From positions 25,264,001 to 25,328,000 of the forward strand of contig NC_134025.1 in the NCBI RefSeq assembly GCF_964204645.1: DNA of 64,000 bases, given 5' to 3'. Positions 1 through 64,000 of this stretch are shown one piece after another. Source of the DNA: Tubulanus polymorphus (taxonomy: Eukaryota > Nemertea > Palaeonemertea > Tubulaniformes > Tubulanidae). The notes beneath the pieces were generated by a model. The model was given only the letters and a program-made list of their open reading frames with translations, made no database searches and was not told the DNA's origin. Position 1 is the first letter of the stretch. Every line of letters starts with the position of its first letter. Position numbers and translations under genes: made by a program.

Positions 1-137
1 GCCCTGTTCCTCGTCAGATCTTGGGTCACCATTTTTGTACTGTATCCTATGCTGCCATTGAAGTTCCGAAGAGAAGCGTCATTTCGGCCTCGGGAGGTTT
101 GTTGATTCCAAAACCGATTGATATTCAGGTGCGATGA
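1..137 (+). CDS. 3' end of an unrecognised gene (partial at left edge)
   Basis: An open frame runs from the window edge (first full codon at base 3) to a TGA at 135-137, about 44 residues with ordinary amino-acid composition, including the stretches HHFCTVSYAAIEVPKRS and GGLLIPKPIDIQVR. The base composition is richer in GC than the sequence that follows, and an AATAAA signal lies 300 bp downstream, which fits the last exon of a plus-strand gene. A possible donor (CAG followed by GTGCGA at 129) inside the frame could instead end the exon there. I do not recognise the protein family. Confidence 0.45.
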   Translation, partial: PVPRQILGHHFCTVSYAAIEVPKRSVISASGGLLIPKPIDIQVR

Positions 138-434
138 CAAACTAGTGAACGGCGATCGAGTCTTAAATATGAATAGATTTACTCCATACTGCAGAAGTAT
201 AAGCGTCAGAACGACGATGATAACAAAACGTAATCTCCTTTCATAAAAACAGTTCATGCAGCAACTGAGACCAACCATTTTTCATCATTCGATGTTCGAT
301 GAACACTGCAGTTGGACATCAGGTGCAGTGGAATACTGCAAGACAAATTTTCATTACACTATTATGCATTTTAGATATATCGTAGAATGCGTACACAGCT
401 TGAATTTTTTTAAATTGCATTCACCTGAAAGGTA

Positions 435-440
435 AATAAA
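435..440 (+). terminator. Candidate polyadenylation signal AATAAA
   Basis: This is a canonical hexamer about 300 bp after the stop codon at 135-137, in AT-rich DNA. It is the nearest downstream signal for the partial gene at the left edge. Confidence 0.35.
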
Positions 441-2901
441 AATGATAACGGCGAACAAATTTACATTTCAAGTGTGCAAATATAATAAGCATTATTACAA
501 GAAACTGTTGTTCAATACAGTGTTTTCAAATTTGGGCAAAATTGTACTACACCATTAAATGTATAAAGAAAGAGTTAAATATAAGTCCCACAGTCATGAA
601 ACCGAAAAGTTAGAATTCATCTTTAAAATTCCAAATTTTCATATTTTCACCTACCTGGTATCTATCCTGTACATAACTTTTTTAAAATCATGATCTTAAG
701 TTAAGAAAGTGGATGGCCTAGTTCACTTAGCATATTGAGAAATTAAACTAGATCGCCAAATCAATAATGATTGGAACAGTTTTCTTACACAGTATAAGTA
801 AATTTCAGTAAATTAGCTTTTCCGAATCATGTCCTAGACCTCACCCTTCGTACGGCAAAAAGGTCCTTCAAACTGTGTCCAAATATCATGAAAAAAGCAT
901 GTAAATACATTCCCCTAGTCCCAAATATATATATATGTGTAATCAATCGAAAAGAATACAAATAGGCCCACGAATCTTCATTATACTCCATCCAAGGAAA
1001 AACAGTATTAACAATTATTTAAAGAAACAGGAAATAAAAGTATTTTAAAACATAACATATGTTATTTACAACATACTATTTACATATTACCAGAGGGATC
1101 TATACACATCCAGACCGAATTTGATAAATTTAGCCAGTTAAAAAGTTGGATTTTTAAAACATCAAATTGTATATAAACTCCCCCTGGTGGGGAGACAAAA
1201 AGCTGGGTTATGCGAGATACATTCTTACTATATTAGCACTTAAAGCAATTTACTATAGGAGACAAAGCGATGGATTGAGGGTTTTTATGCAAGTTACAAT
1301 AACATTGAGGTTGCCAGTCACACGATTAATTGATGCATGTCCGAGGGAGTATACTGGATTAGTACTCATTTCATGATTTTCTTAAATTCTTTAAAACAAG
1401 TTGATAGCAAGAGATAAATGTTGTAACAGCATTGGAAAGGAAATCAATTTCTACCATCTCCTTGCGACGGGCCTATATTGGTAATGACTTATTTAAAATG
1501 TTTAAGTCTGTATCAAATACACAGCTGATATAGTACTACCGGTATATAAGGCTATTTCCAAATGAAAGCAACCCTAAGTTTGGTGTCAATAGTCCTACAA
1601 TAATGGGTGGCTACGTCGTAACCTAACCATGTACCGGTATGTGATTCGACCCTGGGCTTCACCCAGTCCTTAAAGTGGCCGATTCACAGGCTCCATGTAC
1701 TAAAGAGCTCACGTGAACCACATGGGATGTGATATTGATTTACCACTGACAGTGACACTTTTAGGTTCTCAGTGAACACGCCACACATATAGCTGATAGC
1801 ATAGAGATAACCTCAAAATAAACACTAAATTATGAAAAATTACTTTCTTTCATTCCTACAAAAAGAGCACATGCTTAATTTCGATCACATGTATCATTCA
1901 TGCTGGTGTGTGTGTGCACTGTATTGTATAGGGAGTTAATGAGGCGTTACACATGACATTAATGACATCACGCCTCATTGGAATGGATTTTATATATACT
2001 TTATACATTGGATTAACAGATTATCGTGTTTACATTACCTACAACTCTGATACAAGCCCCCTGTAGTAGTAGGTTTTTACAATTTTTTTTTATAGTAGGC
2101 CCTGTCTATGCAGTATTTTTACTTACTAGCTTGATAGGCCACTTTATTTCATCTTGGCACGAGTTTCTCTTTCTTTCACCTGCAGAATATTACTTCCCAT
2201 TTCTCCAAATAAATGTCTTTAATATGGATATTTTAGGGCTTTAATTCAAGAGTTGTATTTTCAATAATCGGCCAAACCGCCCTCTAGCGAGCTTATTTCA
2301 TTATCCTATTTACCAAAATAAACAGATGAAATGAATCTATGATACTGGCGGGGCGGGAACGCTGACGACCCTCACTATCGGTTGCAAATTCATGAATCCG
2401 TTATTCCTATTTCCTCAAAAAGTTTTTAAAAAACAAGAAAACGAATCTATTTATCATTTAATCCAGTTTATTTTCATCACTTGGTTTGCATTAAGAATTA
2501 TTAAGCCATCAAGCAAGGGAATTTGTCTCTAAGAGAAAAGTTACGAGATATCCAATTGGACGATTTTGAATATTGATTATAAAGACTGCTTTATGTCATC
2601 ATCGACAAAGATGTCAAAATTTGTGCTAGTTTGTTTATCACAGTAATTCAACCACAGCCTGTATGTAGCCAGGAATTTTCAATTGAAAATGATAATGATT
2701 TTCTGAATTTATACATTTCAACCGTTCCTCGAAATCAGACTTGCTTACGATATCATAATTAGATATATTGATTAAGATCTAGGGGGTAAAGGAAAATCAC
2801 ACAATGCGCACATGCTGAAGCTGAGGGTTTAAGAGCACCTATTCACACACATCTCAATCTTTCATGGTGGGGATTCATATGACCATATGGCGACTATATG
2901 G
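441..2901. other. Non-coding interval between convergent genes
   Basis: This AT-rich stretch has no coding exon that I can support; the open frames here are short and lack splice context. It lies between the 3' end of the left-edge gene and the 3' end of the IAP gene, so part of it is probably 3' UTR. No RNA gene was recognised. Confidence 0.5.
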
Positions 2902-3275
2902 TTGCCAACTTATCCCGCAAGCTATCTTTTCAGGCATTCAGAGTTTAACACCGACCTATCCCACAGTTATCTATTTCGGCATTCAGATGTTTTATACCTA
3001 TACGACCACTATCAATTTAGGGATTAAGACACTCTGTACACCAACATATCACTCCACTGGCTTGTTAGGGAGTGTACACCACCTATCCCACCGCTACGTA
3101 TCTGTTTGGGCATTCAGACTTTTTGTACACCAACATATCTGACCACTATCTGTTTCTATCCCAGTTTGGGCAGTCAGATGTTGTTTTATACACCAACCTA
3201 TACCTCCACTATCTGTTTGGAGATTTAGATTCAAGGTACACCAACCTATCCCACCACTATCTGCTATCTTATTGT
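2902..3275 (+). repeat. Diverged minisatellite, about 41-63 bp units
   Basis: About eight imperfect units follow each other. The consensus resembles ACACCAACCTATCCCACCAC, then TATCTGTTTGGGCATTCAGA, then TGTTTTATAC. Examples start near 2951, 3081, 3129, 3192 and 3240. Unit length varies through small insertions and deletions. The array lies immediately downstream of the IAP stop codon (minus strand) and may be transcribed as part of its 3' UTR. Short open frames in this array are repeat artefacts. Confidence 0.75.
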
Positions 3276-3352
3276 GCCTCTACTAAAAGATTCTTCATCT
3301 ATAAGTACCTTAACCCTCGTTTTGGGGTTGCATGTACCGGTAGTTAGTTAAG

Positions 3353-6300
3353 CTAAGACATAAAGGTTCGCACAGTACCACGAATATTAGCTCGACAGAT
3401 AGGACACTTTTTCATAGCTGGGGCACATCCTCGACATGAGACCAAATGGCCACATGGTAGGAAAACTATATCAGCCTTGTTATCCATACAGATCTTACAC
3501 ATCAATTCCTCTTTCAGCTTCCGTATTTCATCATCTGAAAATAGCAAACATTTAAAATGTAAAACCCAGAAATTGAATAGAATTTGAATAATGCTCATGT
3601 AGTTATACAAACTTTCGTCATCCTTGTGTACGTCTTTTACAACTGTTGTTTCTGCTTTTTCTTTGGAAACTATTAAAATACAATGAATTACATCATACGT
3701 CATACTACAATACAGGAGCAACGAGGTTACTGTACAATATGTATAAAGGCAAATTATCAAAATACCTTTTCCATGATTCAGTAAATCTCCAGCTTGCACA
3801 CTTCTGTTTGAATCTTCACTACTTCCACCACCTGTTTTGGAATTTTCATTAGCGGTTGAACCTTGAAAGATGGTAAACTTATCAGTTCAAAATATAGATA
3901 ACATCTACAGTTTAACCCATTTATTTTAATCTTTAAGGGAGGACTGATCACTGCATTAACATTATCTAACTTACCGGTATTCTTTTTCGTTTGTTTTGGA
4001 CGATCATCTAGTTCCTCTTCAACTCGCTGCTCAAAATATGACACACCTTTTTGCATCACCAATGGTTCCAATTCAAAAAGAGCCTCCAGTAACTGTTGTG
4101 CACTGTTGAAATCATCCCCTGTTAAAAAATTGAGGGAAATTAATCAACCATTGAATAATTTTGCAAAGAATGATATACAAAGTTTCATGGTGCCCAAAGC
4201 ATCAGTTGGGTACTGGAGACTCGAATCCTAATTTCTAAACAGTAAATGCATATTAAAAACCAATGACTTACTGGCACTCTGACATACCTGTTTCTCTTAG
4301 CTGTTTACAGAGTACATATTTGACAAGAGCAATGTTGTATCCCATATCTAACACCCGGCGCACGATGGCTCTGTCCAAACGTGCACGGATCTCACGTGCT
4401 TGTACACGAAACACTACGTTAGAATGCTCAGAATGATCTGCAATTTAAAGAATATATTAATAAATAAGCCGTTGCGATGAAAAACCTGAAATACAAACTT
4501 TCATCAAATGAAGACTCTGCTCTTACCAAGTTCAACCGCAGCATCGGATGCACGATCATTGTTCATGTATGGGAAGATATCTTCATTTTGCTGCGCTGCT
4601 GATGAATCACAGGGTGGAATATCAAGCCCTCCAGAAACAAGATATTCATTCATCTGTTCAAATAAAATTACAATTAAAAAGCTCATCTAAATTCTCTTCA
4701 TTATCTAGAGTTAGAAAGGACACTTACTGCTGATGCTTGGTCGCTATATTGATCGAGAACATTTTTTACGAAATCTGTACCTTTTCGCTGATGAAGGAAT
4801 CCACACTGTGGAAACCAACGGCAATGCTCGATCCACGGGTCATCAGTAGGCTCCCAATTTCGAAGTCCTCCGTCACAGAAAAAACAGCGTACGTTATCAG
4901 CGCGACCTGGAAATTGAACAAAAATTCAATTTGATTACTGGGTCAGTAAATTAGAAGATACTGGTATTCGTATATCAGCAGATATGAAGTTTAACCACTA
5001 ACATTGAACTTTGGTGGACAAATAACTGATGAATGCAAACCATTTTATACATGTATATATCTAAAAAACTGGTTATACATGTATCTAAAAGACTGAAAAC
5101 ACTTTCCACATACCTGAATAATACAATCCACATTCAACAAGAGCCATCGGTGATTGACTATTAGTCATTGGCCAATTGTGAAATGTCTCCATACGAGCAG
5201 ATGGTTGTAAATATTCTGGATGTTTTGGTGTCTCCAGAATGCGGCCAATACGAGGATCTACAGATGACTGAGATCCAGTGCCTCTTGATAATACGCTGCT
5301 AGCGGATCTACCCAGTGATTGCTGAACTATTGCCAACGATTCTGGTTGAGAAACGTTCAGATTTTCATGATCTCTTTTTATGGGAATATTTCCAACATCT
5401 AGATTAAGAACGAATGGACATGTTGAAAAATGTCGCCTATGTTCAATCATCGCTCGGTCTCCTTTTACCCAATTACGAAGTATGCCACTGCAGAATGCAC
5501 ATTTTGTCCTGTCTAAAGAGCCAATGAAATAGAAACCAGCTTTCGCCAGCTCCTCAGAAGTCAAAATGGAGGATTTCGTCCAAGAACTAAACGTTCTCAA
5601 ACGAGCTGCTTCAGATTTCATATCTTGTCCTTCAGGATTATTTACCGATGAGGTTTCTTTAACATTCAGTTGCTGAGGTATACTTTTCGCTTTTCCATCC
5701 TCATCAAATGTATGCGTATAGTATCTAAGGGTAGCACCAGTAACCGAATTTGGAGAAGGCCGCTGTCTCGACTGGCTCAGAGTCGTCTCTCGTGCTTGAC
5801 TGGACAACACTGTTGGCGAAGTTGATGGTTCAGCTTGATTCGAAATAACCAGATTATGTTCAATGCTGTGTAATAAGTCAGGTACGTTATTATCCTGAGG
5901 GATGAATAACACGTCCCGGTTACTTCCGGGCGTAGCTGATCTGAGTTTTTGTAACATCCCGTTCATCTTTTCATTGAATTCATCCATTTGCCGAGGAGGA
6001 GGATCAAACGGGACATTGTCTTCGCAGTGACCGCATACAAAATCACAATCAGGGTAAAAACGCTGATGCGCATCCATCGGTAGCCACCCGGGCTGCCAGT
6101 TCGTGATTTTACCGTGACAACAAAAGCAAACCACCTCATCCATCCATCCACTTGCATAGAAGCCTGCAGCAGCCAGCAGTACTGGCCTGGCAGCTGAATG
6201 AATGGGCCACTGGGAAAATGATGCCAATCGCACGATTTCTAACTGGTATTTCTCATCTGGTAATAAAGGCGGTCCGTGTACAGATTTCTCAATGAAGGTT

Positions 6301-7010
6301 TCGAAAGTCAACGGATATACAAATATTGAAGTTGCAGGTGGAGTGCATTCAGTACAGAGACTCTTCACAATGGTTTTTCGACGCACCACATCACTGATTG
6401 GCAGGTTTTTACCATTTTCCTCATCAAACTTTATCCGTCGTCGTTTGATTATTTCCCAAATTTCCTGTTTATCTTGAGTCAACTCAACATCACAGGTCTT
6501 CTGTCGTCTGATCAACTTCTCGCAATCCTCTTTCGAATTGTATTGATAGTTCAGAATTTTCATTAGTAATCCATCATCGTAAACATCATCTTCATCATGA
6601 GTATTGTCCGTATAGATATCCTCATCACTCTCATCTTCATCAAATACTCTTAACTGAAGTCGTTTTTTAAAGCTAGTTCCTAATTTCTGAAGTTCACTAG
6701 TGCTACTATATGTATTAACTTCAGTTTGAAAGAAAATGATCAGAGAACCAAAACTTGTCAGTAAACTTAACATTCTATGCATTCCTTCATTCATTGACAT
6801 ACGTACAGGATTTACTTCATTAAAGAATGAAAGACCCAGGGAAAGTGGTTTGATACCCCTATACAAGTTTAAAGGCGAAGGCAGTAAACCTATAATATGA
6901 TAATTTCTATTTTTTGTTGAATCAGTTTCTTCAATTGGTTCACATTCCTCAGGTTTCATTCCATCATTTGAACTAGCAGCACCAGTGGGATCTTTTTCTT
7001 TTTCAACCAT
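3353..7010 (-). CDS. BIRC: Inhibitor of apoptosis protein: three BIR domains, UBA, RING (BIRC2/3/XIAP-like)
   Basis: E3 ubiquitin ligase of the IAP family, expected in the cytoplasm where relatives bind caspases and control death and NF-kB signalling. Coding exons, 5' to 3': 5114-7010, 4728-4906, 4527-4653, 4288-4437, 3975-4118, 3766-3861, 3613-3660, 3353-3534. All phases agree and give 940 residues. Two complete BIRs and the start of the third lie in the large first coding exon; each BIR has C-x2-C-x16-H-x6-C (for example CAFC...H...C). A UBA-like segment follows (VLDMGYNIALVKYVL), then a C-terminal RING (CKICMDNKADIVFLPCGH, ending CPICRANIRGTVRTFMS). The ATG at 7008-7010 sits four bases after an acceptor, so a 5' UTR exon lies upstream. 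Odd points are a long acidic N-terminal region (DEDESDEDIY) before BIR1 and the absence of a visible CARD between UBA and RING. The family is certain; which vertebrate paralogue it matches is not. Confidence 0.94.
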
Positions 7011-7014
7011 GATG

Positions 7015-8132
7015 CTGTAAGAATAAATGATATGTTAAGGTTATAATACCCATTACCAAGAGTTCAGAGTAAGGAAAAATTGTAAGCTTAGCTCTGTGCC
7101 AACAAATTCCCTATACAGAAAGAGCACCCAAAATCATTTAACGCAGTTTAACTCAGATAGCCGTACGATGTTATTCATGTATACTGAGTACCTAGGGTAC
7201 TACTCACTAATAGTCAGTGCATGTCAACTAATTAAAAAGATGTTTTCCTGAAATCAGGCCCAGTCTACTAGGTAGTAAAAGGTTCAGTATATTCATTGAA
7301 AAGGGCTTAAAAAGTTTAAGTTTATATAACTTGTTTTGTATAACACAATAGTACAATAGCCTACTGAATACCAGACATTGTTACAGTGGGGAGGCTAGAT
7401 ACGTAAGTCTATTTATTTTGGTCAGGTATGAATTTTTTGGTGATATTTCTCTTAATCTTTTGAACACATTAATATAAATGTCCTAAAAAATTTATAGAAA
7501 AAAATAAATAGCTTTTATAGTCACGGTCAGTTGTGGAGAAATGATAGGTAACAGGCTTAAAAGCCGATGGTCTCAAGAGAGTCTGAAACGTTGTGTCTCT
7601 TGATTTCAGAGATTGATAAATAAATTTCGTTATTAACCTTACAAATTTTTAAAAAGAGGGTTTTTTGTGAAACTAAATTAGATTGACAGCTCATTTGAAA
7701 GAACAAAACAGAACAGTACCCACACCTGTTTGATAAGTAAAAGAATCTCCAAAATTACATCGATAAATGTGAAAGCTATAAGGAAAACCCACACTAATGA
7801 TAGAATAAATGTACAGACTACTAGCGCCGCGGCTGGCTATGATACACCCTATTTTGATATTGGCTTGCTTTTGGCCATCCATTGCCATGGCATTAATCAT
7901 TCATACATTTACAAAAAGGGGCACCATAAATTGCTCTTAGGAGATAAGGGACATGTTATATTTGATGTTTACCTATTAAATACTATCTGTATAAGGTTAT
8001 ATACATGAGAGAATGTACATTAGCCCCACCTAGTCTCCAAATACTGGCCACTAAAAATGAAACGATTTATTTTTTGTCCATGTCCTTGAATGCTATATCA
8101 TTCGGTGTCGAAGACATCTTCAAATAAATCAA
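7015..8132. other. Divergent intergenic region between the IAP and DUF21-CBS genes
   Basis: No coding sequence is evident. The two flanking genes point away from each other, so the interval should hold both promoters and the non-coding first exon of the IAP gene. The stretch ACTAGCGCCGCGGCTGGC near 7819-7836 is a small GC-rich spot in AT-rich sequence and is the best promoter candidate. Confidence 0.5.
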
Positions 8133-10816
8133 ATGCAATCAGGATTTTATTGGTACAACATGGAGGCCGCTGGGCGTAATGAAACTTGTTCGGTTCAAGA
8201 TGATTTCGTTATTTGTAACGGTACCTTATTCACACTACCGGAAAGGAAGCTGAATTACACGGATAATTTATTCTGGATATATATCGGGCTATATACAGGC
8301 CTTGTATTGTTTGCAGGTTAGTGTGTAAACCAGGTAAACCTATTTATTTGTTTGCGACGCACTAATTATTCAATTGTCATCGAGATGACATGACGAAACT
8401 TGTCAATATACTTCACCACCAAACAAATGAATATATACTTTGACCTCATACGATGTCCATAGGTTCTTTAGAGAAAAAACTTTTATCATTGACATTATCA
8501 CTGATTTAGGAATCTAATGAGTGTTTGACCAGTTTCCAGTTAGGGAGAAAATTGACTCGGGCTCTACTAGCCTCTAGACTACATACTCACTCTTGGTTAC
8601 TGTCGTTCCAAGTTAGGGGAACCCGTACATCGTCTGGTATTCAGACTTACTCGATCCTTGTGGGTGGGTTCTAGCTCTGCCAACTGTTTAACAATTGTCA
8701 TGATTTTCTGTAATTTACAGGACTTGTATCCGGATTAACGATGGGTCTACTCAGTATTGATACTACAAGTCTAATGGTTTTGAAAGAAAGCGGCACCCCT
8801 AAACAGCAAAAACAAGCAGCTAAGATTCTACCAATAGTACGAAGACATCACTTGTTACTAGTGACATTATTGTTAGCTAACGCAGCTGCTGTCGAAGCTA
8901 TGCCTCTATTTTTGGATCGAGTCAGTGATCCAGTCACTGCTATAGTCGTCAGTGTATCTGCAGTTCTCTTATTCGGAGAGTAAGTCTTTGAATATTTTCT
9001 TAGACTTATCATCCTATTTCATTCATAGTGGTTCGATATTTTCAGGCGCTTACAGAATAAACAAAAAAAAAAAATTCCTTTCTCTTTCAGAGTATTTCCT
9101 CAGGCGCTTTGTACAAGATATGGTTTAGCGATAGGTTCTTCATTGACGTGGTAACTAATGCTCCTTATTTTTGAAGTAATGTGTATTTCTAATAAAAGAT
9201 GAAAGTTAAAAGTTTCATGCCTTCATTTGATCCAGGTTGGTGTACCTTTTGATGGCCTTGTTATTTGTGATAGCCTGGCCTTTGTCCAAATTCCTGGACT
9301 GTCTGCTCGGTAAAGAACATGGGACATTTTTCCGACGCGCTGAGTTAAAGGCTCTCGTTGGACTTCATGGGCCACGCTCGGATGACTCAGAAAGTCCAAT
9401 AGATGGACAGGCTACTGAGCAACTTACTGAAGATGAAGTTTGCATCATAAAGGTAAAAAAAAAAATTACTAAGAAAAGTAAGGCATACCTGAATATCACA
9501 TTGAATAGTTTCTTATAGAAAATATATCTTATTTCAGGGAGCCCTTGATATGAAGTTTAAGACAGTGAAAGATGCTATGGTTTCATTGGACCATGTTTAT
9601 ATGGTTGATCTGCAAGATAAGATGGATGGTACAAAGATGGATGAGGTGAAAAATTATCCTTTAGCAAACATGACACACTTTAGTTATATCGTATTGCACT
9701 TGGTCGATTTGAATCTTCAGAAAACTAAGACATAAATATGAAATAATACTTCCAGATACTGAATAAATCACATTCCCGCGTTCCTGTTTTTGACAGAGAT
9801 CAAAGTAATGTCATTGGAATTTTACTGATTAAATGTCTGATAAAACTGAATCCAGCTGATGAAATTCCGGTATCAACACTAGTCAAGGATCGTAACTTCT
9901 TCAGAGAAGTTCCATTCGTTAAACATACAAAGCCTTTGTTCGATTTACTCAATGAATTCCAAACAGGGAAAAGTAAGTATTGTAGCCTTAAAGATTATGA
10001 TTATTAAATAATGATTAAATTATTAAACATACGGCATGTATAATATTGTAGGCCATCTATCCATTGTAATGCGTGGACCAGAGGAAGGTGAAGTTGAAAC
10101 AGCTTCCGAGGATGGTTCTATTAGAAAATCGGTAAATTTCCATAGCTGGACGGAAAACCTTGCTGATCGTAGATTTATTGAGAAAATATAAATTGTGGAC
10201 TATTGTTTGTGAATAGGCTATATTTCTAGTATCAATCGTTTCAGGAAGTTGTTGGTATAATCACGTTGGAAGATATCATTGAGGAACTGCTGCAAGAAGA
10301 GATAATTGATGAAACTGATATATATGTCGATGTAGCGAGGAAAATTCTCGTAGCTCATGCTATTGGTGCTGGCAAACCTGTAAGCATTCATTATCTCTAT
10401 TCATTAATCAGACTGGAACCAGACTGTTTTGGGAAATATGGTCTAGAATGGCCTTCTATCACAAGATATTGTTTCCACAGTTGTGGGTTAGAGTTAACTC
10501 TTAGTTCATTTTCAATGTTTTAACTCGGGGTCAAATCTTAACTAACAACTGTGGAACTGGGTCCAGGGAGTCTTCCATACCCTTGACATAGGTACCCTTC
10601 AAATTTTGTTAGTATCTATTAACAACTGAAGATGATTTGAATTCTGAATGATCAAATCATTGAATTGCTATGTATTATCTATTGCAGGTATACCAGCGAT
10701 CAATATCCAGTAAATCAGCCAATCAGCGTCGTTCATACGGTTCAGTTAATACAGATGCGAAAGCTCCATTATTAAGCAATGATGAATTGTCTGACAGTTC
10801 ATCTAAAAGTCAATAA
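8133..10816 (+). CDS. DUF21 and CBS-domain membrane protein, CNNM/Mam3-like, short form
   Basis: Predicted membrane protein of the CNNM/CorC family, whose members are linked to magnesium or other divalent-metal transport. Exons: 8133-8316, 8721-8979, 9091-9150, 9236-9452, 9538-9645, 9756-9972, 10052-10131, 10245-10379, 10688-10816; they join in phase to 462 residues. The DUF21 half has about four hydrophobic segments ([71 protein letters not shown]) and the signature [21 protein letters not shown] pair follows ([55 protein letters not shown]). The chain ends soon after, with no room for the cyclic-nucleotide-binding-like domain of vertebrate CNNM1-4, so it resembles plant and yeast DUF21-CBS proteins. 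An in-frame ATG at 8160 has the better Kozak context and could be the real start. The N terminus carries NXT glycosylation sites. Confidence 0.92.
10475..10565 (-). repeat. Short foldback element (copy 1), in intron 8 of the DUF21-CBS gene
   Basis: The element is bounded by CCACAGTTGTG and CAACTGTGG, which are inverted copies, with AGAGTTAACTC and CATTTTCAATG inside. The same about 95-bp sequence occurs in opposite orientation at 18507-18607. This is the behaviour of a small non-autonomous mobile element. Confidence 0.75.
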
Positions 10817-11301
10817 TGGTTGTTTTGTGATATTTAAGAACTTTATACAACCGGTCAGCCGACTAGATTTTTAAGCCAGTCAGTCTGATTAATAGTAACA
10901 TCTATCTTATTTGTATATTAATGCACATTGGCTTCCATGTAAAGTTATCGTATATCCAAGTTTGTATTTTTCATATTCTATAGTTATAGATCTATAGCTT
11001 TGTTCTTCAATTACTCAAAAGAATTGCAAATTTTGAAATAAAATTTATATGCTATACTTACTATTCTTAGTTCTCATGAAACATGCATTCTGAGGTTTCT
11101 TATGCCATTGATCTTACTGAATCAGGAAGTGGCATCTGGGTTTATTACCCAGTATATCCTGGTTCAGACAGTGGTATTTCATGGTATTTGCTGTGTACTC
11201 TGGATCTGGGGAAACCCAAGTGGACAATTTATGGTCTTATAAGCCTATAAACACAATCTATTTTGTAAGAACTAACCTTCAATTATTCAAAATGAAATCT
11301 T
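10817..11301. other. 3' regions of two convergent genes
   Basis: The interval holds the 3' UTR of the DUF21-CBS gene (plus, AATAAA at 11037) and the downstream region of MRPS31 (minus). No further gene was seen. Confidence 0.6.
11037..11042 (+). terminator. Polyadenylation signal of the DUF21-CBS gene
   Basis: AATAAA lies about 220 bp after the stop codon at 10814-10816, in AT-rich sequence, and is the first canonical signal downstream. Confidence 0.65.
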
Positions 11302-13729
11302 TTATTGACTTATTTGAGATGTTTTCGCTTCATCAAACTGAAGTAAATTCATTTTATCTTTGAAATAATCTTTAAACCAGTTTATGTGATCGATTTTTTC
11401 ATCCACGGTAATCCAATAATTTTTTGATAATCCAACACACACTAATTCCATGAAATGCCGCAACGGTCCTTTCTTGGGAAAATCCTGTAAGTGTTTTTCG
11501 AGGAATATATGATCCTTAAAGCTGCATTTTTTCTCTTCATCACGACCTGTAATGAAAATGAAACCTTGTTTTACTGTTTTCCTGGCATCTTATAAACAGA
11601 CCAGTAGGATAGACCAGAGTTGTTACATTGATACCCAGCTAGCCGAGTAAATATTCCAACTTTCAGTAAATACTTATTTTAGGAATTTTAAAATCTACCA
11701 TATCATGAAAAGAAGATTGTTGAGTACTGATGGATCATGACAGGCATGGAGACCATAAAACACAATTTGCAGGAGAAAATATGCAAACAAAATAAACACC
11801 ATTTTCCTATGTTTTCCCTGAGAGAAATTCGTTTCCTGTGTTTTCCACAATTGTAGTCTTTCTGGTACTAGCAAGATGGTATACAGTAAAACCATTACCT
11901 TGATCATTATCTATTGGAAATTTCCATAAGATTCCTTGTCTTGTCCACTGAATCATCTCCTCAAATGCGTTACAAGGAGGTACATCTAGGAGAATTTCCA
12001 CTTGTCTTTCTTCAGCTTTATCAAATATCGGATTTGTGGAACCTGTGACAAGTGAAAATCATACTGCATCAAGTAATATTTAAAATAGAAGTAAGGCTTA
12101 AAAAAATGATACCCTGATTTTCGTTTTCAGCTGGGTCATTTGGTAAATCGCAATAAAATGTGTAATCAGTTCATTTCTATAACTGCCGGGTCTGTTATGG
12201 TTAGCTTGATCACAGTTTACAAAAAGAAGAAATGTACAAGGTAGATACGCGACCAGTCACACTTTTAAGCTCAGCAGAAAGGAAAACGAAGGTATCAATT
12301 TTTTCAGCCTAAATTAAAATTTATCCCACATGTTCTTCATAGAATTGAATTCGCCAGCTTACCTTCTGTAGGCTTAGCATGGGCAACAGATTCCTCAAAT
12401 ATATTTAGACGAGCTCCTTCAAACAATGTTTTCCTGTAACCAAATTCAAGAAATTACAACAGCGTACCTTAAAATTTATCAACACTCATGAACTTGATAA
12501 GGGGTTAACAACACCTACACCTACACCTACACCTTGACACCTACTTTTGCCCTTTTGATTGTTGTTCCATAATGTTAAACGATTTCTGACTGAGGAAACT
12601 ATCTTTACCTGTGAATGAATACGTTTTCAAAGAAATCTACATATATTCACTTTTCACGGTACAATGAATATCATCATAATACGAAATACGGACCAGATTT
12701 TTTTACTTCCTTTTCCACTTTCATTCCGGCAAAAAGTGAACTGAAAATATAGGCCTATAATGTGAGTGTTACATTCAATGTAAATCTTAGAATTTGGATA
12801 ACTGTGACGGTTATTAAAAGCTATTGTCCATTGATTATTGATTATACACCTCATGTCTACTGCTTTTTTTTCTTCAGGTTCAGAGTATCTTTGTTTACGT
12901 TGTTCAGTTTTCTTTGAATGAGCTCGCAACTGCTGTAGTAGATCGGATTCAGTTTGTTCTCTGTTTCCGCCCAATTTTTCTGATACAGATTTCACCGAAC
13001 GCAGTAATTCAGGAGATACATCTATCAGAATTTCTGGTGACCTATGTAAAGAATTATCATCGTATTCGGAGCTTATAACTTCTGAAGAGTCGAATGCATT
13101 TTCTCCACTTACGATATTCTCAAATCTTCTTTAACCTTTATGCGGTTCTTTGGTTTTGCCAGATCAATTTTAGATCTCTTTTCCTTTTCAGGTTTCTTAT
13201 CGTTGTCATCGTTTGATGATGAACAAAATCGGCGTCCGGTATCATTAATGGGAATTAACGCAGTAGCAGCTCTACAAAATGATAAAATAGCAATTACACA
13301 ATACTCATAGGCCTAAGCCTAGTTAGTTACCTAGACGTTGGTGGTAAACTTTTTATAATCGGATGGCTTATACCAACGTTATATATGTGGTTTGTGAAAA
13401 TATGCGATCGTGAAACTAAACCACAGACAGGTTACTGACTAGCCTAAGCCTAGCCCTACATGTAGTTGGATAAAAATATGATTTTGTTCACTTGACGTTT
13501 TGACTGGGTCAGCGAGGACATTTTGGTAGGCCAGGGTTGGAAGAAAACGTTTATTTAACAACCTCACTCGACCGGGTCCGAACTCTGGTTTGAGCGGTGT
13601 ATTTTTGAAAGAAAGTTAAATTCATTCAGCGGAAATCATGGATGAGATCGACACCCATATGTATAGTAAATTTATCTCTATTCTACCAGAATTAATGTGT
13701 GCGTACTTACCGAGAGCAACATTCAGCAT
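11302..13729 (-). CDS. MRPS31: Mitochondrial small ribosomal subunit protein mS31
   Basis: Component of the mitochondrial small ribosomal subunit (mS31). Coding exons, 5' to 3': 13711-13729, 13113-13269, 12850-13041, 12363-12433, 11899-12042, 11302-11546, giving 275 residues in continuous phase. The C-terminal exon is diagnostic: FPKKGPLRHFMELVCVGLSK followed by an ITVDEKIDHINWFKDYFKDK-type ending matches the end of MRPS31. The N terminus (MLNVALAATALIPINDTGRR) is basic and lacks acidic residues early on, as in a mitochondrial presequence, and is followed by a lysine-rich linker. Exon 2 has two AG acceptors two bases apart; only the downstream one (exon to 13269) keeps the frame. The AATAAA at 11301-11306 overlaps the stop codon, so the 3' UTR could be very short. 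It shares a promoter interval with the small gene starting at 14059. Confidence 0.92.
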
Positions 13730-14058
13730 TCGCCGTGAAAACCTGTTTTAATATCGAACTAGTGCGGCGACACAAGAGAAACGTCGCCATGACTGTTTGA
13801 GGATCTCGACCGTCAAGTGCTGCCCCCTGGCGTGATATTCTGCAATCCATATCCGACAAATAGGGAAAGCGATAGCGTCGATCGACCTTGACATGTCAAC
13901 ATCTTATAGGCCTGTTTTGGTCGATGGCTAGTGACGTCATCAAGATCGCCTTTTTGTTACTCCCACAGCTAAACAACTCACTTTTAACGGTTAACCGCTG
14001 AATTTGAATTTTCTGTCAAGTGTATTCTTGCTGGCTGTTGATTAAAAGATTGTGAATC
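13730..14058. promoter_or_regulatory. Bidirectional promoter interval, MRPS31 / small gene
   Basis: The interval is 329 bp between two divergent start codons and is more GC-rich than its surroundings. It contains TGACGTCA at 13932-13939, the consensus CRE/ATF palindrome, inside a 30-bp element that recurs upstream of OSTM1. The promoter role is inferred from position and composition. Confidence 0.6.
13910..13939 (+). promoter_or_regulatory. Shared 30-bp CRE-containing element, copy A
   Basis: The element runs GCCTGTTTTGGTCGATGGCT then AGTGACGTCA. Its reverse complement appears at 17219-17248 with a single mismatch. It lies about 180 bp upstream of the MRPS31 start codon and about 120 bp upstream of the small-gene start codon. 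Confidence 0.7.
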
Positions 14059-14829
14059 ATGTTTTCCGAACGTGTTAAGCTTGTCTCCGGACCAGTTGGT
14101 GGGAATATTGGTTTGAAAAAAGAGGTAGATTGCAAGATTATAAAAAACTCACTGGGTAACACTGGTGAACGCCGCGAGGATCGTACACGGTGGTGCAGGC
14201 GAGGCGTCGCGACCGCGCGGCGGCAGGGCTTTTTAATTTTGGCTTTTGCCAGTTTTGGAGTCTTGTTATTGCCACCACGGCCACGTTACCACCACACTCA
14301 CATTGTCGCTAGGTCTACTGTACTGCCACTACTTTACTTGCTTGCTACTTACTCGGCTAAATTAATTTGTCTTCATCCACGCTTACTTCCCCCCTCCCCC
14401 CCCCCCATGTTAACAAGTAATTTCTGCCAACCGAACCACCAGTCGCAGTAGCCGTAGGCAGTATACTATAGTGCAGTAGTGGGTACCCAGTGGCATGTGG
14501 TTTTGTTTTCATTGTGATCCGATTTCCTAAATAGTTTGTATAGAATATTATTGATCGGGTTTCGAATGAATCCCTGACGTTAGAAATATTTTCATTTCCC
14601 ATGGTGAACGTAGAAGCCTATAATGACCGTCACTTAGTCACCTATATATTTACTCGATTATATATAAGGTTAAGAAGCGATGTATATGCACTGGTGTTTA
14701 TAGTGCTCTATTTCAGGTTTTTTCTTTCAGGAAAATATATTTTGTGAATAGATTACCGCTTGATTTTTTATGTTACAGGTTACTGCAAAATCATCAGTTA
14801 TTGTGATGCGTGCCGATGTCTCTGGATGA
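14059..14829 (+). CDS. Possible two-exon gene for a 38-residue protein
   Basis: Exon 1 (14059-14124) starts at an ATG and ends at a reasonable donor (AAAGAG then GTAGAT). Exon 2 (14779-14829) follows TTATGTTACAG and stops at a TGA in the same phase. The product would be MFSERVKLVSGPVGGNIGLK, then KEVTAKSSVIVMRADVSG. It has no membrane segment or cysteine. I do not recognise it. Support comes from the divergent arrangement with MRPS31 and the fitting splice signals. Without splicing the frame runs on for 130 codons into low-complexity, CCCC-rich sequence that does not look coding. The real mRNA could have further exons or be a non-coding transcript. Confidence 0.35.
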
Positions 14830-15307
14830 TTCTGACCATGTCTAGAACTTCAACATCCTTGACTTATCATCAATTGGCAGCAGTATACATACATGCATGT
14901 TCAGAGAGTGTATGAAGAGAGTGTATGGACACATCAACCTCGGTTCAAGGCTGTCCCTGATTAAATTGTATAATCCATATATAATATATATAGATTGGTC
15001 CCATTTTAACTTACTCAACTGCTTGAATGTCTTGTTTGTTATTCGTAAATTTTCACTTATTCATTGATTGTTTCTGTAGAATTTTATATGTGATATATAA
15101 ACGTGGAAACCAGGGCCCATTGCACTATGAAAGACACTTGACATTTTTTTGGGACAGATCTTTCTATATGTTTATGTCCTCGAGGCATCTGAAGTTAAGA
15201 AAATTCCCTTTGAAAACTGGAAATGACATAATGAAATAAGTTGTGGAATGTTTACAAATGACAAAATGAATGAATTTTGCATTCCTAAGGCCCTATATAT
15301 TTACTGC
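14830..15307. other. Non-coding stretch before the tandem array
   Basis: AT-rich sequence with a short open frame (15027-15239) that has no splice context or recognisable similarity. It may be the 3' UTR of the small gene. No other feature was seen. Confidence 0.45.
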
Positions 15308-16190
15308 AGTTAGTCCTGTATGTCTTTTTTATCGCAATTTACTGTGGTTTATTCCTGTTTGTCCTGTATGTCTTTGTGATCGCGATCGCAATTCATTGGT
15401 TGCATTGTTTACTGTTAGTCCTGTATGTCTATCGCAATTAAGTTAGTCCTGTATGTCCTGTATGTCTTAGTTAATCGCAATTCATTGGTTGTTGAATTGT
15501 CTACTGTTAGTCCTGTATGTCCTGTGGTTTAGTCCTGTATGTCTTAGTTAATCGCAATTCGTTGGTTGAATTGTCTACTGTTAATCCTGTATGTCCTGTA
15601 TGTCTATCGCAATTAAGTTAGTCCTGTATTTCTTAAATAATCGCAATTCATTGGTTAATGAATTGTCTACTGTTAGTCCTGTATGTCCTGTGGTTTTGTC
15701 CTGTATGTCTTTGTGATCGCGATCGCAATTCATTGGTTGCATTGTTTACTGTTAGTCCTGTATGTCTATCGCAATTAAGTTAGTCCTGTATGTCCTGTAT
15801 GTCTTAGTTAATCGCAATTCATTGGTTGTTGAATTGTCTACTGTTAGTCCTGTATGTCCTGTGGTTTAGTCCTGTATGTCTTAGTTAATCGCAATTCGTT
15901 GGTTGAATTGTCTACTGTTAATCCTGTATGTCCTGTATGTCTATCGCAATTAAGTTAGTCCTGTTTGTCCTGTATGTCTTAGCTACGAGCAATTATCAAA
16001 CTTGATAATTGCTCGTAGGTCTTAGTTAATCGCAATTCATTGGTTGCATGGTTTACTGTTAAAGCTGTATGTTCTGTATCTCTATCGCAATTTCATTGGT
16101 TGCATTGTTTACTGTTAAAGCTGTATGTTCTGTATCTCTATCGCAATTTCATTGGTTGAATTGTTAACAGTCCTCTGTATGTACATGTAA
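15308..16190 (+). repeat. Nested tandem array with a 337-bp higher-order unit
   Basis: The array is built from short modules GTCCTGTATGTCT, ATCGCAATTCATTGGTTG, ATCGCAATTAAGTTA and GAATTGTCTACTGTTA in varying order. A block starting at 15361 repeats at 15698, an offset of 337 bp. About 270 bp of the two copies looks identical by eye (15361-15630 against 15698-15967), which implies a recent duplication. Further, more diverged modules run to about 16190. Each unit contains GATCGCGATCGC, itself a palindrome. No coding potential was seen. Confidence 0.88.
15983..16018. repeat. Perfect 17-bp inverted repeat inside the array
   Basis: CTACGAGCAATTATCAA and its exact reverse complement are separated by only two bases (AC). 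It lies between two array modules, GTATGTCTTAG on the left and GTCTTAGTTAATCGC on the right, so it interrupts the array. It could extrude as a cruciform or form a hairpin in RNA. Confidence 0.9.
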
Positions 16191-16315
16191 AAATAATTAA
16201 GGTTCTGACAACAGGTTTGTAAAGTAATCAGCTATCTGTTTTGTCTATCGTTGCTTAAATTGTTAACTGTTGTTTTAGAGTTCTGTATGTCTTTGTCGAT
16301 CATTTTGTCTGCACT

Positions 16316-16559
16316 CAGGGGCGGATCCAGCATTTTGAAGGGGGGGGGGGGGCAAATGAAAGCAACAACAGATGGCTGTAAGCCATTCCAGAGCAAGCAC
16401 CGATAACGCGAAGACCCTTCCTAAAAATTTTTTGGAAAAATAGATGCAAGCAGGTGCATTCTGAGCATTACTTAATAGAAAGATTTCATTCGGTTTTTAC
16501 TCAGTAACGCATAGATTTGCGGCTACATCGGTAAAAATAGAGGGGTGGATCCGCCACTG
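16316..16559. mobile_element. MITE with hAT-like terminal inverted repeats
   Basis: The left end CAGGGGCGGATCCA and the right end (reverse complement CAGTGGCGGATCCA) match at 13 of 14 bases and enclose 244 bp without coding capacity. The CAGNGGCGGATCC terminus is typical of hAT-type non-autonomous elements in animals. A G13 run lies at 16340-16352. No clear target-site duplication is visible, which suggests an old insertion or eroded ends. Confidence 0.72.
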
Positions 16560-16793
16560 AATAGCTATTGTTTTGTGTAGGATTGTATCTGTGAATTAAG
16601 TAAAGTTACTTACTCCAGTCTGATGTTATTGCTTATTGCTCGTATTTTATTGTTTTAAGTGTGCGAATACTTTTCTTAGATTTATGGAGATCAGGATGAC
16701 GAGGGTTCGATTTGAACCAACAAATAAACAAAAACATTCAAACCTCAAATTAATCCGTTTACTTGTCTTTATTTTTGGGGAACATTTTTTTAC

Positions 16794-16949
16794 CTAGTTC
16801 AGATTTGATAACACAGTAGTCGCTTGTTCCAAAGCGATGTGCCGTTGAAGACAGACCTGAAGGTCTTTGCCGACAGCGATGCTATCTAGGATTTCAAAGG
16901 ATGTGAAGAAGGTGCATCTTCGACAACCATAGTTTGCAGTTTTAACAAT
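16794..16949 (-). other. Unexplained open frame, possible orphan exon
   Basis: On the minus strand about 51 codons are open before a TAG at 16794-16796, with protein-like composition (CRRCTFFTSFEILDSIAVGK, then DLQVCLQRHIALEQ). There is no ATG at its start and no partner exon was found. The local GC content is higher than that of the flanks. It could be an exon of an unseen minus-strand gene, a decayed transposon fragment or chance. I do not recognise the family. Confidence 0.25.
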
Positions 16950-17309
16950 TTAAAACAATAATAGTTTCATTAAACAACTTAAAATTTAAAGATTTAGTGG
17001 ACTTACTGTTTAACTAGGGCAGGGATTTCTCGCAACCGTACATGATATATACATACACTAGCAGTAAATACAATGTACTTCTAACCCTTATAAAACTTAA
17101 ACTATTATTAGTTATTTTACAATTATTAAACGGCAACGTTGAAATGCGATGTGCGCTCAGAGCGGCCGTAGTGATTTTGGCGTATTGTGGGATTCGAACC
17201 GCTCGGAATTTGTACTAGTGACGTCACTCGCCATCGACCAAAACAGGCTTTCAACCTTTTGCCGTTTACACGAGATTTCGGCGGGTGCAGCGGACCGTAA
17301 CGTAACAGG
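16950..17309 (+). promoter_or_regulatory. OSTM1 upstream region
   Basis: The last 160 bp before the OSTM1 start is clearly GC-enriched (for example CGAGATTTCGGCGGGTGCAG) and carries the shared 30-bp element. The promoter role is inferred from position. Confidence 0.5.
17219..17248 (-). promoter_or_regulatory. Shared 30-bp CRE-containing element, copy B
   Basis: The sequence is TGACGTCACTCGCCATCGAC then CAAAACAGGC, the reverse complement of 13910-13939 with one mismatch. It ends 61 bp before the OSTM1 start codon and contains the CRE palindrome TGACGTCA at 17219-17226. Confidence 0.7.
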
Positions 17310-19803
17310 ATGGCTAAATTGTTCTTGCAGAGCAGTTGCTGCGCGTGGTTAAAGTTGTTCTTAGGCGTTTATCTCATTTGCTTGTCGCTGGTTATAGATA
17401 GCAATTCAATTAGCAACAACGATGGCGATGCATTCATTCCAAAAAAAGAAAACGCCCTGGGTCGGGCTGACAAAATCATCAACGATGACATTATGACGCA
17501 GTGCCGCGCTTACATGACAGCTTACGGGAAAGCAGCTGCTAATCTCGTCGAGTGTTTGCTATCACATGCGAGACCGCTGACACTGTGCGAAAATTGTAAA
17601 ATGCAGTATGACGCAGCGGCTGAACTTTTCGAAAATATTACGGACGTACGTAATAAATGTTTGAAACATAGGGCACCACAGGGACTTGATGTTGAATGAA
17701 TGACCAATCCCAGTATCCCTGTAATGTAAAAAAAAGCTTTTCTTTATATACAGGGATACCAGGGGCAGTTCCAGGCTGAGTGCAGCACCTTCTGAAAAGG
17801 GAACTTTAGTCATGGCTGTTGTCCCAATGGTCGGATGTGCCTGAGGGGGAATTGGGGTCCTCTCCCAAAAAAATTTGGCACATTTTGATATAATCATTGG
17901 ACCCATACATTCTTAATTGTGATAAGTCCCTGTGTCAGATTATCTAGATTTGTTATATCAGTACTTAATTTTCAAGGGGTTTTATGGGGAATAAGCATTC
18001 TGTCATTGCTTTCATTTTCTATAATATAGGTAGTTGGTGATGAATACGTGAACTGCCATGATAGCCTTCTTCGTTCAGATATTGTACATGTAGTCGGACA
18101 AACGCATGATTTTGTTGAACGGATCTGGAAAGAGTCAGCTTGTAGCAGTAAGTTTAAGAATACCACACAATGTTGAGCTTTCTTATCTTTGAACAATATG
18201 ACAAAATAGCGGTAATGTTTTATGAATTTCAGACTGTTTCAATGAAAGTAATCCGAAGTATGAGTTGACTGATGATTTCACTCATTTTAAGATGCTGGTC
18301 AATGAAACGGATGAATGTATGAAACGATATATGTCGTCTGACACTGCCCTGGTAATTACATTCATCGTTGTTAATGTAAAGAAAATACAGTGTAATATCT
18401 ATTTTAACTTTGCTATTTTAACTTTATAACGAGCCGGACACCAATAGGCCACAACCAGGCCTCCTTCCGTCCGTGAATTTGATGATGATGATGATGATGA
18501 ACATCAGGGTCCAGTTCCACAGTTATAAGTTAAGATTTGACTCTTGAGTTAACCCATTGAAAATGAACCAACTTTAACTCAGAGTTAACTCTAACTCACA
18601 ACTGTGGTGGCTTAGTTCAGCCAGTTTTAGTAGTACATAGCCTACCTGATGCAGGTCTTGATATGACCAGATTGGACCGGCAGTTGAATAAAAACATAGA
18701 GTTCTCATACATTTTACACTGTATTGAAGGATTTCCAAAAAGTTTTCAGTGAAAGGGTTTGCATTATAGAAGAGACACCATTTTCTTGAACATATAAAGT
18801 TTGACGATATGTCTCCATCATGGGATGGAAACACAACATTCAAATCATGGTGTCACTTTTCTTTGGTCAACCCATTCAAACTTAATTAGTAAACCTTCAA
18901 TACAGTGTTAAAAGGATTAAAAAACATTGTTTTAGTTCAACTGCTCATCTATTCTGGTCATTCAACAATGTGTATAAGGTATGTACCATCAAAACTGGAC
19001 TGAGCTAGGCCACCTAGTGTCCTCTCAAACAAAGTTGACATCAGTAATATACATGTATATTGAAACAAATGACATTAGGTTTTGGTTTGGTTTTGAATTG
19101 TATATGTATTTTCTAGTTGGCCCATGAATATGAACTCGATAGAAAGAATGGAAAATACAACCACTCAGCGTGTGATATCTGTCGGAAACCTTATAATGAA
19201 CTGAATAAATTTTACGAGGAACTTGAACAGAAGTTTAAGAAAGCAGTATGCATGGATATGGTCGACACAGTAGGTTTTATCCATCAATAATTGTATAATC
19301 ATTTCACTAGGTAGTTACTTATCATTCAATTATCATTTATATTTCAGATGAATTATACAAGATACACTTGGAGCGCTGATTTTCAGTGCACAGTCAAAAA
19401 GAAAGATATGGCTTCGATTATCAGTTTAACTGGATTCTTCTGTCTATTACCTATTGCATTTTATGTCGGGACCAAGCTACACGGTTCCAGACAGCAGAAA
19501 CAGATATTAAAACGTGAGTTGATAAGTCGTACTTGTAGTTAGTATTAACTGGTAATTCATTTCTGTTTGTATTGTATATATTAGAATCTTTATTTCATTC
19601 TCTTAGAAAAACGACTTCAGCGTCGAGGATCTTGTAATTACGGCGCGGCATCGTCCATCCTGGCGGATGAAAACAATCAAGACAATTTTTCACAGCCTAC
19701 GGGACAAGAAGACGATGATCAAGGTGGCGCTAATGGAAGTCAAGAATCAGAACAAAACAAAGTTGTTCAAAACTCACAGAATGAAATAAAAGAGCATTCA
19801 TGA
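17310..19803 (+). CDS. OSTM1: Osteopetrosis-associated transmembrane protein 1
   Basis: Type I lysosomal membrane glycoprotein; in vertebrates OSTM1 is the beta subunit that stabilises the ClC-7 chloride/proton exchanger. Exons: 17310-17645, 18030-18147, 18233-18351, 19117-19269, 19348-19513, 19607-19803, giving 362 residues in continuous phase. A hydrophobic signal segment (WLKLFLGVYLICLSLVI) lies near residues 13-29. The luminal part is cysteine-rich, with CENC, CSNC and the family-typical HSACDICRKPYNELNKFYEE. Several NXT sites are present. One membrane segment follows (SIISLTGFFCLLPIAFYVG), then a polar tail of about 70 residues rich in Q, N, E and D. The start ATG is in good context (caggATGG). 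Exon 1 ends at GAC with GTACGT as donor. The terminal AATAAA signals at 20027 and 20041 suit a 3' UTR of about 240 bp. Confidence 0.92.
18481..18500 (+). repeat. GAT trinucleotide microsatellite
   Basis: GATGATGATGATGATGATGA is a simple repeat in OSTM1 intron 3, directly left of the foldback element at 18507. Confidence 0.9.
18507..18607 (+). repeat. Short foldback element (copy 2), in OSTM1 intron 3
   Basis: Bounded by CCAGTTCCACAGTTAT on the left and CTCACAACTGTGG on the right. It matches 10475-10565 in reverse orientation, including GTTAAGATTTGAC, ATTGAAAATGAAC and AGAGTTAACTCTAAC. Presence in introns of two different genes marks it as a dispersed element. Confidence 0.75.
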
Positions 19804-20941
19804 CTGCAATCAATATGTAGTTTCTAACCTACCTGTGATCACATTGAAAGTCCTGGGCTTATTTTGAACCAACTGCTACTGAGGGTTGTATGAAATTTCT
19901 TCAAATATTTGAAATGATTAATTATTGCTTATTCAAGTGTACTACTGTATGTATATATTAGTATCATTTTAATCTAAGTCATTGATTTATTTATACAAGT
20001 TTGAATGTAAAATGTGTAGGCATTTAAATAAACGTTTTACAATAAAAACCCAAAATTACACAAATTGATGTTGGTTTTTGTTTCATGAACTGAAATAAGC
20101 AGTGTCAACTGTTAACCTTCTATATTTAGTAAACCGTAACAGCCCTTCGATTATCATTCCTATACGGTTTATGCATTCATTTATGAATAATCCCTCAAGC
20201 CAGACTGTAGATTATTTTCATCATAAAATCAGAGTTGCCCAAACAGTACTGGAGCTACCACGAATAAATGTAGTGGAACCTTGTTACAACGAACTTAAAA
20301 TTAATCAAATAGTCTTGGGAGGAAATCCTTTTATTTGTTATATCCGATGAATCGGTGTATCGGAGTTCGCTATGACAAGGTTGCACTGAATTTTCTCCAG
20401 CCAAGATTCATTCCAACATAAATCCAGTCAAAAATAAAAGAATAAACACATTATCTAAATTAAAGAATGCATCATTAGATTTTATTTACAGAAATTAACA
20501 GTTTGTTCCATTTCATTTGCTGCACATGATATTACAATATTATTCCTTTAACAAGTGTATTTACATACAATGAGAATGCTACTGTTGCACACACATGATA
20601 AGACAGATATATTAAACATTGATTAAAATAACATCTATGTACGGTACATCTTATTTATTCAAAATTCAGGACTACTTCAAGGTCAATAAATATATTCCTG
20701 CAACTAACTGGAAATGAAGATAACCGTATGTTGCGAATGATTGTGTCGTGAAGATCCAAGTCTCTTTATTCAAGTAACGCCCAGAGTCGAACATCTCTGA
20801 AGCTACTACAGGTATCTGTTTCCATAGTAAACCGACTTCCTTATCCTTCAAATGTAATGATAGCATAAAAGAATATTGAAACACAACACATACGTATGAC
20901 ACTACACGATCGCATTGAAATAGATTATAAATTACACTCAC
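19804..20941. other. Convergent 3' regions of OSTM1 and MEAF6
   Basis: It contains the OSTM1 3' UTR and the downstream region of MEAF6. TTTATT (AATAAA on the minus strand) occurs near 20480 and 20649 as possible MEAF6 poly(A) signals. No additional gene was recognised; the open frames at 20102-20350 and 20672-20941 have no support. Confidence 0.5.
20027..20032 (+). terminator. Polyadenylation signal of OSTM1
   Basis: AATAAA lies about 220 bp after the stop codon, with a second copy at 20041-20046. Confidence 0.65.
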
Positions 20942-20964
20942 TTTTCTTTAGTTTCACTTCAACC
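20942..20964 (-). other. MEAF6: Candidate alternative exon of MEAF6
   Basis: This is a 23-bp exon between an acceptor (TTTTTTAG) and a donor (GTGAGT). If the last MEAF6 exon is spliced at CATAG then GTAGG (exon start 21078) instead of reading into its TAG, this exon continues the frame as RVEVKLKK. The human alternative C terminus is RIDLKLNKK, so the match is meaningful. The next exon was not located. Confidence 0.5.
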
Positions 20965-21073
20965 CTAAAAAATATATAGATGAAGTCAGATTTGAACTAA
21001 GTCAAGGGATTGTTGAAGTGATAGCAAATTAACTAGTTCGCTTGATCCGGCGCTGTTAATTCTTTATTGAAAC

Positions 21074-22337
<1,264 letters not shown>

Positions 22338-22447
22338 TTTCATCTTGGCGCTTTACTGCAGTTTCGCGTTTCTAGCGTCAGAGGGCGCGAAATTCAAAAT
22401 GTCAGCGCCCATAAGCTTCCGTATTAAACACTGTTGAACTACAAAAA
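22338..22447. promoter_or_regulatory. Compact bidirectional promoter, MEAF6 / TRMT2B
   Basis: Only 110 bp separate the two divergent start codons. The interval contains GC-rich spots (TTGGCGC, GTTTCGCG, GGGCGCGAAA), including an E2F-like GGGCGCGAAA motif at about 22384-22393. The regulatory role is inferred; both 5' UTRs must also fit here. Confidence 0.65.
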
Positions 22448-25400
22448 ATGTCGAAATTAACGGTGTTTAATACAATACGGGTGCTATTTACATATTTCCG
22501 CGGGTGAATAAGTTAGATTCGAATTCTTTTTAATGATCTCTGGAATTTTACATCCAATTGATTAATTTAAAATCTCTTTTTTCTCATGTTTACTAACGTT
22601 AGTACATGATCAACTTCAATTTAAATTGAAATTATTGAACATTATTCCGATGCATGATCCCATCTGTGATTGATAGTTTAAGTGATGATGAAATAATTTG
22701 AAGGATGTTTTCCCTAGTCTTTAATATTCTGGAAGACTTCTAACCATTATAGAGAAAATCAAGATTTTTAGGCATACATTGTCATTGTAGGCTACTTTGT
22801 AGTAACTAATTAAAGCTTAGTCGGCATACACAGATGTGTTTATTTGGAAATATGATTGGATAATTTGTTTTGTATCTAGATCTCGTAATCGAAGACATTT
22901 CTGCCTGGATTCATCATCAACAACAGTTGAAAATAATAGCGCAAAAAATGAAGATAATGACTACCACAGATTTTGGTATCTCAGTCGTAGAAAGAAAATG
23001 AAAAAGCGCCACCCTCCAATAACAGAAGATAACCAGTATGAATTGTAAGCTATTACCTGTTTAAAAATATCTTAGAAGAACTGAACAAAATGAATGATAA
23101 AGAATTATTACTCTGTATCTAATTTCATAGAACCAATGATTGTTTTGATTACAGGATAGAAAAAGCAGTGACTCCTTTGATTGATGTTCCATATGAAAGA
23201 CAACTTCAGGCAATATCAATAACTTATCCTTAATTCTACCTGTACCACTGAAGAAATATATTTTGCTTTACATAAGAGTGTAATTGTCTTGCAGAAGAAG
23301 GCAAGGCTTTGTGGAAAGGTGCTTTGTAAAATCAACAATGTGATTCAGAACTCGCATCCAGAAAATCCTGATTTAAAAGAAATATTTGCCAAAAATTCAG
23401 TCATAAGTGATGGCAAGTATGAATACATCTGTCCATTTGAGACATTCAAACCATCGGTAAGAACTTTGCTTTAAGAGCCATTCATCAACCAAATTTAACA
23501 AATCGAAATTACATTTAATTTTAATCGTATCTTTGAATATTTTCGGTGGAAGCCAAAAATTTATGAATATCGAAATAAAGATGAATTCAGTATTGGGCCA
23601 GACTATAAGGGAAAACTGATTGCTGGGCATTTTGTTGGTAGCGGACGAGGTAAGAGAAAACAGTTCATCCTTAAGTTCACTTGTTTCCTGTGTTTTTGTG
23701 ATGATAAAGAAACTACATTCATGTATATAATTTTGCGAAGGTCATCATATAACCTGCGTTGAAATGAAGAATTTGAAAGTATGTAAAAGCAGTCATAAAT
23801 TATTTTCAAATGTAGGTATCGAATGTCAGATGATTCTTGCTAGGTAAAATAAAATTGATGGTAATTTTTTATGTTTTCATCTTTTTGAACTTCAGCATCT
23901 GAATAACTTTTTACAAAACCACAGCAAGTTCGCTCCATGTTACATGTTTTATGATGGTGGACATTGGCATCGCGCCTCAGCCAGAACTAATAGAAATGAT
24001 GAACTTTTAGTTTCCTTTCGATTTCATCCTCAAAATCTTTCAGAGGTAATGTTGTTCACTTGCAAGAAGGACAGTCATTTCATCTTTATCATCTTGAATT
24101 TTCAACATTATTTCATCTTTTTAGATAGATGTAAAAAATGCATCAAACGAAGTCAAGAAGTATTTCGTCGATGGTCCTGGTAAAGAGTGTAACATAGCGT
24201 CCCTAAATTTCCAAGTGAGGTACTGATTAGAACACAATAAATGATAAAGAGTTATTACAGACTATTCTGCTAAATTCTATATATTTCATTACAGTACAAA
24301 AGTACGGGAAACACATGAAGAGTCTCCGTTCTGGTTGCTCAATGGTGAACCAACTATCACAGAAACTTTACACGATTGTAAATTTCGAATATCTCCTGAT
24401 GCCTTCTTTCAAATCAACACTGAAGCTGCTGAGGTGTTGTATGAAAGAGTCAGAGATTATTGTCAACTAGGACCGAATACAACTGTATTAGATGTATGCT
24501 GTGGAACAGGTAAGACCTAATTGTATCATATGAGTTATACTTTGTATTTGACACTGCATTCTGCGCTGACATTGCCTGTAGGGCAGTTTTGATTTCTTCA
24601 ACTATCTCCGCTTAAAGCAGACTTAGATTCGTTAATATTTCTGAGATATACTTTGCTAACTATTCCTTATGGGTAATTCTTGACCTGTCTTAAATTTGTA
24701 GGTACTATTGGTTTATTGATGGCTAAACATTGCAAACAAGTTTATGGTGCTGATATTGTTGGCCAAGCAGTTGAAAATGCGAAAGTGAATGCAAAGATTA
24801 ATGGTATGTGGCCTTGTGATTATTGTTACTGTTAGAAATATTATGCAAAGGAGCTCTGGACACTATTTACAAATTTAAATCGTGGTATTTCCTTAACGTT
24901 TGTAGGGGTAACCAATGCTGAATACTATCATGGTGAAGCGAAGTACTTCTTACGAGATCTTTTACGGCAACATGTAATTAAACCCGGTGATGATGTCGTG
25001 GCTGTTTTAAACCCAGCGCGAGCTGGATTAAGTAAGTAGATGTACAAAGGATCACATTCTATCATCACATAATGAAGCAAAGCCTATTTGAAATATGAAA
25101 TTCATCTGATTCATGAGAAATTGTTTTTTAGCTATGGATGTCATGGAAAGTTTGAGGAAGTGTGATGCTATCCGACGTATTGTTTATGTGTGCTGTAAAC
25201 CTCATGGCAATGCTTTTCTTAATTTCGTAAGGTAAGAAACTCACCCCGAATGATTCAAATTCATGCTCACATTAATATTCATCATTAAACACTTACGCAA
25301 TAGGAGCTATTTCTACCTATTTTTAATAGTACAGTGCGTCTTATCCTTTCAGTTTATGTCACCCAGGAAAGAAGAGGCTTCCTGGTACACCCTTCATTCC

Positions 25401-25476
25401 GAAGAGATCTTGTGGAGTAGATTTGTTTCCTCACACTCAACACTATGAAATTATTATCGATTTTGAGAGATTATGA
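22448..25476 (+). CDS. TRMT2B: tRNA/rRNA (uracil-5-)-methyltransferase, mitochondrial TRMT2B type
   Basis: SAM-dependent enzyme that forms 5-methyluridine in mitochondrial tRNA and rRNA. Exons: 22448-22503, 22880-23044, 23155-23209, 23295-23456, 23553-23649, 23741-23778, 23896-24045, 24125-24219, 24295-24509, 24702-24803, 24906-25031, 25132-25231, 25353-25476; they join to 494 residues. The start [19 protein letters not shown] is basic and amphipathic, as in a mitochondrial presequence, and there is no RRM as in TRMT2A. Motifs: [36 protein letters not shown]-binding [19 protein letters not shown], and YVCCKPHG with the catalytic Cys, then [23 protein letters not shown] and the altered CNP box are what I recall for TRMT2B rather than bacterial-type DPPRAG. 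Intron 3 appears to be GC-AG. The exon at 23741-23778 is the least certain; about 10 residues found in relatives seem missing after it. Confidence 0.92.
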
Positions 25477-25488
25477 TATTTAGCACCA

Positions 25489-25494
25489 AATAAA
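25489..25494 (+). terminator. Polyadenylation signal of TRMT2B
   Basis: AATAAA occurs only 13 bp after the stop codon, so the TRMT2B 3' UTR may be very short. Confidence 0.55.
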
Positions 25495-27910
25495 TGCTAC
25501 ATTGATATAATCAGACACGAGTGTACCGGTAATTTATTTTAGTTTCAATATAATTTGTGTTTATTCAATACCCATTGCCCTTTGTATCGAGGCAAAGATA
25601 GAAAAAAACATGCAAATTTGACACTCATCCTCTCAGAACTTGCATATTTTTCTGAAGTATTTCTACATACCGGGTACCATATCTTAATACTAAGGGTGGG
25701 ACCCCACTAGTGACCTTTGACAATGGCAGCATTATCCAAGAAATGCCTTTCCTTTTCTGCTAGACATCGGCCTTCCATATTTCCTAGATCCATCCGTTTG
25801 AAGCCATTTGTCTTTGGGGCCTCGAGTATGGTATTCCTTTCTTGTCAATTAGGGATATACATCTGTATATTTTGAAGTTGACAAAAAGCCATTCAATATC
25901 AATTATTGGCTGCGGTATCTCTTACAACTTGTCCATTGTAAAAGGATCTTCAATTCAAGAAGCTTAAAACCCAAGGTAGAAATTAAATTTAAATGCAAAA
26001 CTTGTTTATTCTTGCTGATACACTTAAGTTACAGCTCATAATATATACAATGTGCATACATATCCTGTACAAGAGACCAGAACTGGTTGTGGTGAACGAC
26101 GAAACCTTCAACTATCAAATGCCATCACAAATAATGACCTTTGATAATTGAAGATTGCGTGAACTAATTCATGTTACAATGAATGAAATAAATTAATTCT
26201 AGCATCAATACATAGAAATCTGTGAAAATATACACGAGTTATTCCAATCGAGCGAACAAAAAAATATTTACTGAACAACACAAAACAGACTGGATTGGAG
26301 ATAACAGTGGAGGGTTTTTAAAAACAATTACCAAGAATAACAGACTGAATTTATCATTGATAACTCACCAAAACAAATAATTCGTGAAAATTTGTGTTTC
26401 CATAAGTACACCGGACTAAATAACAATATGTATTGATTGTATTAATTTCTGTCGGAATTTAATCTTTTAAAGTAATGCTTTCATCAAATATCTAGCACAA
26501 CCCATTATGCTCGGGCCACAGCAAGTAACAAAGCTTCTCCCATATATCATTCATCAAATTCTTAATCTGAAAATAGTGAAAAAATCCAAAAGCACAACTA
26601 CGTATAAATTTATCGTAATTAATGACGTAATTTGGTCAACTAATTGATAATTTTACCAGGTTTGGTCAATGATTCAGGAAGAGTATGAACGCTGGATACA
26701 GAGCAATTTTGGATTTATAGATGAAGTCATCGGAAATAGTCATGGGCAAGCAAATACGGATATGTGTAGCATAAGCACACTGTTTAGCATTTATTTAAAC
26801 ATACGAATTCACTTAAAAATAACAATCACGACCACCAAAGTTTTCATAAAAACAATGAATGATGGTCTAGCTGAAAAAAATGTCAAAAGTATTTTTTTTG
26901 GAATGACAAATTGATTTTCCCACGGTAAACATGTTCGTTAGTGTATAGATATATCACAGTGCCCATCCACGTCATGTCTTACACTTGAAAATGGACTCGA
27001 GATTTCATTTTTCATTTTGAGAACGAAATTATTATCTAATGATGATACGAAATGATTAATACCAAAACTATGAAATTGAAATCAATATAAAGCATTTTAA
27101 AAACCATTATCATGAGGTCTTAACCAAGTATAAAACATTTCAAGAGATATAAAATCTGGTGCTATTGATTATTATTTTTTAACTAATATTGGCATCTTTT
27201 TGTTGCAAGCAAGGTTGACTTTTTTCAAAGGTTTGAAATATACGTAATCCTGTGTTGAACATCCAAAGCTTACTCCTCAAATAATGAAAATGCCTCAAGA
27301 AATACTGATTTTTATACATTTCCATGTCACTACAATTTCTACTTTAAATGAATGTGAAACGCTTGTGAGAATTGAAAAGGCGTTGCTTCTGCAAGTTACA
27401 ACCTACCTTTCAGGTTCATCCAATGTTCACAGAAGCAGAATATTTGACATGATTTTACTGATGGCGCATGAATAGTAGCAAGCCGGAAAACAGATAGTAG
27501 CAAATCGGCATAAAAATGTATAAATATTCCATAGATTATTATCCAATATAATTATGAACACGAAACATTTTCGTAAAATACACTAACAGTGATGTAGAAA
27601 ATCACAGAGAAGTTAATAGATTTTTTTCTAACAAAGGATAAAGCTAATTAACTGTGTCATGGTGGACAAGTTGAAGACAAAATGCTATGAAATATTACAA
27701 TAGTTCTCAATCTCTACAAAGCCAGTTTTATTTGTTTGTTTTGAAGCGGTTAGTTTTGAAATCATCTACATTTGATGTTGAACTCTATCTAGCACTTAAA
27801 TACACAAGAATCATAATTCAAATGGGAGTTTAATTTTTTTTCATCCTGCTCAGGTTTACATAACTACTCAACGGGGACCAGAAAAAAACAGCATGATATG
27901 CCAAACATGG

Positions 27911-28194
27911 CAGGGCCGTCAGAAGGAAAATTTCAGTGGGGCGGCTATTGTTTAACTTGATGATCTGATAAAGTATGTGATTGCCGCGCAGCTGTATTTC
28001 AAAAGGGTCTAGGGGTCCTCCCCCAAATTTTTTTTGATTTTCCCAAGCTCTGAGATTGATTCTGAGTGAATCTGGCTATGAAAATCATGATATTCATTAC
28101 GAGAGGAAAGAACATGAAAAAAATTATTTTTAGTTCAGCAACAAAGTGGGACGGCTATGGCCGCCCCTGCCGCCCCCCCAATCCGACGGCCCTG
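27911..28194. mobile_element. MITE with CAGGGCCGTC termini
   Basis: The left end CAGGGCCGTCAG and the right end (reverse complement CAGGGCCGTCGG) match at 11 of 12 bases around a 284-bp non-coding body. The element is flanked by direct CATGG repeats on both sides, a possible 5-bp target-site duplication. Inside, GGGGCGGC near the left end and GCCGCCCC near the right extend the inverted similarity. The 73-codon open frame starting at 28157 begins inside it and is an artefact. Confidence 0.72.
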
Positions 28195-29067
28195 CATGGT
28201 CACATATCTCATTATGTCAAGCTATCACAACTGGTACACAAATAATTATAATACAACAGAGTTATGTTTGTCCTTTTCCCCAAGTAACTCATCATCCAGA
28301 ACTGCTATACAGAACATAATCCAAAGATTTGTATTACTTGTAGCAGAAATCTTTGGAACCGAAAACCTAGACTGCTAAAAATCAACCCTTCACCGTGTGT
28401 AATTTGATCAAATCAGTAGTTGCGATTTACTGAGTAATTCCTACTGATAATCTATAATATAACCCGCCATTATTTTCTAATAAAAACTCATTTTTTATTC
28501 AAAGTTCTGACTGTAAAGGGTTCGATACCGAAAAAGGTGAAAGGACAGTGGATGCAACCTGAGCAGGATACCATTTGCCTGGAATCAGTTATTCATTTTG
28601 AGCCATGTTTGTATTGAATCTTACTTTTGAAGCACTACCATAATACAGTTGTATAGACACAATCAGTTAATTCTACACAGCAAGAGTACCTAGATTTATA
28701 AAAAGCATTTACAATGTGCAAACTTACACGAAACGGAATTATCCAGGAGAGGAGAAAAATATTACTCAAAAAGTATATATCCCATCTACCCTGGTATCAT
28801 ATTGGTAGCACACAGAAGGCATACTCTATACAATTTCAACATAGATATACATAGTAATGATACTGTGACATCACTCACGCAGAAACATTATAAAATATAT
28901 CATCGTGTTCCAAACATTCACGCTCTCATCCGACGTTTCATCATTACATGTGTACCTTCAGTTCTGTCTTCTTTTTTTTTCATTGCGCTGCACAATCGAC
29001 GAAACCTAAATGTTTTTTTCACTTAAGCCCTACATATCACTAGTCGTACTGACAGAACAGAAAGGTT

Positions 29068-29238
29068 ATGAGGATTTTCACGGAAGATATCACCTTTGAC
29101 GAAGAAACCATAAACAAGCTCGGTTGTCCATGTGCCACCGCCCGCGTCTCTTCTTGGTCAGAAGTCGCGCACATAGGTGACAGGTGGCAGCACTTGGCCA
29201 GGTACTACAAGTACCTTCGGTGTGATAGGCAAACATAG
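29068..29238 (+). other. 56-codon open frame in a GC-richer island, unexplained
   Basis: ATG at 29068 to TAG at 29236-29238, with composition unlike its AT-rich surroundings and a protein-like sequence (MRIFTEDITFDEETINKLGC, then SWSEVAHIGDRWQHLARYYK). It is opposite to the presumed MAP7 3' UTR. The same DNA contains partly complementary segments (TGCCACC and GGTGGCA), so a structured UTR element is the alternative. I do not recognise a family. Confidence 0.25.
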
Positions 29239-30395
29239 AATTGCTAATTAATTAGTAGTAACTGCCTTCATGATGCCAAATCTGAAATGTAAAAAAAATT
29301 CTTTCATAAGCATGTTAGTACTGAGTATAAGTATATAAGATTGAGATCTTTTTTTTAATGTATATGAAAATCCAATTTGGTAGCATTCCACTGGGTGGGA
29401 GGAGGTAATCCCTGAATTAAATACTCTATCAGTTAGCAGGTTGCAGCTTCAGGTAAGGGCAATTATCACTAGTAAGCTTGAAGCAAAAATATAATGGCCT
29501 AGAATATTGCTATTCTATATTATCATCACCCAGTTTTAATAAACTACGCAAAGCAAAATGATCATTTAAAACAAGCAGAAATCAAATATTACATGAAACA
29601 ACTCTACACATAGTGCCAACATATTCACGTTTATCCAGTGATACAAGAGAGTGATGTCTACAAAATGTGTGAATTCTCGAAATCTTGACAGGCGGTCACA
29701 TAACACACCCAATACATTAACAACATATACAAAACACTACTAATTACAATAACTAAACTGCAAAGAAAAATATCACAACAAAAATTCATTAATTTTGATT
29801 AGACATGCAACAAGATGGCGCAGCTAACTTCCCACAGCATCGATAATGTTTCTCATAATCAATCTACGGTGTGTAATTTTATATCAAAGTTCCCAAAGAA
29901 ATAACCGTCCTTTGAGTAGCTTTGAAATTCAAACACTAAAAAGCCAAGTTGCAAAATACGGGTCCAGCATAAATCCGGTATGTCTATATATACTAGACTA
30001 TAATGGAATGTATCAATATCTTAGTAGTAAGAATATTATACATGAAGGGAAAACAACTAAATGTCTACAAATCAAAATGGGTTGAAATCAATCTGATGCA
30101 CTATTAAAAGCACTATAAAATGGCCAAATGTTCTCATTAACAATCCCACCTCTTAAAATAATCACAATTATCTATAAATAGTTTGATTAAAGAGGACATA
30201 TGGTAGGGTACATGATTTGAACCCATTCTTAAAATTAACACACCAGGCAAGGCTAGCAGGGTGATAGTGGAGTAAACTTAGAGAGCGATTCGATGTGAAA
30301 ATCAACAAATAACACAAGAGTGACAATTCAAGCTCTAAGTTTTATATATCAAGCATAGTGTGGCTTAAAGCTAACACTTAGATATAAATGCTTGC

Positions 30396-33300
30396 CTATG
30401 ATAGCTCCTGCCCAGAGGCTTGCTGTTGCATTGGCTGGTCATGCTTGGCAGAATCATTATCACTGACATCATCCAAGTCATCCTCATATTCACCAGCATC
30501 ATCATGAGCACTAAGCTTTTCTAATTCTTCTTCGCTACTATAGGAATATTCATTTTGTCCAACATTAACTGACAAAGCCTGTTTTTCCCCATCTAAGCTA
30601 TTCCCCAATCTACCCTTACAATTACTGTCCCTGAGACGAGAAGATATATCCTCAGGTTCACTGCTAGTGAAACTACGAGGAGTTACTTGTTGTAGTGACC
30701 CACTTCCTCCCGATAGATCAAATGCATCCAACTCCTTTTCACCATAAGAACTATCCAACCTACTACTAGCCGAACTACTTTGAAGGGCATCGGATTTGAA
30801 ATCAGAATCTAAATTGTCTTGTCGTCGAATTTCTTCTAAATAATCTATCTCTTCTTTGCTTGCCTCACTGAAATCATCCCCACCCGAAAAGTTAGTGACT
30901 TGAAAGTGTCCGGAACCTGCCAGACCTTCATCACCAGACTCATCCTTCAATTCATCATCATTGGTTGTATCTATAACTAATTCTGCTGATGAGTCCAACA
31001 AATTATTAGCGCTGAATGTACTTTTCAATGATTCTACGCCTTTCAGTGAAATGATATCATTATCATCCAATTCCCCAGAACTTAACAATGCTATATCCGA
31101 AAAGGCTTTACTTTCAATGGGAATATCCCCATCAACTAAAACTGGATCTGTACCTAAAGTGGAAACTTCAACCTCAGGATCGTGGCCCTCCCCATCCCTG
31201 GCCATATCTGGTTGTTGGCTGCTCTGAGAGTTGTCAATTTTCTGTTTATTCTCAATTTCAATGTCCTCATCTTCCTCAATTTCTGTTTTGGCATTTTCTG
31301 TAAAAATGAAGTCATCTCCCTCACTTTCATAATCAATTAATTTGTCATCGTCAATTAGTCTTGACTCATTATTTGTTTGCAATATTCCGTCATCTGCACT
31401 ATGTGCAGGACAACTAGCTTGAACTTCTGACAGTTTGTCATCTACTTGTGTTGAAACGATAATCTCCGGTTCATGGTCAGTCAGATCAATTATATCATTG
31501 GATGATTCTGTCTCAAGTTTTTCTGGAGAATGACTGACTGCAGCAGTAGGTTCTGGACTAGAAGAATCGTAATTGTCAGTAATTTTATCGAATGGATATG
31601 GTGAATTACCACGGTTTTGTGAAGTGATTATGAACCTAGAAAGTGGATCTTTAGAATAATTTCCGAGTCGAACGTTGAGTGTATCACCTAAATCATTAGT
31701 GTGAGATAAATCAAATTGCACTCTATGAGCAGTATCTTCTCCGTTGCGTTCTTCGTATCGTTGACTTTCTTCTATTGAGTGCTCTTGAAAGACAAAGTTC
31801 TCATCAGTGTTTCGTTCTGTTGTATCACAGATGTTAGTCTCAATGAGGAGGGAAGGTTGTGTTGGTTCTTTTTCTTCATCTATATCACCCATCATCACCG
31901 CCTGTTGCTCATAGGTATCTTCGTCTGATACATGAACTTCCATACTGGCTCCCAAAGGTAATAGACGACGAGATGCAACCTTTTCAGCAACTTTTTCCAA
32001 ATCTTCAACATATTCAGGTTCTTCATCTTCATAGCAGGCACTGTTTACATTAAGGTCCGAAACCGTTGTTTCATTACATGCATCAAGATGCTGACTGCGA
32101 TTGAAATGCAGATCCTCTTGTAAACCACGAAAGGACTGGTCATTATCTTGAGATTCAAACTGTTTTGCATCCTCAGTCATCATAGTAGGAGCACTTATTA
32201 CTTCGGTAGTTTCATATAAATCCTCATTATCATCTTCACTTTTATCAGAATTATCAATATCAACAAGTGCATCTGGAGATTTCTGATGTGTTCCAAGAGG
32301 TGCTAGTTGACTGTCATCATCGCTATTTATCGAAGATTCCTCTTTCTCTATCATGTCAGAAAGACATTGTCCATCAGTTATTTCATTTTCAGCATTTACA
32401 TTTTCTGAGGAATCAAGTACATCAAGATTGGAGGTTGGAAATTCAGTGGTCGTCATTAATTCATAAGAATTATAACAAAATAATGGATCAACACTTGTCT
32501 GGTCATTATCAACTTTTTCAACTTCAAAAGTTTCAGTAACAGTTTTCTCCTCTTGTTCAGGTAAAGAAATTTCATTCGCCTCCATGACTGTATTGTAAAC
32601 AAAATCTTCTGAATTGTTTTCAAAGTCTCTCTGGCATACATTGTCAACTCCAATTTCAATCCCACAATGAGCAAGGGCTAATCCTGATTTTGAATCAGAG
32701 TCATTCCAAGTATCTGATTTGGAAGAATTTTGATCAGTTTCAGGACGAAGAAGATCATGATTGTCATTTACTACGGGATGGTCAAAAGTGACCAACATAT
32801 TGGTGTTCTCTGGTAAATCATTATCTTCAACTGGCATTTGCTCATAGTCATCTTCTTTTAATTCTTGACTCGCAGGACTGTTCAAAACAGATTCAATGTT
32901 ATTTTCATCGGATGGGTACAGTTTCTCTTCAACAGATTCATTAAGGTTACCTTCATATATATCTTTATCTCTCCCAGTACTCTCTATTCCAGCACTGCTT
33001 GTCAGATGGTCCTCATCTTGATCAGTGGACTCATTGTTAGTTTCATCCTCAGATTCCGTGTCTGATGTCTCATAGGAACCACAACTAATGCTTTTATGTT
33101 GTATTTTCACATTAATTCTCTCCCCTAGAAGACTATCAACACTGTCATCATTGTCAATTTCGGGAGATTTGTTGTCAGACACTGCAGAGGATTCAGATAG
33201 CAGAGATAACTGATTGTCACCCATAGCAGCCACAGAAACATTTACATTAATTCCTTCCCCACATAAAGAATTGACAGCACTTTGACCCTCAGCATGTTTA

Positions 33301-35265
33301 TCAATAGAAAGAGGTTCCTGAACATCAGGATAGCAAACTTCAGGTTCAGGAGGAATTTCGTTCAAATTGTCAGTTCTTGTGATGCTATTGGCAGCATCTT
33401 CAGGACTAGATAGGTCCATTGGTTGCGGGTCTGGCAAGCCAGAAATTTCTAATTCACTCTCACTACTAGACAATTTTCTCTTTTCCTCAGATGCCTGTCG
33501 TCCATATACTCGAGGACACTGTTCGTCCGATTCATTTTCATCTACACTTTTTAACCTATTGTTTGAAAATGTTGCATGTGAAGATTTATCATTGGATACA
33601 AAAACTTCATCACTCTCTTCACCACTCTCAGGTCGTTCTTCAGTGGGCATAATAAGTAGTGTATCCATCCCCCTTTCCTCCTCACCGATGCTATCTGATA
33701 AAACTACAACATTACCCTCTTCATCTCTATCATCCTGAATTGACTTATCTAAAGCAATACCGTTTTTGATACTACAAGCAACAATATTTTCTGCAATCTG
33801 CACAATTGGCATATCAGATAAAGATTTTCTGGGTTCATCTTCAGGCAAATCTTGGTTCATTTTTGAATTTTCTAAATTTTCGATTGTGTGCTTTTCATTG
33901 ATAACTAGTTCAAATACTTCGCTTGCATTAGAATGCTCAAGACTTTTATCAAAATCAGACTGACTACCACTGCCATTACTTAAATCAAGAGAATCAGTAC
34001 CTTTCTTCTCAAGCTGTTTCTCAAGGAACTGGGCTTCAATATTTTCAAAATCGCTTATCGATTTCCTTGATTGTTCATCTTCGGTTTTGTGTTCTATAGA
34101 TACAGTTTCTACTTTTATACCCTGCCCAGCCATTTCAGATAAATCAATGGGGCCACTATACTTCGTATCTATAGACGATTCAGCTAAATCCAATAGCTCT
34201 TGGGAATTACTAAGCCCAACAACTTGAGATTTCAAGTCAGTTAAGTTTTCAAGACTCTCACTTAACATATATTTGTTTTTACCTTTTTCTATTGAAAGCA
34301 ATTCTTCCTCCGAAGACCCTAACCCTTTTTCACTACAAAATGATACGAAGTTTATGTCATCAACTTCCATTTGTAACTTCTCATTTTTACTATGATCGAC
34401 AGCAGATCCACCTCCTATTGCAGTATCAAATGCCTGCTCAATTTCACCCTTATTTTTGATTTCTACATTCATTCCCTCATTTGACTGCATAAATCCCCAA
34501 GTTTTCTCATCTTCCCCACATAATATTCCCTCTTCACTTTTTGCATCATCATCACTAACTTCCCCATAATTTCTTTGATTTTCTACAACTTTGATATCTT
34601 TTTCAGTTTGACTGAAACCCCATGTTTGTTCATCTTCCCCGCACAAAATACCCTCCTCACTTTTACAATCCTTATCATCATCATCATCATCATCATAATC
34701 ATCATCTACTTCCATTAGATTTTCATGCCTTTCTAAATGATTTTGAATGCCTTTTTCATCCCCCTCTTGAATCAATTCAACAGCCTTCTCTGATAAAACT
34801 AAACCCATATCAGGATCATGTGCCTCACTTTTGTGATCTCTAATAAATTGGTCATTCCCATGAATAAGATTAGCATTAGTACTTGATGCAAAGGTATTAG
34901 TATCAGACTTGGTCAGCTGAGTTTCACTAATAGACTCAGGAATATTTTCTACATTCCTATCATTGAGATTAGTACTATCTATCTGAGCACGTTTAGTTTC
35001 TTCATTGGCACTATCTGCAGCAGTTGTTGCACAAGTTCCAGTTGCAACAGTACCTGCGACTTCTTGTTTTAATGTTGTGTTTTCTTCAAACGCAATAATT
35101 GGAGAGTGATCTAAAATTGTATTGGAATTCACAAAACTTGTCTGATTACTATTGTCCAAATCAATCACTTCTTCAAATTCTTGTCGCGGACTTGACTTCA
35201 GTTCGGTGGCTAGATCACCAGCACCTCCACTTCCAGTCATCATTAGGTTTAATTTTAAAGAAAGA
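30396..35265 (-). CDS. MAP7: Terminal 4.87-kb coding exon of MAP7: acidic tail
   Basis: A single exon of 1,623 codons without a stop in AT-rich DNA, entered through the acceptor TTTTGTTGCAG in the phase supplied by the preceding exon. The first 40 or so residues look like the usual MAP7 end (QEFEEVIDLDNS, then PIIAFEEN). The rest is dominated by Asp, Glu, Ser and Asn, with little predicted structure. Two copies of SEEGILCGEDE(Q/K)TWGF lie 41 residues apart (coding near 34,610-34,670 and 34,480-34,550). Two weaker relatives follow (NSLCGEGINVNV and DSLLGERINVKI). NDIIDLTDHEPEIIVS (near 31,460-31,500) has the form of a SUMO-interaction motif. The tail ends in an acidic DDLDDVSDND stretch and HDQPMQQQASGQELS. 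No catalytic domain was recognised. Confidence 0.9.
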
Positions 35266-38200
35266 CTGCAACAAAATAAAACAATCAAATAACAGAAAGC
35301 ATTAACTATTAGTTCCATACATAGACAAGAGTTTACACGCTTTTTTCAAACTTCCCTAGCATGTATAAGCAGTATTCAGAAAGCAACAGGAGGCAAATGA
35401 AAATACAAACAGTAAAACTCTTTACATACATTTTCATGTTAAAGTTCATGAAAATGTGTTGTACAAAGTTTCAAGGAAGCTATCTCTCTTAAGCATATTT
35501 TCGCATTCAGTAATCGAAACAAGGGTTTATGCTAGTGTAAATAATGACATATTTTACAGCTAAAGATGGTATCATTATCTAGACATGGGGGGGTTTATTC
35601 ACATGCAAACTGTCTCTAAAAATCAATCACTAGTTCAGCCCGCTTTGATCTCCATGCAAACAAACTTTATGAAGCCAAATGACTCACCTAGCATCTAATA
35701 GAGCAGGATTATCCACATCGTAATCTTCCGTATATTCAGATAATCCATTTTCTGTATTAACAGTGTTACTACTATGACTACTATCTACAACAGTTTGATT
35801 GGCACTACTACTGCTTTCCACATTTTGATTGGCTACTTCAGATTCAGCTGGCACTGGTTTCTGATCAGAAGATACCGACGATTCTTTAGTGTCTATATCC
35901 TTATCCTCATCAGGTGAGGGAGCTGCTTCTAAAGGCGCATCGACAGATTGTTCATTGTTTACTTTTTCAGGATCACTACTAATACTATTCTGTTCTGCAA
36001 CTGTTGAAGTAGTGTCTACAGTAGCTTTTTCTTCAACAGCAGTGCTATTCTGATCTTCTCCATTGACAGTATCGTTTTGACTATTATTACTACTATTACT
36101 CCCAGTACTATCATCATCCCGTTTCACCGATCCAGCTAAGTTACTGCCCGACAATTTCTTCTTTCCGAGCAGATTCTGTAACAGTGCCGACTTGAATTTT
36201 GGCACCTCAGCTGTAGTTTCGGGGCCATCACCAGTAGGTGAAGGGCTGTTTGGTCGATGTGTAGGTGACGGACTAAGCGCACGGTCTTTGGCTTCTGGAG
36301 AATCTGTCTTAACTCGTCTCATGATCATTTCCAAACGCTGAAATGCAATAAAGAGATTTAAAAATAAATTCACCAGTTAAGTCTCAATACGTTCATTCAA
36401 TTCATTCAATGTGATTTACCTTTTTCCTTTCAGCTCTTTCTTCTTCTTCCTTCTTTTTGCGTTCTTCGCGTTCCTTTTCCAATTTTTCAGCCTCCTCTTT
36501 AGCTTTGCGGTCGGCTTCTTCTTTCTAACAAAGAAAAACTTGACTTTTAGTTTATCATACTTAAGTGGTATAAAAGTTTCAAAAGCAAACAGATAGATAT
36601 ACGCACTGCTTTCCGTTCATTTTCTAATCTCTCGGCTTCTTCTTGTCGTTTTTTCTCAGCCTCTTCAATTGCTTTCTGTAAGCGTTCCTCTTCTGCTTTT
36701 CGCGCCTCTTCTGCTAAACGCATTTGTTCTTCTTCAAATCTGCGCTGTTCTTCTTCTTCCTTAAGACGTTGCTCTTCCTCCAGGCGACTAAAAATCAACA
36801 TATGTACATTTATCGAATGCATTATTTTCAATTGGCTTTCTAAGTTTTTTTAATAAAAGCTTTGCTCCGATTATATCTTACAGTCTCTCTTCCTCTTTAA
36901 GGCGTTCCTCCTCAGCTCTACGTTCAGCTTCAAGACGAGCTTGACGTCGTTTTTCAGCAAGTTTAGCCTTATACTCTTCAGCTGCCGCCTCTTTAGCTGA
37001 TTTTGCACCCTCCCCCTCAGCTGATGATGGTGAAGCGAGATCTTTCGCCAGTGATTCTTTCTCTTTTAGTTTATCACTTTCTTTGATAGTTGTACTTGTA
37101 ACAGCTGAAACTGATTTCACTCTAGGTGGAGGTTCCTTTTCGGCTGTTATAGCTGGAGACTTTTGAGGAGTCTGCAATGACATAATACAATTCATGTAAA
37201 TATTATTTTTTAAAAAATGAAACCCTTGATGTACACCAAATACCATTTCTGGGGCTACGCTCCACAAAAATATTTAACCTGAAAAAATATTCAGGCTTAT
37301 ATAACTACGATGCCAACTATACCTAAATAGAATTTAAAATTTTGTGAAACCTGACCCTGGATTGTAAAGAAAACCCGTGATTACATCCTGCACCAGGGCA
37401 CCATTGATCATCCATTCCTCATTCAAAACTTTCATTTCATTCAACTTGGCTTTGTATAGGAAAATGCCAGTATTCAGAAGAAAATTTCAACACACCATTC
37501 GCACACATTCAGAAGTTGATATGAATAAAGACGATTTCAAATATTCCATTTACATTTGGATTAGTCATGCTCTACCAGATATAAAGGAAATATATACAGG
37601 ATAAACATAAGGGAAGATGATTTTAAGTAACAGTCAGGATCGTGCACCCAAAATCCTCGATGAAAGCCTGGCAAATTCAGCACTATAGTAGTTTGAATCG
37701 ACAATACTTGCTTATTTCAAAAAGGTATAGCACAAGAATTTTACCAGGTGGTTGAAATGTATCTACTTAAGTAAAGGATCATGCTGAATGTATCAGATTC
37801 CAAAACCATCCATCATATAAAATGTTGCTGCCTAAACTGACCTTCTTAAGAATGGGCATTGGGACAGCTTTAATAGGACCCTGTAAAGCACACAATAAAT
37901 AATAACAATCAACAAAATTCTACCAATATCAAAATAGGATTTAACTCATTATAGTAACAAGCAGTAAAAGACATTCAAAGGCATTATTAAGATAAGAAGA
38001 TTCTTCACATTAAGTTCAGTAGTATGTGTAGCGTATCAATTAACTCAATTAATACAAGAATGACAGACATCACACACACCTAGAAGTTGATAACAAATAG
38101 CCATAGGTAATCATACATGTATTTAGAGAAAATCTTTGTGGTTTTTATAAGATTAGTTGCCCAGTTTAAACAAAATTTCAATATAGCCACGATACCAACA

Positions 38201-41200
38201 TTTCTTATACAAAACGTGTAAACAAGCCGCCACATACCTGGTACCATGATAAAGTGAAAATGAGAGTATTGAATTGTGATGAAAGTAAACAAAGACGTCA
38301 TGCATTAAAAACCTATAAGAGATACAATCAGGACTCCATACCAGAACCACATTCACCACACTGTACATACCGGTGGCCTGGGTGTATGTTTTTTCTGAAA
38401 ATATGCTTTCTCCTGCGAGGAAAGCACAAATTTCTAAAGATTATTGCGGATTGATCGAACAGGGGGATTTTGTTAGTAATTGCGAAGACATGCTGAGCCA
38501 TTCAATTTCACAAAATGCTCAGATTAACATAACCGATGAAAACTTAAAAGAAATATGCTAACTAGTCAAATAAAGAATAACATAACAATCGATGCAAGCT
38601 GATAAGACACATTTTGAGTGTGACCACAATTCATATTTTCAACAACCAATAAATCATCAGAGACGAACACATTCACCATTCATTGAAAAAGATCACAAAT
38701 TCTCAAAGCTTGACAATAGGTACTTAGAGTATATGGTCCTTTGAGCATTGCCACAAGTTTAGTGAAGTTTAATGAAACAATTGGCTTCATCAAGATAAAC
38801 ACCATGCAAATGAGTACATCCGTACAACATGAAATCTTACAGAATCACTAAGAGGAAGAGTGAACTGAGGTTTCACTGAAGATGATTTCTGTTTAGTGGG
38901 CTAGAAAAAGACATCGGATTTTAATTCAAATTTCACTTGAAACTAGATTTTATGTTCTTCATCCAATAGGAGCCACTAAAAGAAAGATATATCATTAAGA
39001 ATGAGAACGTTTGTAAACCTCACCTTGATCGGTGATGCCTCTTTCTTTGGTGGAGTTTTCGCAGTTTTTGGAGTCGATAAACGTTCAATAGCCTTTGGCA
39101 TAAAAACACGCGGCGATGATTTTTTCTCTTGTTCGTCCTTTTCTTTTTTCTCTTTCAGCTGTTTGTCGGTGATTCCCGAGGATCTCGATCTCGAAACTGT
39201 GAATTCAACCATGAAAATTCAAAGCATACGTTATATTACGCAAGAATGAAATTTCGTAAACGGTACAACGAAGTACGAAGAGCAGCGTCATTTTCATCTT
39301 AAATTTTGGAAAAAAACTGAGAAGAACCAGAATCTAACATTGAGTTATGCGTATTGTTATCATCGATGACAATACGCACAAGCGTGAAGATGTGAACAGT
39401 AGCGAAGTCTAAAACAGATCCGTGAAATATCAAGTGACAACACACATAGCAACCCTCGTTAAAAACACAGTGAACAACAATGATAGTTAACAACTGTCCA
39501 TGCACTTCTACAGACATGTAGATAGATGATCTATCGTGTGTTTTGCCCAAATTCACAGATAAAGAGGACACAAAATGTCTTTTTGATGTCAACGTTGAAT
39601 CCCGATCGTACATTGTCACGAGAGAAACGTACCTGGTGTTATTTTTACCGTGCTACGACTCATTCGCGTCGATGCTGGCGGCGTAGGAGGTGTATCGGTT
39701 GGCAATCTGCCAGCAATACTGTGAGGTCGAGGTTTACGTACAGGACTATCATTCGCGTTTGTTGTTTTATTGTTGGATTGGTTGCCAGGTGGACGTCTTA
39801 AGTTAACCCGGGTGGCTAGAAAAGATTGCAGTCGCAGTTGCAGAAACTATGAAAAGACCCAATTATATACCCTATAGGTAAGACAGCTAAAGGCCTTAAC
39901 CGATTTTTAAAATTCCAAACACCATACATATTATGTTACCCAATACCAAGAGTTGACCACAACAGCAGTTATTACTTAAAAATTAATAGTTATCGCTTAA
40001 TGATATCAAATTCGCGTATTGATAATTAAACCTTTTTAATGAATTGAAGCATGAAGCATTTCATCAAACATTCAAAGCGAGGTGCTGCCATTGTGGTTGA
40101 ACATCGAACTAAGCAAGAGGCAAGCCAAATCACCCTAGAGGGAGAGGCTTTAGCAAAAACATATAGACCATCTATTATAAGGTCTACGAGTAGTATGAGT
40201 TGTGACAAAAAGTTTACAGGATATTCTCTATTCAGTAATTTCTCTTTATCTTCATAAATATATTTCAGAGAAAGTGGGCTTCGAAATGACCAATGACCAA
40301 CTGAATGTCTACATGAAAGTAAATCATGCAGGAGTTAGTGATGCGTGGGTGCTTCTAAAATTTTCAAACTATTCTAACCAAAATAACACATGCCATGGTT
40401 AAAGAAATACATGAAATGCGATTCCCCGAAAAGGGTGCAGTTACTTAAAAATACATGAACAAGATGATGACTGCTACAGCCTGTATGTATATTACATCAT
40501 ATCTCTATGCCAACTATCAGTTAGCCAAGCCATTCATTAATTAATTACCAAAGTATTAACCTCCAGCGTCATATCACAGCAAGATTTCATAAATAAGGAA
40601 AAATCGCTGCTGGTTATAAAATCACAGCTTTTAAGAGAAGCTAAAACAGTTATCCGCTTGCATGCCAGTATTACTCATTGATAAGGAAATCTCCAAGATA
40701 TGATTTCATAAAAGATTACACTAGGCATAAAGCAATTCAATTACTGACAATTTGTGGGTTAAACCTTCAAAAAGATTATTAAAAATAGATAATAAACACT
40801 TATCTGCCAAAATTATTGGCATTTTTATCAATGCATAGACAAAACATGTAGCCATATTATGTCTATGGAGTATGCAACATAAATGTGATATTGTGAAAGC
40901 ATAAAAAGCACATGTACAATGTAGATGGTTTGTGGCTGAAAAACTAATACATAATTTTGATGGATTACAGAAAAATCAAGAGAACATTCAGTATCTCGAA
41001 AATCAAAAGTATATCTCAACAGAAATTCCATGATAGGACACATTAGGATTGGTGATTTATAGCCAATCAGAGGCAAGCAGAACAACAATGATTAGATCAG
41101 ATGATGACGGCATACCCTTAAGTGTCGATTTCTGTGGAGATTTTGGTGTTGTCTTTTTCTCAGGCTCAGGTTGCTTTACGAGTTTTTCCGTGGACTTTTT

Positions 41201-44200
41201 CAGTTTCTCTGATGTCAATTTCAGAGTTTCCGTAAAGGTTACTTTGATCTCTTCCATTTTTGGGTCTGTTTTATGATTGATCAGGCATACGAATAGAAGA
41301 ATGACAAGTTACGTATATATATATATGTAATATGCGATGCACAATCGCAAGCGTTCTGCAAGTAATTTGTGCAGTGAAGAAAGTAATTCCTGAAAATTCA
41401 ACAATCTTTTCTTTTACACACTGACAATGTATTTTACATCGAATGGTAACACCGAGTGATTAAATAGCCTGTGGGTATGTCTACCAATCTGCCACGAATT
41501 ACATTCGGGTTCTCTCCCGAGCGAGATGGCCGACTAATGAGGTACAAACACTGTCACGTAATTTGTGCATTTTTTCATGCCCGATAGACAGGCCAACGCG
41601 TAACAATTATTTGCTAATGAACTCACCACACACATGTGCTATTCAGCTTTAAATCAATATCACATAGATGATGATATAACTATGAATATATAACAGTAAA
41701 CAAGCAAGCTGGTATATATCACTAACAATCTGTTTAGATTCGAGGTTATAAATATTCAGACTTCAGAAAATGCACGGATTCTTATCATTTTTTTCGACAA
41801 TCAGCATGAAAAATTGCAAATTTGCAATTTCTTCAAATAAATTCATAACATAAAACATGCATTAATTGAAATAATTCAGGGTCAGTGTTTTATAGACCAG
41901 TTTTAACTATGACCCGATTAGTCATCCCCAGGGCTCAAGTTAAAACTGTTCTATAGATTGAACCGACTCTGTTGAAGTACCGGTATGTGCTGAAATTAGT
42001 AAGGCTCAAATACCTACACACGACTCTATTGACAAGCAGGGCTAGGTTAGGGGGGCATTTAATTGGATACATCGCTCTCTACCTTCACGATACCACCTCC
42101 GATCCTCAAGAGTAATGTGCTCATATACATACATGTATTAAGATTTATGTTTCATCGATTCATTACGAGATTCATAGAAAAATTTCGACATACATAGCTG
42201 GTACATATGGTTTTCTGGGAAGGGAACTGAATAAAAATGAATCTAAGGAAATTTCATGAATACATAATGTATATACATAATACATACTGAAAGATGTTCG
42301 TTTATATAATGCGTAAACTTTAATTTAGGACGATATGAAATGAGATATAATAATCGTGAAATACAGATATAATTTGATTTTTCACTGGTAGCAGGTTAGC
42401 AATATATGAAATATGAAGGTTATGTGTTATCAAATGTAACGAAATGTTCGGATAGAGGAAATTAACCAGAGAAATAACCAAACAAACCTAACCCAAAACC
42501 ACACATCTCTGCAATCAAATTCCATTGCTAATTTTTCGTGAAGAAACGAATGGTGATTTGAAAATATCTTTGAAAACGTGCCCTGAACGAACCCCAAAAA
42601 GAATATTTGGTTAATCCACATTCGGTGGTTAAATAAATGATATAAATAATAAGGGTGCATTATTTCCATATTCCATTGGTGAAGCGGGCTACATGAGTAG
42701 CATAAAGCTTACCTCTGTTACACGCCAGCAAATTCGTAGAATTATATTGTGGCAATGAATGGCGACTTCGAATGTTACTTAAACTTTTAGTAGATTGGCT
42801 TAAAGTTTTTCTACTTCCTACAGAGGAGGAAACCGACAACGGATGAAGTAACATAGAACAAAAATTTAGCGCACTACAATGATGAAATCAGTTGTATCAC
42901 TTAAACAATATTCATTGGTTTGCATTTTAATTGCAGTATATATCAATCTCAGAAGCTTGACATTTGACATATCTACAATATCGATCATCAACTCAACTTT
43001 GGGCTAAAAAGGCCGTGAATACAGAAAAAAAAACTTTAAAAAAACAAACCATATTAAGATAGTTTTGATGTGAACTAAGTGACAAAAAATATAAAAAGAT
43101 AGTGTGACCTAATGTACCAGTAGTAAGAAGACTTGTAAAGAGGCGCAGTGAGACTTTGCGGAGGAGTATTTCTTACCAGGAGAGCTATCCCTCGATCTGG
43201 ACACCTGCTTCGATGAAGCAGACAGGTCGATGCTTCGGTTCCGGGACAACACGGAACATGAAGCCGAAAGTCGTTTTGAGGGCGACCCAGACTCATTGAC
43301 TACAAATATGAAAGAGCACAATGCACATAAGGATACGAGATATACAGGATAATGGTGATTATATGCCATGCAAAATCCACTGGTGGAGGATACTACTGAT
43401 GTTATATTGCTTAAGCGCATGGTGGGAACATCCATCTGGCTGGCTCTAATCTACATAGCGTGCGTGAATATCTAACAAAAACCTCATTAGATTTTGGTAA
43501 TTTTTTGGAGAAATTGCGGAATTCAAAACAATAGTATCTTGCGTGACGTATATATCCAACCAACATTCTTTAAGATGAAATTGAGCATAACACATATTAT
43601 ATAAATATACATATATATATAAATATATATATATATATAAACATGTACGTACAGCAAGAGAAAGTGAACATGCTTCACATATACATGTACAAATCTCCGC
43701 ACTTGCCACAGTTCAAGACCCTAGCAAGTGGTTTGAAAAATCATAGAACTGATTCGTTAGATTGAATGAATCTAACAAATATCACAATCATTTAATCCAA
43801 AGAAAATAGATAAAAACTATCATAAAAATAATTTGTTAAATTCAACGTGTGTCGTTTACTGTTAATTAGTTTCTGAATCATGAAAATCTGAACTCAAAAC
43901 AGCATCCAGTTTTTCACGAATATTCAATCAAGACCAAGCGATAATATGCGCTATAAATCAAAAGCTCTGGTTAGTACCTACAGCAGGGCTTACCCCAAAA
44001 ATATGACCAAACACCAAAAAAAACATTAAATAGAAATTTTCAACCCAAGTCCTGCTCATTTGACACACGTTGTGTTAATATTGTTACCTTTAACTACTGA
44101 AAGTGCAAAAGAACATGGAAAATCGGTAATACCTGAAGCACAGGCGATTACTGGGAAAGGTACCGGGAAAATCAACCGGGAAATAACAGGTTTTGATTAG

Positions 44201-47200
44201 TTGAACAGTTCTCCGTGACAAATGGATATCAGAGAACTCGGGATAAATCAACGTGCAAAAAATTATTCGGAAAATTCTAGGCATTTTTCATTCGGTGCAA
44301 AAGTTAATCATCATGACCAGTTTGGATGCTGAATTCGATTCTAGATAAGAAAGTTTGCTCAGCGATTTGCAATTAATTGCCTCAAGCGCGCTCAAACACC
44401 AAAATCATTGCCGTATTAAATTCCAAAGCTATTTAAGAATAATGAGCCTGAAGGCTCACCTGTGAAATGATCGATGGTAAATTTTGTATACTGAAGTGAT
44501 CAATAACGGTATATTGGAATATTTCATTAGAATCAATCTATGCCGGTGAATTCACTCCCATAGCAAAACCCTCTAATAGCAGAAATGTAGCAAAAAGCAA
44601 TTTAAATGCCTCGTCCACGGCAACTTGAACAGTCGCTTATTGCTTTTAGTCAAGAAGAAATTGAAAAGAGTAATCATAGTCATGCATTCTGATATTCATG
44701 CTTTAGGCTTTTTGTCTCATGATTATGATTATTAGTATCAGAAGTCCATGCAGTAATCGCTATGGAACCTGCGTTCATGCAGGCAATCAGTATACTCTAC
44801 GCGATTAGACAAGCATCGAAACATGCACGCTAAAATAACCCGCAATCTGGCCACCGGATGTCCCCGGCAGAACCATCACCCGATCAAAACTGTCCCGACG
44901 GTCGGACTTTCGGCGCGCGCACCCGTCCCGAACCTGCAGTGCAAATAGATTAGTATGTTAGATAACCACCACATACCATTCCTGTCCGCGGTGTAGCGTC
45001 GTCGCACAGCAGCAGACGCCGATGCTGCGCGACGGTGCGAACGCTGATGTGCATCATCCCCGGTCCGTCGGACAAGGCTGGTATGTGATGATGATCGACG
45101 AGACCGGTCTAACGGCTCACAGATATCCCTCGGTGTTCCGCTGCCGAACGCAACCACGTAGCTGATGCCTCGTCGACCTCGAATCGACTCGAGCTTCGCT
45201 TCTCTTTCGGCCGATCGACGTAAAAGGGCCTCGAGTTTATCCTGAAATACGAAAAATGTTATATCACGTTTAGAAAAAAATTGATATGAATCAGTGAATA
45301 TTGTGTATCTGCACTATACAGATTTATCACTAGAACTAGGTTGACCTTCTAATGTCCTGCAAAAGGGTAGGCGATAAGAAATGAACTAACCATTATTTCC
45401 ATAATCAATTTACACCTTACGACAGTGAGTCAGTGCAGTAAGATGACATGTTTGAAGTTAATAAATCATCTAGGCCTATGAAATTTACTGAAAGACCCAT
45501 AAATCTAAACTGATAACGCGGATATTCATCTCCTACCCTTTCAGCTTCCGATCTCTGCTTGCGTCGCTCTTCCACGGCCGACCTTCGTTCTTCATCTCGT
45601 CGACGTAGTTCCTCGATCTTACGCTTCCTTTCCTCTTGTTGTTTCGTGCGATATTCCTGCGCGAGTCGTTGCGCCTCTCTCAATTCTTGCACTTTACGTT
45701 TGCGTTCTTCGTCGTGTTTTTCTCGAAGATTGCGAACGCGTTCTTCGCGCTCTTTCGCTTTCTGCGCCGATTCTACAAGAAAATGGTCAACAAAAATAGA
45801 AAACACAAAGATCTTATGAAAATGATAATCATCGGTAGACTACTGAATTCTTCTTAAGTGGGCGGGCAGAAATTGTAGACAGAAACTTGACAACTTGGCA
45901 AGAAACCTTACTCGCAATAAAGAAACCTTATCTCTTGATATCACTTTCAAAATCAACAGATATGTACTATCACGTGGGTGTAGTTTATAAATAAAAAAAT
46001 TTATCGTATTGTTAAATTTTGAAATATATTTAGATAAGACGACGGTGACACATGTTTCTAAAATAGACAATCGCAAATTCTTTTGACGCAGAAAAAGATT
46101 AAGTTTTCTACCTGACATTACTATCAATTGACCTTTGAAAAAACTGAATTCATATTTCTGTTTCGTTGACACATGATATTCAATTTAAACAGTACTTTTT
46201 TCAAATAACGGTACTTTTTTCAAATAACGTACTTATTTGCTCTCTGTCTCTGTATTTCATGAAAGGGATTCTAAACTCGAGTATACAATTTCATTTCAGA
46301 TGGCATTTTAAATGAAAACACTGCGAGATGCAGTCTGAATTTTCAAGACGCAATCCATCACACGATACATTTTCATCACGAATGAATGAGTAAAGATGAT
46401 AAAGCGAGTACATAGTTCGTCGTTACAAAGCAGGACAAACAACATTTCCGTATGAATTTGGAGCCGATATAGGACATCGATGGTTTAAATCTAATAGCAG
46501 TACTTGAATTTGCCAAAAATAGGCCAGCGATTAGTTGAAATAAGGGAATATTTCAGATACTGGTCAGATTCAGTAAATATGATGCTTCATCTGTAGTATA
46601 GATATGCGAGAGCGGCATGGAAAACTACATCATTTATGATACCTGAATAAAAAGTGAATATTTTATGCATCTTATGTACGAATAGAAAGACGTGAAGTGA
46701 CAGGAGCAAGTTGATGCCAGTAATACATATATAGTCGAAGCGGAAACCACGTATGTACTCACTAAATATAAGGCTATGAATGACTGCAACATAAACGAAA
46801 AATTTTTGTATTCATTCAAACTTATGACACCGAGGAGCCATGATTTCAAGAACACACGGCAAAGATGCAGTCACCATGGTAACTGGTCAAACAGCCTCAT
46901 GCGTCGTGGACGGCTGGTTTAGCACAATTAAAATTGCTCCGCATTTATGAAAGGTTTGTTTTTTTCTTTTCAGATGATTATCTATGTCTTACGAATGATA
47001 CGTATAATAGGACATATGCAAGACCATAATAAACCTATGCTAAGGAATAACGCAGGCTTCAGTATCTTACTGGTCATAAAGTTCTTCTGAATATTGCGAA
47101 AAACCAATATCCCAGCCACAACATTCTCAGTAACAATAATACATATAGGCCTATCCAAGATGAATCCACTATAACCCGGGGTTGCTAGATATTAATATAA

Positions 47201-50200
47201 CGTAAGAAACCCACAAAATCCTGAAACAAAAATCCACATTCATCGTAAACAATAATACATATAAATATACAGTATCTACCACCAGCTGAAACGTGAAAAA
47301 CGGTTAAAATCTATGTTAGTACTGGTGATATTTAGCTTGAGTTCTCATCATCACGTGACACCAATATACCGACTGTTTAATACTCTATAGCAGCAATGAT
47401 TGTCCAAATTTACAGCTGCAATTCAAAGCATGTAATTCATATGATCGGCAGGAAATTCGGGAACGAAGAAGAATGAAATAAATGAATGTCTAAAAGTACG
47501 CACGGTACGGAGAAAATTAAGTTTCTGGGCAAAGGTAATTGAGAGTAATTTTAGCAATCTTCTCGTAGTAAATAAGGCTAGCGGACAATCATGGCTATTG
47601 TCGCTTATTCTGAAGTTTTCGATTGCAAAATTGCTGCCATTGATGACCAAGCGTATGTAAATTAAATATTGGTGATGTTAGATCAAAATTTGATGTCAGG
47701 TGACATGATTTTTTAGCGTCACACAAAGATTACCAATTTCTTGTTGTTAGCGAGGGTGAATAATGTAACGGTCTATTAAAAATATTGAGTCCCGGCGGTG
47801 AATGGAGACTTTCGGCTAGTTACATACCTGACGGAGATCGAAACGATCTATTAACACCTGAAAATTTACAGTAAAATCTCTCATCATCAGCGTATTGAGG
47901 TAGTTTTATTAGTAAGGACTTCCCTTCATAGCTTATAAACTGTAGCATGCCACTATCCAGATGAAAATAAACAATTCATCACATGCTCATCCTCCGCCGG
48001 CAGGGATTCGAACCTGATGGCATCGAGACTGGCCACGGTACAAAACCCTGCCACACTAGACCGAGTGCGCACATCCGGTCTATTGTGGCAGGGTTTCGCG
48101 CCGTGGCTGAGTCTGGCAATGCCATCAGGTTCAAACTCCCGCGGAGGGAGGATGCACGTGCTAAATTTTCATGCTAAAAGAGCTAACGCAATCTTATCAG
48201 CAGTTCATCAATATATGAAAATCACTGACAATACGTAGCTCTCTTAATAGGTAACATCCAGTTTTAACATTTCATAATTAGCACAAATCTATGATCATAT
48301 TTGGTGCGATAGTAGGCCAAATTGAATAATAAACATTTGATTGTATTCATTAAACATAAAATGTTTATTGCTGTTTGTACTGTACGATCACCCAGCACTG
48401 GAGCGTATGAGTGTAACTGAGGAAAATATTGTCAAACCATAACCACAACAAGAATAGTATGAATACTGCAACATGCGACTTACCAGGCGAAACAACTGAT
48501 TTTGGAGGGGCTGGAAAATAGTAAGATACAACAAAATTCATAACAATGAGATATCAAAAAAATTTCACATTCAAATCGGAGATGATTCTAGTAGAAATTC
48601 TACCAATTGTATTTTAGATAGAGGTCGAAACACGTGATGAAGATACGCCTGGCTACAATAAGGAATAGACGCAGGGTAAAAAGGTGAACAATGTTATACA
48701 TGTGTTTGATCTAGTATCGATAATGAACCCGCTGCTGCTGCTGATGCTGCACGCAGAGAATGATATACTCACTGGATTGAGTCGAATCCCCGACAGGTCT
48801 GAAAGATGGACTCCTGGCATTTGTATTTGCGTTTCCCGATCCGGCGGAATCCGGCCGACTTCCCGAACTGCCCGACTGATCGGCTTTGTCCGCGTTAATC
48901 CCTAAAGTACCCGCATCGTTTTCACCGAGTCTATTATCCGTTTGATCGGGGTTATCGTTAATATCCGGTGTTTTTTCGGCTGTTTGTCGAGAAGGATTCG
49001 TATTGTCAGTCACGTTCGCGTCAGTGGCGGTGTTATCTGGTTCCGGAGCTGTAAAATATAACAAATATCGAACGTAAAAATCCATTTCAAAAACTGAACC
49101 CGCCCGTGGCAAAGCATCTCTTCAGTGTCCATTCCATACAAAATTAGGCAAAGGCGAGTCTGCCAGTACCAAATATGAATTCAAAAGCAGTGATCGCATG
49201 AGCATTTTGGCCCGACCAAAAAACAAAGGACCCGGCTCAAGACAAATTTTAGCATGGGTTAGAATTAGATTATTGCGCGAGTCTCACTTCACTTCGTTTA
49301 AGCATTGTTTAGTATCGAGTGAGCGGTTTGCGTGTCAACGCGCTCTCTAATTAGGCACTGGCCAAATTTGACTCAAGCCTGATCCGTGCCAATTGGCCCG
49401 GGTCGAATCATCTCCATATAATCGCGGCTAAATTATCAAAATCAAAGTTGGTAACGATTTTGATGACCCCGAGCGAAATTAATCATCCCCCTAGAAAATA
49501 TATCAAAGATATTAAAACTCAAGTGTTGGTTACAATTACACCTTGATATCCCGCTCGGCTTATTTGCCTTCCTTTGCTCGCTGCTGTGAGGAATAGGCTT
49601 ATTATTATATTATGACATAATTCCACTGGAATGCTTAAAGAAGCACCTGCAAAACTGAAGTCTATCTTACGTAGATCTCTGAATAAAAAAATTTCGAACA
49701 AGGCATTCCATTCGTCTTAATATCAACCTGTAGATTCTGAACATTATTACTAATAAAGTGCGAAGACTGATAAGACATTAATCAACAATGAGCTATAAGC
49801 TATTACTTCGTCAGTGTCATTTATAACTTTATAAATCGATCGCAACAGTGGCAGTTGGCATTCTCGAGCCAGACAGCGGCACATTAGTTTCAGTAGGTAG
49901 AACCAGTGATTGATGGCGCATATTACTGCCTACCATCGAAAACAGGTAGAGTACACGGCTCTCCTCGAAATGGATAAATTCCACATGGACACCGCGCGTC
50001 GTAGTAATATCTCCGGATATCAACGAAACTGACGGATACATTAATGGATATTCTAATGTAAGCGAACGACGACGGAAAAAACTGCTTGAAAATAAAAGAA
50101 ACGCAAACCACTTTCTCTAAAACTAGATGAAAGCAGTCGCTAAAAGTGCTGTAACGAATAGAAGACTGCGGTATATTTATTCATGAAAGAGTGAATGAAT

Positions 50201-53200
50201 GGCTCGCTTTTTATTCCGATATAAAGCCAGACAGACGCAGTAACGAGAGAGTACAGGGTAGTAGACCGAAGGGACAATTGATGAAAAGTGAGAAAACCAC
50301 GACTTACCGTGCCGATACGAAACGGGAATAAAAACAACCATTACGAAAAATATCAATCCAAATAGCCAGGAGTCGATGGCACCACCACTGCTCGAGCCAA
50401 ATGTTCTATGAATGCGAAGCAATGCGTTCAGACACGTAAATACCAAGAATAAGATGAAACAGAACAGGTACTTCGGCATGTGGTTATCTGGATGTTTGCC
50501 ATCAATGCCAGGTGTTGATCTAAGGTTTTTTTTCCGATAACTCAAAGTAACTCTCGCGAACAATTACAAATTCCGCGAAAGCCTAAAATCTGCCAGGAAT
50601 CGAATGGCGAAGACGACGAACGTCTCGATATATTCGGCGTGATTAATGAATTCTGAGTAAATGAACGACGCAATCAATGCAGCGGTATTGAACAATCCAA
50701 ACAAACGGAATTACTCAATGATAAACCACCAGTATTACATCAAACATTCATAAAATTGACGATACGTATGTAACTTATGCGAAGAAGTTTGTTATCGGTA
50801 TCGGGTAGCACTGCTTTCACGAAATCACAAAAAGCATTTTCTACAGTCTTCGCGGTGACGTCAGACTTACAGAAAAACGTTTAAAGACTTCTTGACTGAG
50901 ATACGAGATATAGGAGAGGCTTAGTTGTAAAATGTGTTAGCTAGCATAGCATAAATAACAAATATGCGAAACACTATGAACCTATTACATACTAGACAGG
51001 ATACAGTCCACGGGCTGGTTTCAATGAAAAGTCTTGGCAGTTAAACCTGAAGATAAACTCATTTGATAACTACCTGCATTTAGTTTGTGAAACCGGGGAA
51101 AAAATATAAGCACGAAAGTCTTAAAGACTCGAAGAAACAAAGCAGAAAAAATCCCGATAAAATTTCTAATGATCAAATAAAATACTTCATGAAGATGGTC
51201 TCAGAGAAAAATTCATCCGACGCTTCAAAATTTCATCCTTAAAAAGTCGGTTGAAATCGAAAAATCGCATGAAATCGATACTCAAACTCAATAAGTAGTA
51301 TACTCACGCATAGTTATATCTTGACTGATTTCGTCTGTCAAAGAATCTAAATTCCGTGTATGTGAAGTGCGGCAAGTCACTAAACTATTCAAACCGAATA
51401 ATAACTGTTTATATACGTATGCCGTAATAGCTACTGGTGAATATAACCAAGCACTGGACACCTTCTTCTAGTAAACAGGTTATTTATTCAAAGTGAATGT
51501 ACTGTAATTTATACAAACAATTTCAATACATTGCCGGTACTACTGTATAATTCGCCTCTCAGCAGAGTAAACACAAAATCTTCACTCTTTATCGGAGATT
51601 CATAGCCACGCAACTGAATGTTAGACAAAAAACTAGAAAATCAATTTTTATGTACTCGTTCAAAAACCTGTGACCTTCGAGTTTACTAGTCAGAGTGAGA
51701 TCGAGGAACAATGGTCACACTTGTTGAAAGGATTTTTACTAGCTGTAGCCAGAAGCTGTGAGCAACGCCCGCCCCTCCAACCCATGATGTCTGTCACACA
51801 CAAACACACGTTATTACAGTATGAATGAAAGGGGTCTTAAACAATATTTCACTAATCGCTGACGGATTGTTGTAATAATCTTTCACAAGAATTCAACAAC
51901 GCGAATGCAGGCCTGCGTGATAGACCCCCTGAGAGCTGACACCTCTCAATATCACATACATGAATGGAGAATGATATAACAATATAATCGGATGCTTACT
52001 GCAGGACTGCAGGACCGAATCAACATTAAAATCATTTCTAATTTATAAAGGAAGCCATGTAACCCACGCCGCGCGCTGAAAGGAAATGTTCCAGTCGATA
52101 CTATTTATAGAATCCAGGTAGGGTAGGCCTAATCAAAACGACTCCTGTTTCAGGCTCAGGCAATTAAAATCTAATTAACGGAACCGCAAAAGCGCTAATA
52201 TGGTGATAAACGCCGAGGCAAAGTGGTGCACACCCGGCTGAACAAGTGCCGAGCACACCCATCATCAATCTGCAGACACCAGCAGGGGTACCTCAATCAA
52301 TTATTCATCTCGTAGTTTTATTGCCAAACGACAGTCATCGAGACCCTGCCACCCCGATATCCATCGACGCAGAGAGATGACTGAAATCAATATTAGCTGT
52401 CGGCTTAAAACCAGTTCGTCTAAAAATACATCATCGTCGTCGTCGTCACTTCTACGACCGCGTTGTCCGTCTCGAGTATGACATCTATTATAGTACTGAC
52501 AATTATCTAAATGAGTTGTCGACAAAACCTACAGAGCAAATGCACTGCAAAAACCTTTAATATCAATCGGAACGCTCACGACGAATGGAACCGAATTCAC
52601 GCGCTTCGATTAGTCACACGATTTGAAAAAAAAAATAATGCGATAAATCATGTCGAATCTTCAATCAGAAAACTGACTGATAATATCAGGCTAACGCCGT
52701 ACTACAGGCGGTAGCCTCCACGCGCGATGCATCACTCTGCTATTAATTAGTTTTTACTCGTTTAGACAGAGCACGAGTAGTGACTGTCTCCGCACGCGGC
52801 CGAGCTCGGTGTCTTCGAGATTTCTGGTGATGCAACTTCGTGAATCGATGCGATCGCTCGAGATTGATAAACCCCGACACGATCATAACCGCCGTAAGCG
52901 CAAAGGTCTTCGGCTCTCCGAGAACAAACGGCGAACTAAAGTCATTTGATGCGTGTGTGTATCTGAACAGAAGCTTCTGATCTCTAGCACGTCACAGGAA
53001 CCGGATTCGAAAACAGAAACTTGACGAAAACGAAAAGCAATTCTCTTCAGTCGGTTTAACTCACCCATTTCTACAAAAATCCCGAATTAAAAACCGTATC
53101 TACGACAGGAGGATTGTACCTAGGGCTCCCTGTCTTTATATCCTCCTGAACTAACAACAGAATAGTATACCACTTGACAACTATTATCAACAATACATAT

Positions 53201-56200
53201 GCTCGACTAAAATATTCATAGCCTGCGAATTGATTGCCGCGTACAAGGGGTGTAATAGTTTTATACATTGATTACAGCAGCGAGATGAATAATGAAATAC
53301 CAGCCAAAGTAACTAGTATCGACCTGGTGACCTTGAGAAAATGTACCCGAAATCACCGGATTTGAGCGATGACCTTGAGAAAGATGGAAATGACTCTATA
53401 AATTGGTACTCGAAATCGGACTCCAAACGTCAACGGTTTGTGAATTGAAATATTACTATATCCAGAAACACTTGTAGCGTAAGTCAATACGCGGTTTGAC
53501 AACACCTATTTTGACAACATCTGTGCTAACAACGCCGAGCGTACAATTTCTATGGATGGATCTTCTATCTGTACACGAACGAACTTTTCCCAAATATGTA
53601 GATGAATCATCACATGACGACTAGGCCCCCGGAACCACTGGTGAAATAACGCCGGCATAATGAATGCGAGGAAACATCTGTTCATAAGCCTTCATCGATT
53701 TACTACCATATTTTGCCAATTGCGAGTACTAATTATATGATACACACATATGTCTTACATTTCGTTTTAAAGTCTCCATAATTAAATGTTAAACTATCGA
53801 ATCAGAAATGAAAACGAAAAATATTTTTTTTCTATAGTAATAGCAGCCAGATGCCAACAGTATTTCAACAAACAGGTCTAACACTCCTACAAACTTGCGA
53901 GTCAAATCTGAAGCCCCATTTGTACCAAACTTAAAGTCTCGAGTCCCACTTACCCTAATAAAATCACGACTTCTTACCAACAGGTCAATTGCTCAATAGC
54001 TTATTGAAAATTTCAACCCTAGTGGATATTCCGTTGAAATATCAACATCATATCATTTAATGGATAAGCATGTGCCATCATCATGAGCAGTGGAAATGTT
54101 AATTCGTGCTAAGCGGTATCTATCCATCACTCTTTATCCCAGTCAGGTTTATTGAATTCTCGAGTAAATGAAGAAGGTCAGACCTAGACATTTTCTGATA
54201 TATCAATAACCACACGAAATAATTTCATGAATCAATGGGCCTGGCAATGCAGGGAGCTATCCTATAAAATGAAGAATTCATTCCAATCATTCTATACTAC
54301 TTGTATGCTTCAACTATAGTAACTGCAATCACTGTGAAAATCTAGAACCAATGTAGCGAAAAGGTCCAAGCTTGGATTAAATCTATCGTTTCTTAGCAAT
54401 ACCTCTTGGAAGATAAAGTCGGTAAGTAGTATGAAGCCCATCAATCATCAAACAATGAAAAGGGAACCACCAAGCATAGGAATTGTATTCCCCCCCCAAA
54501 AAAAACCTTATGTCTTGACGTGTAGGCCTGTAAGGTCTCATACAGAGCAACGGATGTAAATATAATACTCATTAATACCGCGCGATATGCTAATATATAT
54601 TCATACGAATATAAATACTCACATATCACTGTCATTGTCATCTACTCGCGGTTTGCCAATTACGATAGAAAATATATTCCGACATATGAAAACCCTTCGG
54701 AACTTGGCGCGATATTTTTCTACTTATCAAAACGAGAAAACGAGCGTATATCAGAGAAGCGATTGATGAAAACACGACGGCGCAATTCGAACATCGTTGT
54801 GTGTATGATATCACTGAAGGCATACGGTTCCGTTCCCTGGACACAGCTGGTAGAGTTGAACGAGGCAAGGCCCAGGTACTGCGAACAGTACAGATGTCAC
54901 AATAATCGATGATTGTCAATACAGAGCGAAAGAAGAATACACGATTGACCGGTCCAACTGAATCATGACTTAATGACTTAACCTGCGACTTATTCACAGT
55001 AGACAATATCATGTCTCCCATCCCTATCCCTAGACGAGAATGTTACTTTTCTTACAGTTTTATCCCATGTGGTATCGACTGAATTTTTTCACATGGTTTT
55101 TCAACGCGATAACGAGGTTCTTGTAGGTACGAGAGACGAGACATAGATTTGCATTTATCACCTCCCAACTACCTCATTACTGCTACCCCTATCACTGCTA
55201 TGTAAATATTTGTTTTTCACTTCATTAGAACATTTTCCGTGGACTACGGTTCGGTAACCATTCTCCACATTACCGGGTAGATTTGAACTTACGATTCAAA
55301 ACACCTCTATAGCTATTCATCTTCATGATCCGGCGAATGCTTTTATCGGTATTAATGACCCTAATTTGACTTTCAAACTCCAATTGAATGAGTGAATGAT
55401 GAAACCCTCGAGTTATCACATCAATCCCCTTCCCTAACTGTAATGCGCATTGATATTCGGTAGCTATTTGTTGATCAATTGTTATCATAATCTTGCGCTG
55501 AAATTAGTAGGACCTCGTGATCAATTACCGTCGACTTAGATAATAACTAATGATTTCCATTCCCGAAGCATCCTTCCCCGGGTATAGATTTCGCTAGCCA
55601 ATCTACGCGAATGGGAAAAACGACTGATCTACCTAAGACATCTATAGACGTGCTACCACACATGATAATAATAGACCATAGCGACGATCGGGATGATGGC
55701 GTTATGGTACAGTTTTTCAATATCACCCCGATCATATTTTCATGTCTACACATCCTTATCTAGATGCTCCTTATCTCGATTCTCGTCACATAACGTGATG
55801 AAATTAAAGGATGAGGGCAGATCCAGGCGTCTGTATCTCCCTTACCAAGTCAAACAACGTTCATTACATAAGACAAATATTGAAAGGAAGGCCTGAACTC
55901 ATCTTTGGTGGGTAGTTAGTGTGCATTCGCATGAAAAACGTAATCCAGCTTTTGAGCAAATATCTGATCAAGTTCAAGGCATCAATATCTATTAATCATA
56001 GATTTAATTCCCAAGGTCTCAAAACCTAGTGAAATTGGTTACATCACAAAATTCTTGTGGTTCTGGTTTGATAGGAAACGATAGCCTAGATTATGGTTAA
56101 TTGGCTATAGAGCCTACTTAGTTAGGCATGAATGATATATTCTGCATAGGCCTAGGCCTTATTATGACATAGATTGTAAATTAAGCAACTGCGCCAATAT

Positions 56201-57805
56201 GGGTTTGAGTGTTGATAATTCTAGGCTATTTATTGGAGGCCTAGACGTGGTACAGTAAGCGTGACTCAAGTCTTTGCAATATCACGCTGATTTAGCCTTC
56301 GCAGAATAGGCCCTATACAAAGCGCATTGTTCATAACTATAGACATTATGCGTATTCAAAATCTAACATATTCTGACAGAAGCATACTACATGAAATTGA
56401 TTGACTATGAAATATGCAGTCTCCACCTATAGGATATTTGTAATCATAGAAAGAAAACCCAATAATGCTATTCTGCTTCTACGTGGCCACTCTCAGCACC
56501 TAAATCAATATAGACCACCTACACTATATTCTATTGAAATATTTATCAGCCCGAGTTCTCTTATCACAGGCCTATCGAGTAAATTTAAAAAACGTCACAA
56601 GAGGCGAGCGACGTGTCTAGTGTCATGCATACCCCATTGGTCTCCATGGCCATAGCCTCATAAGTTATAGCTATGGTATGAATTTCACACGGGCCTAGCT
56701 TTTCACAGCGGTGGATCCGAGGGCGCAGGGAGACCTCCCCCAAAAAATAATGTCCAGAAATTTTACAGCATAGGGCCTTATTAAACTGATAGGCCTAGCT
56801 AAAAAAGTTTGAATTCATAAGCTTTTCTCTGTATTTCCAAAACTGAGTTCATTTTTTTATGATTAAGCCTAGCTTTCTTTCAGGGAGCTATTTCAATTAG
56901 GCCTCTTTGCTATGCCATATTTTGAGGGTGCACCTAGATCAGCCCCTGTTAGGCCTAGGGCCTACCTGTTACCAAAATAAGCAGATCTTAATGCTGGCAT
57001 TTATAGGCCTACTTAGCCTATAGACTAGTCATTCCGTCTTAGAACAAGTTTAAGAGAGGACAATATGCCAAATTTGTCGACTAGGCCTAATAGGCAAGGC
57101 AATAAATTGCCCCAGCCTAGATCATGATAGCCTATCTACCATGATGACCATGCTTATTTAACTTCACGTCAACTGAACTAGGCTTAATATACCTACACCA
57201 TGGCGAAATCTCTGACTGACAGGGGCGGTCTGGTAGGCCTAACACGTCTTCATTATTCTAACCACTTTTGGCAGTGATAACCTTTATCCAATGCAACGAC
57301 TCTGAATACCTGACAAACTTAGAGGTTAGCCTAGGCCTACCCCTAGGACTAGGTTACAGCCACAGGTTAGCCGAACCTTTTTTTTTGGGAAAAAAAATTA
57401 ATTGCATGCTAGCACTCACTCCGTCTCCGGTCTAGAAATGATGGCTAATACAATGGGTAGGAAAGAATAATTTATCATAATTCACTGGAAACAATGCAGT
57501 ACAACACCCAGATAGCTACTAACTAACCGTTAGAATTAATCGCCCTACCCAAAAACCAAACCCAGTGATCATCATCAGTCATCATCACACACGAGTCGAG
57601 TGACAGACACTCACCGCTGTTCTTCCGACAAACATTCAAAACCCCACGCACAACAAAATTCAGTTACCAATAACTAGCACGGTATATGAACAAGTGCTTT
57701 AAGCTAATTAATAGTTCTTGCAGGAATTTTACATAAGATAAAGGTAGTATTACCGTTTTCTATCGGGGGCTCCGCTGTATCCGATGGGATCAGTAGATCC
57801 GCCAT
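30396..57805 (-). CDS. MAP7: MAP7/ensconsin microtubule-associated protein with giant acidic C-terminal tail
   Basis: Microtubule-binding protein of the MAP7 family, which recruits and activates kinesin-1. Coding exons, 5' to 3': 57754-57805, 48773-49048, 48484-48510, 45537-45772, 44977-45241, 43177-43299, 42713-42817, 41116-41265, 39633-39815, 39024-39196, 38841-38900, 37842-37880, 36882-37171, 36607-36787, 36420-36524, 35688-36337, 30396-35265. Every junction keeps phase; total 2,594 residues. The first coiled coil, residues about 119-215, is the microtubule-binding region (AKEREERVRNLREKHDEERK) and leads into SYVVAFGSGTPR, close to vertebrate MAP7. The second, about 610-770, is the kinesin-binding MAP7 domain (RLEEEQRLKEEEEQRRFEEE). 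FEEVIDL near residue 1,010 resembles the normal end of the family, yet about 1,585 residues follow. Vertebrate members are about 700-850 residues. The 27- and 39-bp exons may be alternatively spliced. Confidence 0.92.
41889..41957. repeat. Short foldback in a MAP7 intron
   Basis: TTTATAGACCAGTTTTAAC and the reverse complement of GTTAAAACTGTTCTATAGA match at 17 of 19 bases around a 31-bp loop. It resembles other small palindromic elements in this window but shares no clear sequence with them. Confidence 0.6.
43600..43640. repeat. AT-dinucleotide microsatellite
   Basis: A TATA-rich run within a MAP7 intron; simple repeat. Confidence 0.8.
47980..48160. repeat. Palindromic tRNA-derived (SINE-like) element in a MAP7 intron
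   Basis: Two arms of about 84 bp (47980-48063 and 48076-48160) are imperfect reverse complements around a 12-bp loop. Each arm carries tRNA promoter-like boxes: GTGGCTGAGTCTGG resembles an A box, and GGTTCGAATCCC (minus strand of the left arm) or GGTTCAAACTCCC (right arm) resembles a B box. A normal tRNA cloverleaf could not be folded from either arm, so a tRNA-derived SINE in head-to-head duplication is the best reading. Confidence 0.65.
49049..57753 (-). other. MAP7 intron 1, 8.7 kb, with candidate alternative first exons
   Basis: This is the largest intron of the gene. No unrelated gene was recognised in it. Three ATG codons stand just before strong GTGAGT donors in the phase needed to join exon 2 (48773-49048): 51308-51311, 53065-53068 and 54623-54641. 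Their use as alternative promoters is inference. An AGGCCTA-rich zone lies at 56148-57338. Confidence 0.5.
56148..57338. repeat. Dense cluster of the palindromic hexamer AGGCCT
   Basis: Eleven AGGCCT sites were counted by eye in about 1.2 kb, mostly within TAGGCCTA contexts, against fewer than one expected by chance. The copies are irregularly spaced and the sequence between them is not repeated, so this is a motif cluster rather than a tandem array. It is in MAP7 intron 1, close to the promoter-proximal exon. Confidence 0.7.
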
Positions 57806-58757
57806 CTTATAATCAGCTAAACGTCATCGGGGCGTGTTTTTAATATCCGACAGCAGATGGCGCCACCTCATTGACTATTTGATAAATTATCCTTACACTA
57901 ATTGCGTTCAGGACAAATAAAGTTATATCTTATCAAATCTGTTAGCATATATCGTATGATATGATCTTCAATTCAGTAGCTGTTATTACTGAACACATCC
58001 ATCGAAATTGTCTGTATTTGTAGTATATCCTTTGGGACAATGTAATTTCGATAGGACAGATGAACTCCCAAAGGATCCTCTATAAGCAATCAATAAGAAA
58101 AAGTTTTGATTCTTAATTCCTTTCTGTAGGAATACAAGGCTATTCTCTTTCTTCCTGGTGAGGAAATCAGTAAAAATGACAAGGGTAACAGTATGACAAC
58201 AACCAATGAATCAGATCTTTCCAAATTTATTACTGCTTTAAATTAATATTGAAGGTTTATTATTACAGTACAAACATGATCAGTATTCTTCTACAACATG
58301 TACTAATATCATTTCAATGTGGAGGGAAAATTTCTCAATGAATACTCGTATTAAGTAACCTTTCTTTTTAATTCATAACCAAATCTTGTCAGAGCTCATT
58401 ATCATAACCCTATCAGGACAACTTCACATCAATGGTGGTTTAAATTCTAACATTGAATTGGAATATCAATTTATTATTCTAACACAACAGAGATGTGCTG
58501 CAGATGAAATTGTTGACAGACGTTCCAAATATTTTCATCTAATACAGGTTGTTGTTAGCATATGAATAGACGATGATACATTTACATTAATATATCTGGA
58601 TGATCTAGAATAAACTGAATGAATATCACATAAAAAACCAGAGAGAAAATACAAATCAAGTCCTCACAACGTGCTGGTTGTCAATAGACACTTTATACGA
58701 AACAAGACTTCACCAATTTCCAGATCGCTCAAGGCACCTTATTTGATATATAGCTAC

Positions 58758-58803
58758 CAGGACCCCCATTCTTAAGTTGCATTCACTTAAGAAATGGGTC
58801 CTG
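58758..58803. repeat. Stem-loop in the PP2A scaffold 3' region
   Basis: CAGGACCCCCATTCTTAAGT and ACTTAAGAAATGGGTCCTG are near-perfect inverted copies separated by seven bases, with small bulges. It could be a short foldback element or an RNA hairpin in the 3' UTR. Confidence 0.65.
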
Positions 58804-59452
58804 TGTAGGCTATGCTTCAGATTTCAATATATCTTTCGTAAAAGAATGCTCTTTCTTGTATAAACAAATTAATCAGTATTTTTACCATAAGAAAATTTAA
58901 TCATTAAATCCTCTGCAGTTCAAAGAACACACAATATCAATAATACAGTTAACATATCTAATTTCACATTATTCACAAGTACAGCTCCATTTGTTCACTA
59001 ACCATATTCAAAACACAAAGTCAGTATACGGAATCAACCTCTAATGGTTTCAAATTGTTAGACATAAATGAGAACTTTGGACAAATTTCGGCGACATGAA
59101 AAACATAAGTGTCTTCAGATGAGGTCGATTGGGAACAAAACCATCAGTGGAATGATGATATTGACAGACTTCAGTCCAATTCTCAAAACACATTATGATG
59201 ATATTATATTGAATTTTAACATTTTCGTATCGTTGCCAGCAACAACAAATTGAAACATGATGATTCTTGAAGGTGTGATTGACTGAAAAAAAGACATCGA
59301 TACTGCATGTAAGGAATATTGCTTTGAATACAAATGGTGTCATCATCAGTAAAATAATTGCTATTGACCCTTACCAGTTACAAAACAATAAGTTAATGGT
59401 CAGGTAATTTTGAATCCAGTGCTGAAAAATATAAAAACAAGCTATTGAAATC

Positions 59453-59458
59453 TTTATT
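59453..59458 (-). terminator. Candidate poly(A) signal downstream of the PP2A scaffold gene
   Basis: TTTATT on the plus strand reads AATAAA on the gene strand, about 240 bp past the last recognised coding exon. The position of the true terminal exon is unknown, so the link is tentative. Confidence 0.3.
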
Positions 59459-59699
59459 TGCGAAATAGACCATCTGACTTTTTATTGTCAAACTCATTCC
59501 AATGAGAATAGAACCACCTAATTAAGTAAAAAAATATCCTGGTCCAATTTTCTCAAAATTGAAGGAGTTTTAAAGGAGTTTTATGGCATTTTGCTCGAAA
59601 TCAAAGGGGTTTCAAGCACCTTTAAAAGCATTTTCTATTCGGAAGGAGTTTTTTAAAGGAATTAAGGAGTCGTAGGGAACCTAAAAATTATAAACTTAC

Positions 59700-62600
59700 A
59701 TAAAGACTCTGATGTCTCAGTGGAGTAGAATTTCACATCTGGATCTGTATCACTTCTCAGTTTATCAAGAGCTGGTTTGAATGAAGATTCCAAAATGCTG
59801 GAGAAAAAGAATTATTGATACATAAATACAAAACAACTACAGGGAACAACAAAGCCATTCTAAACCGGGGGTGCCATGTTTACTCGGATAGAGTTTAAAT
59901 AATTGAAGATCCTTAGTAGTAAAAACAGAACAAATCTCAGTTTCTAATGAGTAAATATATCTATTATTGCAAACGTTTACGGGGTAAGATTCCCCCTATT
60001 CTGACATAGTATCAGTGATTATTCAATTCTTTGGCCTCTAGCTTCTTTATGGTTTGCTGATTGTTTAATGTAACGCCCTAGTTTTATCAGTTCCCATTTG
60101 TCTAGAGAATGTTTTTTTTAAGGAAAATATCAACAGGTTTTAAACTTCTTGTCTTGATATAGGATAGATGTTAGCACTATCATAGGATACATTTCAACAT
60201 GGGTTAAGGATTACCAAGCTTATTGTTCGAAAGAAACTAGAGTCTACAGACGGATGGACAAAGTGAATGAAGGGAGTCATATACTTACGAGGAATCAACG
60301 ATCGCACCCAATATTGCCAGAGTTTTTGCGACATTGAACCTAACATTTGCAACAGTATCGCCAGATAGATTTATAACTGTGGGAACCAGTGACTTGGCAG
60401 TAATTTCCGGGCCACATACTTCTGCCAATACCTACGATGAAATACATAGATTTTAGAGATTAAAAATTCTGCCATCTTTGGCACTGAGAAGTGGACCAGC
60501 ACTTCAGGTCTCGAGATAATTGCGACATTATTTGGCCACCTAACACGGATATGCTCTATCAATTAGAAAGAATATGAAGGACCAGTTGAAAGTATAAAGA
60601 TTTAATATATGACTGGGCATTGAATTTCAACTTACATTGATACAGAAAAGGCAGGTTAACCGATGTAGATAATTTGTATCTTTGGCCATTGCGGTTACTT
60701 GCGGCACCACCGCAACACTAGCCCATTCATGACCAAAACGCTCCACGAGTTTCTTCAGATTGATTGCCGCTGCTTCACGTATTGCATAAACTATGGACGA
60801 AGATAAGTTTCAAGGAATGTATTAATATCCGAAATTGGAAAATGTAAGCAATCATAGACTATTACCATAGTGCTATAAACTAACAGAACGGCCCACTCCT
60901 CAAAATCCGTTAGGCAGCGCTGGTAATATGTTTCAGCGGCCTCAGATAGATTTCAGGACCCATTAGATAGATTTCCTATATTGTTTATAATTTTCATGAT
61001 TTCCTTAAACTCTTCAACTTTATTAAATCTTGGAAGAACGCTCTCCTCAATGATCGTGGAAAAAATGTTAACGAAAATATTACAGAGAACCTATTGTTCA
61101 TCGCAATCGGTGAGTGCGATGCAGAATTTCATAGTTGCGCCAAGGCAAATTGAGGGTGATTTAAGGAGTCGTTCCGTTTACAGATCTATGCTATCACATA
61201 CTTAGTACTTACCATGATCAACTAACCAACTCATACACAGACTATTCAGTTTCTCATCGAAGAACTTGACACCCTATCAAATCAATGAATCATCATATTA
61301 GTCACTGTTATCTTAAAACGTCAACATGATAAAAATCAGATTTTATATTCAATTTACCAATTGTGCAGCTAAAAGTGGCATATATTCGATTATAGCCAAC
61401 CTAACCCTCCATTTCGGATCTTCAGCAAGTTCAACAATAGCTGGTAATAAATTATCTGACAATTTGCTGATACCAATGACCTGCACAGAAAAAATAAACA
61501 GGTTTCAATATTATCTTGATGTGATCATACGCAATACACATGCACATGTATACACGACCGAGTATAACCTGCATGTAATTGATATAAACATTTTAACTAT
61601 TCCTTATAGTAGACAGGTACTTAGTCTGCAATTTCTAGATTTCTCAAAATATCAAATGGATTTGTTTGTCCAAAACAAGCCAAATTAAGCAGAGGCTTTA
61701 TCACATGGAATATTACATTACCTGATTGACACTGTCCAAGTTCGAGATGATATTCAGTCGAACTTCAGGACACTCATCCTTTAATTGATTCAGGAACAAT
61801 GGCAATAAATGTTCAATAGTACTGAAAATACATAACATATCAAAATACATATATTTTTGATAACATACATTAACATGACATATTCATTTATTCTCCTTCC
61901 ATTTGCCTAGGAAATTAGCTGACACATACTTCTCCTTGCCAAGAAGAGGCGCCAAGCCCATAATGACTGAAGCCAATGCAGATTTTACGTGCTGGTTCGG
62001 GTCCAATACAAGGTCTTTCGCGCATGGTAAAATATCCGTCATAACAACACTTTCGCGACTCTCTTCGGGCAATGCCTCACAGAAATCTAAAATAAGACAA
62101 AAGCACTGAGCATTAAGTACAAATGTCCAGACACCCAACAATTGGACTGAAAGAAAGTTTGACTATGTAATCAGATTTCAGCAATTTGGCCAAAGGATCA
62201 TAACATACTCCGTTCCAAAAGGTAACTAAATGCAATTTATACAATAAATGAGTACCTTTGATCTTGTTCGACGCAGCGGATCTTACTTCAGCTTCAATAT
62301 CTTTCAACAGATTAGAAAATGCTGGTACAAGCTTTTGTCCCGTCAAAGTTGGTCCAACTGCTTTCTGGATCTAAAAATAGAATCGACAATCGCACAATGC
62401 ATTGTATAGCATAGCATATGTACTGTACAATGGGGTATTGATAACACTACTACAGCATGCTAAATTCTGCCAGAATCCACAGGTGTACGTTACGACATCA
62501 ATACTGGATTTCTTCTTTAACTCAATTCAAACTGAACGATAATATCTCAGATTCTAATATATGTATTATGTATGGAAATTGTGTCAAATATGAACTGAAA

Positions 62601-63980
62601 ACTTTAAACAGCGTTTTAATTGATGTGTGATTTGCCTAATTATTGGATTTGAAGAGGCAGAAATTGAGATCATAATTATTTGAAAATGAACTAATTTTGA
62701 TCGAGTACATCTGATTGATCTTAGTGGCACCATCTGGTGCGATAACTGGTGCACCAGTACCCCACAGGATGAACTACTTACATCAGTAAACTTGTCAGCT
62801 ACCATATAGCGGACTCTCCACGATTTATCATCAGCCGCTTGAAGAATAGTTGGCATTACAAGTGTCTCCTTATCGCTGATGGGAAGCAACGAAGCAATAC
62901 TAACGCATGATTCTACAGCTAACAAACGCACAGAATCCTGTGAAAATTAAAAACGCAAAGGAAGTTTTCATTGCCTACAAAACAGTCTCAAATTGTTAAA
63001 ATACGCTGGGAATTTTAATTCACACAAACCTGTTCATCCTGAGAAAGTGACGCAAACAATGGTATGATATCGCTTTTCAAATGCTCTATCTCCATTACTT
63101 TGGCGAATTCGCCAAGCTTAGAAGCCGCAGCTCTTCGCACCATTGGCGTATCATCACCACAAAGATTACAGAAATGCCTGAAATACACAATACAAGATGA
63201 ATCATATCACTTTTTATCAAGATTAATTGAATGAATGTGGTACAAATGAGATCAGAAAATATGTGTTTCACAAACTTACTGCCTCAGTTCTGCTTTGATT
63301 GCAGTTGACACACGAGCATATGTGACGCTGAATAAACCGCATGCTGAGGTTCTTGATGTAAACCAATCACCTGTAAGTCAAAACAGTTGAGATATATAAC
63401 ACTAGTAGCAGAGTTTATTTGAACATTATCTAGCTGTTCATACCTCAAGGGCATTGGAATAGCAAGTCAAATGGACAAAATTACAACTTTTAAACTGATG
63501 AGAATGGCTAGCCTAATAATCTCTCATGGACACACCAAGAAATCTATATGCTCACCAGCTGAGAGTCTTTTGACAAGCGGTACGAGGTAGTTCTCTAAAT
63601 CTGCTGGAGAATGTTCAGGTGCGATCATACGCAATGATTCAACAGCCTTATCTCTCACAACTGTCTCTTCAACTTTAGCCAGACTTTCCAACGGTTCCTA
63701 AATTAGACAAAACATTATACATGAATTAAATTCTGTATAACATTTATGCAAGCGTTTACTATCTCAAATCCCTAATCCAATTAACCTTTTCTACAACATA
63801 ACGTTACCTAACCTATCCTTAAATGAGTTTGTTAAGTCGTCATGGTTTGTGAAAGAAAGTTTTAAGACTGTAAACTTACCAGAAGGCAATGCACAGTTTC
63901 TGAGCCGCCAACATAAGCTGTGAATTGTCCTAACTGTTCTGCTAAAGCAAGTAAAACCTCGTCTTCATCATAGATTGTAT
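59700..63980 (-). CDS. PPP2R1A: PP2A scaffold subunit A (PR65), partial at both ends
   Basis: HEAT-repeat scaffold that holds the catalytic and regulatory subunits of protein phosphatase 2A. Coding exons, 5' to 3': 63880-63980, 63556-63697, 63280-63370, 63030-63177, 62782-62937, 62256-62370, 61930-62086, 61722-61821, 61358-61480, 61213-61273, 60636-60790, 60289-60431, 59700-59797. They join in phase to 530 residues, matching human PR65 from about residue 60 almost to the end. Near-identical stretches include [102 protein letters not shown] and [15 protein letters not shown]. The first HEAT repeats lie beyond 64,000. The last recognised exon ends at a good donor (TCTTTAT then GTAAGT), so the final few residues are on an exon I could not locate. 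The alpha and beta paralogues cannot be told apart here. Confidence 0.96.
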
Positions 63981-64000
63981 CTGCAATAATAAAACAGAAT

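Follow-up and report, generated by a model that had tools for sequence, protein, structure and literature searches.

Does a gene of the MAP7 family at this locus end in a single exon that more than doubles its protein and, if so, what might such a tail do? The gene lies on the minus strand of a 64-kb window (the whole stretch of DNA that was analysed), for which an earlier note had described a 1,585-residue tail encoded by one exon without giving the strand. Translation of the minus strand from 35153 to 30396 yields 1,585 residues followed by a stop, so the open frame is real; the plus-strand reading of 30396-35153 is ruled out by many stops. The exon that carries the frame is the last of the MAP7 gene:

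30396..35265, minus strand: exon 13, giant terminal coding exon of 4,870 nt, stop TAG at 30398-30396 (frame, Markov comparison, splicing, codon usage)

This exon sits in a stop-to-stop frame of 1,649 codons (30396-35345, minus strand), by far the longest within the window. The length is far beyond chance: in 60 simulated 64-kb windows with third-order Markov composition, each read in six frames, the longest frame averaged 152 codons and reached at most 218. The GC1/GC2/GC3 and purine periodicity is kept along the whole frame, in every 450-nt window to the stop, and codon usage in exon 13 correlates with that of exons 1-12 at r=0.62, as against 0.03-0.36 for the five other frames. Frame length, periodicity up to the stop and host-like codon usage together indicate that exon 13 is coding throughout.

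Upstream of this exon a gene model was built by hand from the minus strand, running from 49048 to 30396, with the first coding exon and its ATG not located. Exons 1 to 12 of the model are as follows (a slash marks the splice junction):

48773..49048, minus strand: exon 1 of the model, N-terminal low-complexity segment (acceptor TTTTACAG, donor A/GTGAGT, in phase with exon 2)
45537..45772, minus strand: exon 2, beginning of the microtubule-binding helix at the N terminus (splice phase; phmmer match to 7sgs_A, E 2.6e-5; single copy)
44977..45241, minus strand: exon 3, remainder of that helix, then the beginning of the basic linker (splice phase; 7sgs match)
43177..43299, minus strand: exon 4, basic linker (phase agrees)
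42713..42817, minus strand: exon 5, basic linker (phase agrees)
41116..41265, minus strand: exon 6, basic linker (phase agrees)
39633..39815, minus strand: exon 7, basic linker (phase agrees)
39024..39196, minus strand: exon 8, basic linker (phase agrees)
36882..37171, minus strand: exon 9, start of the MAP7 (kinesin-binding) domain (Pfam PF05672, E 6.7e-17, model residues 562-704)
36607..36787, minus strand: exon 10, MAP7 domain (splice phase; Pfam)
36420..36524, minus strand: exon 11, MAP7 domain (splice phase; Pfam)
35688..36337, minus strand: exon 12, end of the MAP7 domain (RLEMIMRRVK) and acidic post-domain segment (splice phase; charge)

All 13 exons are bounded by AG acceptors and GT donors, with the last ending in its stop, and all phases agree; we consider the structure as modelled very likely. 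It predicts a protein of at least 2,534 residues (∼281 kDa). Exon 13 is joined to MAP7 in phase at consensus splice sites, its acceptor TTGCAG/TCTTTC following the exon 12 donor CTAG/GTGAGT at 35688, in line with the assignment of the exon to this gene in the earlier note. The intron between exons 1 and 2 contains a palindromic element of ∼170 bp (window 47988-48154) made of nested inverted repeats, 81% and 88% complementary, that is possibly a small mobile element.

The identity of the gene, named as MAP7 from the start, is borne out by two regions of the predicted protein. The match to PF05672, MAP7 (E-MAP-115), scores 62.2 bits against a curated cut-off of 28.5 (E 6.7e-17), and the N-terminal helix encoded by exons 2-3 matches residues 64-154 of human ensconsin (7sgs_A) at E 2.6e-5 in a phmmer search of the PDB. 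The MTBD has a pI of 10.55, and the C-terminal portion is acidic as in MAP7, MAP7D1 and MAP7D2, with pI 4.23 for the post-domain segment and 4.05 for the extension. Judged by its domain and its MTBD, then, the gene is a member of the MAP7/ensconsin family. Searches of the 268-Mb assembly, where missing matches are no proof of absence, found the MTBD once and the tail once, and the gene appears from these searches to be the assembly's sole MAP7. The tail is thus the end of that apparently sole gene. A PF05672 profile search of the whole genome, with exons searched singly, returned no match, and no control genome gave a signal in it either, which makes this search uninformative.

Where the usual protein ends and the extension begins depends on a short stretch near the start of exon 13, which opens with a linker and then runs into FEEVIDL...PIIAFEENTTLK:

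35067..35177, minus strand: FEEVIDL...PIIAFEENTTLK segment (sequence; presumed likeness to the vertebrate MAP7 C terminus)
30399..35066, minus strand: acidic extension, 1,556 residues, pI 4.05, charge ∼-264 (composition; charge-hydropathy)

We take this segment to resemble the vertebrate MAP7 C terminus, with its FEEIINL-type end; the piece had no match in the PDB. The count of 1,585 residues begins directly after FEEVIDLD, ∼30 residues before the end of the PIIAFEENTTLK segment. Because those ∼30 further residues also look like MAP7 C terminus, the true extension would be ∼1,556 residues rather than 1,585, if the presumed likeness is right. At ∼1,556 of at least 2,534 residues, it still more than doubles the protein, as had been proposed.

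The acidity ascribed to the tail in the earlier note held up on analysis, and the tail is predicted to be mostly disordered, as the note had also proposed. Aspartate and glutamate make up 24.5% of the tail and lysine and arginine 7.3%, and the extension's charge of ∼-264 is spread evenly across its four quarters; the MTBD and linker carry +12 and +42, together ∼+54 at pI 10.6. Charge-hydropathy classes nearly the whole extension as disordered, the exceptions being two 100-residue windows (starts 901 and 1201) that come out as folded. AlphaFold, run without an alignment on the first 520 residues of exon 13, gave a mean pLDDT of 38.9, in keeping with disorder, although low confidence obtained in this way is weak evidence of disorder. 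In the same prediction a lone short helical stretch (model residues 1071-1093; window 34722-34790, minus strand) reaches a pLDDT of ∼70 directly before a poly-Asp run and the twin motif described below. The run is encoded by the highest-copy tandem array of the exon:

34674..34706, minus strand: (GAT)11 repeat coding the poly-Asp run (tandem-repeat scan)

This array and short low-score ones were all that the scan found, and a tandem-repeat origin of exon 13 was rejected. No domain was found in the tail in Pfam (one sub-threshold chance match, 14.1 against 27.8 bits) or in the PDB, and no further copy of the tail in the genome. Measured against local shuffles, CK2, SIM, LIR and SxIP motifs are not enriched in the tail; LIR-like sites are fewer than expected, and a clathrin-box-like short pattern occurs 4 times against 1.2 expected from shuffles, a weak excess.

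The one part of the tail for which constraint can be read from the DNA is a 17-residue motif, KSEEGILCGEDE(Q/K)TWGF, which is present twice, 41 residues apart:

34614..34664, minus strand: motif copy 1, KSEEGILCGEDEQTWGF (self-comparison of the tail; shuffles)
34491..34541, minus strand: motif copy 2, KSEEGILCGEDEKTWGF (nine synonymous differences and one amino-acid difference from copy 1)

The pair scores 93 against a maximum of 47 in eight block shuffles and, over 12 residues, 68 against a maximum of 42 in 200 shuffles. The copies differ at ten positions in the DNA, nine of them synonymous and one changing an amino acid, which amounts to 9 changes over 8.7 synonymous sites (pS saturated) and 1 over 42 non-synonymous sites (pN 0.024). 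Ten random substitutions leave at most one amino-acid change in ∼2 of 100,000 trials (P ∼2e-5), and the residues flanking the copies have diverged. On this pattern of substitution the pair is an old duplication, and selection acting at the protein level has preserved each copy. Since synonymous sites are saturated and the amino acids almost unchanged, the motif region is both translated and constrained, and its role hangs on sequence and not merely on charge. The tail as a whole is, by these sequence measures, real and probably functional; the evidence for constraint covers the 17-residue motif within one genome and does not extend to the other ∼1,500 residues. Within the sensitivity of the search made, the motif was not found at any other place in the genome; it had no match in the PDB and was not recognised as belonging to a known motif class or having a known partner. 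A second and weaker repeat, AVNSLCGEGINV/SVDSLLGERINV (window 33107-33278, minus strand; model residues 1575-1631), has its copies 45 residues apart with several synonymous differences; its score falls within the shuffle range, and it is not claimed as genuine.

Short tryptophan-containing motifs in an acidic context are also found on other proteins that work with kinesin-1, namely the W-acidic motifs that dock on kinesin light chain, in which Trp is directly followed by an acidic residue. The tail has three Trp in all (TWGF, TWGF and TWND), none directly followed by an acidic residue, and the twin motif falls outside the W-acidic class because its Trp precedes Gly-Phe instead.

How far does this protein depart from its relatives? 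Human MAP7/ensconsin (E-MAP-115), MAP7D1 and MAP7D2 share with it the N-terminal microtubule-binding helix, the basic linker, the MAP7 domain and the acidic tail. Human ensconsin has 749 residues (7sgs chain length) as against at least 2,534 here, where the tail runs ∼1,556 residues past the conserved end and carries a duplicated motif. To our knowledge, the other studied MAP7 members are likewise all well under half this size. The statement in the earlier note that no MAP7 of such size had been described agrees with our searches of the open literature, in which no description of a long invertebrate MAP7 with such a tail was found; long MAP7 proteins may well be present among the automatic annotations of related species. 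The tail departs from what is known in its length and its twin motif and not in its acidity, since a pI below 5.0 has been published for the C-terminal tails across the MAP7 family, MAP7D3 excepted (PMC4057234). What is new relative to the known family is tail length together with a twin constrained motif, and an acidic tail is a known family property. MAP7D3 has the same domain order, and its tail has been treated together with the MAP7 domain as one functional unit; in contrast to the strongly acidic tail here, that of MAP7D3 binds microtubules and is basic, with a pI of 9.5 (PMC4057234). The addition of a long terminal stretch to a MAP7 may be set beside a further cytoskeletal case at the level of gene architecture. 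In the giant-exon isoforms of neuronal ankyrins, as here, one very long exon extends a cytoskeletal scaffold by a long disordered segment; the ankyrins are unrelated proteins, and the giant exon here is terminal.

The tail may act by projecting away from the microtubule. In known MAP7 the N-terminal MTBD anchors on the lattice and the projection domain tethers kinesin-1 (PMC8985661; PMC6446838). The N-terminal helix would anchor the present protein on the microtubule in the same manner, and its MAP7 domain would hold the kinesin-1 stalk. Repulsion from the acidic surface of the lattice and from the tubulin tails could then make the polyanionic tail extend outward as a flexible scaffold, on which the twin motifs might bind two copies, or a dimer, of some partner near the kinesin-1 that MAP7 recruits. 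The best explanation overall is a genuine MAP7 in which the acidic projection domain has been enlarged and bears docking motifs, and we would put its chances at about even. The scaffold mechanism itself is more tentative, and we would lean slightly against it if pressed. Of the three functions that the earlier note put forward as possible, namely self-inhibition, repulsion of tubulin and scaffolding, the last is favoured over a purely electrostatic role because the motif is duplicated and constrained.

Among the alternatives the most plausible, improbable as we judge it, is electrostatic self-inhibition, in which the acidic tail would fold onto the basic microtubule-binding helix and linker and lower microtubule affinity until a phosphorylation state or a partner releases it. 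The large opposite charges (+12 on the MTBD and +42 on the linker against -264 on the extension) are what such folding calls for, but some 200 negative charges are in surplus of neutralisation, and the MAP7D3 tail, being basic and promoting binding, offers no precedent for inhibition. Nor would charge explain why a 17-residue motif is duplicated and conserved in its sequence. That same motif bears on the next alternative in order of plausibility, also improbable, in which the tail outside the motif would be mostly neutral or nearly so: the ancestral stop was lost, and the old 3' UTR and its flank turned into a long disordered extension that is largely free of constraint. The biased composition and the lack of domains or relatives in Pfam and the PDB are consistent with such an origin; however, the 1,556 codons keep the periodicity of coding sequence and the codon usage of the host all the way to the stop, the motif copies are saturated at synonymous sites with almost no amino-acid change, and exon 13 is not built of tandem repeats.

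Last in plausibility, and very unlikely in our judgement, is a separate tail-only gene or transcript, with exon 13 expressed from a promoter in intron 12 and translated from an ATGATG start near 35241, outside MAP7. Two ATG codons do lie ∼20 nt into the exon, and the second has an A at -3, yet the exon has an acceptor that fits the consensus and agrees in phase with the donor of exon 12, it begins with the segment that presumably resembles a MAP7 C terminus, and without it the sole option for a terminal exon would be read-through of exon 12.

That read-through may have a use of its own. The earlier note had suggested a short isoform made by polyadenylation near 35,100, which fails because the frame in exon 13 meets no stop until 30398, and a message ending there would therefore be a non-stop message. 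Reading through the exon 12 donor instead (GAT GCT AGG TGA) gives LLDAR and then a stop at 35686-35684, and a possible signal lies a short way downstream:

35594..35599, minus strand: AATAAA within intron 12, candidate signal for intronic polyadenylation (sequence)

A plausible short form, as a prediction only, would thus combine exon 12 read-through with intronic polyadenylation near the AATAAA at 35599, leaving the protein without its tail. The enlarged-projection reading, carried to its full extent, describes an animal lineage with a giant MAP7 in which the tail would be a bivalent scaffold, KSEEGILCGEDExTWGF, as a motif not described before, would bring a specific partner or cargo adaptor to microtubules coated with MAP7 and loaded with kinesin-1, and intronic polyadenylation would supply the tail-less isoform. 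Taken in all its parts, this is speculative and rather unlikely. MAP7 is an essential kinesin-1 cofactor and its acidic tail makes up >60% of the protein here; if the proposal were true, the MAP7 projection domain could be enlarged into a docking platform, and the 17-residue motif would provide a concrete bait for isolating the partner.

Other genes are discernible in the window. Exons at 24200-25500 on the plus strand, convergent with the MAP7 3' end, resemble by eye a tRNA (uracil-5-)-methyltransferase (TRMT2-like), and a series at 60300-63700 on the minus strand resembles, also by eye, a PP2A HEAT-repeat scaffold subunit; one short piece of each had no Pfam match. An inhibitor-of-apoptosis-like gene at 3353-7034 on the minus strand has a RING exon (6.4e-17) as well as two stretches of BIR domains (Pfam BIR, 1.7e-42).
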